A stretch of DNA of 64,000 nt, taken from positions 640,880 through 704,879 of the forward strand of contig JAACJM010000024.1 of the NCBI GenBank assembly GCA_013368315.1, read 5' to 3'. Below are positions 1 through 64,000 of the stretch, piece by piece; position 1 is the first letter of the stretch; the number at the start of each line of letters is the position of its first letter. The translations under genes and the position numbers were made by a program. The notes under the pieces were generated by a model, which saw only the letters and a list, made by a program, of their open reading frames with translations, had not been told where the DNA came from and searched no databases. This stretch comes from Tetrapyrgos nigripes. Taxonomy: Eukaryota; Basidiomycota; Agaricomycetes; Agaricales; Campanellaceae.

Positions 1-1
1 G

Positions 2-205
2 TTTCCTGACACCTCCCTCCTCATTCTGATCCAACTTGCACAACTGAATCACCTCATCAGGATCAGAGACACCATGGACACAATCGCAAAGCATTTTCAC
101 ATCGACGTCAAGAAAGTGGCAGCAGATGCATGGAGTGCCAATGAGGAGAGGCTGATGTCTATTGGGGGATCTGTTGGGAAGGGTGAAGGGAAAGGGAAAG
201 GCTAA
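2..205 (+). CDS. 3' end of an unknown protein-coding ORF (partial, starts outside window)
   Basis: An open frame enters from the left edge and ends at TAA 203-205, giving about 67 residues. The peptide is hydrophobic or helical at first (FPDTSLLILIQLAQLNHLI), has a middle containing HFHIDVKKVAADAW, and ends in a Gly/Lys tail (GKGEGKGKG). No known domain is recognised. The gypsy element to its right is on the opposite strand and its homology stops near 340. The ORF may therefore be host sequence or part of another repeat adjoining the truncation point. The 206-335 interval holds no further ORF, only a short AT-rich stretch resembling a 3' UTR. Confidence is low because only the tail is visible. 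Confidence 0.3.
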   Translation, partial: FPDTSLLILIQLAQLNHLIRIRDTMDTIAKHFHIDVKKVAADAWSANEERLMSIGGSVGKGEGKGKG

Positions 206-344
206 GGGATTGGCCAGAACGAAGAGTCGAAAGCCAAAATCCAAGGCTACTGTTGAGGACTAGGAATGAGTTGGGGATGCACGGAAGCAGACTTGTAATT
301 TTATTGTATATAGTTTTTTGCATGTAATGGATACTTGACTGGAC

Positions 345-3300
345 CTGGATCTTCAGAGTAGGTTGGGTAGTCTTAATATGTTTGGTTGATACAAAGACTT
401 CAGAACTGATAGGGATATCCGGTCAGCTTGAACCTTATAACATTGCTGAGCTTCCTGGATCTCATCCCTCAAGATTGACGATGAAATGCTGGGCATGCTC
501 AGAAGTGAGGTTGTAGTCCGGATGTACTGTAAGGTTTGGATGGAAACCCTTGTTTGCAAAGAAAGGGGTGATTCTGGTGGAAGCATTGAGAGTGTTGTTG
601 TAAGCAAACTTGGCAATGGGAAGCAGGGAAGACCACTTGTCCTGTTGGTAGGAACAATAGATTCAGATGTACTGCTTGAGTGTTTGGTTGTTACGCTCAG
701 TCTGTCCATCAGCTTCCAGGTGATAACCTGAAGTGAAATGAAGTTCCATGTCTAAGGCTTTGCCTAAGGACCAGAAGAAATGGGAAACGAATTTGGAACC
801 ACAGTCAGAAGTGACATGGTTAGGAACACCATGTTTGGAGAAAACATGAAGAACAAAGAGTTCTGTGAGTTGTTCCGAGGTGATAGTATCATGGGTAGGA
901 ATGAAAATTCCCTGTTTGGATGCTCGGTCCACAATTACCAGGATTGCTGTGTATCCATTGGAATCTGGTAATTGTTTGATAAAATCCATGAAAATTGAAT
1001 CCCAGGGACAGACTGGAACGGGAAGGGGTTTGAGCAGACTGTAGGGGTGATGTCATTGAGGCTTGTTGCGACCACAAACCGTGCAGGAAGACACATAGTC
1101 CCGGATGAATTCCCATATCTTTGGCCAAGTGTAATGCTGTTGGATAAGATTGAGAGTCCGGTTCTGTCTGGAGTGTCCCACAAGTGGGTGGTCGTGGTGC
1201 TGACACAATACTTGAAGGTGGAGGTCAGAACCCGCAGGAACAAATATCCTGTCATCTAAGCGTAGAAGTCCTGAGTCATCTAGTTTCCATTGGGATACAT
1301 CCAGATCCTGAGCAAGCTTAAGACCAGCTTGTGATTCCAGATCAGAAGCATAGGATTCCCGAATAGTGGAATGGAGTTGCTCAATATCCATGATAACTGA
1401 TGCACAGAGTGTAGGACCTTCCAGGAAAGAGGCTTGGAGCGAGTCAGAAAGCTGTTTGTGAGTAAAAACTGGATGGAAATTCTGTGGATTGACCTCATTG
1501 TAGCCACTATCCCCCTCTTTTGGGTAGACATCCCACTGTCTAGTAAGAGAATCTGGTTTGGCACCCAATTTACCCAGTTGGAACCGAATAATGAGATTGA
1601 ATCCGGAAAGGTACTCGGACCACCGTACTTGATGTTGAGTAAGAATTTTGGTGGTTGAAAAATATTCTAAATTCTTGTGATCTGTGACGACATCAATAAG
1701 GGATCCAGAGCCTTCCAGGTAATGCCACCAAATACGGAATGCTTCAAAGATTGTGAGCAATTCCTTATTGTGGACGTCGTAATTGAGTTCAGCAGCATGG
1801 AGGGTGTAGGAATGGAACACAATGGGATGGATTTCACTGGAATCATACTGGAGGGAGAGGATAGCTGTGATAGTGTAGTCAGAAACATCGGTTTCAATGA
1901 TAATCTGCTGGTTTGGTACCCAATGACCAAGGACCAGAGTGGAAGTGAAAGCGTGCTTAAAGTATTCAAAGGATTGTTGGCATGCTGGCATCCATTCCCA
2001 TGGAGTAGCTTTTCAGGTAAGATGGGTGAGGGGTATGACAATATCGGAATAATTATAAATGAACCACTGTAAAAATTACAGAATCTGAGGAAAGACTGTA
2101 TATCCCAGACTTTCCGAGGAACGGGCCAGTCCAGAATAGTGCAGATTTTAGCGGTATCCATCATAAGACCCTCAGGAGAGAGAATGTAGCCTAGGTACTC
2201 CACAGTATCAACAGAAAAGAAGCATTTTTCGGGATCGACAAAGAGTCCGTGCTTGTGGAGCCAGCAGAACACTTCGCAGACATGCTTCCAGTGATCTTCC
2301 TCATTTTCTGAGTAAATCAAGATGTCGTTCAGATATACTATGATGGTAACGCTGAGGAGATCTTTGAATATATCATTGATAAAGCGCTGGAAAGCGGTGG
2401 GAGCATTACTGAGACTGAAAGGCATGACTTTCCATTTGAAGGAACCATAGCGGGTCTGGAAAGCTGTTTTCCATTCGTCTCCTTTGGTGATGTGGACCAA
2501 GTGGTAAGTGTGACATAAGTCCAGCTTGGTATAGATCTTTGCATGCCTAGGAGTGTCTAAAAGCTCGGAAATGAATGGAAGCAGGTACCTATCCTTCTTT
2601 GTGATAGCATTGAGGCCACGGAAGTCAATGCAGAGCTGAAGCTCTCCATTTTTCTTTTTCACAAAGAGGACCAGAGCCGCGAAGGAAGACGACAAGGGTT
2701 TGATAAAACCCATGGCAAGATGTTTGTTGATGAATTTTCGTAATTCTCCTAGTTCCCGATCGGATACCAGATAAATCCAGGCAACTGGTGGAGGTGCACC
2801 ATCAACCAAATCGATTTTGAGATCGTGGGGACAATGCAGAGCCAGTTTATCCAAGAGTCCTTTGTCAAAAACATTGGAAAAGTCAGCTAGATACTCGGGA
2901 GCCTTCAGCTCAGGCTTGGATTCCGAGTTTGATGTGGAGGCGGCCTGAGCCTGAACCTCAGGTTCTGGATTGAGTTGGAGAACCATTGGATCCAGCTGAT
3001 CTTGTTTACAACAGTGATGGAAAGCTGCTGCTCTGATGATAGTGATATGGGTGTCATCAACAGAAGAAGCCATTTGCGTGACAGAAGGATAGGAATATAT
3101 GGGTTCATTCAGCCAGAGAGGTTTCTTGGAGCAAGTGGATGGCTTTGAAGCTGGAAGTGGTGTTGAAACTGTGGGACCCGGGTCAGCGACAGGTGGCAAC
3201 ACACAGGGTCCAGAGCTCAGGGAGACAGCAACCAGTTCAGGCCTGCAGAATGCGATGTTTCCTTTTGCCCAGTCAACCAACAGGTTGTAGCGGGAAAGAA

Positions 3301-3586
3301 AATTATATCCTGGGACTCCCTTACAAGTTGAGTCAAGATTAGTGATGTAAAAGTCAAGGGAAACTTGCTCCCCCATTGGAAAGTACATGGAAACAGAGCA
3401 TACTTTATTAATTGTATACGGGACAGAACCATCAAGCAAATGTAGACAAACAGGAGAAATGGGAATGGTAGGCAGGGAATGTTCAGAAACATATAGGGAA
3501 TCAATAAAACAATCTGATGAACCAGAGTCCAAAAGTGACAGAAAAGAAAGAAAAATGTTCGGATTGTTAGTAAGACATATTTTCAA
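345..3586 (-). pseudogene. gypsy A Pol (protease-RT-RNaseH-integrase), degenerate
   Basis: The protease motif LLDSGSS lies near 3535. RT motifs follow: CIDFRGLNAI, then KLDLCHTYH, then the catalytic box, which reads VYLNDILIYS where YxDD is expected. The first Asp of the pair is Asn, so this RT should be dead. The frame shifts near 2000-2100. RNase H (ETDVSDYTI) and the integrase zinc region (HHDHPLVGHSRQNRT, CTVCGRNKP) are in the frame of 1991-1053. A TGA at 1053-1055 interrupts before the integrase core (VIVDRASK, TSDCGSKF, ADGQTERNNQ at 989-663). A further shift leads to EIQEAQQCYKVQADR and VFVSTKHIKTTQP near 345-470. A chromodomain is absent. Pol starts in a different frame from gag. Confidence 0.85.
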
Positions 3587-3699
3587 TAGAAGCGTAAGGG
3601 ATTTAACGGAAAGAGCAGCGGCGTTGAGAGTGATCTCTTGTATGGCATGATCCTGGTCAATGCAACTCCGATCTTGTGCTGAGGTATCAGAGCTGCAGA

Positions 3700-5160
3700 C
3701 TATTTTGGGGACTGCTCAGTGTTACCCATGTTGTTAGAGGTGGAAGCTGCTTGGCTGCAAGCTTTGTTAGCTGCCTTACATTTGTTACAGTCGTCCATGG
3801 AATGCTTTCCACCACAGAACATACATAAATTCTTCTGTTTGCAGTGGTCCTTCTCAACCTGAGAGAGTTTCCCGTCCTTCCTGAGCTTGTTAGCCCAGGG
3901 TTTCGGATTCTGCCTGGAAGAGGTCGAAGATGACGATTGAGAGTTGTTGGAGGACAATGGGTTGGAGTTGGAATTCAAATTGGACTTAGATTTCCCAGAT
4001 TTGTTAGGCTTTCCAGAAGAGCCTAAAGATTTTCCAGATCCATCATTTCCACCTGAGCCCTTTCTGTCACTGTTACCCTTGCCCCCAGTTCCTGCTTCTT
4101 GCTTCTTTTTGGCTTGACGATGCCAGTAATCGGAATCGATGTGGAAGACTTGGGCTTTAAGACAGAAGAATTGTTCCTCCTCGGAGACGAGGGAAAGAGC
4201 ATCCTTGATGCAGGGAGCTAAACCCTTCTTGAAGAACACAAGTTGCTGGAAGCGGACACAATACTTTGTGGCCTGATTGGAATCCTTCATATGAAGGTTT
4301 TCCAGTCGGTCCTCAGCATCTCTGACCTCATCATAAACCCCGAAATTATCTTTCAACTCCTTGATGAAAATAGTGAAGTCTAGGGTTCAAGGAGCGGGAT
4401 CCTCAGGATCCAGGTTGAGGATATCTGGCTCGAAAAATTCAAGCATGGTGCCAGAGAGATAGGAAAGTGTGAAGCTGATTTTAGTGGCATTGGTGGAATA
4501 TGCATGGGGACAATTCTGGAGGTTGATTTGGACTTGGATGAGGAAAGGATGGAGCTTCTTTGGATCAGATCCGTCAAAGGTATCGGGCTTCTTGACATCA
4601 GTTTTCTCGCTTGATCCAGGTGCAAGCCTTCTGAGAACGTTGTTGAAGCTCTGGAGCACAGTAATAAATTGTGCTCGCTCCTCATCAGAATCAGAATCAT
4701 TGTCATCACCATCACCACCACCATTGGGATCATTCAGATCTCCACCACCCCCACCTCCTCCACCATCCCCACTACTGTCATCGTCATCCTGACCCTTTCT
4801 GTGCTGACTAGGTCCAGCATGGAAATCATCATCAGGATCCTGGGGCAGAGGCACAGGCAGAGCATGGGATGAACCTTGATTGGTTTGGATGTTGGTGTGA
4901 GTATGAGTCTGGGTTTGGGTCATTGTACCTGAATCAACTGGAATGTCAGGATCCCAGTTGTCTAGGAAATCCTTGAAAGGACTGGAACGAGATTTGCTAG
5001 GACTCGGATGAGCAAAGATGCTACTGGAGCACCTATGCTGATGAATTTGGACATTTCGGAAGATTGTGGAGAAGTATGGTTTTTTGAACAGAGATTCCAG
5101 AACAGATAGTTTGGATTTGGGAGAGGGTGTGCATTGAGACCTTTGAGACATAATAGACAA
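3700..5160 (-). pseudogene. gypsy A Gag, one in-frame stop
   Basis: The frame from 5160 to 3700 is continuous except for a TGA at 4387-4389. The N-terminal third is low complexity (Gln/Thr/His, then Asp- and Gly-rich runs such as GDGGGGGGGGD). It is followed by the capsid-like region (KKPDTFDGSDPKKLHPF, LSYLSGTMLEFFEP), then a Ser/Lys/Gly-rich linker and one zinc knuckle, CMFCGGKHSMDDC. The knuckle spacing is C-x2-C-x3-H-x4-C, one residue shorter than the usual CCHC box. This protein would package the element RNA in virus-like particles. The start at 5160 or the nearby ATG at 5151 cannot be settled; both lie within about 35 bp of the LTR edge. Confidence 0.8.
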
Positions 5161-5185
5161 CTCAGAGATGAAAAGTCTAAAATAC

Positions 5186-5813
5186 TGTTAAGTCCAGGCA
5201 GATCCTAGTACTAGGAAACACTATGGACCTGGGTGGAGGTCTATGGGAAAGAATGGAACGATAATAGATCCACAGGCAGAACCAGACAGGAAGAGGATAG
5301 ACTGGAAGAGGGAGGATCCAGTCAGAAAGACTGGGAAGTCAAGATGGAAGGTTAATGGCACTATTGGTACCACCTTGCTAGTTGTCTAATTGGAATCAAT
5401 CGGAAAAGATAGGAGACCAGCTAAATTGATTTTAGACTTAAGCTATCTACTACAAAGTTGCTAGCTTAAGTACTATATCGGAAGTAAACAGAATGAGATA
5501 GGGAACTATCGGAAATGAATATGGAAACTACTGGAAAAGGTAAAGACAGAGGGAAATGCTCAATTTGCTATCATCACGTGGAAACCCTTTGGAAAGAAAA
5601 GGAAGGGGAGCACAAGGTGCTACAAGATAGAAGTATGAATGTGAGCTGTCCAGTTAGTATCTGATATGAGTTGGATAGGATCCGATGGGAATTGTAAACT
5701 AAACGGATTTGTGGCAACTCAGAAATGAATCGGAAATGAAATGGAATGAAAGGGGAGATTTGGAAAGGAGTTGGAAGCATCGGAAAGAGTTATGGAAAGG
5801 CATAGGCTTTACA
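5186..5813 (-). repeat. LTR of gypsy family A (5' LTR of the 336-5813 element)
   Basis: This block aligns end to end with the three solo LTRs at 14189, 35522 and 54171. All share the + strand start TGTYAAGTCCA, the internal hairpin-like pair CTTAAGCTATCTACTACAAA / TAGCTTAAGTACTA, a GGAAAG-rich right half, and an end in TTACA. It is more diverged than the solo copies are from each other. No 5-bp duplication flanks it (AATAC on the left, CTATC on the right), as expected when the left side is internal element sequence. Confidence 0.75.
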
Positions 5814-6141
5814 CTATCTATCTCTCCATTCTCAATTGATCTCGTCTTTGTGTGTAACTTGGGTAGTTTGTTATTAAGTGTATCAACAACCTTGACACCC
5901 TGTCCTGACACCTGGTTCCCTATCTTGACCTCTTCATCATTGGGACCAGGTGTGTATCTCCCTTTTCATTACTTTTACCTTTACTGATGGGCACTGTAGT
6001 TCCAGTACTTATTGCTGTCTGTTAGGTATTTTATACATTCTTTGTCGTTGGGACCAGTTCCAGTACTTATTGCTGTCTGTTAGTCAAGTCGAGCATGTAG
6101 CTCCTTGTTATTGCTATCTAGGTGCTTACCTCTTTGTGACA
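5814..6141 (+). repeat. LTR remnants (family B-like U5 end, then family C-like LTR 3' half)
   Basis: 5814-5897 closely resembles the last 80 bp of the family B LTR, including TGTGTAACTTGGGTAG and the terminus CAACCTTGACA. From about 5905 the sequence resembles the end of the family C LTR at 40500-40622 and 51709-51752: the shared phrase CTTGACCTCTTCATC followed by TTGGGACYAGGTG, then a repeat of TTGGGACYAG and an end TGTGACA near 6141. This would be the 5' LTR end of the + strand gypsy whose gag follows. How the B-like piece and the C-like piece came to abut is not clear. Confidence 0.5.
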
Positions 6142-7399
6142 TTAGGTCGAGATCTCTTACTGCACTGGCAGCCTCTGTATAGGTCATCCTTGCAGGAACT
6201 GTTCCCACCACATCTGGGTGATATGTTGCACCATCCTCTGTCTCTGAGTCCTCTGCATCTGCATCTGCATCCCTGCCTCCAGCCACATCACCCCAGCTCT
6301 CTCCTGAACCTGATCTTGACTGTTCAAGCTACCTGCACAGCTTTGACATCCATGATCACACTGACTGCCACTGCCACCCTCACAAAGAGTACTGGGACTG
6401 TGAAACCCAGCCTTGTCCACACACCTACAACAATCCACTTCCTAGTCTTGCACTCTTTGCAGATAGGTCAGGAGACAGCCATATTGTTATCCCAACCCGC
6501 TGTACCTTCTGTCCCATCTTCACTTCTGCCTTTGCCTCCTCTAGTCCTCCATCTGTGCCAACATCACCTCTGCCTCCAGCATCCCCTATTCCATCTTCAG
6601 CCATACCAACAGCCTGTCCCAGTCCCACACTTGCACCCAATCCATCTCCTCTTCCTGTGTCACCAGCCCCACTCAGTCCCATTGCCTCCCCAAACACTGA
6701 CATCAACTGCCCTTGAAAACCTCCTTCAGGCTCTGGTCACAAACCAGAACCAACTGCAACAGGCAATCACCAATCTGGTCAATAGACCTACCCATGAATT
6801 CTCAGACAAAACTGCCAAACCAGCCCTATTCAAAGGTGAACCAGCTAAACTCAACTCATTCTGGGCTGGAGAACAGAAACAGCTCAAACTTGATAATGGG
6901 AAACTTGACCCACGGAAGTGCATTGCTGAAGCACTCCTTATGATGGAGGGACCTGCTGCAGAATGGGCTGCAGAGTACGCTTGTCACACCAGCAGAGTCC
7001 AAGCTCTTTCCCTGGGAAGGGAACTGGGACAATTTCACCCATGCACTAAAGGTTTGGTTCAGGGTAGCAAACAAGTAGCAGCTGGCCAAGAACAAGCTCA
7101 AGGCATTGAAGCAGGGAGATAAAACAGTTGTAGAGTTCTCTCATATTTTCAAGATGTGGGTGGAGAAGATTGGGTTTTCAGATCAGGACCTCCATTACAA
7201 GTTCTGGAAGCGCCTTCATAAGGACCTATTGTTCCCATTGGCAAATGTGGAGCTAGGACAGAAGGAGGCCCCTAAAACCTGGATGAGTTGATCAACTGAG
7301 CACTTCACATGGAACAGACCCTAGCAGAATTCATAGGAAAGCCTGTCACTGGCCCTACCCCATCCACTGTGGCTGCAGCTTAGGATGTACTGTAACCAA

Positions 7400-7530
7400 A
7401 ACTAGGATGAAAGTCAAAAATCAACCTAGTTTGAACTCACCTAGGTTGATGCGTTTGCACCAACTTTCGTTGGTTGATAATCAACCTATCCTACCATCTA
7501 AAATTAGGTTGAAAACTATGATACTATTCT
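7400..7530. repeat. left subterminal repeats of the CACTA element
   Basis: About five copies of AACCTA or TAGGTT-type motifs in both orientations (for example AAATCAACCTAG, CACCTAGGTTGATG, GGTTGATAATCAACCTATCC, TTAGGTTGAAAAC). In CACTA elements such arrays bind the element's own DNA-binding protein. Confidence 0.7.
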
Positions 7531-7640
7531 TCGGAAATTTACAAGTTTAGTATCAACCAAAAAAAGAAGGACAAAATAACAAGGTAGATATGAAGCCTTC
7601 CGAGCTTGACATTACCACTGTGTAGACAACTATGAGTGCA

Positions 7641-10600
7641 CTACTGGTCTCCGGCGTCTGATCCTTCTTCTCCAATAGTGTCAGCCAAAGCTCCGTTCCG
7701 ATCAATTATAACCCATTTTTCCTGTACATCAGGCACTCGTCCGACTAAACACTCCAACGTCTCAACATCCAGGACATCAAGTGCACTCATCCGGGAGTAG
7801 AGATGCATATTAAGCCCATGAAAGTTGTCAGTTGATGTGTCATGAATAAGACAGCGCCGGCAGGCGGCAAGAATGTACACTGCTTGCAAAACCTCGTCCT
7901 CCCCTACACCCAGTAATCTCCGTGTCTCCTCGCTCTCGGGTGAGTCAAACTTGACGACAAAAAGGTGTTCCAACTGCCCATAGAATGTCTGAAGCTTGAA
8001 CTTGGGTTTCATTTTTTTCCGCCGTTCGTATATGTCGACATACATTGAATACTGACCACACGTTGATCGGAATATAAGTATTATGTGCCATGGCATGCAG
8101 AGCAAGAAGAAAAGAAGCTTACCCGTACAAAGGTGGGATCACGGCTATCTTGTGGGGGCTTATACAGAGTGGAGCAACGCATCAGATCCCCTCCCTCTGA
8201 GTCAATCCGTTTGACTGCTCCATATTCTTCGATGACTGCCGCTCCGAGAGCTTTTCGTATATCTCCAATGTCGCTGCCAAACCGTGTAGAAAAGTTAGGA
8301 GCTATGGCGTAGTCGATGAGATTTTCTGGTACTGTGTCAAGCTTTGGTGGCAGAAGGTGGTATCTATGATCTAATAGATTCTGAAAGCATTAGGAACACT
8401 CCAGGTTACGAGTATACAACGAACTCACATTCAGTAAAGTTAACAGCACCTCGTTGTAGTCCTGGAGTTCGGCGATGATCTAGTTGCTTTGTGACGTTGT
8501 AACATACACCAATTTGAGTAAGTTGGGCATGCTCAAGGACGTTCCGATCGAGGGAGGCAAAGGGAAAGCGATGGCTCCGAATGTCAGGGGTCAAAGAGCC
8601 ACAATAACACTCCATGACAAAAGCCCAGTAACACCACACTGGCCCCATGTCTCGAACGCTTTGGGCAATGTGAAGGAGGGCGTGGATCGTCAATGGACAG
8701 GCTGAAACCCTATCTGGATCATGCTGGTAATAAATCCTTAAAAACAGACAAATATTGTTAATGCCATGAAGAAAATCAAATAAATGGTCATGTACCTCTC
8801 ATACTCTTCAACCCACTTCGCAAAACCTTCTTCTAAGTCATCAATCTCCTCCCTGGATATCTTGTATTGCAAACAGACGTTGATCAGGCGGACAAGCTCC
8901 ACAAAATGATTATAATACCGAGGCTTCATAAAGTGTCAGCGGAGAACAACGGGAGCAATGTATAGTGCCCAAAACGACCAACGTTCTGCGTTCATTTCGC
9001 TTTTCTTGTTCTGTATGTTGGGTACTCTGCCACCAAATGCGGAGGGTATAGTGTCACCAGCCTTGGCGGTGTCTGAACCAATTGCTTCCCATACTGTTGG
9101 TGCAAACCGATATTCCTCATCTCCTTCATCCATGCCCTTAAAATCCCCAGTCCAATGAAGTACGAGATTGGGTAGGAGATTCTCGAAAACCATATGCATG
9201 AAGTCATAGGGGATTGACATGGGGAATTCCAGCGAACCGAGAAAGGAAAGCATCGGTGTGCCCTTTATACCATATTTCTTGGCAAAACGGTCAGCTGCAG
9301 CCTTTGTTGGTTGGCAGTCAACTTCAGCGGCCTGAGACATGAAGTCAGAGGGGTGACGTAATGGAAGGTTGAGAGGATCGTAACGCTTGGTTCTGGATGG
9401 GTCCGACTTGACATCAGGATGTGAAGAGCGGTCGAGTGGTACATAATGGGTAGTACCACTGGGAATAGGAACACCCTCTATCATACACAAACAACAGGGC
9501 CATTTTCCATTATGACCTTTCATTTTCATCACCATTGACATAGCAGGAATATCACCGAAAACAGTAATGATATGTGCCTGTAAAGGGAACAAAACTGACT
9601 CGAGGATGTCAACGGTGGGTACATCTCGGTCTGATGCAAGCTGTGACAGCTCTTCCATCAATGGCCATAAGAATGAGTCCCAATTGTGAGGTTTAGTCGG
9701 GCCTGGAATGACACCAAGGGATAGAATGTGCTCGAGATGACAGCGGACATCAGGTGGGAGATTGTAGTTGATGAGAATGATGGGCCATGCCGTCTTACTC
9801 CATTTCTTGAAGGGAGCAAATCCATCTGTTGAAAGACCCAACGCCACTTCACGAGGATCTGCAAAGTATTTCCGGTTGTAAGAGGTCTCCCCAACGCGAA
9901 CAGATTGGTTAAGGAGGTTCTAGTAGTGCGCTCCGTCAAAGATATCCTCCATGGCATCTGAAGGACTTCTCCTACTACGCTGAGTGCGGTAGTCATCCAT
10001 TTCCTTGGCCAGATCACGATTGCCAAAGAGAGCCTGAAGGCGAGGAATGAGTGGAATATAGGTGAAAATTTTCCGGGGTTGTCCAGCGGCATTAAGACGT
10101 TTCTCTTTGCAGTACGGGCACTGCTGCTTGTCTGCATGGATACCTGAAAAGCAAACACACAAGTTGATACAACAGTGGTACTCGCGAGGGCGGAATCCAG
10201 AGAGGAATAGAATTCGACCACGTTGTGCATGCAGGTTTGAAAGTGGATCGCCGTCTCGAGGCCCAAATGCGTTTGGAGCAGTCTTGTAGTATTCGTCAGG
10301 TGTATGTGATTGGACCTTCCAAGAATACGCCTTGCATATGGCAAGGTCCAATTCCGCGAGACGATTGGCTAAGACATCACAAAATAAACAACAAAACAAG
10401 AAGAAAGAATTACAATGACGCACCCAGATTTGCAACATGAACTTCGAAATCCTCCCCCATCTTATCAAAGACAGATAATCCAGCAGCCGCCCACTCAAAA
10501 GCATCCCAGTCAAACCCTACCGGACCCTCCTCGACATCAGAATCTTCTGACAAGAAAGACTTGTCAGAGTCCCAGTATTCACTCTCGGAATCCGAGTTTG

Positions 10601-11043
10601 GGACAGGCCCCAACTTGAGGTAACTCTTCCGGAAAAACCCCTCCTTCCTTCCTTATCATCCGGCTTTGTGGATCTTCACCACACTCGGAGTCATAGATCT
10701 CTGCTGGTGGCAGGCTATCCAACCAATCCCATAGACCTCCATGGTTTTCCGTAGGTGGACCACTGCTTTGGTGAGCAATACTTGGGGTGTTGTCTAGTAT
10801 GTTGTCTATATCAGCATCATTGAGAGGTTCAGGAAGAGGCTGAAGGATTTCGTCTGGAGCTGGTGTGAAAGGAGAGGCTTGCAAAGAGGGTGTGTCCGAG
10901 TCCGAAGACTCTGACTGTACCATACGAAATGAAGAGGTGGTTTGGGAAGTAGATTGGGGCAAAGTAGAGCATCATCGGTGTTCTCATTCATGTGTACGAG
11001 GCATGTTCTTGTTACATAGTATACACCAGACTTTGGGAGGCAT
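7641..11043 (-). pseudogene. tnp2-family (Transposase_21) CACTA transposase, two in-frame stops
   Basis: The ATG at 11043 opens a short exon with a C2-type finger start (MPPKVWCILCNKN), then an acidic region. An intron with donor GTGCGT and acceptor GTCTTAG precedes ANRLAELDLAICKAYSW. The core has YHCC...CPYCKEKR, KIFTYIPLIPRLQALFGN, LGLSTDGFAPFKK, WPIILINYNLPPDVR, VFGDIPAMSM and KWPCCLCMIEGV, all diagnostic of the family. Later exons give YYQHDPDRVSACPLTIHAL, GPVWCYWAFVMECYCGSL and a C-terminal exon ending at 7641. The frame of the two large core exons is interrupted only by TAG at 9920-9922 and TGA at 8936-8938, so it decayed recently. It would cut and paste this element in the nucleus. Intron borders near 8430 and 10980 are tentative. 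Confidence 0.85.
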
Positions 11044-11185
11044 GGTAAAGTTGACGAGTGACAGAAGATAGGCAAAATGGGAATACTAAATGCGGCGATG
11101 GAAAATTTACACTTGCAACTTGTCGTCAGGCAATATACCACATCATCTGACTCTTTCCCTCTCTCCCTCACCACGTATCTCTGCT
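11044..11185. promoter_or_regulatory. bidirectional promoter gap of the CACTA element
   Basis: The 142 bp between the divergent start codons of the transposase (minus) and the second gene (plus) must serve both. It contains a CT-rich run (CTCTTTCCCTCTCTCCCTC) just before the + strand ATG, typical of fungal transcription starts. No clear TATA box is seen. Confidence 0.45.
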
Positions 11186-12533
11186 ATGGTTTCTTCTAGT
11201 CGCTCCCGAGGTGGCGTTGCAAGTAACGAGAACAGTTCTTCCTCAACGGCACCCACTTCCAACTCTGGCAAAAAGAAATTGGTCAGTGGCCAAAAAGCAA
11301 CAAAGAAAGCGAAGGCAGATGCACTCGGAGCCCTTTCAAATGCTGAGATTTCCAGGCTGCTGGCCGTAGCTGCAGCTTATGAAGGTAAGCAAGTCAGTAC
11401 ATGTAATGAACAATACCGCTGAAGTGATCACTCACAGAACAAACCAAAAGTGTTACTCCTCCTGACGAGTCCAAGAACGAGGACATGTCTGTTGAAGAGC
11501 ATGGCACTCTGGACACAAACCCCAACCATACGGCCGATGAGGAGACTGAGACAGCCTTTAACGGCAGTGCGAGCATCGCTGGAGCTGAAGGAACTAAGGG
11601 TCCAGGCACTGAGGATGACACGGAGACTATGAAAGGTGCGCATAATTAACACAAAACAATTACTCACCTCCATTGATGCCATTACTTCCTTCAGCTAAGA
11701 TGTCCCGGCTTGAAGCCGAGAACAAGGCCTTACAGGAACAGGTTGCACGCCAGTCGTCTGCTCAAGCTGATGACGTGGCAACCATCCCTCATCCTACAGG
11801 GATTGCCGGAGTCAACTTCAACATCCAACAGGCTATGGGTCTCGCTGGTTCAGATAGTAAGAACAACATTTACTCGGCATTGCAGGTAACAACTCACCAA
11901 TACTGCCATCATGAACTTGTCACTGATATCCTTCACAGCGTCGTGTCAAAGACTTCATGGGCTTTTGCTGTATCGAGTACAATCAGACCTGGAAGCAGGT
12001 GCCTGTGAAGACTAAAGCCAATTTGTATGATGCGGTAAGTAAACATTGACTGCCGACACTTCCTGAGCTCACTCACCTTAAACCAGGTCCGAAAAGACCA
12101 ACCTTATCTCGCACAATACCAGAATGACTGGGCTACAGAGGAAATAGCTAAGCAGTACCTCAAGAATAAGTGTCTGCATGGGTATCGAAAGGGTTGGCTT
12201 ACTCCACCAAGCCAGTATGCGTATCTCAAGGATAACGCTAAACGACGTTCAGCTTCTGGTAGCCGCAGGAGTAGAGCAAAGGTTGCACAAGACGCAAAAG
12301 AGAAGAAGAAAGCGGAGAAAGCGGCAAGGAATGCGGGTAATAGTGGTGAGAAAGCTGTCCCCATGAAGAAAGGTCTTGTGTCTGCTGCCGTAGCTATTGC
12401 TCAAGAAGGGGAAGATGATGACTCGGGGGAGGATGATGGTGGTTTGAGGTGAGTTATACATGTCGCCTTGCAATTGGACAGCGTTCTCACTCGTGATGCG
12501 TGCAGACAGGGGGCCACAGTCATTGACATTTGA
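11186..12533 (+). CDS. second protein of the CACTA element, six exons, function unknown
   Basis: Exons 11186-11384, 11438-11635, 11695-11885, 11939-12034, 12087-12448 and 12506-12533 join in frame through GT..AG introns of 52-59 bp. Without the last intron a TGA at 12450 ends the protein at 349 residues; with it the tail reads RQGATVIDI. The protein has a Ser/Lys-rich basic N-terminus (GKKKLVSGQKATKKAKA), an acidic Glu/Thr/Asp segment, a short coiled coil (SRLEAENKALQEQVARQ), a conserved-looking core (RRVKDFMGFCCIEYNQTW, KNKCLHGYRKGWLTP) and a Lys/Arg/Ala-rich tail (RSRAKVAQDAKEKKKAEKAA). Its position matches a TnpA-like DNA-binding partner of the transposase, but that role is inferred only from context and basic composition. 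No stops or frameshifts are seen. Confidence 0.75.
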
Positions 12534-12916
12534 TGCCCGATGTCAAGACTTCTTTCGGACTGGTCATTCAGTCGACGTCATCTCCGAGTCCAAGTCTAAA
12601 TCCATAGCTAATGTCGACACTATCTTCACCGTCTCCTCAACAGTCTCCTCTCTTCTTTGTCACGCACGCACACTTTTTATTTTATTGCTCATTCACATTC
12701 CTTGATCTCTTCTCGCCATCTTCCGATACTTATATATCTTACAAGCCAATGATTCTTATACCATTTTAATCCCCTAATGCTTGTTCACGGATGTCCATAG
12801 TTTATCGTCAATGTTTTATTCATTCAGCTGTCCTTACTGGTAGACCTAATATATACTCATCCCGGATCCACCATTTTTGACCACAACCGGCTCGAGATAT
12901 TAAGATGAAAGATCGC

Positions 12917-13140
12917 TAGTAAAAGAGTGATGATCAACCTACTGGCTAGGTCACCTCGAATCTAATTTTTGACTCACTATCAACCTATAAGTGCCAGAAC
13001 CGCCCCCAGAAATCTATAGGTTGATTTTGTTGGAAATAGGTTAGTTATTAACCTAAGCCGCATAGAATAACCAGCAACCTATGGGTCAACCTACTTTGAG
13101 ATGACAAGTTCTCAATCTTAGGTTGATTTTTTAGGTTGAA
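12917..13140. repeat. right subterminal repeats of the CACTA element
   Basis: About nine motifs such as GATCAACCTACT, CTATCAACCTATAAG, ATAGGTTGATTTTG, TTATTAACCTAAG, GGGTCAACCTAC and TTAGGTTGATTTTTTAGG. Both orientations occur, mirroring the left end. The 12534-12916 stretch between the second gene and this block holds no ORF that I can support; it is probably 3' UTR and element end. Confidence 0.7.
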
Positions 13141-13720
13141 AAATAACCAAGGCGGACTTCACAGTGATCCCTCTCCAAATCCTCTTCTGCACATGACCCT
13201 AACGCCATGGACGTTGACACCTCCTGCACTGAGCATCCCCAAGGTAATGGATGCAACTTCGTGGACTACCAGAAGGCGATGCAGGGGCACTGCTACAGCT
13301 GTGGTTCCAGGGATCACCTGAAACAAGATGGAAATCATGGACATGACAAGCATGACTACTGTGAGAGGATGGGTCATTGCTCCTCTGTCTGTCAGGACTG
13401 ATACATGGGTTGGCCCAGAGGAGGCTGAAACAGACAGCATGTGGCTACCACTGGGAGTGACTCTTTTAGTTTCTTCCCTGATGATCCACAACCTTCTACC
13501 CCCCACTTCTGTCCCCACTGCTACTGTCACTGCCTCATCATCCACTGAATCACCGTCTGTGCTCACTGCCTTGCAGAAATCTATTGTCGACCAAACTGCT
13601 AGCCTCTTTGTGACATTGAGTCTTTGCAGACAAAAACTGTTAAGCCAAGACTGGATACAAAAGAAAAAGGAGTAAACACCAAAAAGGTGGCCAAAGTGTT
13701 GGTGTTGCAATCAAAGTGAT

Positions 13721-14183
13721 TATTGCCAAGGATCAGGGGCAGAAATTCTTGATAGAAACAAAACTGAGACAAAACAAAACAGACAATTCGATCAGGGGCA
13801 GGACTTCAGAATGGGACAGGCAGGGAAAATCAGGACCAACTTGTATAGCCACAAGCAGAAAGTGAGTGTAAAGAATTTGGCCTCATAAAGACAAAGCCTC
13901 AGCCTCCTCCTCCTCCAACAATGCTGCCCTCCCAAAACACAGCCACATCACCAACAAAAAACTCTGTACCCAGCTTGTCTGTACCTCTGAACATATAGCC
14001 ATGTCCAAAGCACTTGCTGCTGCTGGCAGGTACGAGTCCATTTCCCTGTCTTCCAGCTTTCAATGGCTTCTTTGTGTATAACCAGCAAAGTACTGGCCAC
14101 TGCAGGGCAGCAAAGCCCACTACCCATATGCTGGTTACTAAAAGGTAACAGGGAAATTTATGCACTTCAAAGAAGCACAGAAC
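13721..14183 (+). other. gypsy-derived sequence without a readable gene
   Basis: This follows the decayed gag and runs to the solo LTR. Short translated pieces (AMSKALAAAGRYESISL, PTHMLVTKR) resemble coding sequence broken by many stops. No protease or RT motif is visible. It is probably the eroded continuation of the gag element. Confidence 0.4.
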
Positions 14184-14188
14184 CTAAT

Positions 14189-14760
14189 TGTCAAGTCCAT
14201 GCGGATACCCAATGCTAGGAAACATCAAGGACCTGGATGGAAGTCTTGAGTGGATTGGATGGAGATTCCGAGTGGATCCAGATAGGAAAGAGCTTATAAA
14301 GATAAATAGGGATTTCAGTCAGAAAGACTGGGAAGCTCTAGGGAACCATTGAGGAAGGATAGGAGACCAGCTTTGTCGATTTTGCACTTAAGCTATCTAC
14401 TACAAACTTTCTAGCTTAAGTACTACTTCAGAGAGCATAGGAATTAGATAGGAAAGGATTGGAAATGAAGGGAAATATAACTATAGCAGGAAAGGTGAAG
14501 GGGAGCACCTTATAAGGAAAGTGGAGCTATGAGATATGGATTGGAGATGAATCGGATATGAATCAGAAATGAAGGTGTGAATAAGGAAAAGGGAAAAGAT
14601 CGGAAAGCAATAGGAAAGTAATGGAAACTAAGACTGTACTGGAAAGTCATAGGAAAGTACTGGAAAGTAAGACTGTACTGGAAAGTCATAGGAAAGTACA
14701 GGAAAGTAAAAGGGTACTGGAAAGCCATAGGAAAGTACAGGAAAGTGCATAGATCTTACA
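14189..14760 (-). repeat. solo LTR, gypsy family A (TSD CTAAT)
   Basis: A 572-bp block starting TGTCAAGTCC and ending GATCTTACA on the + strand. It is flanked by the perfect 5-bp duplication CTAAT at 14184-14188 and 14761-14765. It has the same length as, and is nearly identical to, the copy at 35522-36093. Both ends carry direct flanks and no internal element, so it is a solo LTR left by LTR-LTR recombination. The strand follows the orientation deduced for the family. Confidence 0.92.
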
Positions 14761-14846
14761 CTAATGCACTCATCATCTGGCCTGTGGCCGACTCCGTGTG
14801 CATCAGTAGTAAGAGGATAGTAACAGTATGTCATTAGTCTCAAGAA

Positions 14847-14881
14847 CTAGACTGACGATACACTATGTATATGTAGTCTGG
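14847..14881. repeat. dispersed hairpin repeat, copy 1
   Basis: CTAGACTGACGATACAC and TGTATATGTAGTCTGG form an imperfect stem with a few-base loop. Related hairpins occur at 18157-18210 and 23388-23425, in each case near a TAGTCTC phrase. Confidence 0.5.
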
Positions 14882-16605
14882 TGTTAATGTTATAGGCGTG
14901 GCGCCAACAAAAAGTTGATAGCTAATCACTCAATATTCTCATGCAACTTTCCCCCAGCATTTTCAAGGCTACTCATCACAACTCCTTGGATTTTATTGAA
15001 AATATGGTATCCTTCAATATATAAATGTATAAATACCAAAATTTGCGACTGAAAACGGATGGGAACTCGCAATAAGGCTCTGAGAGCAATTCCATGAGTG
15101 CACAGCCACTCGCATGTCAAGCCTTTTCGCCACAATCCTTTTCTATCGGTAGGTACCACTTCAGCTCCATTTCTCTTGCTCAAAAATTGCATGCAGTATA
15201 TCTGAAAGTATACTTTTTGTGGGTGCCACACCCTATAGATAACTACCAGACTAGTATGTCATTGTGTCACCATTGCTGAAGGTTGAAACACGGACAAGGG
15301 CCGTCATAAGGCTGAGTCAGAGCTTGATTCATAAGCGGAATAAAAACAGCCAGATTTTCAGTTTTGAAAGAGATGACAACGACAAGAAGTAACAGAAGAT
15401 GCCAAGCAAAAACAAACAGCACCCTGTTTAACAGGACATAAAGATGCAACTGCAGCAGGCCAGAAGGTGTTGATAAATAAAACCAAATAACACCCTGGTT
15501 AGAGCAACAGCAGACCAGAAGGTGTTGATAAACAAAACCAAATAGCACCCTGGTTAACAGGAGGCAGAGACCCAACAAAAGTAGGTCACAAGCTGTTGAG
15601 GAACGATGAGGGATCGAGCACAACACAGTGGAAGGGACAGGCAAGCAAGGTCCCCTTTGTTAGATCTAGCTACATTGGATATATACTTAGACTAATATCA
15701 AATAGTAGATAAGGTAAAAAGTATAGGATGGCGGGAATAGCAAGTCAGCCATAGCAACATGGCAGGTATCCTTCAACACAAGCTGTTGACAAACAACACT
15801 AAACAAATAGAACCAAATAGCACCCTGGTTAATGGAACATCAAAAGTCAGATAGAATGATTCCTTCATTTCATTACAGACTCATAACTCCTCCAAGATGC
15901 AGAAATGCTCTTACTCAAAGATTCTGGTCAGATGCAACTCAAGGACGAGATGGAACGGACTCGGCAGGTAAGTCCTATGTACCACTCAGAAACTCAAAGC
16001 TGAAAAAAATAGAGCAAGCTATTTCAGGGACAAGGGGGTGGCAGAATAGAAATTCTATACATCCCCTCCAAACAAAATTTAGCAAGACCCTCTGACCCCC
16101 CCTCCCCCCTCTCCTTCCATATATGGTAAATCCAAAGTCACATGTTACCTGATAAGATATAGATAAAGTCACATGTATTGATAATTACCTTCAAATGAAT
16201 TAATTGATACATTCCTCATTCTGAAACAGCAGGAAACACTTCAAAACCTCTGAAAAAATTGGTATGATGTCACCCTCGGCCTCAGGAACCTACTTAGGCG
16301 CCCACCTGGAGAGGGTCCAAAAAAAAATTTAGCAGGACCTTGGACCCCCCCCCCCTCCCCCCAGGTGATGTGCTGGATATCCGTTCCACCACCCCCTTGT
16401 TCGGGGAGGAGAATTTTTGGCAAAGTCAAAACAAGCACGTGATTTCTGCGCGACCTCACAAAAGTGCCCTCCTCCGCTTCCAGCTTCGCCAACTTTGATC
16501 GACCATCAAAGAGTGGTTCAGGTCTATGGTTTGACAGGCACAGCGTATCACTTCAACACCAAAATTGTTTGGCTTCGGTGTCCTGGTCACGTAAGTACTA
16601 GAACT
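14882..16605. other. intergenic stretch, no supported gene
   Basis: No ORF here shows codon bias or a domain. It contains the local repeat cluster at 15405-15835, and two related patches at about 16063-16113 and 16315-16365, each with AAATTTAGCARGACC followed by a run of C. The frame from 16417 to 16605 (VQVYGLTGTAYHFNTKIVWL) looks weakly protein-like and is cut by the hAT MITE at 16614. I could not find a convincing continuation beyond 19440. Confidence 0.4.
15405..15835. repeat. clustered imperfect direct repeats
   Basis: Two units starting CCAGAAGGTGTTGATAAA lie about 55 bp apart (15460 and 15515). The accompanying phrase AAACCAAATARCACCCTGG recurs after each and again near 15810, and a partial copy (CAGCACCCTGTTTAACAGG) is near 15417. 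No ORF runs through it. The spacing is irregular, so this is a decayed minisatellite-like cluster and not a clean tandem array. Confidence 0.55.
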
Positions 16606-17088
16606 GCAAGGACTAGTGATGTGCGGGCTTCAGTGTTCTACCAAAGGCTTAAGCTGGCTTAAGGCCCAGGGTAATGATTGTTGAGTGAGTTGTGAGTGAG
16701 GCCAAGGTACAATGTCAAGAATGATAGTAAAGCGAGTTGCGAGCGAGGCCAAGGTAGACAGATACAAAAATTAGAAAAATCGTACTATAAGTACTAAATA
16801 TTCCAGTCCATCGTGAAGCTACCTACCCTATGGCTACTGCCAAAAATCCTCTCTGGGCCTATTTTCATGAAGGACCGCTGCAAAACTCTGTTCATCACAT
16901 AGCCTGGTGTAAAGCATGTGTTTCTCATCATGAAGAAGAGGGTGCCGCTGCACTAGAGGAGGAAATAAGAGATGATGACAAGGCAAAAAAGTTGGAGAAA
17001 AGAAAAGCCGCCTTCGATGTTGGTGAGTAACACTTATCTATAATGCATTGTAGCATACGAGTGTGTTAGTCTTGTCTTCTAGCTATAG

Positions 17089-18144
17089 GGCTGTGTAACG
17101 CGACTTTTCAGATGAGCTAATCAATGAGTTCCCACGCCTGCCTGGCAGCATCGTCCGACTTCTTTGCCTTCTTACCTCCATGTTCTCAGCAAACGACTCT
17201 TCCTAAAACTGTTTAAGCCGTGCTGTGGACCCTTTTCTATAGTTTTCATGTCAAATTCATATCTCTGGCATGATACTGATGGCTACAATACGCTTAAATC
17301 TATTGTCTCCCGCTGTATACCGCAATGGCCCAGCGGTTTGCGTGATTACCAAGCGCAGTACCTCCCTCTACTTCTTGATAAGGGCGATATCCTTCTTGTT
17401 ACTGCGACAGGGGACGGAAAATCCACATTCTTCATTGTACCTATCCTCGCTCACCTCGAAATTCGCTCACACCCGGACTTATACCTATCTCAATTTACCT
17501 GCAATGTCAAGGAGCATCCCGTTGGCATTGTTATAACACCTACAAAAGGTCTAGCAGCTAGTATAGTACGTGGTTATCTCACTTCGAGGTAAATGTAAGG
17601 GAAGTACGTCGTCCAGTGACAAGGGAGGTGTTGGAAGTTGATGAGAAGGGAAGCAAGGAGCATATTGCAAGGTATTTGTTGTAATCTGAAGCGATGAACG
17701 AGAATGGTTGGATGTTTCGGTCAAAAGAGAGTTGGAATGTTGTGCCAGCAGGAGCGAAGCAGAAGTGGCCGAACCAGTGCTATTTAGAGATGCCTGAGAG
17801 CTCAGAGCGGGATGGCTTGAAGTGCCCGTTGGTATGAAGGAATTGGAAGCATGTAAATGATAGTTTTCGGCATCGGGAGGAGGAGTTGGTATGAGAGGAT
17901 TGGAGACGGGTGTATCTCGCCAATTTCTGCGTTTTCTCTTGCTAACTGCAGGTTTTTCTTGGGAGTTTGTCGTGTCTTTAGGCATTGAGAGCAATTATAC
18001 GGACTTTGAAGCAGAATGAATGAGATTTCCAACTAGTATGAAGCAAAGAGTGAGGAAAAGGCGCGACGCGACGTTGTGGAAACCTTGGGTCTGGCCGTGG
18101 GAACTCCGTGATTAGCTCATCTCAAAAGTCGCGGCGCACAGCCA
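17089..18144. repeat. inverted-repeat cassette of about 1.06 kb inside the hAT element
   Basis: The left arm at 17089-17137 (GGCTGTG, CGACTTTT, AGATGAGCTAATCA, GAGTTCCCACG) recurs inverted at about 18095-18144 with few mismatches. It encloses the helicase fragment (+) and an antisense frame 17994-17551 that begins like a real protein (MPKDTTNSQEKPAVSKRKRR). No clear target duplication was found. It could be an independent TIR transposon or an internal inverted duplication of the hAT gene, because the left arm coincides with a hAT exon start. Confidence 0.55.
17256..17592 (+). pseudogene. RecQ-like DEAD/DEAH helicase fragment
   Basis: The translation contains a Q-motif-like WPSGLRDYQAQYLPLLLDKG, the Walker A box ATGDGKS at about 17405-17425, and motif Ia-like VGIVITPTKGLAASI. 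These are the first helicase motifs in order. The DEAD/DEAH box, motifs III-VI and the RecQ C-terminal part are absent, so this is a roughly 110-residue fragment of a much larger ATPase. Related RecQ-like genes are common passengers of fungal repeats. Confidence 0.65.
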
Positions 18145-18156
18145 TTCACTTTGCGA

Positions 18157-18210
18157 CCAGACTACATATACACACACGAAGTGTAGCTACTGTGTATATC
18201 GTCAGTCTGG
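18157..18210. repeat. dispersed hairpin repeat, copy 2
   Basis: The arms CCAGACTACATATACAC and GTGTATATCGTCAGTCTGG fold back on each other. Same family as 14847 and 23388, here in the opposite orientation. Confidence 0.5.
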
Positions 18211-19672
18211 CTACGCGAGACTACGAGTGTGTTGGGTCTCTTCTGACATCAGATACGAGAACCAGAAGGCTGGTCTTCTCAAGCCCAGAACCTCCCGCCA
18301 AAATCATAAGGAGTCTTCCGTTGCAAAGCTCCTTGCTGTCCCCCGCTATAGTGATCTTCTCGAGGATCTACACAATGAGGACAAGACAGAGCGGGGACGT
18401 GCTCTTGTGAATTCGCCAGAAAGCTGGCGCACGGAGATGGCCAAATGGATTGCAGAGGCAAGAGAGGCAGAGCGGCAGGAAGGTTTCGATGAATTGGTAG
18501 AAATTGATTCCGATCATTTGACAAGCCTATCGCGACTGCAAAATGTGCTGGAGTCTATGCCAAGATGCACAAAACCTGCTTCAATGAAGCTCGAGCATTA
18601 TTTGGTGGTTTACCACATCCAGCACGTCTCCCTCGATCCGTGATTGATGAGGAAGCAGCGCTAATGGAGGCTCTCGCAGATGCCGAGGAAGATGAACGAC
18701 TTGATGATGGTGAGATCGAGATAGATTCCAACGAAGAATACATGGGCTAGACTACAGTAATTACTACTTAATCTTTCATTTTTTCGAGACTTTAAGCCTT
18801 AAAAAAATCACTTAAATTTAACCCTTAAACTGGTTTAAGTCTTAAAGATTTCAAAATGTCAACTTTAAGGCTTGAGGTAGAACACTGGCGGGCTTGGGCT
18901 CGAAGCCCTAGCCCGGCCCAAGCCCAGCCCTAAAAGCCCAAGCCCGGCCCAGCCTTTGAGGAGGGCTTGAGGGCTTGAGGGCGAGGGCTTGATTTCTGAA
19001 AGCCCTGAGCCTGAAGCTCAGGCCCGGGCTTTCAATGACACTTAGTGACCTGTTACTGGCCAATAAAAATTGTCAATAAATAGTTGAAATTTCTTTTTTG
19101 CAGGCATTCTCACCAAGTTCTCACACAATTTATAGTTGCTCGGTGTCTGACTTGTGTCTAACCATCTAAATTCCTTCATCCCCAGCTGTTATCCACTACT
19201 TGTTGGCACCAATAATGTTGGGTTTGGGTCAGTAAATGCTTAATGTAGGTCAGTAATTCACTTTCTATCATACAAACTTAACTTCAGACTAATCTAACAC
19301 TTTGATTGCGACTTTTTGAGCGATGACATCATCCTAGTCTGAGCCCGGGCTTGGATTCTTGGTGAGCCCGAGCCCTACAAAGCCCAGCCCGAGCCGGGGC
19401 TTTGAGCCCAAGCCTGGCCCGCACATCACTAGCAAGGACCAAGGTGCACAGCTGCCAGTCAACAAAATCCGATAAGTGCTCTGAGGTGGACAGTGGCAGG
19501 AATACTATTACTGGTTGTCTCACACTGGGTATGGTTATAGCTTTTGCTGTTGAACCGGTGCTAACTCAGTAGTCATTCTTCGAGATCTGACCCAAGTTGT
19601 CGACGTCTCAACGACGTCCCTTGCAACCATCTCCATCCGGATCCTTAGTCTCTGACCCTTGTGTAATGCAGA

Positions 19673-19984
19673 TCACTTGCTAGGCTCCTGGAACCAAATG
19701 CTGGCAGATGTTGATGTTAACGCCGCTGATTTGGTAAGGTCTTCATACTCGCTGTCGGCGTTGCTTACGATACGACATTTGGTCTTTGTGTTCTGCCCGT
19801 ACAAATTCAGGATCTCGTCGTGTCTTGAGGCGTCCTTCACAAGAAGATAGCTGTGCGACGTACCGTTTCCCTCAAGGACATCATGGTCTAATTTTGCGAC
19901 GGTACTTACTAAGCTGGTACAAACTTCAAGTTCTAGATATGGGGTGACGTTAGTCTCTCCTAGACAGACAGTATCAGCGATCAC
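19673..19984 (-). CDS. hypothetical short ORF, uncertain
   Basis: A 103-residue frame on the minus strand begins MIADTVCLGETNVTPYLELE and contains LDHDVLEGNGTSHSYLLV. Its composition is protein-like, with no low complexity, but no family is recognised. There is no obvious promoter and no partner exon could be joined with confidence. It lies just right of the hAT MITE and could be the remains of a host gene. The 19440-19672 stretch beside it holds nothing I can support. Confidence 0.25.
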   Translation of the reverse strand: MIADTVCLGETNVTPYLELEVCTSLVSTVAKLDHDVLEGNGTSHSYLLVKDASRHDEILNLYGQNTKTKCRIVSNADSEYEDLTKSAALTSTSASIWFQEPSK

Positions 19985-20616
19985 TGAAGTGATGCGATAG
20001 CAGTCTGTTGCTAAAGCGGGGGTTTTTAGGGACCAGAGTTTTTTAATACGTTTGATTTATTGTATAATCTTCGCACGTCCCATTTTGGGAAGGTAAATGA
20101 CGCTGCCTGCTCTTTCCGCTCGACTGGACTGATGACTCTCCTGCTTTATCCCGTTGTATTTCGTAGTTCTAAAGACATGTACATGAAATGACATACACTT
20201 CAGTCATCCTACAGCCCTCCGAAGCACTGAAAATGGCCGGCATATGAGAGAAACGGACCGCGGGAATATTACGCAATAAATAATCTTAGTAAGCAAAAAA
20301 CTGGTCCCTAAACTCTCGATCTCATAAAACTAGACTAGGGTGACGTCGGGTTCAAAATACGAAAAGTAAAGTTTAAAGGCTTATGTTCATATGGGGACAA
20401 AGCTAGATGAAGCTGTTGAATGAAGCTGTATCAGGCTTTTGAAGTGCGGCCCGAATTTTCAGCCCAATAATTGATTTACTCGACGACAGATAGTTAGGTA
20501 GATAGATACACATCAAGTGGCCCCTTCAGGATCCCGGAGGGGGGGGGGGTGGCGTTGCGCTGTCACTATATTAATATGGTGTCACAAGGGCGAGGCAGTC
20601 CCCCTACGCGCAGACG
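19985..20616. other. intergenic region upstream of the membrane-protein gene
   Basis: No gene is seen. It contains a run of about 12 G near 20538, GATA-like tandem bits (TAGATAGATAC near 20500) and a possible promoter for the next gene (CACTATATTAATATGG at about 20563). The gene's ATG is at 20617. Confidence 0.4.
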
Positions 20617-22497
20617 ATGTATCGTACGTCTTCTGCTCCTCATTACTCTTCTCCACTGACATTGCTTTCCTTTAGGCCCTTGTCTTCAGCCTGTAGCTCA
20701 GCTTGCTATCATCTTCCTACTCATTACAACCCCTCTGCCCACTGCTCTTGCATCAACCAACTTTGTACAATGTCTGGCGGATCTCAAGCAGAACTACAGC
20801 TCTTTGGACGGTGGAAGAGACAACCAAGGACGTCCAGTCAGCATGTCCAGAGCCACTGCCGTGAGCTACGAGTTATGCGTTGAGCATTGTGGCTCTGGTC
20901 CAGAGGCATTCAGCTGGGCCGTATTCTCCCAAGCATTTAGTTCCTGGCTCCTGCCATGGTTTGCTTTGATATCACAGCTACCCTTTGGTGCACATGACAA
21001 GTTGGACAACTTCACCTCCATGCTTCTCGCTGTCGGATCGCCAACTCTCGCTGCGTATTCTGTCATGATCACTGTGCTAAACTCACGCTGGCTCACCCGA
21101 CGATTCAATTCCCTCTCTTATCCCAATGCGCAGACGGCGATTCGAGTGCTTAGCAGCTTACAACAAGCACCCATTCGCGTCAATCGTCTACATCACGAAC
21201 TACTCCCTTCTCTCATCGTTCTCCCAGAGAACGACCAATGGTGGGAGACTCTCAACGATCACCTCGACTACGCTCACACATGGTCGGTGTCCGCAGCTAC
21301 TAACATAGCTTGGACATTGCTGGCATATATCTTCACAATCATTGATTCCTTCACCGCCGATCTGTCGACCTCCCAGCTCGTTCACAACACCGGTCAATCA
21401 GTAGGATCTCTCTGGCTCTGGCTTCTCCCAATAGTCTTCGCCTGGCTCCAGATCTCACCAAAATGTGACTCGATGCGAGTCTATAAAGCTATGAAGCGTG
21501 CAAACGATGTGGCGTACTCCGCTACCGACAACCCTGATATCAAAGCTGTTCTTGCCTCGTCCCGCGGGAGTGACAGAGCGATGGATCTCCAAGTCGAAGA
21601 CCATGCTCTGAACGCTGACGAACGGTGCACTGCCCCCATTTTCAACTATTCCCGTTTGTTCTCTTGGGCAGCAGTAGTGGAAGAAGTCGAGTCATGCTTG
21701 CAAGTCGCGGCTCAGAGAGCAGCTCATTTCGAACCTGTCAATAAGGAAATTAAGTGGGTGGAAGGTGAACGCAGCCGGTCGATTCAAGATGTCAATCGTC
21801 GAGGTACTGCTCTACAAGTTCAGAATTACTGCCGGTATTTTCCTGGACCAGAACCTCGTCGATGCAGCTCGGCTGTCTGGTCGAGGATTTTTATTGCTTC
21901 CTTTATGGCTTTGTTCCTACAATGGGGGACTACCGGTGCGGGACTGATGACTATCTTTTTGACCCCTACTCGCGGTAAGTGGAACATTTGAACGCACATT
22001 AACGTACGAAACTGACATCCACAAAATTGACTATAGGATTGGGATGCCGTTCTACCTCCTATCTCATATATGCATCGCTCTCAGCTGTTGTATGGGCACT
22101 ATTCTTACTCTCCTCCATTCTTTCCCATCACTCATCTCCTGGTATTGACCTCGACCACGGAAATGGGAGACACCGCCGGTTCCGCTCTTCCATAGCGGCT
22201 CAACTATCCATTTCCTTTCGTCGTTTGGGGAAGACAATCGCCACCATCAACGCCGTAGGAATCACTGTCAGTAGTATCTTCCAAATCAGCGGATTCTACG
22301 ACCGATGTTACTGCAACGCCAGTGTCATAAGTCATGGTGTAACGAGGGCTTTTACTGTGATTATACTCGAGGGAAGCGAAATTTCGTCTATGAGGAACGT
22401 GTGGATTGGTGGGACGGTTTTGGCCTTGGGAAGTGCTGCGATGTTTATTCTAGTTTTGAATCTCTTGATCAACCCGTCCCCTCCTGAGGCAAGCTAG
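20617..22497 (+). CDS. multi-pass membrane protein with signal peptide, basidiomycete family of unknown function
   Basis: Three exons (20617-20623, 20676-21974, 22037-22497) join in frame through introns of 52 bp (GTACGT..TTTAG) and 62 bp (GTAAGT..TATAG) to give 588 residues. The N-terminus MYRPCLQPV, the hydrophobic AIIFLLITTPLPTALA and then STNFVQCL form a classical signal peptide. At least eight hydrophobic segments follow, for example FSSWLLPWFALISQLPF, LLAVGSPTLAAYSVMIT, IAWTLLAYIFTIIDSF, LWLWLLPIVFAWLQI, FIASFMALFLQWG, ASLSAVVWALFLLSSIL and GGTVLALGSAAMFILVL. A charged loop lies between residues about 290 and 375. The layout (a Cys-containing lumenal start, then VEHCGSGPEAFSW) matches a family I know as repeated hypothetical proteins in Agaricomycetes. 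Its role is unknown. The tiny first exon is inferred from splice signals, since a stop lies upstream in the exon 2 frame. 22500-22785 is 3' flank. Confidence 0.85.
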
Positions 22498-22785
22498 AGT
22501 TGCACTCGATTTGTCCCGCATAATTCTCTTCTTCTCCTCTTTCATAACAGCTTTGGGTTTTCAGTTTTAGTGGTTTCGGTCTGTACCTCGTCTGTATCAA
22601 CTAGTAGTACGCTTCTCTCAATATAATCAGGGGAGTTCCTGTTTTCAGGGCTCCCCGTGATCCGCCTAACTTATTTTGTTCGAAATCCCGCCGAACGAGA
22701 CTGCAAGATGATTAGCTATGTACTACTAGTGCTGTACCGTATCAACACATCTCTACCTGTAACAGAATTCAACAATATGTCAAGT

Positions 22786-23245
22786 TCAAAACGGTTGCTC
22801 TGCAAGGACCTCGGAAATCTTTAAAACTAGATCATCTTTGCTCCTCAACTCCGTCGCAAAATACGCCTTTACGCCTCCAACACCTTCCGTCTTCACAACA
22901 TCGTCAATCTGATCATACAGTAATCCTCCTTGAGCTTGTTCGGCCCTCTTGATACAATAAACGAAATTCCTCTTCTTCGTATACACAGCCAAAACACCGT
23001 TGGAATTGTTGGACGGAGCAGGCAGAGTACTAGTGGCAGGCGTTCCACCAGTCAACTCGAAAGGTACTTGAACCTTGATGATCAAGCTCTTCGGCTCGTT
23101 AGTTACATCAGGAGCAGTGGCACCTCGCATTTTACACTAGGGAATGTCACTCTCGGGATAGCCAAGGGTTTGACGGGTATGATCAACGATGGGCATGAGA
23201 CGCCCAAGGTCCTTGTAGTTAGGCTTCAGAGCCACTGTGTTGGAT
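22786..23245 (-). pseudogene. hypothetical protein fragment, possible pseudogene
   Basis: The frame 23130-22786 encodes 114 residues (starts MRGATAPDVTNEPKSLIIKV; contains VYTKKRNFVYCIKRAEQ and GGVKAYFATELRSKD; ends KISEVLAEQPF). Directly upstream, about in register, is NTVALKPNYKDLGRLMPIVD and YPESDIP followed by TAG near 23134. The two look like one protein interrupted by a stop or a lost intron signal. The composition is clearly protein-like, but I do not recognise the family. The 5' end is missing. It sits between the membrane-protein gene and the HET gene on the minus strand. Confidence 0.45.
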
Positions 23246-23273
23246 GCAGAGAAGGGTTAACATTGCTTTTTAT

Positions 23274-23300
23274 TAGTGATGTTCGGGCCCGGCTGGGCTC
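23274..23300 (+). repeat. truncated end of the GC-rich hAT MITE family
   Basis: TAGTGATGTTCGGGCCCGG followed by CTGGGCTC matches the terminus of the 16614-19431 MITE with one substitution. The rest of the element and its other end are absent. Confidence 0.55.
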
Positions 23301-23387
23301 AGTTGTAGGAGCAACCCAAGATAGTAATTAAAATCAATTTGAACAATTATAATTTATGTGTATTTAGCTCATCCTAGTCTCGTTGAA

Positions 23388-23425
23388 CCAGACTGACAAT
23401 ATACAGATGTGTGTATGTAGTCTGG
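23388..23425. repeat. dispersed hairpin repeat, copy 3
   Basis: The arms CCAGACTGACAATATACA and TGTGTATGTAGTCTGG are nearly complementary. Same family as the hairpins at 14847 and 18157. Confidence 0.5.
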
Positions 23426-23493
23426 TTTTTCCTCGCATCTAAGTACTATGGGAAAATAATGGGGTATCCGGTCCGTAATGAACTTGTTCTGGA

Positions 23494-24753
23494 TCATAAT
23501 CGTGATTGAGATAAGGTGTCTTGAATCACGCTCAGTACAACGTCAGAAAAGGGGCCTTGCAGGTAAGAATGTTCAGACACAGGCCCGGACCCAGTGATAG
23601 TTTGTGCTGAGAAAGGAGGAAGGGATAGGGGGTTGTCGTTTGTCTCGAGTATGCCAGCGCTGGGGGCGATCTCCGCCTGTGAGACAGGATGACCTGTGAA
23701 ACGGGGAGGCACAGAGGTCGGGGCGATGACAGCGTACTTTATGTCAGGGTTCATCAGTCCTGACTGGGGCGAACCGACTTTTTGAGAAGCTGGAGCCTGA
23801 GAACGTGGATATGGATGCTGGTGACAATGCAGCATGCTAGACTCGTTGTAGCTTGACTGAACTCGAGTACGCATGTTTTGACTGAGAAGCATGGTGTAGA
23901 TGTCGTCGCCTTTGAATTCCGTAAAACGGTCTGGGTACGACTGCACAAGTGCAATCTGTAGTCGTTTGAATGCCATCCTAGCATCCTCGCTATCATCTGG
24001 GGTCATTGAAACACCCAAAATGCCCATAAGACAATAGGCTAGATCTGGGGGTCTCGTTGTTTGCCTGCCCGCACACCATGTCATCCTTTCCTGTATATTG
24101 ATATCTTCAATAGGCCGACTCCCATCCAACACTGCAGGAGGAATGCCAGTGAGACGAGATATGCCGAACTTCAAAAGGCGCTTGCATCCAATCCCTTCCC
24201 AGCCTGCACTGAAGAACAGAACGTTGCGAGGCGCAACCAACTCCTGCAAAGTCCATCCTCTCTGAAACCATCCGCTACTCCACATCCTCGCAACTAGGGA
24301 GTCTGCAAATCCATCGTTCGGCTTGTAATAAACGTCGGTGAGATATGCATAGCATACTTCTGAGTGCTGGTAGAATGAATACATGCCGTTGATGTTCCGC
24401 GCGACTTCATCGTGATTGCCTTGGTTGATGCAAATGCTGTCGATCCAGATGTAATCGAAACCGTCCGTCCTTGCTTCCCTGCAAGCGTACTGTATCTTCC
24501 GGTAGCCTAGTTTCTTCTTTGTCTCTGGTCGAGATTCCAAGTAGTCTTGATAACTGACTTCTTCGCCAAGGACCCATCGATGAGATAGGATAGCATAGGG
24601 TGGCGTTGGATCATTCTCCGAAAAGTCGACCAATCTACATGTATACGTGTTTACGAGGCGCTTAGGTCGAAGGGCCTGTCAAGAGTCGTTGATCAGAGAT
24701 GGACATTCTTCTGGTCGTATAAATATTCGTACCTTCGCAGCGTTTCTCTTCAT
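23494..24753 (-). CDS. HET-domain (heterokaryon incompatibility) protein
   Basis: A short first exon 24753-24733 (MKRNAAK) joins exon 24675-23494 through a 57-bp intron (GTACGA..GACAG), giving 400 residues. The HET domain is clear: RLVNTYTCRLVDF, PPYAILSHRWVLGEEVSY, GYRKIQYACREA, DYIWIDSICINQ, INGMYSFYQHSEVCYAYL, MWSSGWFQRGWTLQELVAP and VLFFSAGWEGIG. Near residue 215 comes the conserved RMTWCAGRQTTR...DLAYCLMGILGV stretch. The tail is Pro/Ser-rich without a known domain. HET proteins act in fungal self/non-self recognition and can trigger cell death; partner specificity cannot be read here. The start choice is supported by the same intron structure in the decayed paralog at 58712-59998. No stops or frameshifts are seen. 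Confidence 0.88.
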
Positions 24754-25115
24754 GGTTGTAACCGTCACGGGAGCGACGAAGAACTGTCCAACTTCCCTAC
24801 GAGAACTTTATAGTTACACTGGGTCAATTCCTGGCCCATGTCAACAGGTGTCAAAGGCTATGTCAAACTGTCGCAACAGAAGAGGGTAATAAATACTGCC
24901 TTGACTCTTGCAATTAAAGCATTCAGCTGAGCTTTCAGGGCGGCAGAAGCGGTGTATTGAGCATTTATCCTGAGTCGAAGTGGCGTCGACAGACACTATT
25001 ATAACTTGTTAACGCACCTTGGCTGTCATACGCCATTGTTCCTGTGTAATCTATCCATCTATCTATCCTAACTTCCCGGCATTTCAAGCTTGTGTCGGAA
25101 ATTTCATTTCGGCCT
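24754..25115. other. upstream region of the HET gene
   Basis: No separate gene is supported. Blocks of this region recur upstream of the HET pseudogene at 60000-60250 (for example GCTATGTCAAAC, AATTAAAG.ATTC and CGGTGTATTGAGC), so the promoter region was duplicated together with the gene. Confidence 0.55.
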
Positions 25116-25117
25116 TA

Positions 25118-25794
25118 CAATGAGGTAAGCCTTACTATTCGTGACTAGAAGTGGAAGAAAAAATGTCAATGAATTAAAACTTTCGCAAATCTCTACCGTT
25201 ATCCGAAAAATTTGACACACATCAATTCTATGGTATAAGCCTTTAGTTTATCAAATCTGCAGGGTTTTCCGAGGGATGTGGATACAAGCCGTGGAGGGCC
25301 GACGAGGGACGTTTTGTGACGGCGTATTGGTGGGGAAGTGGAAGATGTCACAGGTGTGACCCTCTTTCACAAAAGCAGGTGCCGAGCGGAGTTTGAAGCA
25401 ATTTTCTATTACTTCCACCTCGTTTGCTGCGTAAAAAGGCACAATACTCAAATTTTGGCCCGGGAAAAGGCTGGATACGAATAAAATCAGTCGCACCCGT
25501 CAAAAAATTTTGGGAAACTTAATATGGTAGTCCCATAGCTTATGCGAAAGCCTTTCACTTCTGTCACGCTCGCGGAAATGCACTTTGTTCGTCGTTTTCA
25601 GCCCATGGCAAACGTCTCAGTGCAAACCTAGTAAATCTGGTTACATAGAAATGTAGGTAATATGTGAAAGTATCTATTATTCAATTTTTATGAAGGGAGA
25701 TGAGGGAGGAACAAAGATATGGACAGATTTCTTCGGAATCTTCCACTTCTAGGGCCCATGTCACTTCTAGGTCACGAATAGTATGAGGTCATTG
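25118..25794. mobile_element. TA-flanked MITE (Tc1/mariner-like)
   Basis: The ends CAATGAGGTAAGCC and GGTCATTG face each other, and further in TACTATTCGTGAC..TAGAAGTGGAAGA recurs inverted with a 17-bp insertion on the right. The dinucleotide TA flanks both sides (25116-25117 and 25795-25796), as for Tc1/mariner TSDs. It is 677 bp long with no transposase. An 81-residue minus frame inside (25251-25496) shows no domain and is probably chance. Confidence 0.65.
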
Positions 25795-26897
25795 TAATTG
25801 CATTGTAAGGGTCTCGGATTGCTCGGCCGATCATTACAACTGCCGGTAAATGAATTGCTGCTTACAAGAAGCCGCCTTATCCGGTACGCAATTCATTCTT
25901 ATAACCATTCATCAGCGATTCAGCGTTGTGCGGTTTCCCTTCCTTTTCCCCGTCACGTACTTATTGTTATCCACTGTTGTGTATGTCTGCCCTGCTCTAT
26001 ATATGCTCCAACCCTTACATTTATGGTCATAAGTACTCTAATGGACACTCAAACTCGCTATACTGCAGATAATAAACTACAGAAATACTGCAGCATTTGT
26101 AAAGGTTGGATTGGTTCACAAGGCTTTGGCAGGCACTGAAGAGCCTGTGAGGAGCATGAACAGAATGAGGTACAGAATGATATAGCAGCCGTGAATCTTC
26201 GAGAGGGTGTGTTTTCTTTTCAACAGAAGGATCTTCTGCTAAAAATTGTGCAAATGACATAGCTCAGATTCACAATGCCCTACTCATTCCAAGTACTATG
26301 TTGCCAGTGCCTCATCAAGGTCATTCTCTTCATTCATCATCTCGGTGTAGTAATCCAACTAACTTCCAAGAAAAAGATCAGGATTTTCAACCAGATCCTG
26401 GTCTAGAAAATTGGAATGATGGTAAGCAAATTTTGCATTCACAGTTTATTCACTTCCTATATTCTAATAGACATCCACGGAGATTTGGAGGATCAGTTTT
26501 TACCTGACAATCTCATGCCCACAGACCTGTCAATTCCCAGGGAATCACACCCTGACATTGATGATATCAAAACCGAATTTCATCCTCAAACCCAAAAACC
26601 TGTGGTTATAGAGCCATTTGAAGAATTTGGATTCACACCATTGGCAGATTCTGAAATGCCAACTGACTTTGAGCCTTGGAAGCCATTTAGAACAAGACTT
26701 GATTACGAAGTTTCCGAATTCACAAAGGGCTTACTGATGATCTTATTGATCTACTTGGCAAGGTTGCTAAGCATACCACCGGATTTACTATTCAGAATGC
26801 TGTTGAGATGCAAAAGTTATGGAGTCTAGCTTCAGTGAAATACCCTTCAGTAAGGTTCTATTTTATGCTTTGTGAATATGCATGTATCACTCATTAT

Positions 26898-27398
26898 TGT
26901 CATGAATCGTCTCCCACCTATTCATTTCCTTTCTATTCTTTTCCCTTTACTACCTATTTCCCACTCTAACCCCATAAACATCAACCATTTCTCATCATCG
27001 TCTATAGTTACCATCTCTCTAGACCTATGACTCATATTCCTATCTCCATGGACATTCTCACTGTCAATCACTCCGTATGATCCAGTACCTTCATCTATCC
27101 ATATTTGACTCATTATTCTCTCGCCCTTGACATTTCCACATGATACCGTCTATTATTACTTACTCTTTCCCATCTGTTCATATTTTACTTATATACCTGT
27201 GATCTTTGTAACCCATTCCTTAGTTCGTTCACTTCGTCTCCGCTCCGTACTCTTACTACGCAGTGTAGAGCCTAGTCAGCTTACTTTCTCTCTATCTCTT
27301 TATCTCTCTATCTCTCTTGATCAATCTATTCTCTTGTAAACCGGCTTTTTCGTATTGTGTGACTTGGGTGGTTATCGAGTGTAACGACAACCTTGACA
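26898..27398 (+). repeat. 5' LTR of gypsy B
   Basis: 501 bp, TGTCATGAATCG to ACCTTGACA. CT-rich right half with TCTCTCTATCTC repeats. Its U5-like end recurs as a remnant at 5814-5897. Confidence 0.97.
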
Positions 27399-28063
27399 CT
27401 TGAACGAACTCCCATACACCCACCTCACAAATCCTTCCATCGTATTGGACTTTCCTATTATCCTATCCCTCCCCTACGGTGCTGCAGAAGCCCAGCAACT
27501 CTACCCTGTGTGAGGAGCCTCACAGGTTGGCAGGCGTGAACTACTCAAGGAGCAGTTACACGAGGTCATCCCCTGTCTACACAGTCTCGAGACGTAATAC
27601 CAGACTCGTTAAACCCGAGTAAGGTGGTCGACCGGTTCTGTAATTGAAATCCAAAAATCCTTTTCACTCTGTCTACCCCACGCCCCCGAATTCGTATCGA
27701 ACCTCCTGAAACCCCTCGTGACTACGAACGGATCCCATTTCCCCTCCCACGCTACCTCTTATACTCCGAATACGCAGTCTCCCACGGAAGAAAACTACGA
27801 ACGGATCCTTGAAGTCTCGACCGACATTTCATTTGCACAAGACGTTGGGTGTGGAAACTTATCTCAGGTGACGTAGTCCTCTCAACATTCTCATACATAA
27901 CAGTAAAAGAGGACTTCGATACAGGAGAAACTGTGGTTCAAATTAAAGGACCTTTATTCCTCAAAGAGCACGTCGACTACTCTCCATTAGCACCTACCCC
28001 CGAATACGGCCTAGCATCTTCCTACATTCTAGGACCCAACTACCTTTCGTAAAAAAACAGTGT
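27399..28063 (+). other. gypsy B leader
   Basis: 665 bp between the 5' LTR and the main gag frame. The first bases after the LTR (CTTGAACGAACTCCC) are not a PBS I can match to a tRNA. A 67-residue frame at 27849-28052 (DTGETVVQIKGPLFLKEHVD) has a protein-like composition and may be an N-terminal part of gag or a leader ORF; a stop separates it from gag. Confidence 0.5.
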
Positions 28064-29643
28064 ATGACTGAGCGACGGTCCGCATCTGCAGATCCGAAAC
28101 TCCGTTGTGCCAACCGACCACACGTATTCCATCCCGCATCAAACCAAGACGCCTGCTATATCCCTGAAAACAGCAACGACCCTTGGGTTCCGTGTAGTGC
28201 GCAACCTTGCCTGAACAGATACAACACTCAGCGACTTACTGACATAGAACTTCCAAATTGGTTACACGTCATAACCCAACTCCAAGAACTTGCGATTCAA
28301 AAGGCACATCGAAAACCTAGAACCAGATCAGGCCAAGGGACCTCTACACCTACCAACCAACCTCCCGAACCCAACCCAGTACCAGAACCACCTTCCAATA
28401 ACCCATCAGAACCAAACGACCCCACTCCCCCACCTTCTTCGCCCACCATTCCATCTGCCGAAGGACCATCCGTAGCCCCTCGTCGCCCCCCTACACCTCC
28501 TTCTCCAGACCCATCAGACCCGAACGACTCAGTGATGGCCGATACACCTCCTATCAGGTCGAACGGAACTTCTGAACAAGGGAGAAAACCAGATCCCTTC
28601 AACGGAGAACGTAGCGAGGCAAAACGATGGTTGGCCCAGTTCAATAATTATCTACGCATGAATAAAGGAAAGTACCCAACTGAGGAAAGTCAGGTTTCAT
28701 TATTCCTGTCATTCTTCACGGGGGAAAAAGGAGGAGATTGGGCAACGCAGAGATTGACAGAACGAGATGCGGATGAGGAAAACGAGGAGTTGGCGACTAC
28801 ACCAAACCAATGGAGATGGATAACTTTAAAACAGATACGTGATAGATTCAAAAAGGACTTCAAACCCTTAGCCTCGGAAGATGTGGCCAGAACGAAGATC
28901 AAGTTTGCCAGAATGAGGGGGACAGATATTAGTAGCTATAACAGCATCTTCGACACATATGGAGAAGAGTCCAAATTCGGAGAAGCAGCATTGCTGGAAT
29001 TCTATCAGGACAGGTTACCACCCAAACTCCGAGAGGCAGTTGGAAGGACGTATCCGAAATGGGATGACTTCGATGAGTATAAGGAAAGAGCTGTGGAGCT
29101 TCATTTAGAGTGGCTGAAGGAACGAGAAAGACAGGGACGCTGGAAAACTGCTTCAACATTGAAGAGTAGTCCAGGTCTGTCTCAAGGGAGAACGGTAGCA
29201 AGCGTCAATGCGCTCATGGGATCACATTGAAGAGTAGTCCAGGTCTGTCTCAAGGGAGAACGGTAGCAAGCGTCAATGCGCTCATGGGATCAGGTGCTAA
29301 CTCGTCTTTCAATCTGCCACCTAAACTGACACCTGATGAAAGGGACCGACTCCGAAAAGCAGGAGCATGCTTCGCATGTAGACAGACTGGACACATGAGC
29401 AACGAATGTCCAACATTCCCGAGGACGTTATCTCAGAACACTTCCTGAACCTTCCCCTCTCGTGCCATTCGAACAGCCGAAACCGCATCTCCACCACCAG
29501 TAACAGTAGCTCAGGCATCCTCATCTAGAAACACGATCAAGGACATTTCCGACATGGTTAACAGGGTTAAAGGATTAGAAGGAGAGGAAAAGGAACAAGC
29601 AACCGTCTATTTGAAGGACATTATGTCTAAATTGGATTTTTAA
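28064..29643 (+). pseudogene. gypsy B Gag, broken by a 68-bp tandem duplication and one TGA
   Basis: The N-terminal part has a Pro/Ser/Asn-rich linker, then the capsid core (KPDPFNGERSEAKRWLAQF, SLFLSFFTGEKGGDWATQ, WRWITLKQIRDRFKKDF, LPPKLREAVGRTYPKWDDF). The first frame ends at TGA 29228-29230 because a 68-bp segment is duplicated in tandem (29156-29223 and 29224-29291), which shifts the frame. In the second frame the protein continues through the zinc knuckle CFACRQTGHMSNEC to TGA 29446-29448, then in the same frame to the natural end KDIMSKLDF, TAA 29641-29643. The knuckle is a standard CX2CX4HX4C. Confidence 0.9.
29156..29291 (+). repeat. 68-bp tandem duplication in gypsy B gag
   Basis: Two adjacent identical 68-bp units begin ACATTGAAGAGTAG and end CTCATGGGATC. 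The length is not a multiple of three, so it shifts the gag frame. Confidence 0.97.
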
Positions 29644-29714
29644 ATCACTCCTCTGCTACGTCGTCAGTAGGAGTAAAACAGTACACTGGACAGTTAAAGA
29701 ACAATCGATATAGT

Positions 29715-32700
29715 GTGTTATACCCCTCTTGTGAGCGAACCCTTCCTTCAGAAATAAGAATGTCAGCAATCACTCGCAATAAACAGATACCATCGATCAC
29801 ACTCAAAACTGAACTAATCGGCAAAATTACTGGCAGAAAAATCGACGCAAACGCTCTAATAGACAGCGGTGCAGAAGGCATAATCATTAACAGTCAATTC
29901 GCACAAAGAAATCAACTTACCCTCCTTCCTATCAAAAACCCGTTCCCAGTTCGAAACGTTGACGGCTCTGAAAACACCATGGGATGGGTACGGGAATACA
30001 CTATCCAAAATCTTCGTATCTATTCTCAAGACAACAAGGCATACCACGAAGAACAGGCCGAATTCTATGTAACGGACATTGGGGATCACGATATAATCCT
30101 CGGTACCGACTGGTTGGAAGAACATAATCCAGATATAGACTGGTCAGACTCACGGGTAGACATGACTAGATGCCCAGAAACATGTATCACAGCAAAACCT
30201 CCTGTTCTCCACTTGAAAACTAAAACCTTGGAACCCACAATCACCGATCCAAGAACCCACCATAAGGAGTACCAAGTCAGGTGGATAGAACCAGTTGGAC
30301 GATTCAAACCAATTGCCCAATCAAAAATTGCAGGGTGACGTCGTCGAATTCCTATTCGATCCTTCCACCGAAATTCAGAAGAAACGGCAATCTTTACCGA
30401 AGATGACTACGGGAGAGATACGATCCCAGAACAATGGGAACAGGACGTAATGGAAGAATTGTTAGGAAAAGAGGAAAGATTCGATGAAGAAGCGTCAGGG
30501 ACACCGGATCTGAACATCCGTGCGGGTTTTACGAAGGCACAAGAACTCGCAGAAGCAGCTCAGAACGTTCAGGCCGATGTACCACTTAAAGATAAGATTC
30601 CTTCGCAGTATCATCAGTTCCTACAAGTCTTTGACAAACAAACCTCAGAACGATTACCGAAACGTGGCGAACGGGATCACGCTATTGAGTTAAAATCGGA
30701 CTTTGAACCACGCCCTTGCAAAACATATCCGTTGTCCCCAAATGAACAAAAGGAGCTCGATGAATTCATCAAGGAAAACTTGGAGAAAGGGTACATAAGA
30801 CCATCGAAGTCTCCCATGGCAAGTCCCTTCTTCTTTGTGAAAAAGAAAGACGGAAAACTACGACCAGTACAGGATTACTGTGCCCTAAATAAAGGGACCG
30901 TCAAGAACGAATACCCGCTACCACTTATATCGGAACTCGTAGACAAACTCAAAGGGGCACGAATATTTTCCAAAATCGACCTTAGATGGGGATATAACAA
31001 CGTACGTATCAAGAAGGGAGATGAATGGAAAGCGGCGTTCAAAACCAACCGTGGTCTCTTTGAGCCAACAGTGATGTTTTTCGGTCTTATGAACTCTCCA
31101 GCCACATTCCAAGCGATGATGAACACTCTATTCAAGGACCTGATCGACTCTGGAAAAGTCGTAATCTATATGGACGATATTCTCGTATTCACAGAATCAC
31201 TAGAAGAACATCGATATATGGTAAAACAAGTACTGGCACGACTCCATGATAACGACTTATAAGCAAAACCGGAAAAATGCACCTTCGAAACCGACTCAGT
31301 AGAATTCCTCGGCCTCATCGTGTCACATAACACATTAGCGATGGATCCAGTCAAGGTTGAAGGCGTAACGAAATGGCCAGTCCCATGGAATGTCAAAGAC
31401 GTACAGTCATTCCTCGGCTTCGGGAACTTTTATCGTCGTTTCATATGAGATTTCTCAAAAATCGCACGACCACTGTTCGATCTCACGAAAAAGGAACATC
31501 CATGGAAATGGTCTGAGGAAGCTCAAAGGGCCTTCCAGGCACTCAAAGATACGTTCACGACTTCACCAGTTCTTCTCATGCCTGATCATTCTAAACCGTA
31601 CCGGGTAGAAGTTGACGCGTCAGATTACACCACAGGAGGTATCCTGCAACAACAAGGATCGGATGGCAAATGGCACCCAGTAGCCTACCTGTCAAAAGCG
31701 TTATCCGAAACCGAACGGAATTATGACATTCATGACAAAGAACTGCTAGCGATCATACGTGGACTTGAAGCCTGGCGGCACTACCTGGAAGGAGGGCCAT
31801 ATACCATTGAAATCTTGACCGACCACGACAACCTTAGATACTTCACCACGGCTCAAAAACTCAGCCGACGGCAAGCAAGGATGGCCTTGTTCCTGACCAG
31901 ATTCGACTTTACGCTCACCCATAAACCTGGAAATCTGAATCGAAGTGACCCACTTTCTCGGAGATCGGACCATAAAGAGGGGGTCGAAAACGACAACAAG
32001 GACAGGGTCTTGCTTGACCCTAGATTCTTCAGAATTCGAGCGACACGACCGGGAACGGTAACCGCAATAGGAGATGCGGAGTTGAAAAGGCGGATTAAGG
32101 AGTGTCCGGATAAGGATGCTGAAGTCATGAGTGCATTACAAACTATCTTTGACAACGGACCACGTGCTTTGGCAAAGAATTTACAGGAATGGAACTATGA
32201 AGACGGAATTATCTTATTCCGAGGGAAGATCTACGTCCCAAACGATCAACAACTCAGACGGGACATCGTTAAAATGCATCACGACAGCCTTACTGCAGGT
32301 CACCCGGGACGATTCAAAACATACGAACTCGTCAGTAGAGAATTCTGGTGGCCTGGTATGTCAGTATTCGTTCGCAGCTACGTTGAAGGATGCGCTACCT
32401 GCCAGTTAACCAAGGCAAACAACCACCCTGCGCATGTACCCTTAATCCCGAACGAAATACCGGAACGACCCTTTGGTACCATTACAACGGACTTCATCAC
32501 GGACTTGCCAGAATGTGACGGCTTCAATCCAATTCACGTCACGGTCGACTGTTCAACAAAAACAGTTGTCATTTCCCCATGCAGAAAAGATATTGATAGC
32601 AACGGAACAATCGACCTATTGTTCGACAACACTTGGCGACGATATGGCTTATGGGATAAAATGATATCTGACCGCGGACCTCAATTTGCAAGTCAAGTAA

Positions 32701-33749
32701 TGAAAGGCATTTACGCTAAGTTAGGTATCACTTCGGCACTTAGTACAGCTTATCATCCACAGACAGACGGTGAAACAGAAAGATTCAATCAAGAATTGGA
32801 ACAATACCTTCGAACCTTCTGTAACTATCGTCAAGACGATTGGGTCAAATACCTACCATACGCCGGATTCTGTCATAATACCCGGGTTCACTCAGCGACT
32901 GGGAAATCGCCGTTTGAATTACTCCATGGATTTTTGCCCCGACTATTCCCTTCCATCAATCCAATTTCACACGTACCAAAAGTCGAAGAACGCCTCCAGA
33001 ACTTGGATGCAATTCGAGAAGAACTAAAAGCAAGTCTGGCGACGGCAGCTGAACTGATGAAAGAGCAAAACAAGGACTACAGGAACGAAGGGGCGAAGTT
33101 TAAGGTTGGGGATAAAGTGTTGCTGGACGGGAAGAATCTGAAAACGACGAGACCGAAAGCTAAGTTGGCAAATCGTCGTCACGGACCATTCGAAATCACT
33201 GACGTTATCAGTGAAGTCAATTATCGACTCAAATTACCGAATGGCTGGCGCATTCACCCAGTGTTCCACGCCTCACTCCTATCGCCATACAAAGAGACCG
33301 AGGCCCACGGAGTGAACTACCCAGGAGAACCTGCTGAGCTGCTACCCAAAGACAACGAATACGATGTGGAAGCAATTCTAGATTCAAAACCAACGAGAAA
33401 CCGACGGGGAGTACAATACCTTGTCAAATGGTTGGACTACGCTGACTCGGAAAATTCATGGGAACCAGCATCAGGATTGACGAAGGTGAAGGAGATGATT
33501 GAGACCTTCCATCAACAACATCCAGATGCATATCGACCCAAGAACCTGATATGTCCGGGAACAACGGTGCGTTCACTAGGGATCGCCATGGAAGACATAT
33601 GGCGAAGTACCCATGTGCTTCAAGCGAAAGCACAACTCCGAGGAGAAACACTGTTACGAACCGTGGGTATCTTATGCCCGCCTTCACACCCCACTCGGCA
33701 ATCGAACTCAGACTTTTGTCATCACTCATCGATCGCATTCCCTCGTTAA
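29715..33749 (+). pseudogene. gypsy B Pol (protease-RT-RNaseH-integrase-chromodomain), three in-frame stops
   Basis: A single frame of about 1344 codons is interrupted only by TGA 30336-30338, TAA 31260-31262 and TGA 31446-31448. Domains in order: protease (ANALIDSGAEGIII), RT ([27 protein letters not shown], active box [10 protein letters not shown] intact), RNase H (VEVDASDYTTGGIL), integrase zinc finger (HHDSLTAGHPG, CATCQLTK), integrase core (VTVDCSTK, ISDRGPQFAS, HPQTDGETERFNQE), a GPY/F-like region (HGPFEITDVISEVNYRL) and a chromodomain (YDVEAILDSKPT, QYLVKWLDYADSENSWEPA). The chromodomain, which would direct integration by binding modified histone tails, places the element among chromoviruses. 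It reads in a different frame from gag. Confidence 0.93.
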
Positions 33750-33826
33750 CGGCGTCTACTGTCAAAACCATCTTCGGGGACAACTTGACCGTCCATTCAA
33801 AATTCCCTCCATACAGACAAACAAGT

Positions 33827-33834
33827 ATAAAAAG
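33827..33834 (+). promoter_or_regulatory. TATA box upstream of the extra ORF in gypsy B
   Basis: TATAAAAA at 33827, about 95 bp before the ATG at 33923, followed by a C/A-rich leader (CTCACCTCACACTACACC). The spacing suits a separate transcript for the extra ORF. Confidence 0.45.
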
Positions 33835-33922
33835 ACTCCTCTCCACAACGAAGAAAGACAGAACTCAACCACATCCTACCAGTTTCACCTTACTCACCTC
33901 ACACTACACCTTCATCATAGCC

Positions 33923-34438
33923 ATGTCAACCACTTCCTCCACCAACACCAACGTGAACGACGCACTCCCAACCAATAGGGGACGTTGCACCTATGGAACC
34001 CGTTCCGGACATCGATGCCGAATGGCGAAACAACACGCAGGACCTCACAATGGGTGTCAACGCTGCACGTGGGGAGGAGAGGATGGACCAGGACGGTGCA
34101 GACTGGGCAGAGGACATAAAGCCCGTTGTGTGGTACATTGGACGTCGCTACGTGCGGAACATAGAGGAAATCTAGGATGGGGAGACGCCAGCATATGGGG
34201 GGCAGACAACGTTGTACAATGGAACATGGACGACAATGGAGGAGGATGGGGGACGGCTACCAACACAACAGAGTGGGGGAACTTAGACTGGAACGACCCT
34301 AGATGGGAGATTGGAAACTACACCATAGATTGGGACAAATATTGGCTGAGCCAAGGGGATGTAGACAGACGACTCCGCAAGCAATGGGCGGAGCATTGGA
34401 AGACTGGATTGACGAGCTCCGGTGAAAGCTCGTCCTAA
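33923..34438 (+). CDS. extra ORF of gypsy B: Cys/His- then Trp/Asp-rich protein, unknown function
   Basis: This intact 171-residue frame lies between pol and the 3' LTR, where env-like or accessory genes sit in other retroelements. Residues about 21-75 are rich in Cys, His, Gly and Arg (GRCTYGTRSGHRCRMAKQ, HAGPHNGCQRCTWGG, GRCRLGRGHKARC). The repeated spacing around HAGPHNGC suggests a small metal-binding fold. The second half is Trp/Asp/Asn-rich (WGDASIWGADNVVQWN, WGNLDWNDPRWEIG) and acidic. No signal peptide or membrane segment is seen, so it is not a classical envelope. The frame upstream is also open back to 33551, but the ATG after the TATA box and leader is the better start. It has no stops although gag and pol of the same copy have four. 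No known family is recognised. Confidence 0.7.
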   Translation: MSTTSSTNTNVNDALPTNRGRCTYGTRSGHRCRMAKQHAGPHNGCQRCTWGGEDGPGRCRLGRGHKARCVVHWTSLRAEHRGNLGWGDASIWGADNVVQWNMDDNGGGWGTATNTTEWGNLDWNDPRWEIGNYTIDWDKYWLSQGDVDRRLRKQWAEHWKTGLTSSGESSS

Positions 34439-34449
34439 AGAGGGGGTAA
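34436..34449 (+). promoter_or_regulatory. polypurine tract of gypsy B
   Basis: AAAGAGGGGGTAA lies immediately before the 3' LTR and would prime plus-strand DNA synthesis. It overlaps the last codon of the extra ORF. Confidence 0.85.
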
Positions 34450-34950
34450 TGTCATGAATCGTCTCCCACCTATTCATTTCCTTTCTATTCTTTTCCCTTT
34501 ACTACCTATTTCCCACTCTAACCCCATAAACATCAACCATTTCTCATCATCGTCTATAGTTACCATCTCTCTAGACCTATGACTCATATTCCTATCTCCA
34601 TGGACATTCTCACTGTCAATCACTCCGTATGATCCAGTACCTTCATCTATCCATATTTGACTCATTATTCTCTCGCCCTTGACATTTCCACATGATACCG
34701 TCTATTATTACTTACTCTTTCCCATCTGTTCATATTTTACTTATATACCTGTGATCTTTGTAACCCATTCCTTAGTTCGTTCACTTCATCTCCGCTCCGT
34801 ACTCTTACTACGCAGTGTAGAGCCTAGTCAGCTTACTTTCTCTCTATCTCTTTATCTCTCTATCTCTCTTGATCAATCTATTCTCTTGTAAACCGGCTTT
34901 TTCGTATTGTGTGACTTGGGTGGTTATCGAGTGTAACGACAACCTTAACA
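34450..34950 (+). repeat. 3' LTR of gypsy B
   Basis: 501 bp. It differs from the 5' LTR by G-to-A at 34788 (in a CpG) and at 34947 (end reads CCTTAACA). It is followed by the TSD ATTAT. Confidence 0.97.
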
Positions 34951-35521
34951 ATTATAAGTACATATGTTTCCGAAGTTTGAAAAATCCATGATCAAGAAGG
35001 GGAATTTGATGTCCAGTATAGGCCTTGTGGGACTGGGTGACAGAGATAGCATGTAATCCTGAGCTGTGTTCAGAAATGGAATGGGATGCCCAAAGATATT
35101 TGAAATTTGATGGTGAGAAATGGGAGTATTTCATAGAGGAGCCTTGGACAGCTGATGCCTGGTGGCATATTCAGGTAAGTCAAGAGATTGGCCTCAATTA
35201 ATACAATTTAATTTCAAGAATTATTGCAGTCTGAACTTCCAGCAGATGGAAAACCATTTTTCATCATTCTATATGCTGATAAAAACAAGCTCTCATCATT
35301 CAGTACTCAGAAAGGCTACCCTGTCATAGCTCATTGTGCAAATTTAGCATCTCACACACGCAATGGTGTTGGGATTGGCAGTGGTCGTGTTGTTGGATGG
35401 CTTTCTATAGTCAGGCTGTGTTCAGTTATTAATCTATTATATTTGCTGAAACAAAATTCTAGGTTGATGAAGATCCAGCGCAGTCCAGTAAAATTCACTT
35501 TGTGAATTTCAAGAATGCAGT

Positions 35522-36093
35522 TGTCAAGTCCATGCAGATACCCAATGCTAGGAAACATCAAGGACCCAGATGGAAGTCTTGAGTGGATTGGATGGAGATT
35601 CCGAGTGGATCCAGATAGGAAAGAGCTTATAAAGATAAATAGGGATTTCAGTCAGAAAGACTGGGAAGCTCTAGGGAACCATTGAGGAAGGATAGGAGAC
35701 CAGCTTTGTCGATTTTGCACTTAAGCTATCTACTACAAACTTTCTAGCTTAAGTACTACTTCAGAGAGCATAGGAATTAGATAGGAAAGGATCGGAGATG
35801 AAGGGAAATATAACTATAGCAGGAAAGGTGAAGGGGAGCACCTTATAAGGAAAGTGGAGCTATGAGATATGGATTGGAGATGAATCGGATATGAATCGGA
35901 AATGAAGGTGTGAATAAGGAAAAGGGGAAAGATCGGAAAGCAATAGGAAAGTAATGGAAACTAAGACTGTACTGGAAAGTCATAGGAAAGTACTGGAAAG
36001 TAAGACTGTACTGGAAAGTCATAGGAAAGTACAGGAAAGTAAAAGGGTACTGGAAAGCCATAGGAAAGTACAGGAAAGTGCATAGATCTTACA
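35522..36093 (-). repeat. solo LTR, gypsy family A (TSD GCAGT), in a Plavaka exon
   Basis: 572 bp starting TGTCAAGTCC and ending GATCTTACA, with GCAGT duplicated at 35517-35521 and 36094-36098. Removing it and one TSD copy rejoins the Plavaka reading FKNAV/WHAVFEKI exactly. It is nearly identical to the copy at 14189. Confidence 0.95.
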
Positions 36094-36561
36094 GCAGTGT
36101 GGCATGCAGTGTTTGAGAAGATTATTGAGTCAATCATTCCGCATTCAAGGCATGGATGGGCACTATTATGTGGTGACAAGATCCCAAGACAGCTCTTTCC
36201 TATACCCTTTATCTTATCAGCTGACTATGAGGAACAGTGAGTAACTCAAATTTTATTTCTTCAATCACTAATTATTGATATCTATGTTATGAGGTGTGTA
36301 ATGGCACTCATCCGAGGTCTTGGAGGCCTTTGTCCTTGTCCAAAATGTCTAGTCAGAAAAGAAGACCAGTCAAACCTTCTGGCCAATATCCAGCTACGTA
36401 CTCCAGATAATATCAGAACATTATTCCAGGAAATTGGTACATTGTCCAGACAGTCAGATAAAGAGAATATTTTGAAGGATCAGGGACTGCGTCCTGTTGA
36501 AGTAAGCAACATCTACTTTACTTTTCATCGTGTTTAAATTTTGAATTTACATGTGTCTAAT

Positions 36562-37018
36562 TGTGTGGTTGAGCCATCAAGTCTTACTCTCATTGCTCTC
36601 TAGCTCACACACCAATGATCTGATTTGACTCAGGGAGGTCAGGCTATTCAGTCAGACCCGATGAACTGGCAATACCAGCGAGAGTCTGATCTTACCAAAA
36701 CACTCCTCTTTGCATGCTCTCCCAACTCACCATTGTCTTAACCCTATCTCGTAGTACTATTTATATTCTGTACTTAGATCTACATACTTCATTCGTTCTA
36801 CTTGAACTTGTCCAGCATTTTTTCGTTTACCCTCCCACTTCCATCCCTTTTTACTTTCAAACCTGAGAGTGGCAACTTAATGTCTCCCTCTTAAACATTT
36901 GCTTCCCATGTAGCACTTCACCATCATTATATTCATCTTTTCTTTGGGCAGCCCCAGCCTTCAGGGTCGCCACATTTGGCTAAACCTTAACTCAACTTGA
37001 TTAAGTGAGACCGCGACA
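36562..37018. repeat. LTR-like insertion in a Plavaka intron
   Basis: The intron between the exon ending GLRPVE (donor near 36501) and the exon starting NVFWKLAHVD (acceptor near 37047) is about 545 bp, against roughly 55 bp for its neighbours. The extra block begins TGTGTGGTTGAGCC and ends GACCGCGACA, so TG..CA as in an LTR. It has no coding frame. The flanks (CTAAT on the left, ATTAG on the right) are not a direct duplication, so the exact borders are open. Confidence 0.45.
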
Positions 37019-38703
37019 ATTAGATATAAATAATACCATTCACAGAATGTTTTCTGGAAGCTGGCACATGTAGATCCATACTTTGGTTGCTCCTTTGATG
37101 AGCTGCACTTTGACAGCAGTGGATTATGGGGGGATCATTTGTTTGAGCAATTCAAAGAACACTTGAAATCTGCCACAGTTAATACTAGGTATTTGGAGTT
37201 TTATTTTTTTAATTTAAGAGTATTGAGTTTTGCCATTTAGATTCAGTAAAATGCCACGCTAGAGAGGACTCAATCACTTCAAATCTGTTACCAATACATC
37301 ATTTAATGATGGCTCCAAACATCGCGATATCTCCAAGGTTGGTGTTTCATTTCACATAAGTCTATGTTTCTGATCCCACATGTTCTCCAGATATTTCTGT
37401 TTGTTGCTCATGATGTATTTGAGCAGGGTGCTGCCTTCCAGCTGCTGAAATGCTTGCGTGCCTATCAAAATATGACTATGTATGCAGGCTTGGCAGTTCA
37501 AACCAAGGGCAGAATCTGACAAGGCAGAGACACTGTATTGGTTTTCCATTCCATGATCTCAGTTAGTATAGTTTTCACATTTTCATTTTTATGCAACAAA
37601 TAACTGTTCTTTCAGAAATATATCTCAATTACCAAAGATACAGAGTTTGGTGATAAGTCATGGAACTTTCCTAAAATGCATTATCACCAGCATGTGTTTG
37701 ATGAAATCCAGCAGAAGGGGGTGCAATCAGTGTATGGGACCAAGCCCAATGAAAAAATGCATGGGTCACCCCGAAAATTTTACCACCAGAGGACAAATTT
37801 TAAAGAAGTTGCAGATCAGGTCACATTTCTACTATTTTATCTTGCAAGCAATACTCAAGTATGCAATCTCCAGATACTACAAATCGAGCACCAGTTTATG
37901 GTTGCTACAGTTATTTGCACACAGTTGGATGTCCTTGATGAATATAACAGCACAGTCAACAATGAAGAGTCAGAAGAGCCCAATATTATTTCAGGAGAAG
38001 TACATGGAGACAACCATTTCCAGATTGGCTCTAAAAAATCCTCCATTGCTTTTCAAGAGCTCGAAGCATTGAATCAAGCAAATCCATTATTCTCAAGATT
38101 TCAAATTGAATTGGGCACCTACATGACAACCTTCCTACAGGCGTACAACATTCAGCTGCCCCGAAATCGACCAATAAAATACAGTCCAAGTGATATTGTA
38201 AGTCATACATTATTCTTCATGTATATATTAATTAATCAACAATATACTAGATTACTCCATTTCAATTTTTGAAGGTCAACTATGAATTGATGGAGACGTG
38301 ACGCACAGTCACCGATTATTTGCGATGTAATCCAGATTTTCACCACACTCCAAGATATGATTTTGTGCTTTACCAAAAATCAGAGGAGCAGTTCAACTTT
38401 GCACAGCTATTATACCTATTCACCACAATCATTAACGAGAAATCCTACATCATTGCTTTTATTCAGCCATACAAAGTGGTCAACCAGCAGCCCACACAAG
38501 ACAGAAGACTAGGACTCATCCATCTCGAAAAGGAACAACCAGAATTTATCCCTGTAGCCTCAATCATATGTGGAATTTTAGCACCTGCCGTTAATGATGA
38601 TGATCCTCTATCTAGTGACCATTTTTTATTTGATCTCGTATATGGTGATATTTTTTTACGAATGAAGAGTATGTACTCAGAGTATACTGACATAGTATCT
38701 TAG

Positions 38704-39596
38704 ATAGAAATGAATTCATCTGCATTTTATGTACACGCTATTGCCACAATTTGGCCACAATTATATTTCTAATGATATACCTCTCCTTGCTTGAAATGCC
38801 CAAATTTTGTGAAAGAGATTCACCCTACATTGTGAAAAGCTCGGGTAAGAGTCTGACTCATCAGTACTGGTACATGTCAGAATTTAGAAGCCCACACATA
38901 CAGGTGGGCGCTGTACCTGACTACATACCTGTAAAGTATAATTTATTAGTTGCTTTCAATGTTTTTTGTGGCCAATAACACATCTGGCCATGTGGTATAC
39001 CTAAATATGGTAGCTAATGTTCACACGCCAAATTGTGGTTGAACGCAAGCTAAAAAACCAATGCTGATTCAACAAATAGTTCCCTATGTATAGTGCTTTC
39101 TACTACATAAAATCTGTAGACATACTTTAGCCCAGACAAATAATCGCCAGGGGTACAGTAGTGTACTATATAATTGTACCCCTTCTGCAAGACCTGTGGA
39201 AACCCATACCCATCTGACACAGGTACATATGTACAGGTATGTTCAGAAGTACCCCTAGGACACCCATGCAACTCAATAACCCTAGATTCCTAGAAGACCT
39301 GGATATGATTCAGACACTGCAAAACATATTCTGAATTTCATAAATATTGAAGGCATGAGAAAGATATTGGATATTACTGTGACAAGCAGATTTGCTGCCT
39401 TCTTGTCATTAATAGGTGTAGTTGTGATAGCCGTAATGTATGTACTGTTCCAAGAATCAGCACATTTCATGGAAAATGGAGCTTAAGATGTAATAATACA
39501 TGGACTCAAACAAAACCTTACATATGTGCCTCAAGGCAATTCTGACTTGATCATAAACCACAACCATCTTAACACTCCTCCTTCCAGTATCTCACA
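38704..39596. other. stretch between Plavaka and the next gene, no supported gene
   Basis: It contains a hairpin GGGGTACA..TGTACCCC at about 39155-39183. It also contains a short + strand reading near 39300-39485 with a hydrophobic segment (RFAAFLSLIGVVVIAVMYVL) that ends at TAA 39484. The latter could be a fragment of a membrane protein. The terminus of the Plavaka element should lie here but was not recognised. Confidence 0.35.
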
Positions 39597-40622
39597 ATGT
39601 CATCTACCCCTCCTACTGACATACAGGACAGAAACGATGACAATGATCTCATACCAATCATACTCCCCACTCAAACCGCAAATCCCACTTTACTATATGA
39701 GGTATGTTACTGACCTCATGGCTGACAATGTCACCATTGCCACTGATATCAGGCACTGAAAAAGTGCCAGCTGCAGATACAAATGTTGAAAGATCGCAAG
39801 GCCAAGCTCCGAACTGCTAATGCCAATCTCACTGCCTCCCTTCAGACATATGAGTGTGGTCCAGGGCGAAAGCATAAGTCCAACATTGATGCTGAACTCA
39901 GTGTTTATGAGGACCATATCATCACTGCTGGTAAACAATACTGCCTCATGGTTGAACCCTGGATCAATGGCAATCTTTTTCAACAAGCTGCTCCTTCTGA
40001 CACCTTGGGTGCGATTTCGTCTCAACACTTTGAGAGTTTTGAGACTTACCAATTCAGATATCTTCTTGAGCTACATCATTATCTTGCTGCATATCCACCT
40101 CTCTCAAAACTTGCACAAGATGTTCAGGCTTTTGGGCCACTGGTACGTAAATTTTGGTCATATTCTGAATGCATCTCATTGTTATTAATTCTCTGACTAT
40201 GTCATGACAGTATTATTTCAGGGTATTTTCGTTCATTTTCTGTTTCTTTTCTTCATCAGTCACTGCCTTTTGATCATTGTTCATCTTTTGTCCTATCTTC
40301 TGTTCATCTTTCCTTGATCATCTATGCACAGCTACTATCCCTTGTTTCATCATTTGTTCATCTTTTTATGATACATCTCTTACAGGGACAACAGGCTGTA
40401 CTTTGATTGTTCTGAACAGTTCTCTGATTCCTTTATTTGCTCTGCTCAGTTTTTATCTTTCTGTTCTGTGTATATAAGCTTAGAGTAGTAGCTCCCTAGT
40501 CCCCATCTTGACCTCTTCATCTTGGGACTAGGTGAGCATCTCATCATGTATTTCTTGTCTTCATTTAATATTAACTTCATCTTGGGACTAGTCTCTCATT
40601 GTTATCTGTCTACTGCTGTTCT

Positions 40623-40990
40623 TGTTAAGCAGGCATGGTACGGTCCTGTACACTACTAAACGCAGTGGCAACTACGCAACTTACCTGTGGATAGAGAGTA
40701 GCTTGTAAGGCTTGTAAGAGGCTTATTGAGCAATGAGAGTTAAGTATAAAACTTGTTATTTGGAGGACTATCTACGAGTCCTTATATACCTTTGAGGAGG
40801 TACAAATACATGTAAACTAATACTAGAGTAACAATAAGATTTTATTGTACTTGATAGTACAATGCTGGTTTCGTACACTATTGTTGTACTACACTTATTG
40901 TCTATATAATCTTATTGTTCTATTTATAACTACTACTATTGTTCTACATAGATGATGTTGATGGCTGCAACTGAATGCGCCAATTCAACA
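40623..40990 (-). repeat. copia 3' LTR (left)
   Basis: 368 bp. It differs from the right LTR at five sites, four of which are CG on one side and TG or CA on the other. Confidence 0.95.
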
Positions 40991-41000
40991 CTCCCCCTTG
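40991..41000 (-). promoter_or_regulatory. copia polypurine tract
   Basis: On the minus strand CAAGGGGGAG lies directly before the 3' LTR. Confidence 0.8.
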
Positions 41001-42810
41001 CTAAGCAGCACGGTAGTGCGTGTAAGCATAGGTAGGCACTATAAGCAGCCATAGAAGGAAAGGATCTAGTGCCTCGATATTTTCGATGCGATTTATAGGA
41101 CTTTCTTCAATTATAAAACTGAAGTCCTAATTGTTTCCCGAACTTCTCAAACTTTACTCGATCTAGAGCTTTAGTGAGTAGATCTGCAGGGTTATTGCTT
41201 CCTTCAATGAAGAATAACTTGACTGTCTCGTCGATGACTTTTTCTCAAACAAAATGATATCGAATATCAATGTGCTTGGTTCGCTTATCCGTGACAGGGT
41301 TTGATGCAATAAAAATTGATCCCTGATTGTCACCGTAAATTGGAATAGTGTGGAGAGGATATTCAATTTCACTGAGAAGAGTCTTGAACCAGCATACTTG
41401 TCGACTGCAGTCACTAAGTGCCATGTATTCAGCTTCAGTCAAAGATAGGGCAACTGTCTTTTGTTGTCTAGACGTCCAGCTAAATGGTGCTTGGGCTAAT
41501 TGTAGAAAGAAGCCAGTTTGAGATTTGCAAGATCCAGGATCTGATCCCCAATCGGAGTCTGTATAGGCTGATAAGCCTTCTCCCCCTCGACCGTTGTATA
41601 CAAGAGCATATTTTCTAGTGCCAATGAGGTAACGGCAAATGTCTTTTGCCTTATTGTAGTGTTCTTGTGAGAGGTTTGCAGCAAATTGCGCAAGTTTTGT
41701 GACAGCAAAGGAGATATCAGGACGTGTTCCTAACATTAAGTAGAGTAAGGATCCGATTATCTCCTGATAACTTTGACGAAGAGTATAATTGACAGGAGCG
41801 TCTTCTGGAAGAGGAAGAGGGTGATAATTGGCGGGTAATGGTGTAGCAGAAACTTTTGCGTTTTGCATTCCATGTCTCTAGGATTTTATCCAGATAAGCG
41901 CACTGGTCTAAAGAGACTTTGCTGCCTTTCCTGGTAATTCTCATCCTAAGGAATTCTTTGGCATCGCCTAGATCCCTACATTCCCATCTCTTCATAAAGT
42001 TTCCTTTGAGTCGTAAGATTAAGGTTTTGTTAGCTCCACAGAATAGAGCGTCATCCACATAGACTACGGCAATAACGATTGAATTTTCAATAAGATCATT
42101 GTTGGCGTCATAGCGTTTGTGAATGAAGATTCTGGCGTCGGAAATGATTCGTTTAAAACCAAGTTCCGCCATGGACTTATCAAGACTTTTCCACCACGCA
42201 AGTCCTGCTTGTTTGAGTCCGTAAAGAGCACGAAGAAGCCGGACGACTTCATCACAAAAATGTCTGAAAACTTTTAGGCAATATAATGTACCAAAATACT
42301 AGTGAGATATTACCTGTGCATATAATGTACTGGGCCAAAATTATGTGGCATTGGAAGTATGGGAATTAAAAAGGAGGATTGTAGGCAGATGTAAGAAGGC
42401 CAAAATGATTTTGAGTTATTACAAGCCCTGATAATAACAGGGGGTGTTCTGGTAAGCTCTTAAAATGTCCCATTATATTCTTGGACATTATAAAGATGTA
42501 TCAGGAAGAGGGTACTTATATCACAAAGAATCATTTTGGTCCTTATAAGAGTTGGAAATTATTTTACTCCTTATATCGCGCCAGGTTTCTGTTGGGCTCT
42601 TATGAAGGGTTGCAATAAAGCAAATGAAAATTTCAGAATACTAAGGTAGTACAAGTAGTGACAGCGCAGTAAAACTTTTGTAATGTGAATTGTATACTAA
42701 TTATATTCTGAATTTTTGTGGTATGAAGATGTGAAGGGAAGGCGAAAGGCGTGATGATGTTCTAACAAAGACAAGAGTTGGGAGGAGAAGGATCTGAATG
42801 CATACGTACA

Positions 42811-44241
42811 TTAATCTCATCCCCAGAGATCTTGGACGGAGACCAATGAATCAACGCTGCATTCTCATACACTCCATCAATCATCAACGTTCCTCCTCGA
42901 CGAACATAGTTGATAGCATCGTTGGCAATTTTTTTGACACTGGTTGCTTCGATTTAGAAGAAACAAAATAATCATAACATCCATCAGTAAATCTCCATAG
43001 TCTCCGAGATAGCTTTGAGGTTCCTTCATGTAGAAGGATCAAGACAAGTGTCATCAAGGCCTAGTGGTACTCACAACTGCATCAAACCCATACCCATCGC
43101 CTTCTTCAACTCTTCCCACTGCTGCCCAGGATTCTGTCTGTCCAACTCAACATACTCGTCCGCTGCGTTCGACGTTTAGGCTATATCCGTCTTGATACTT
43201 TTATTCGCAGCCAGAACGATACCTCAGAGAGGCTCCGTTGAGTTTATGGAGTTGTGTTAGGATGAGACCAGTTGGGCCCGGGGTTAAAGGGTTGAAGCTA
43301 GAAACGTGATGAAGGGATTTAATCATACCCACCTGCACCCATCACCAGCACTTCCGAACCCACAGGTACGGTCCACGAGGAGGCTCAGGTCAAAATTCTT
43401 TCGCACTCCCTCCATCGGGGCTTCAAATTGATTTAATTTAAAGCAAATTTCGGTGTCCAGCTGTCATTTAAGCTCTCCTTTCGGGCATGAAATATTTTCT
43501 CAAGGGCGAAATGTCTTGTTTTTCTCCTAATCCTCACAATTCACTAGTAATTTGTGTGCTCTCTGAGGTGGAAAAACACCCCAGTTTCAATCAACTTCTA
43601 ATACCGATTACTGATAGTTGTGTATTGTAGGAGCAATTATACCTTCTCGGATACGTAAAATCGAAGTATACGGAATGGGAGGGAACTTGTGCAAGTTGGA
43701 CCGATCCTTTAGTTGTTTTTCCGTGAAAAACATACGCAGGAAACATCAGAGAATATATGGCAGGGAAAGACTTGGAGGAAAATGTCATCTCGGCGAGGAT
43801 ATTACCTCAAAAATGGTGGATTTACCCAAGATTTACCGATGAAATGACATCCGGGTGCTAAGGGAAGCCTTCGTAAAGGCCGAGGTGCAGGCGTACCAAA
43901 GAATTTTGACCTGAGCCTCCTCGTCAACCGTACATAGGCAATATTAGTTTATATACTCCATGGATAGCACACGCAGCAGGCTCGATGAGACTAGCTTCTT
44001 CGTCTGTAAGGTTGTTGAGTTTGAAGCATTTCGCTGCCGCGTTATTGCAGATGTGAGAAGGAGTCAATCATTATTAGAGGGAAAGGATAGAAGAAAAGAA
44101 CATTAATTAACAGAAAGGAAAGAAAAGGAAAGACACGCACACAACAGTATACTCTGCAAATCCATCAGGAACAGTCAAGCCCAAATTGTTAAAGCTCTCG
44201 CAGAATTCGGATTTGTCTCGATGGCAGTAGAAGTAGCTCCC
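42811..44241 (-). pseudogene. zinc-type medium-chain alcohol/polyol dehydrogenase fragment
   Basis: Minus-strand exon pieces in the correct order: GSYFYCHRDKSEFCESFNNL then GLTVPDGFAEYTVV (structural zinc region, 44241-44141); [29 protein letters not shown] (near 44043-43950); then the MITE; VPVGSEVLVMGAG (Rossmann glycine motif, split by an intron with donor GTGGGT); PTGLILTQLHKLNGAS; LAANKSIKTDIA then a stop and TSNAADEYVELD; and KKIANDAINYVRRGGTLMID, GVYENAALIHWSPSKISGDEIN ending at a GTACGT donor near 42811. The N-terminal catalytic-zinc part and the C-terminus are missing. Retained introns show that genomic DNA was captured. The family oxidises alcohols or sugar alcohols with NAD(P). The closest subgroup looks sorbitol/arabinitol-dehydrogenase-like, but this is not certain. 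Confidence 0.8.
43366..43933. mobile_element. MITE inside the dehydrogenase fragment
   Basis: The left arm 43366-43402 and right arm 43897-43933 are inverted repeats of about 37 bp. They share GTACGGT and a perfect 26-bp core starting CGAGGAGGCTCAGG. It is 568 bp long and carries no transposase. It separates CAIHGV from VPVGSEVLVMGAG of the dehydrogenase. No convincing TSD was found, so the ends may be off by a few bases. Confidence 0.75.
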
Positions 44242-44495
44242 GCACTATCATCAAAGGCATTGAGACGTGAAACGCGTCTCAATACGTCAAGACATGTCAA
44301 GACTGAAGACTAATGTACACGTGCGTGGTACACAGGTTGACGCATTGTGTCAACACGTCGGTTCCCCGTCAGTGTCCCGTCAACACGCTCCCTCAGGCTC
44401 CTTCGCTCTTCGCTCTCCCTTCTCTTTATTTCTGCCTTTCCTTATATACTCGGACTGATTATCGTATTCCTTTACTTCACGTATCCATCTTTGTC

Positions 44496-44971
44496 ATGGA
44501 TCTTGAGACAAACGCGCAATGGCTTAGCCTTCATGGGGTTCCGCATGATAACCGTTTCAGACAAAATCGCCAGCTGAGCAAGCAGAGGTATGCGATAGGA
44601 TTTCCTTGACGTTTGGATGTATCAGGACTTTACCTTTACCAAATGTCGAGTCTTATGGTGTGCTCCAGACCGAATCCATCGAAATATATACTGCCAGCCA
44701 AGGAACTACTTGCAAGACATCCGATACTACTCAGCTCATACCCAGTGGACCTCAAGCAGTAGAGGAGACTCGGAACAAGAACCTAATTGAGGCCTTTGGA
44801 CGAGAGAATAAGGAAAGTGATTTTGTATGGGAGGAGGTACGGGAAAAGTTCCGATGTAGTCACTTTCCGCTTTGTATAGTGGATTTGTATGTATTTTCTA
44901 TCGTGTCTGTGTGTGGTCACTTTCCTCATTGTACAATGGAGCTGTGTGTATTTTTTGTTGCGTCTGTCTGA
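44496..44971 (+). CDS. small hypothetical gene in the TIR element, uncertain
   Basis: A CT-rich stretch and TTATATACTC near 44440 precede ATG 44496 (MDLETNAQWLSLHGVPHDNR). The frame reaches the second open stretch (RTLPLPNVESYGVLQTESIE, EETRNKNLIEAFGRENK) only if a 38-bp GT..AG intron (44588-44625) is removed, which is unusually short. The 3' end holds an imperfect 57-bp direct repeat (GTCACTTTCC..GTCTG). No family is recognised. It may be another captured 5' gene end. Confidence 0.3.
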
Positions 44972-45290
44972 GCAATGACTTTGTGGAGGTCCATTAAACA
45001 GAGACTCGGACACATTCGGTTCGGAGTTTGAGAGTCATTTACGCTCACTGCTCCGCCACCGTTCAGAGGGTTTGTAACCAGTAGAAAGGCATGCGTCATC
45101 CACCACAACTGACACAATATTGCCCTGGCACACCCTAGCAAAGCAATTTGCCCAATCGAGTAATGCCGTGCACTTCCCTGTTATGGATAGATGACGACGA
45201 CGACGTCACTGCATCACGTCATCTTCCCTTATTCGGTAAGAGCGTGCTCGATCTGCGCCCTCTGAAATCTCGGCCATTCCCATCTGGAGC

Positions 45291-45376
45291 GTATATAAGG
45301 GCCTAAGGCCTGGGGTTTCTACTCGACGCCTTCATTCCTTCCCCTCCCTCCCTCCCCTCCTCTGCCTCTACGACCA
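45291..45376 (+). promoter_or_regulatory. promoter-like fragment (TATA box, CT block, ATG)
   Basis: GTATATAAGG at 45291 is followed by a C/T-rich run (CCTTCCCCTCCCTCCCTCCC) and ATG at 45376, which opens only about 30 codons (MQLSVYLRVKVTRSH). The layout is that of a fungal core promoter and first exon start, without a gene after it. Confidence 0.45.
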
Positions 45377-45479
45377 TGCAACTCTCTGTCTATTTACGTG
45401 TCAAGGTCACACGCAGTCATGCTCCCACACACAAACACGTATTGATTGAGTTGGTGGGCAGGCCGTAGCCACCCTGCAT

Positions 45480-46235
45480 AAGGCTACACATATGTCCTTT
45501 CCACCACAATTACACTCAAATACACGCTTTTCCTCGACAGGAGGCGTGGATAGGGGCTTACACTGCACTGCGGTTTGTTCGTCGTCGTGTATGATAGAGG
45601 TACATACATACATACACGCTAAGTGGTGCTGGAAATTTTATCATACTATGCCTTGTTCTACCACTTACCAGTAATCACCTTACTGCTGCCACTACGGATG
45701 TTTAGTATACATACAATTTCATACTGTCCCCCTCTATACTATATTGTAGTCTACCCTCCTTAAATCTAATGAAGTCATTGGCCTTAATCTCATCGACGTT
45801 ATGGCACTAGCAAACATTATGATTTGAATTGCTGCAGATTCAATTTGAGCCTTCTATTAGCTCGCATCATTGCAAATATCAGATAGATCTTAGGTCTTTT
45901 GGTATCTCCTACGCTCTTGTCAGTACCAAGTTTCTTCTGAGGCTTATATGACCTTATAAGCGCTCAAAATAATTCTGTGAGGTATAATGCTCGAAATAAC
46001 TCTTGAGCTTGTACCTAGCTATCATATCTGATACAACTTTGATGCATTTAGGGATCAGAATTAATCTGGCCCTTCTAAGGACAATAATAATTTCAGATTT
46101 CTACCGTACTTTTAACTATTGTATGCTCATAGATGAAAACCACCTTCCCTTTTAAGCTGCTACAAGATTCCTAAGCCTTTTTATTTCTTATCTCCCATTA
46201 GGGCTCTGGTAAGCACCTATCAGGGCTTACATTAA
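45480..46235. other. right part of the TIR element, no gene
   Basis: AT-rich sequence without a supported ORF. Words such as CTTATAAG and CTGGTAAGC recur in the left 500 bp of the element (42400-42600), suggesting subterminal repeats. Confidence 0.35.
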
Positions 46236-49200
46236 GCTGGACATTTTCATGATGTTTATGCTCTTGTCCCTTTTCTTTAAAGGCTTCTGGTTGTTCCATA
46301 TAGATTTCTTCATCGAGTAAGCCATATAAATAGGCTGATCGGACATCGACACCAGACACGTGCCAACCCTTAAGTGCAGCTAAAGTGAAGATTAAGCGCA
46401 CAGTCTCGAATCGAACAACAGGCGAATATACTTGATCAAAGTCTATGCCTTCGATCTGTGAAAAACCTTTTGCAATGAGTCTTGCCTTTTTATGACCATC
46501 AGACTTGATGTTGAAGACCCATCGGTTTTTGATGACTTTCCTATCTTTAGGTCTTTCAACCAATTCATAGGTGTCGTGCTTGCGAAGAGCCTCTAGTTCT
46601 TCACGGCAAGCGACTTTCCATTCCTCCTGCACATCTTTAGGTAAGAGTGCAATATCTTTGAATGTCCATTCATGAATATTACGAACATTCGGTTGATTCC
46701 CATCATTCTTCGAAGTAACTTTCTGAATAAGCAAGTGGGAATCGATTTCTCCAGGAGCAACTGCCTGCATAAGCAAGAAGTTTATAGATACTCCCCCTTC
46801 CCGGCATGGTTCTGCCATATGTTCTGATTCAGGGCGTGCAGAGTCATCACTCTCAGCTTGCTGCTCCCCCTGGGGTGTGCTTCCAGATGCAGAACTAGGT
46901 CCGGGAACCTGTTGCTCTGCAGCTTGTTGACGTCGGTGTTCTCTCCAAGCGTCTCTCTCTGCTTTAGCTTTTGCTTCCGCTCTTTTATCAGCTGTGATTT
47001 GAGGTTCAAGATCACGTGTAACTTGTACAGGGTGTTTATCTCCATACCGTTTGTTTGGTTCACTAACACGCTCGCTTCAATGTGTTGGTTCTCCGTAATC
47101 TCGTCTTGGTCTAGTGACTTTTCGAGGTGCCTCAGGATGTGGTGTCTCCCTTGGAGGTGGCGTTATAGGCCTTCTTGATTCTAAGTCACCATCTGGGGAC
47201 GAAGGCGGTGGATCCTGTTCAGGTTCGTCGTCACGAAGCTGATCAGGTCTCCTTATGGAAGGGATGCAAGGAGGACGATGATCAAAATCTTCATCATCAT
47301 CGTCAGGGATTGGTTGTGGTAGAGGAGTGTCATCGCTTTGCGACAACTCAATAGGAAGTTGTTTCGAACCACGAGATTGAGTTTTACATCGAGGAAAGAA
47401 GTCTTCCTCAAACACGGCTTGCGGGGATGTAAATTCTGCATTCTTTGTTCACATGAAAAGATTTCCACTTTCTCCTGGTGCTACACCAAGATACGTCATG
47501 AGTTCTGACTTGGAAGCGAGTTTGTTCTTTCGAGTTTCCTCGGGTTTAAAGACATAAGCTCCACAGCCAAAAACTCGCAAATGATTGATACGTGGTTTGT
47601 CCTTTTCAAGCATTTCAAATGGAGTTATCCATTTGTGTTGTCGTAAGGGAGTACGTCGATAGACATACAATCCATGACAGACAGCATATTCCCACCAAGA
47701 TTCAGGTAGACACGCTAGCTTCATCATTGCCAGTGCCTTATCCATTAGGGTGTGTATAAAGCGCTCCGCTCATCCATTCTGTTGATGAATGTATGGTGCA
47801 CTTTTAAGGATTCTAATACCCTTCTCGAGTAACATTTCTCGGTAGGTACCTTTGATGAATTCCCCACCCATATCAGACATCCACTGTTCGACTTTCGTCT
47901 TATATTGAGTTTCTACCATCGCAAGGAACTGACGAGTGGCAGTTAGTGGTTGTATCTTGTCTTTAAGAAATCGTACCCAAGCATCTGAAGTGTAATCATC
48001 AAAGAAGATGATTATATACTTGTACTTGTGGTAAGAGATCATGGGGAATTCCTTCAAATCTGTATGGATAATTTGGAAAGGACGAGTAGCACATCGTTGG
48101 TTAGGAGGGTAAGCCTGTTTGGGAGTTTTGCCTTCAAGACAGCCTTTGCACAAAGGAAGCTCCTTCGGAATGATGAATTCAGGAGTGCCAAGGGTGTGTT
48201 GTCGGACATGTTTTAGAACATCACGAGAGGGATGTCCTATACAACGATGTAAGATCTCGTAGTTGATAAGATAAATCAAAAGATTGGCTTTAGAAGCGAC
48301 AATTTTCGATTTGTGTGGAAGATAGTATAGTGTTTCTTCCGGTATACGCTTTGAGAAAGTCAAGAATGTTGTATTTCTCGAAATGGTGATATGATCAGAG
48401 TTACCGCGCATAAACATGTTGTCATTTAAGAATTGACCAACAGATAAGAGTCGTTGATTTAGATCGGGAATGTAATAGACCAGATCTAATTTCATAACTC
48501 TTTTACGTTGAGAGATCAGGACTGTTCTGGATGCACGAATATTCGTGAATCCATTGGCAGTTTTCACTGGAATTGGTTTTATATAACTCAATTCAACAAA
48601 GTCATTAATGTCGAACGTAAAATGCACTGATGCTCCAGAGTCAAGTAACCATCCATCATTGAAGTGGATTTTGACAGTATCAGATCTCTTCTTCTTACAC
48701 TTCTGGCATAATGAAAATAAAGTGCCACAGGCACATAAATATTTATTGTTGCCGCCAGGGCTAGTGTACAGTTCATTATAAATAAAAGGGGTTGTTAAAC
48801 CCAGAGGAGCGGTATGTAATAAATATATACATGAAGAACCTGCTTCCATATTACGAGCTGCTGGAAAAAGCGCATCAGTACTTTTATTCATAAGATCTGA
48901 AGTGAGATCTGACCTGAGATAACCGTTGTCCATGCCAGACACCTCAGAGTCTAGGGACCAACCATAATTATTTGCGGCATTGACGGTAACCATGGCAGGT
49001 GTAGAAGGTCGTGGACTTGGAATTCCATCTGACCAGGTTGCCTCTTCGGGATCTGTAGTGTGGCTCATCCTGCTGAGCGATCGCGGAGTTGACATATACT
49101 CGAGGTCGCTGGTGCTGGATAGGCTCGGAGACATGCTCCGGAGTTCTGGCATTGAACTCGGAGTTGGGACCCTGGATGGTAATTCCTCCTCCATTTCCAT

Positions 49201-51323
49201 TCCTCCTAGTCCTACTGTTGCGTCTCTCTGCCAATCGAGCAGCTCGTCGTACCTTCCATCCTCGTTTTCGAGATGAGGAGTTAGCCATTCCCATCCCGTT
49301 GAAGTCGTTCCAGGTGTTGGGCTTGCAACACGGCTGGAGGGTAAGGATTGAGTGGTCATGCCACTGGGATGTGCAGGCAGTGAGCCACTTTGCATCTCGC
49401 TGCGGGCTGCAGCAAGGCGTTGGGCCAGAGAAAGAGTGCCCGTTGATGCACAGGCATTCACTACTGCTCGGAATGGAGTTGCTCCTTCCCCATAGATGTG
49501 GAGAGGGTCCTCGGGATTCTGGAATCTCTCCCCAAGGTGAATTCCGCACTCCATTATCTCAGCAGCAGGATCCGAGGCAAGACAGTCGATAAGTGGAACA
49601 GGGGTCCTTGTGTCCTGCGGTACCTTTACACCTGACTCCGTCATTGTGGAGCCAAACACACTTCCGAGTTCCGAAGTGTTCACCAGAGTGTCCTCGTTCC
49701 AACTGGCATCTTCTCCCTGAGCGCATCCCATATCAGCATCTGAATCGGTCTGAGTTCCGACCGAACGAGTGAAGGCATCATTCCAGTTGTCATTACATCC
49801 CCAACCATCAGAAGATGATTGAAGATTATTCCAATAGATGCGTTCCGTGAGAGTGCATTTGGGACGAGGCGCAGGGGTAAGGGGGGTGAAAGAGGAAAGA
49901 TCAGGGTGAGACATGACGACATCCTCAAGAGCAGCAACAGTCTCACCAGATGGTCTCGCGCCAATATCGCGTGCAAGATTGATAGCTCTTTTGGTACCTG
50001 TGAAAAAGGTGTCAAAAGGCTTTTCCGTTTCCATGAAGAATGGCTTACGGGAATCAACTGCAGCGGGCGTGTCGACGAAGGTGACTGTGTGCATCATGGG
50101 AGACATATCCCCATGCACGAGATGTGCCTGGCCCTGTCTCTTGGCCTGTTTGTTTTTTCCAGCTCAACCTCCTCAACAGAAATGAGCTTTGCCCTTTCCC
50201 TTTCCCTTGCCTTTTCCTTTATTATCTCCGTTATTGCTGCTGCTGCTGCCACTAGGGCGCTGCTGCTGCTGCTATTGGAAACTAGGATTACCGTCCTTTC
50301 GCTTGACAGCTGAAAGATGGTTGGCCTGTGGTTTTCCTTTGAAAGCCCCTTGGCGAGATTCCCAGACATTGACAATCTCGCTTTGCAGTTCATCAAGATC
50401 TTGATTGTCGATTTGTGAGATAGATAATTGAGTATATTGATTAATGATATACTCATATCTGGGAGGGAGTTTCGATATGATGAACATGACTATGAGGAAA
50501 TTGGGAATTTTCGTAATGGAAACGTTTGGAGTTGTGGAGTCGGTAGTATCAGTAGAGATACCAGCAGCACTAACCCTATCGAAGTGCATATGAATAAGCT
50601 TGATCGTAGCACTAGGATTAGCGTCGTTAGGAATGGTGATGGAAGTGGCACATTTAAAGTCGGTGTAGACTGCGGAAACACCAGGTTTCCCGTAGGCAGT
50701 TTTCAGAGTAGTCCAAATTTCTTTGGCACTAGTCATACCAAGTGTCTTCTGACAAATAGCAGGAGAAAGACAAAGCTTGATAGACCCAATGGCCTTATCG
50801 TTCTTCTCATCCCAGTCGGCCTGTTTCTTTAGAGCCACCGTGATAGCCTCAGCTTGAGCCGCCGTATCTTCAGCAGATAGAGGGGAGACAGTACTCACGG
50901 TGGCGTCGCTAGGGCGATCAGAGCCAAGGACTGAACTAAGTCCAGTAGCCTGGAGCCAGGAGAGAAGAATGTCGGCCCAGATGTTGAAATCAACACCGAC
51001 GAAGACGGGGACAGTGGTCATCAAAACGTTGGAAGACATCTTTGATAAGTTCTGGGAAGGTCAACTGTCAGCATTTATCCATATGCAGCATAAGAAGGCA
51101 GCAATAAATGCGCCATGCGAAAGTGAAGAGAGGCAGCGATGAACGCGCCATGACAGTGACTACTCCCCTAGATTGTCAACAACTGCAGCTGGACGTATTG
51201 TCAAGCCATTAAAGGCAACGCACGCTGCCACAAAGGGCGCCACAGGCTGCCATGAAGGCACCATCCAGGTAGTATGCGAAGTCTATGGTTTGCAGCCATT
51301 GAAGGCGCTCCCAAGGGCCTTCG

Positions 51324-51335
51324 GGGCCCATAACC
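51324..51335 (-). promoter_or_regulatory. copia primer-binding site
   Basis: On the minus strand GGTTATGGGCCC lies directly next to the 5' LTR. It is complementary to GGGCCCATAACC, which looks like the anticodon arm of initiator tRNA-Met. Several copia-group elements prime from such a half-tRNA. Confidence 0.7.
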
Positions 51336-51703
51336 TGTTAAGCAGGCATGGTATGGTCCTGTACACTACTAAACGCAGTGGCAACTACGCAACTTACCTG
51401 TGGATAGAGAGTAGCTTGTAAGGCTTGTAAGAGGCTTATTGAGCAATGAGAGTTAAGTATAAAACTTGTTATTTGGAGGACTATCTACGAGTCCTTATAT
51501 ACCTTTGAGGAGGTACAAATACATGTAAACTAATACTAGAGTAACAATAAGATTCTATTGTACTTGATAGTACAATGCTGGTTTCATACACTATTGTCGT
51601 ACTACACTTATTGTCTATATAATCTTATTGTTCTATTTATAACTACTACTATTGTTCTACATAGATGACGTTGATGGCTGCAACTGAATGCGCCAATTCA
51701 ACA
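51336..51703 (-). repeat. copia 5' LTR (right)
   Basis: 368 bp, followed by the TSD GTTCT at 51704-51708. About 98.6 percent identical to the left LTR. Confidence 0.95.
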
Positions 51704-52723
51704 GTTCTGTCTATGCCTACTGCTTTGAGCCAAGTGTGTGCTCTTTACCACAGACTATTCTAGTTCATGAAGCACATCAGTAATGAAAGATCTCAGTCAT
51801 TGACAACTCTTCGCTCACTGGCACTGATTATTTTTGTGGACATCGACCTAGATTTGACCATCTGGAGTGCCAGTGCCGCAGTTGAACATGGAAAATCCAA
51901 CTGTTTCAAGTCACTTCTTTTTGATCCGACTTGAAAGAAGAACCGCTTCTCTCCCATCTTCTTCCCCAATCGTGACACAACCAAAACACCATTCATGAAT
52001 GAAATTCAACCTGCCATAAGTACATCCCATTGCTGTGCTCTACTTGATACCTACTGTTGACTATCATTTACTAGATGATTCATGTCTCACTCTTTGGAAC
52101 AACATCAATTAAGAATGCCACAAAATTCAAGTTTGAAAGCTGACTTTTGGGTATGCAGTGGGGAGTGAAGAAGGTCAATGTGTCATTGATTGCATGGTCT
52201 GGTGTAGTGGTGCAAGCACTAGATGTATTTCTTTTTCTATAAAAGGTGACACACAATTTTTTACTACAGCTAAAATTCCTTCTATCATCGGATTCTACAT
52301 TTTCAGAGAAGGGATCAGCAATGCAGATTAACTACAGAGAAGATTTCTATTACTTCAGAAAGCTAATTGTCAATAGTGAGCTGGAGGACAATGGTTTTGC
52401 AAAGAAATTATTTGGGTTTACAACAAATGTGTGTTCACAGGACACTCATCATTGGTAGATGAAGGGGCAGAGGAAGAGGGGCTCAATGATGAGGAATTTG
52501 ACAAGATGGAAGTGATGAGGCAACACATCCAAGTAGGAACACCACAAACAGTCATCTCAATGACTGCACAATCATCTACTGAGGTGATTTCAGGGAGTAT
52601 CACACACATTGCTGTGAGTCCTGAAGCCGTCGTCTCTGAGCCTAGCCAATCTGGCCAACCCATCCAACTGAATACAACCAATCTGCCCAATGTTGAACCT
52701 GTGCAACCTCACACTAGGTGCTG

Positions 52724-54165
52724 ATGTGCAATGCCAACAGGTGCTGATGTTGGAGTTGAGGTGTGTGATCCCAAGCCATGAGGACACAGTGGAAGGCGAG
52801 GTGCAAGGAAATGAAGGAAGGTGAGTTAATGTTGCAAGTAAATGAATTGACACCGTTGTTACATAGTGTACCAATTGCTGTTGCTGCTGCTTATTACTTT
52901 GATATCTACCTCTATGCTATGTACCAATGAAAGGAAACATGTCTATATTGCATTAGATGAGAAATAGCGTGTCTACATGACCTTTTGAGTGCACTAGGAG
53001 GAAGTGCCGTGAGCGTAGCCCATCAGGTGCTCTATATATGGAGCTGGTTCCCTAATATTTATAACAGCACATTGGCTTAACTGTCTATATCATCACTTTC
53101 ACTGGCAAAGTCCTCATACTCCATCCTATCTATCTATCAATCATATCCTCCCTTGCATTGAGACCTCATTTCACTGTCTCTGCAACTTCACATTGAGATT
53201 ATGTCATACCATCTCTGTATTGTACTATAGCGCTTCAGTGTTGTAGACACCCTACCCTGCCTGTGAGGACAATTGGCCCTATGACACTGTTGCTTGCCCC
53301 ACAGTATCCAGTAATTGGGTCCATGTAGAGCTACTACTCATTACACTTATGTAGCTTTTGTGGTGCAGTGTAATTCATTCATTTATTGGAATGGTTTAGA
53401 CTCTCAAGGGTTCAATCCTTCAATATGGCACTTAAAATGGCTCCTAACAATCCAGATTAAGGGTGCAATTACTTCTGGCGTCACGTAGTATGGGCCTAGC
53501 AACTCAGGGTCGCTGTTACAAGCCCACTGGTACAGTAAGCGATTATAAGGGTGGCAAGGCTGTAAGATCCGCCTGCCATTACTAAATTTCTTCTTGCTGG
53601 TGATGCCTTATAAGGCACTGGCCAGATTCGGCCATTGTAAGCCATTGCGAGCAGTTATCAGGCTGGTTTGATTTTTCTGAGATGCACCACTGGACGCATA
53701 AAATGAGGGAAAGTGGGCCAACGCTGCGTGTAGCACGATAACGAGGCCCAGAATGTGAGGGAACAGCATACCAGCACGGTATGGGTTTTGCCAACTGAAT
53801 CAAGCATAGCCACATGCAGAAATGGTGTTTAAACTTAAAAGGGCCTCGTAATCTAGGTGCCAGTGTGAAACCATGACAGCAGATTTCAGGTTACGTGAGT
53901 CGTGAGTTGAAAGTCATGAGCTACAACAAAATGCCTACTTTCAATTGCCATGCCAGCATATGTTATAAACTCATTGCGCAACTATTAGAACCTAGCTTTG
54001 AGAGCTGGGATAGTACTGTCCCCCTAATTCTGTGAATGGAAAGATGAAATTGATGTACAAATGTCAAAAGTGTTGTTCGACAACTTTACTTCTCTGATCC
54101 ATGTATTGATATTGGAGAAAAACTGAGGATTGCCTCAAATGGGACACTGGATAACTGGATTTGTT
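52724..54165. other. region without a supported gene
   Basis: After the split gene ends near 52723 there is no coding stretch with a recognisable domain. 53040-53300 has the look of an LTR or promoter (TATATATGGAGCTGG, then CT-rich repeats ATCTATCTATC). 53480-53830 is a mixed-composition block of unknown origin. Confidence 0.35.
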
Positions 54166-54170
54166 GGCGT

Positions 54171-54786
54171 TGTCAAGTCCATGCGGATACCCAATGCTAG
54201 GAAACACCAAGGACCCAGATGGAAGTCTTGAGTGGATTGGATGGAGATTCCGAGTGGATCCAGATAGGAAAGAGCTTATAAAGATAAATAGGGATTTCAG
54301 TCGGAAAAACTGGGAAGCTCTAGGGAACCATCGAGGAAGGATAGGAGACCAGCTTTGTCAATTTTGCACTTAAGCTATCTACTACAAATGTGCTAGCTTA
54401 AGTACTACTTCGGGAAGTGTAGGAATAAGATAGGAAAGGATCGGAAATGAAGAGTAATATAACTACAGAAGGAAAGGTGAAGGGAAACGCCTCCTAAGGA
54501 AAGTGGAGTTGTGGATATGAAGTGGAGACGTTGGAGTAGGATTGGAGATGAATCGGAAATGAAGGAATGATCGGAAAGTGATAGGAAAGTAATGGAAAGT
54601 AAGACTGTACTGGAAAGTCATTGGATCCTACTGGAAAGGATCCAGAAAGGACCCTACTGGAAAGGATCTGGAAAGGACCCTACTGGAAAGGATCCAGACA
54701 GGACCCTACTGGAAAGTACAGGAAAGTGAAGTATAGGAAAGTATCGGAAAGGTATAAGAAGTATAGGGAAGTGCATAGATCTTACA
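54171..54786 (-). repeat. solo LTR, gypsy family A (TSD GGCGT)
   Basis: 616 bp with the family ends TGTCAAGTCC and GATCTTACA. The perfect duplication GGCGT lies at 54166-54170 and 54787-54791. It is longer than the other two solo copies because of extra copies of a GGATCCAGAAAGGACCCTACT-like 27-29 bp repeat at about 54620-54715. Confidence 0.93.
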
Positions 54787-54791
54787 GGCGT

Positions 54792-55619
54792 AGGCCTTGA
54801 AGACTCAACACAAGAGTCAAGAGCACGTTTCCTGTCAATACTTATACTTATACAAATGATTATGATGCTGTACGCGTACTGGTGCCAGTGCACTGGCAGC
54901 GATGTGTAGGATTATGACTTGATTTGATGGCCATAGTTGCGCAATCAGAACCCTTCTTCAGCCGTCTAGTATACTAGTACTTCGTTTGGTATTACTAGGA
55001 CCTGGATAAGGCAGTGTTGACTCAAGAGTATGTATGAATCAAAGTTTGTGAATCGTTGAAGGAAATGCACATTGCAGGAAGAATAGAATCAACCTTGGTG
55101 TTTCCTCTGAAGGTTTTTGAATTTGTGATTCACGCTACTAGGAAACCTGTAGCATAGTTTATTGTTTATTATGGATAGAATAGGATAGGATATGTCAATG
55201 GGATAAGGCTATTGCGACGGCGTCATGGTGAACGTCTCCGCTTGTCCCATCCCATTATCTTCTGCTTTGAAATTTTTGAAGGAGCTTGGATGCATATGAG
55301 AGGAGAGAATTTTGCATAGGCTCGTGAGTTGTATGCTATACAAATGATCAAATATGTACTGTGGTCAAGAACTTAAGAAACATGGTACTACTTACTAGGG
55401 AATGGTTATGGATGTACTTACTTAGAAGCTGGTATCAATACCACTGGTAAATTCAAATGAAGAGACTTTTTTTACAGTGAATGCGAGACCTCATAGACTA
55501 CAGTTATACTTGGTCTGACTTTATGTGAAATTACCAGTGCTAGCATCAAGCCGTCACAAATATCTAGCAAATAGCTCGAGTATGCATGAACATAGGAGGG
55601 TAGAAGGTGGGTGAGGTCG
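54792..55619. other. region without a supported gene
   Basis: No coding stretch, RNA gene or repeat that I can support. AT-rich, with scattered stops in all frames. Confidence 0.35.
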
Positions 55620-55903
55620 ATTAACGATCGTCGGGTTGAAATTTGCAATTGATCAATGTAAATTACCCCCACCTGATTGGCACAATTGACTTTGACAACT
55701 TGCAGGACTAACTTGTAAGACTCCAGACTTTAAATTTAAAGGTGGCTGGCCTGGATGCTTATATATGTGTGTGTGACTCTGAATGAGTTTTTGATAGAGG
55801 AAGTTTAAGACAAAGAATAAAAGACTACAAGTTGAAGGAGTGATCAATGTCAGCATTAACTGAGGGTTAAAAAAGTTCGAAAAACCTAGTGCTGACTAGA
55901 TCA

Positions 55904-56020
55904 CTCCCTGGCTGGGAGTCGAACCCAGCTTTCGTGTGTCGGTAATTATGGAACGTCAAATAGATAGATAAAACCAAGGAACATGACAGGCACATGTACT
56001 AACCGATATACTACCAGGGA
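55904..56020 (-). tRNA. tRNA-Asp(GTC)-like gene with intron, probably decayed
   Basis: The acceptor strands TCCCTGG and CCAGGGA pair perfectly. The T arm CTGGG-TTCGACT-CCCAG is perfect. The D arm region GTATATCGGTTAGTAC and anticodon loop CTGTCA follow the Asp pattern. About 45 extra bases interrupt the loop after the anticodon, as in intron-bearing fungal tRNAs. The anticodon stem is weakened (TGTGC against ACACG) compared with the copy at 63415 (CGCGC against GCGCG). The changes are C to T in CpG. T-runs lie about 20-35 bp past the 3' end on the minus strand, as a Pol III terminator would. Confidence 0.6.
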
Positions 56021-56504
56021 ATTGAGTTACAGGTAAAGGGACAAGGATTCATGGCAGAACGGTGGTGAGGAAAGGAGACATGAGAACAAGAGAGATGGAG
56101 GAAGAGAAATAGGTAAGGAAACCTAGAAGAAAGATTTAATGTCGGGCACGAGAGGGATTACCATTTCGAGTTTGATTGATCGATGATCGACGGGTTGAAA
56201 TTTGCAATTGCAATCCTGCGAAATTACTCCTGTGTATGTGTGATCGGCAGTATTTGATGCAGCAATCTGAGTGCAGAAGAAAAGGTTTACAAGGCGGCTG
56301 GGTTTGGCAGGATGCCTGTAAAGATAAATATCTGAGTGAAGGGGGTGCGTATTTGATGAGATATAGATCAGAAAGATAGAGCAAAAAGCAGACAGCTGCC
56401 ACAGAGTCATGGGCAGTCTACTATGTACCAGGATATTCGGTTATTTGCAAAAAAAAAAAAAAAACAAGGGCACAAGTTGCAAAAAAGCATGTTGGCCTGG
56501 GAAG

Positions 56505-57249
56505 CTCCCTGGCTGGGAGTCAAACCCAGCTTTTACATGTCAACTTAGATAGTTAGATAGTTAGATAAATGGGATACACCACTACTGGACTAGCTACTGA
56601 GACTTTTGCATCTATAAAGATGAAGTAGCTAACCGTGGAACCAATTGCTGATTCAGTGGGGCAAGCAACAAAGCAATAGGGGCAACGTCCTAGAGAAGAC
56701 CAGGGTAGACCATCTACCACCTTGAAGCGCTATAAGGTGGTGCAGAGACAGAGGGGACGTGGGTCTCAAAGCGATAGTGGCAGAGACAGTATGATGTTGT
56801 CTCGATGTGGCAGTATGCAGTACATAACATTATAAAACTCCAATTTCAAACAGAAGGCAGAAACAATCACCCCGCTCCAGGTGAGACACTTGTTAGACAC
56901 TGGAAAGGGTAGCATTGTCAACACATACCCAGACAATGGTGAGCCTGGCCAGAACAGGGTATTGTAGTGATTGAACAGCAGTGCAAGGTATGTCAAAAAT
57001 TGGGGAAAGACTGAGGTAAGGGCTAGTTTGGTGGTCCCAGTCTCTTGGATTGTGAGATGTCGTCCAGTCAAGAGAGAGTCTGCAATCTGTACACAGAGTA
57101 GGTCAGTGTCAAGGCAACAGTGAGTACTCACCATGAGAGATGAGGTAGAGGCCAGGGATGTTGAGCTGGATGTCATCAGTAGTGGAGATGGTGGAGGGAC
57201 CTAGATTAGTATGACAGGCACGTGTACTAAACCGATATACTACCAGGGA
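56505..57249 (-). pseudogene. tRNA-Asp-like gene split by about 660 bp at its intron position
   Basis: The 5' half (57249-57207: TCCCTGGTAGTATATCGG and GTGCCTGTCATA) and the 3' half (56545-56505: GCTGGGTTTGACTCCCAGC, CAGGGAG) are in the right order and on the same strand. The intervening 660 bp replaces the short intron. The T loop carries TTTGACT instead of TTCGACT. Confidence 0.6.
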
Positions 57250-57864
57250 GATGATAACTATAGGAATGAGCTGAAAGCCATTCCACAAATGAGAAGAAGA
57301 AAAGGAAAGAGGAGAAGAGAGGGCAGAGGCTGAGCGGGATATCCATTTCAGAATAAAAAGTCAGGGATCATGGATGTTTGAAATGGAATTGGCAATTGGT
57401 CACCGGACTGCAAAAACCTACATAATCCACACTCCCCTCAATGGATGTGTTAATAGCCAAAGGCAATGCCCAAGCAACGCCATCCAACCTCTCTCCCACA
57501 AAAAGTTGACAAAAACTCAAAAAATAAACTCAAAAAACTCCAAAAAGAGACAGACTTGGAGTCATTAGAGGTCATCAAGAGTCATTATTGGTCAAACAGC
57601 ATTGATACCTAAGTGTATGAATCACCAGAACTAGTGAATCAGAGAAACGAGGTCAGGAGGGCTAGAGAGCATGGAAAAAACACTGGGAATTTCCATGGCT
57701 GGCTATGATGCTGTGGCTTTGGCCACGCAATGGACCCTATGATGGCAGATACAACTTTTAAAATTGTAGATAGAAGTGAGGGAAAAATAATGTAGTGTAC
57801 ATGGACTCATAGGACTTACAGAGCAATACAACTCTTTGGAAAAAAATTGGTGTTAAATTCAGGT

Positions 57865-58391
57865 CAAGAGGTGTGCAGCTGGTCTACCTGAGATCGGACC
57901 TTGGGGGGAGGAGGGGGTCTAGAGAGGGCTTATGACCCAAAAGTACATCATGCCCTACAGAGTGTATAGACCAAATTTCTGGAGTCATCTCTGCTTCAAA
58001 GTATCAGAAATACACTTGGAGGGTAAAAGCAGGTAAAAGACATGCCTGATATGCCTTATTTGGGTGGAATCCCACTGAAATGGTATGTAGTTCTCATGAT
58101 AGTAATGTCATCAGTGGTCTGACATCATGAACTTTTCTTTGAAAAATATTTGCTACTTCAAGAAAATGGATCCCACATTAGCATTTAGCACTCCTTTTGT
58201 TGTGTCTTTAGGTCAGTAGAGGGTCTATAAGGTGGTCTGGAGGGAAAAGTGACTTGATTTGATGATTTGTAAGCGAAATTTTATCTTATCTCTTTCCTTT
58301 TAAGGAAGGAGGGGGGAGGGGGGGAGGTCTGACTGACCTTAAAACCCAAAAGGAACGTCTGGTCCAGCCATAACTGTCTGCACACCTCTTG
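57865..58391. mobile_element. hAT-type MITE (TSD ATTCAGGT)
   Basis: Ends CAAGAGGTGTGCAG and CTGCACACCTCTTG are perfect inverted repeats. The 8-bp duplication ATTCAGGT lies at 57857-57864 and 58392-58399. 527 bp with G-rich runs near both ends and no transposase frame. Confidence 0.88.
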
Positions 58392-58711
58392 ATTCAGGTG
58401 CTCTATGGATATGAATGTATATAGTCTTTCATTTCTCTTTGGCATATGCCCAACTCCACTTACCCACCCTTACCCATTCGAGAGAGTTGTCTTCACTAAA
58501 GCCAGGATATTAGGGATTTGAATGGAAAAAAATTCAAACAACATACTTCTCCCGTGGTCTCTGCTGCACTTTCCTGTTACGACTGCTTCATTGTAAGTTT
58601 GGACAGTTCTGCCCTTCAAAATCTTTAGATTCTGTTGTTTGATCCTTGACACTGAATTTTTTGTCAGGTTGAAATCACATTAAATATGTGTGATAACTTA
58701 CCTTGGCTTGT

Positions 58712-59998
58712 CTATGGGCCACATACATTCCAAAAGATGGGTTCTGACAAACACGCAGTTGCCGGACCCACAAATTTCTTTAATGGGTGATGTGGTAGGT
58801 CTGGGTTGTCGTCTGTCTCTAGTATGCCAGCGCTTGGGGCGATCTCCGCCTGCTCGACAGGATGTCCTGTGAAATGGGCAGGCATAGAGGTCTGGGCGAT
58901 GACAGCGAACTTCAGGTCAGGGTCCATCAGTCCTGACTGGGGCGAAAAGACTTGGTGAGAATGTTGTAGAGCCTGAGAAGGTAGATATGGATCGTCGTAG
59001 GGCAAATCATAGCCAGTGGGAGGTGACAGCGAATCCTTATCGAGGGAGGTAGAAGATGCTGTGGTGTAATGGGTGCTGGTGTAAATGCTGTACTCATTGT
59101 ACGTTGACTGAACTTGAGTACGCATGTTTTGACTGAGAAGCATGATGTAGATGTCGTCGCCTTTGAGTTCCATAAAACAGTCTGGATACAACTGCACAAG
59201 TGCACTTTGTAGTCATTTAAATGCCGTCCTAGCATCCTCACTATAATCCAGGGTCATTGAAACACCTAAAATGCCCATAAGACAATAAGCTAGGTCTGGG
59301 GTCTTGTTGTTTTCCTGCCTGTGCACCATGTCATCCTTTCCTGTATATCAACATCTTCAATAGGCCGACTCCCATCCAATACTGTAGCAGGAATGCCAGT
59401 GAGACTAGATATGGCAAACTTCAAGAAGCTCCTGGTTCCAATCGCTTCCCAGCCTGCACTGAAGAACACAACGTTGCGAGGCGCAACTAACTCCTGCAAA
59501 GTCCATCCTCTCTGAAACCATCCACTTCTCCACATCTTCGAAATTAGATCTGCAGACCCATCATTCCCTGGAGGCTTGTAAATGTCGGCAAGGTATGCAT
59601 AGCATACTTCTGAGTGCTGGTAGAATGAATACATGCCATTGATGTTCTGCGCGACTTCGTTGTGATTGCCTTGGTTGATGCAAATGGTGTCGATCCAGAT
59701 GTAATCGAAACCCTGGATACATGCCACCATGCAAGCACGCCGTATCTTCCAGTAACCTAGTTTCTTTGTATCTGGTCGAGATTCCAAGTAATCTTGATAA
59801 CTGACTTCTTCGCCAAGGACCCATCGATGAGATAGGATAGCATAGGGTGGTGTTGGATCATTCTCGGGAAAAGTCGATCAATCTACACGTATAAGTGTTT
59901 ACGAGGCGCTTAGGAAGGGCCTGTCAAGACGTTGTTATCAGAGATGGGCATTCTTCTAGCTAATAAATATTTGTACCTTTGCAGCGTTTTTTCTCCAT
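58712..59998 (-). pseudogene. HET-domain protein pseudogene, paralog of the 23494-24753 gene
   Basis: The same exon layout as the intact gene is recognisable: an ATG at 59998, a GTACAA donor, a GACAG acceptor, then KRLVNTYTCRL-like sequence. One extra base near 59866 (TTTTCCCGAG against TTTTCGGAG) shifts the frame before PPYAILSHRWVLGEEVSY. The HET body is well kept (DYIWIDTICINQ, WFQRGWTLQELVAPRNVV, RMTWCTGRKTTR). A second shift lies near 59305. A TGA at 59213-59215 stands where the intact paralog has CGA. The C-terminal tail differs and ends in unrelated sequence. Confidence 0.88.
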
Positions 59999-60473
59999 TG
60001 TTGTAGCAGCCATGGGAGCGATGAAGAACTTCTAACTTCTAGATGAGAACTTTATAGTTGCCCTGGGTCAATTACTGGTGTTGAAAGCTATGTCAAACAT
60101 AGCAAATGGACCTAAGAGAGTAAAGACATACACACTGCCTTCAAGGACTCTCGTAATTAAAGTATTCTGAGCTACCAGTGCGGAGCAGCAGAAGCAGTGA
60201 CAAAAGCTGCATGGAAACTGGAGCCGGTGTATTGAGCCTTCGGCATTACGAAGCCAAAGAATGAGGCTGAGCTGTTTACACCACTTTCTACTTGTGGCTA
60301 TGTGTTACTATTGTTTCCGATTTTTCCATGCCAAAATCCACGGCCCATCCACAGACTTCTCAATTGAAACTTTGATGAAGATCATCGCCGTCACGCAGCA
60401 CCTTGATTGATATATAGATGAATGGCAGCACTGGATGTGCCTGTATCCTCATTTTCCCCTTCTTATGCGTACG

Positions 60474-60608
60474 ATGATATCAAGTCAATTCGTTGCCCTC
60501 GTGGCACTTGCGACTGTGATCGTCATTGGAGTTCAACAGTACCATCTGTCTATGGATTTCAGTGGTCCTAATTTGTTCGTTCAGATTATCTATAGAAATG
60601 AGGAGTGA
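60474..60608 (+). CDS. truncated secreted-protein start (signal peptide ORF)
   Basis: A 44-residue frame begins MISSQFVALVALATVIVIGV, a clear signal peptide or signal anchor, followed by QQYHLSMDFSGPNLFVQ, and stops at 60606-60608. It lies 31 bp before a MITE. It may be the 5' end of a small secreted-protein gene cut by that insertion, or a complete microprotein. No family is recognised. Confidence 0.35.
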   Translation: MISSQFVALVALATVIVIGVQQYHLSMDFSGPNLFVQIIYRNEE

Positions 60609-60639
60609 AGATGTTGCACTCCATTGAACAGAAGGTAAT

Positions 60640-61521
60640 TATGGTGTTTATTCTGTTAAAAAAATCATTTACCGACTTTTCACAGTCCACTTTTCATGGT
60701 CTACTTTTCACGGCCCACTTTCAAAGTTTACTGACTTTTGCAATTTCTGACTTTTGCCATATGTATGCTCTGCCACTTAGACCTTACTTGATACAAGAAC
60801 TGGTGCTCAGACGGCATCAGACAGTTAATAAACATCTGATCGAGTTGTACATGCTGAAATATAACAAAAAGAAGAGAAAATGAAGCGAAGAAAATAGAAA
60901 GAACCAGATTATGGTTGCTATTATTCATGATAACTCACAATTCTGCCAGTCTCACCTCATGTCTTTCTATCTGGTCAGAGACTGTTGCTAGCGAAGATGC
61001 AGCAAAGGAATACTTGAGTAAATACTGGAACTTGATTGGAACTTCAATAACTGCACTGAGGACCCGCAAAGGGGTATCTTGAGTGCCCAGTCTTCCAGGC
61101 AGATGTTTCAAGGTTTCTGTATAAAAGTACGTTAGCCACAGAGCATTCCTGGTTCAGGAACTATGGAGGAGGAGTTGGATAAAGGCAAGAACGACGACTC
61201 ACGAGAGATGTGACGTGGCAGCCAAAGCCAAGCCGGAGTGGTGGCATGTTGACATTTCACATCACATGTTACGCATGTGGTCACGCGTCAGGCGAGACGC
61301 GTCTACTTCCCATCGCCCCGAACTCCCTTTTCGACGGTTTAACAGAGCGGATTGCCTTAGAGATGTATTTAAAAGGCCATGAAGGGCTGATTGACAATAT
61401 TATTCTTGGTTCGAAGTTAGAAAGTCGGTACAACGAAAAGTGGTCAATGAAAAGTGGACCTTGAAAAATCGGTGGACTCTGAAAGGTCGGAAAATGATTT
61501 ATTTAACACTTTGAACACCAT
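60640..61521. mobile_element. MITE with long imperfect TIRs (TSD AGGTAAT)
   Basis: Inverted arms of about 55 bp share TATGGTGTT, TGTTAAA and AAATCATTT.CCGAC.TTTCA. The 7-bp repeat AGGTAAT lies at 60633-60639 and 61522-61528. 882 bp. The only notable frame inside (61210-61464) has no domain. Confidence 0.65.
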
Positions 61522-61528
61522 AGGTAAT

Positions 61529-62375
61529 ATCAACATATATATATATTGATATATTGGACGATCTCACCGGTGAGCATGATGACATGATAGTTGACCAGTT
61601 AGAGGTCCAAAAACACCATCGCTCATGACTTGAGTCACAGAGAACGTTGAAATGGGAGGTGAGTGAGCCAATTGCCAAGTTTCCGCCAAGTACTCCAGTT
61701 GTATCTTCCCAGGCCTGTGTGGCAATGTGTGAGTGGGGACGAGCGAAAATGTTACGCTGCATTGAACAGAAAATGATCCCAGCATAGGTGTACGGATCTG
61801 TATATGTTTTCATGAATGTTCTGACCTATGATCAGAAAAGAGTTCTCATTGACGTTGTCATTAGAACTAGTACGAGTGGTATAGAAGTGTCAAGGTTAGA
61901 TGGTCATCCACATGCTGTGTATAGTAGCAGAGGTAGTATATATTTTGGGAGGGAGGAAGGAGGCCCAGTAGAGGCGGATTAAGAAGATCAAATATTTCTC
62001 GGAGTGCATGAGATAGGTTCGGTGCTCAATGATACTGTCAGGATACACGGGCAGGTAAAAAGGTTCTTGTTCACAAAGTCGCTATTTTACTTTGTAGAGC
62101 ATTTCAGGGCAGAGGTCTGAGAGGGAGTGGGAGTGTGAAAAGATGTAGAGCTGAACATGGACGACGTTAGGGCAGCACAAAGGGAGCAGAGACCGAACAA
62201 AATCAGACGTTGATGAGAGTTGTCCGTCACAGTTGAGTTGAGAAAGAACTGAATCATCATATATTATTAACCAAAAAAGCGACTAAATTGCTTCGAGAGC
62301 ATGGTGAAGTAGATGTAGAAAGTATATATATACAGTAAGAATGTCTCTAAGTACACAAGGGTAAAACAAAATATC
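61529..62375. other. region without a supported gene; 3' flank of the small Cys-rich gene
   Basis: No coding stretch with a domain. A phrase close to GTTGCACTCCATTGAACAGAA at 60612 recurs as TTACGCTGCATTGAACAGAA near 61751, so some duplicated sequence flanks the MITE. Short TATATATA runs at 61535 and 62322. Confidence 0.35.
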
Positions 62376-62618
62376 CTAGTCCTTCAGTGAAGGCTGAGAG
62401 CACCTCTCACAATCTAGGCACAGATAGTGGACGTAGGGACAACAGAGGCAACTGCATGAATCACAGTGGTGCCCGCAGGAATGAATGAGCGTGGTGATGG
62501 TATGGATGGCAGAGGTGACGACGAGAATAATGACGGAAGGAGATGGGACACGAACGGTGCCCAAAGAGATGGAGTCAGGGTCGGGAATCCACAAGACTTT
62601 GCCAGATTCCGGAAACAT
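62376..62618 (-). CDS. 80-residue protein with one hydrophobic segment and a Cys-rich tail, unknown
   Basis: ATG 62618 starts MFPESGKVLWIPDPDSISLG. A hydrophobic stretch SVIILVVTSAIHTITTLI follows near residue 30. The tail CGHHCDSCSCLCCPYVHYLC then LDCERCSQ holds nine or more Cys and two His. A 3' splice acceptor (CTTACAG) sits 5 bp before the ATG region, and a GTAAGT donor at 62941 suggests a 318-bp intron in the 5' UTR. The tail could bind metal, or be palmitoylated if the protein is membrane-anchored; both are guesses. No homolog is recognised. Confidence 0.5.
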   Translation of the reverse strand: MFPESGKVLWIPDPDSISLGTVRVPSPSVIILVVTSAIHTITTLIHSCGHHCDSCSCLCCPYVHYLCLDCERCSQPSLKD

Positions 62619-62689
62619 ATCACCTGTAAGAAGGTGTAAGGGAAGGGAGGACAGCGAAAATTCGACAGATGTTTGTGATAGGGTCTAAG

Positions 62690-62840
62690 CACCTCTTAGG
62701 GAGCGGAATTTTTTATGTTCTTTTTTATACACTCGTAGAGAAAGGAATTTTTTATGTTCTTTTTTATACACCTCGTAGGGAAAGGAATTTTTTTACGTGT
62801 TCTTTTTTATGCACCTCGTAGGTAGAAATTTTTTTTTTTA
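62690..62840. repeat. minisatellite, about 3.5 units of 42-47 bp
   Basis: The unit reads roughly CACCTCGTAGGG, AAAGGAATTTTTTATG, TTCTTTTTTATA. Copies start near 62690, 62731, 62770 and 62812. It lies in the putative 5' UTR intron of the 62376-62618 gene. Confidence 0.85.
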
Positions 62841-63000
62841 GGGTGCGTGTATGTATGTGTGGGGTGTGGGAATGGCAGGGATGGTGCGGGATGGAGTTGG
62901 AGAGGGGGTAGTGTGTTCTGGTAGCCAGAAATGAGACTTACGTGCAGTGAAGAAGGCAGACAACCGCGTTTGAGTCGACTACACCGAGAAGTCGCAGAGC

Positions 63001-63010
63001 GCTGATTGGC
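63001..63010 (-). promoter_or_regulatory. CCAAT box upstream of the small Cys-rich gene
   Basis: On the minus strand GCCAATCAGC lies about 60 bp before the GTAAGT donor of the putative 5' UTR exon. No TATA box is evident. Confidence 0.4.
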
Positions 63011-63139
63011 TCCTGGCGACGTTTGTCACGCGGAATTTGGGGGAAAAGACTGCAGCTCGACGGGGAGTGAGTGAGAGAGCCAAGTTTCAGTGGAGAAGGA
63101 CGCCAGGAAGGGGTTTTTTGGGTTGGATGATGATGGTGG

Positions 63140-64000
63140 TTAAGGTGAGTTCAGTGTAATTTGCGAAATTACCCCTGCCTGATCGATATCCCGAGGGTGC
63201 GATTGACTTTGAGGACTCCAGACTTTAAAGGCGGGTGGCCTGGATGCGCTTATATATGTAACTCTAAATGAGTATTTGATAGAGAAAGACAGAATAAAAG
63301 AGTAAAAGACTTGAAGAGTGTAAGAATGTGATATGAATGAGTTATCATTGGAATTATAGGCAGCAGCCTCAACTGGCAGCAGAGGGTTGAAAAAGATTCA
63401 GGATTTTCCCGACACTCCTGGCTGGGAGTCGAACCCAGCTTTCGCGCGTCGGTGATTATGGTGTGCTTCATAACCCAAGGAATATGACAGGCGCGTGTAC
63501 TAACCGTTATACTACAAGGGAATTGCGCTACCGATAATGGGACAAGGATTCATGGCGGCGAGGAAAGGAGACATGAGAATGAGGAAGAGAAAACGGTAGG
63601 AAAGAAAAGAAGAGGTGAGGCAGCTCCAAATATACCAGGCGACGAGAGGATTACCATTTCGAGGTTGATATCTTTGATCGATGATCGACGGTTGTTGAAA
63701 TTTGCAATTGCAATCCTGCGAAATTACTCCCGTGTACGTGTGATCGGCGGTATTTGAGGCGGCGATCTGAGTGCAGAAGAAAAGGTTTACAAGGCGGCTG
63801 GGTTTGGCGGGATGCCCGTAAAGATAAATATCTGAGTGAAGTGGGTACGTATTTGATGAGATATAGATCAGAAAGATAGAGCAAAAAGCAGACAGCTGCC
63901 ACAGAGTCATGGGCAGTCTACTATGTATCAGGATATTCGGTTATTTGCAAAAAAAAAAAAACAAGGGCGCAAGTCGCAAAACAGTATGTTGGCCTGGGAC
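63140..64000 (-). repeat. array of the tRNA-containing repeat unit, copy B (runs off the window)
   Basis: Collinear with 55650-56505: spacer with GGATGCGCTTATATATG and GATAGAGAAAGA, the tRNA-like gene at 63415, the next spacer with TTGAAATTTGCAATTGCAAT, AAGGCGGCTGGGTTTGGC and a poly-A tract at 63950, then GTTGGCCTGGGA at the window end. In copy A the same phrase is followed at once by a tRNA 3' half. Another tRNA unit is therefore expected just beyond 64000. Confidence 0.8.
63415..63521 (-). tRNA. tRNA-Asp(GTC)-like gene with intron
   Basis: The A box TAGTATAACGG and the B box in GGGTTCGACTCCC are intact. The anticodon stem CGCGC/GCGCG pairs perfectly around loop CTGTCA, with about 36 inserted bases after the anticodon. 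The T arm CTGGG/CCCAG is perfect. The acceptor is damaged: 5' TCCCTTG against 3' CCAGGAG, missing one G relative to the copy at 55904. A TTTTT run lies about 30 bp past the 3' end. It may be transcribed, but mature function is doubtful. Confidence 0.6.

What the first reader, a model, noticed from the sequence alone, without database searches (positions are those of the whole stretch)
39597..52723. Five-level nest: gene intron > solo LTR > copia > TIR element with gene fragment > MITE
Borders are marked by duplicated targets or a restored reading frame for four of five layers: GACTA around the solo LTR in intron 2, GTTCT around copia inside the LTR, TT around the 4 kb element inside the copia RT (frame restored as GQEHK-VVRLL), and a 37-bp TIR MITE inside the dehydrogenase fragment. 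When the LTR and copia are removed, intron 2 shrinks to about 63 bp. This gives a clean relative chronology of five events at one site.
Basis: partly seen in the sequence, partly recalled or inferred. Interest (0 to 1): 0.75.

Follow-up and report, generated by a model that had tools for sequence, protein, structure and literature searches.

The report
Five transposons nested inside one another
In this fungal genome a jumping gene was hit by a second one, that by a third, that by a fourth carrying a copied piece of a metabolic gene, and that by a fifth; the layers are real, but the outermost 'gene' is itself a jumping gene and the layers do not give a simple five-step time line.

Summary
The nest is real. 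I also found the MITE's own 6-bp target duplication, CACAGG/CATAGG.

Two readings change. The outer 'gene' is ORF2 of a degraded PlavakaA DNA transposon (25093-53682), so the nest is transposon in transposon throughout; the 4-kb element is a non-autonomous PlavakaB, the MITE is IS3EU-like. And nesting order is not age order: the dehydrogenase fragment differs from its parent by K2P 0.11-0.12, the copia LTRs by 0.014, so the fragment was probably captured elsewhere before the copia landed. Whether the MITE arrived inside the element is unresolved.

Nested elements are ordinary. The less ordinary point is a fungal PlavakaB element carrying a host-gene piece whose parental locus can be named.

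The parts
25093..53682 (+). Layer 1: degraded PlavakaA-type DNA transposon, host of the whole nest; left end TGTCGG, right end CTGAGA (C23 relative: TGTCGG..CCGACA); 2-bp duplication TG at 25091-25092 and 53683-53684
   Evidence: alignment borders shared with C23, C336 and C38 copies, duplications, transposase pieces
26712..38694 (+). Plavaka transposase coding pieces of layer 1, split by a gypsy element and a short LTR-like insert (pieces 26712-26840, 35025-35174, 35221-35409, 35463-35522, 36091-36237, 37067-37165, 37631-37822, 37874-38200, 38314-38694)
   Evidence: tblastn with pieces of the C8 relative; PF18759 in C8 pieces above its cut-off, in the window's own piece 17.3 bits, below the 26.3-bit cut-off
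39597..52724 (+).
40143..51763 (+). Intron 2 of ORF2, 63 nt apart from the insertion
   Evidence: 5 paralogues with an uninterrupted intron
40200..51752 (.). Layer 2: solo LTR of a Ty3/gypsy family, split by the copia (40200-40622 and 51709-51752); duplication GACTA at 40195-40199 and 51753-51757
   Evidence: family interior with protease, RNase H and integrase in the C144 copy
40623..51703 (-). Layer 3: Ty1/copia element; LTRs 40623-40990 and 51336-51703 (368 bp, 5 differences); duplication GTTCT at 40618-40622 and 51704-51708
42250..46254 (.). Layer 4: 4,005-bp non-autonomous PlavakaB-type element in the copia reverse transcriptase; ends CATCA..TGATG; duplication TT at 42248-42249 and 46255-46256
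   Evidence: termini as given for PlavakaB in PMC12730594
42781..44254 (-). Fragment of a zinc-type alcohol dehydrogenase gene, non-coding gaps included, inside layer 4; parent at G000:C7:986370-987239
43367..43932 (.). Layer 5: 566-bp TIR element, ends TACGG..CCGTA, IS3EU-like; duplication CACAGG at 43361-43366 and CATAGG at 43933-43938
   Evidence: features of IS3EU in PMC12730594
26898..34950 (+). Independent insertion into layer 1, outside the given span: Ty3/gypsy element with chromodomain, LTRs 501 bp with 2 differences, duplication ATTAT

Best explanation
A PlavakaA DNA transposon, already a multicopy family in this genome, received a Ty3/gypsy element in an intron of its second ORF; recombination between that element's LTRs left one solo LTR (inferred). 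A Ty1/copia element integrated by reverse transcription into that LTR with a 5-bp duplication. A non-autonomous PlavakaB element, which had earlier and elsewhere picked up a piece of an alcohol dehydrogenase gene, then jumped into the copia reverse transcriptase with a TT duplication. A short IS3EU-like element sits in the dehydrogenase piece and entered it after the capture, before or after the jump. Shown: borders, duplications, families, uninterrupted relatives, parental gene. Inferred: solo-LTR recombination, transposase supplied in trans by larger PlavakaB copies, and that capture preceded the copia insertion.
For: Borders and duplications. Uninterrupted relatives: 5 of 5 ORF2 paralogues, 6 of 6 LTR copies, 7 of 8 other fetched copia 3' halves, parental gene. 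Outer family: ORF1 and ORF2 pieces in the same order and strand at 19 of 23 ORF2 places, the window included; termini and TG duplication; the C23 relative is 7,003 bp with a TA duplication. Layer 4: CATCA..TGATG with a 2- or 3-bp duplication in 6 of 8 pairs of ends examined, and PF18759 at 60.4 bits inside the 9.7-kb C143 relative. Capture: K2P 0.123 (564 sites) and 0.109 (290 sites) against 0.014 between the copia LTRs.
Against: Two of 8 layer-4 pairs of ends (C143 and C118, the large copies) show no duplication. The window's own Plavaka piece scores below the Pfam cut-off, and its right end reads AGA, not ACA. LTR divergence can be lowered by gene conversion, and the true source of the gene piece could have been a lost relative of the C7 gene, which would inflate the capture age. 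Four of 23 ORF2 places have no ORF1 match within 2.5 kb upstream.
Confidence: 0.9

Rival explanations
1. Strict outside-in chronology: five insertions at this one place, MITE last.
For: Each layer interrupts the one outside it with its own duplication; the parental gene lacks the MITE.
Against: The dehydrogenase piece is far more diverged from its parent than the copia LTRs from each other, so layer 4 was built before the copia arrived. The MITE arms differ at 6 of 44 sites and its duplication at 1 of 6, which suggests, weakly, an insertion older than the copia; imperfect arms at the start would also explain this.
Confidence: 0.2
2. The copia carried the PlavakaB element in: the insert was gained in an older copia copy and co-mobilised, so layers 3 and 4 arrived together.
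For: Element and copia borders would look the same; the copia is otherwise normal in size.
Against: 0 of the 7 other copia copies that align across the site has it. Of 36 fetched element-end loci only the window's own flank is copia reverse transcriptase; one other (L026) has a 71-80% match to the gag side of a copia. A roughly 11-kb template would have been needed.
Confidence: 0.05
3. The outer ORF is a genuine host gene that merely sits beside a Plavaka fragment.
For: Spliced structure and no Pfam match; 4 of 23 places lack an upstream ORF1 match.
Against: 19 of 23 ORF2 places have the transposase piece upstream in the same orientation, and the alignable unit ends at TGT..ACA-like termini with a 2-bp duplication in the window and in C23.
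Confidence: 0.05
4. Assembly artefact: repeats collapsed or misjoined into an apparent nest.
For: All layers are repeats in a 587-contig assembly.
Against: Each junction carries the duplication proper to its own family, four kinds in all; misjoins would not make these.
Confidence: 0.03

Closest known systems
Nested transposon clusters of repeat-rich genomes
   Same: Younger elements interrupt older ones, each with its own target duplication.
   Different: Here five superfamilies or lineages in one line of nesting, two of them Plavaka lineages; the depth is high for what I know of fungi, but I found no count to compare with (recalled).
PlavakaA and PlavakaB transposons of Agaricomycotina (PMC12730594, passages and section 3.2.2 read)
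   Same: TGT..ACA with 2-bp duplications for layer 1's family; CATCA..TGATG with 2- or 3-bp duplications for layer 4; Plavaka transposase in relatives of both.
   Different: Layer 1 copies carry a second, coiled-coil-like ORF without Pfam match; layer 4 is non-autonomous with a gene piece. Phylogenetic placement was not tested.
IS3EU transposons (PMC12730594, passage read)
   Same: 6-bp duplications, TIRs over 30 bp, ends TAYGG..CCRTA.
   Different: The paper's families are from rust fungi and carry genes; here a 566-bp element without a transposase, whose interior has no other match in the genome.
Pack-TYPE / Pack-CACTA elements of plants (PMC8903248, PMC1947982: search listing and start of abstract only)
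   Same: Non-autonomous TIR element with a host-gene fragment between its ends.
   Different: Fungal host and PlavakaB ends; one clear case only.
Gene-capturing Helitrons of Pleurotus ostreatus (PMC4289320, listing only)
   Same: Gene fragments captured by fungal DNA transposons.
   Different: Rolling-circle elements; the element here has TIRs and a target duplication.

Membership tests
PlavakaA (layer 1) | Plavaka transposase domain PF18759 | tested here: inconclusive
   Two pieces of the C8 relative score 30.7 and 36.6 bits, above the 26.3 cut-off; the window's own piece only 17.3 bits; window pieces align to C8 at 38-78% identity.
PlavakaA (layer 1) | termini TGT..ACA | tested here: inconclusive
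   C23 relative TGT..ACA; window left TGT, right AGA.
PlavakaA (layer 1) | 2-bp target duplication | tested here: met
   TG in the window, TA in C23.
PlavakaA (layer 1) | place in the Plavaka tree | not tested
   no tree was built
PlavakaB (layer 4) | termini CATCA..TGATG | tested here: met
   window copy and 7 other pairs of ends.
PlavakaB (layer 4) | 2- or 3-bp duplication | tested here: met
   TT in the window; 6 of 8 pairs of ends overall, not in C143 and C118.
PlavakaB (layer 4) | Plavaka transposase in a larger relative with the same ends | tested here: met
   PF18759, 60.4 bits, in C143:175501-178600; interiors of C118 and C266 not fetched.
IS3EU (layer 5) | 6-bp duplication | tested here: met
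   CACAGG/CATAGG, one mismatch; relatives C20 and C78 exact; C43, C166 and C94 gave no clean pair of ends.
IS3EU (layer 5) | TIR over 30 bp ending TAYGG..CCRTA | tested here: met
   TACGG..CCGTA; 44-nt arms with 6 differences.
IS3EU (layer 5) | IS3EU transposase in a relative | not tested
   interiors of the relatives were not searched for a transposase
Ty1/copia (layer 3) | integrase before reverse transcriptase, paired LTRs, 5-bp duplication | tested here: met
   gag, rve, then RVT_2 along the minus strand; LTRs and GTTCT.
Solo LTR, Ty3/gypsy (layer 2) | single LTR with duplication; family with internal coding region | tested here: met
   GACTA; C144 copy interior: protease, RNase H, integrase in that order.
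Pack-TYPE element (layer 4) | host-gene fragment between the TIRs, parent elsewhere | tested here: met
   42781-44254 against C7:986370-987239.

The most novel reading that the evidence does not exclude
PlavakaB elements in mushroom-forming fungi act as Pack-type carriers: their short ends mobilise, with transposase in trans, captured pieces of host genes. The dehydrogenase element here is one case and the C115/C136 pair, whose inside matches C168 at 75-78%, may be a second, so a capture route known from plant TIR elements and fungal Helitrons also runs through Plavaka.
Probability: 0.55. Interest if true: 0.55.

Novelty: new member of a known kind. Interest (0 to 1): 0.4.

Why it matters
It is a well-bounded natural stratigraphy in which every layer's uninterrupted counterpart can be found in the same genome, so it is a clean test set for nested-element annotation. 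It also shows why nesting order must not be read as age order when a layer is mobile with its cargo. The PlavakaB element with a named parental gene offers a case of gene-fragment capture by a fungal TIR transposon that can be followed up.

Tried and rejected
Host gene as outer layer: rejected by copy number and co-location with a Plavaka transposase. Different cargo in one slot of each sibling element: my first reading was that C342, C18 and C77 carry other captured genes at the same place; one search showed that they share one similar stretch with each other, so it is more likely old element backbone, and I dropped the claim. C5 sibling: no clear parent. C115/C136 sibling: partial matches to C168 at two places, no Pfam match to the piece tested, so only a possible second capture. 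Homologues of ORF2 in the protein collection: 8 candidates, none at E <= 0.001. Dating the MITE from its arms and duplication: inconclusive. A terminal duplication for the 9.5-9.8 kb relatives C143 and C118: not found. Host: the copia reverse transcriptase piece's named hits in the listing include Ganoderma, Rhodofomes and Punctularia, so an agaricomycete is likely; the species was not determined.

Literature searches: 'Plavaka'+'transposon', 'Plavaka'+'nested', 'Plavaka'+'captured', gene-capture terms, nested-element terms, IS3EU. The listings showed no paper titled or abstracted as gene capture by Plavaka; I did not read those papers in full, and only open-licence papers are held.

Full report
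What was checked. The window is G000:C24:640880-704879 of a 98.5-Mb, 587-contig assembly. Named hits of the copia reverse transcriptase piece include agaricomycetes; the species was not determined.

Layer 2 in layer 1. The LTR is flanked by GACTA. Five close paralogues of the interrupted ORF (C143, C23, C336, C38, C64) were fetched at the intron, and all five run through it without an insert; C64 reads ctGACTATTCTAG, the single-copy site. The LTR has at least 40 relatives (a capped list). The C28 copy has its own GTTCA duplication, and the C144 copy has an inside with aspartyl protease, RNase H and integrase domains in Ty3/gypsy order.

Layer 3 in layer 2. GTTCT flanks the copia. In 6 of 6 LTR relatives the two sides are contiguous with one GTTCTG. 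The copia LTRs are 368 bp with 5 differences, all transitions, 4 of them at positions that are CpG in one copy.

Layer 4 in layer 3. The 4,005-bp element is flanked by TT, and the short joined copia flanks read GQEHKVVRLL in frame. Of the 20 fetched copia LTR loci, 8 others than the window's own hold the 3' half; 7 of these align across the site without an insert at 96-99% identity, and the eighth, L020, stops matching 528 bp in, before the site. The ends CATCA..TGATG recur in 7 further pairs of ends. Including the window, 5 of 8 pairs have a matching 2-bp duplication, one (C351) a 3-bp one, and two (C143, C118) none. PMC12730594 gives exactly these termini and duplication lengths for PlavakaB (passages and section 3.2.2). 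The 9.7-kb C143 relative holds a Plavaka transposase piece at 60.4 bits. The window's element has none, so it would need transposase in trans (inference).

The gene piece. 42781-43366 and 43933-44254 match one place, C7:986370-987239, at 84 and 82%, which carries ADH_zinc_N pieces (24.8 bits over 97 aa and 20.9 bits over 52 aa, both below the 31.8 cut-off, as expected for parts of the domain). Non-coding stretches align as well, so the copying was at DNA level. The only other matches found are weak, at C110 and C73.

Layer 5 in the gene piece. The parent reads CACAGGCAACGCTAG without an interruption. In the window the same place reads CACAGG, a 566-bp element TACGG..CCGTA, then CATAGG. Two relatives with the same ends, C20 and C78, have exact 6-bp duplications; C43, C166 and C94 did not give a clean pair. 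PMC12730594 describes IS3EU with 6-bp duplications, TIRs over 30 bp and TAYGG..CCRTA ends. In one search every other match is confined to the terminal 36-57 bp, so 'MITE' is right only in the sense of a short non-autonomous TIR element.

Layer 1 is not a host gene. ORF2 has 23 places in the genome (24 matches). At 19 of these 23, the window included, a piece of a second ORF lies upstream on the same strand within 2.5 kb; C64, C143, C21 and C189 lack it. The upstream ORF of the C8 relative matches PF18759 Plavaka above its cut-off in two pieces, while the window's own piece is below it. Pieces of that transposase map in order from 26712 to 38694 in the window. The unit shared with C23, C336 and C38 runs from 25093 to 53682, with TG duplicated; the C23 copy is 7,003 bp with TGTCGG..CCGACA and a TA duplication. 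These are the features PMC12730594 gives for PlavakaA. The window copy's right end reads AGA instead of ACA, and its ORF2 has an in-frame stop in exon 3 that 4 of 4 compared relatives lack. The same Plavaka copy also received a Ty3/gypsy element (26898-34950, ATTAT), a 572-bp LTR-like piece (35522-36093, GCAGT) and a short TIR element (25135-25781, TA). Taking out these and the nest leaves 7,748 bp, close to C23.

Chronology. Shown by interruption: layer 1 before 2, 2 before 3, and 3 before the arrival of 4, unless the copia brought 4 along; none of the 7 other informative copia copies has it and no other fetched element end lies in copia reverse transcriptase. The building of layer 4 is another matter. 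The gene piece differs from its parent by K2P 0.123 (63 of 564 sites) and 0.109 (29 of 290), the copia LTRs from each other by 0.014 (5 of 368). On equal rates the capture is about eight times older than the copia insertion, so it happened elsewhere. Gene conversion between LTRs, or a lost closer parent, would shrink that ratio. The MITE entered after the capture, since the parent lacks it; whether before or after the jump cannot be told. Arm differences (6 of 44) and the duplication mismatch (1 of 6) lean towards before, weakly. So the nest gives a partial order, not a clean chronology of five.

Verdict. Observation confirmed, with the fifth border added. Interpretation partly supported. Ordinary in kind, unusually well resolved. 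The point worth following is gene-piece capture by a fungal PlavakaB element.

Noticed in passing
window 26898-34950: Young Ty3/gypsy element with chromodomain, LTRs 501 bp with 2 differences, ATTAT duplication, inserted in the same Plavaka copy; 29156-29291 is an exact 68-bp tandem duplication inside it.
   Followed up: partly
window 35522-36093 and 54169-54802: LTR-like 572-bp insert (TG..CA, GCAGT duplication) in a Plavaka exon; a relative at about 88% lies just outside the Plavaka copy.
   Followed up: partly
window 25135-25781: 647-bp TIR element (CTATTCGTGAC..) with TA duplication in the left end of the Plavaka copy.
   Followed up: partly
window 39597-52724 and 22 other places: ORF2 is a regular partner of this Plavaka transposase with no Pfam match; a possible DNA-binding partner like TnpA of CACTA elements (guess, recalled).
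   Followed up: partly
window 40623-40990 and 51336-51703: Four of five LTR differences sit at CpG, suggesting methylation decay rather than clock-like change.
   Followed up: no
L026 1906-3405 (C136) with L086 (C168): Sibling PlavakaB pair C115/C136 shares 75-78% stretches with two places on C168; possible second capture.
   Followed up: partly
window 59290-59787: HET domain (heterokaryon incompatibility) fragment on the minus strand.
   Followed up: no
L030 (C143): The large PlavakaB copy on C143 ends about 1.1 kb from another copy of the same Plavaka ORF2.
   Followed up: no
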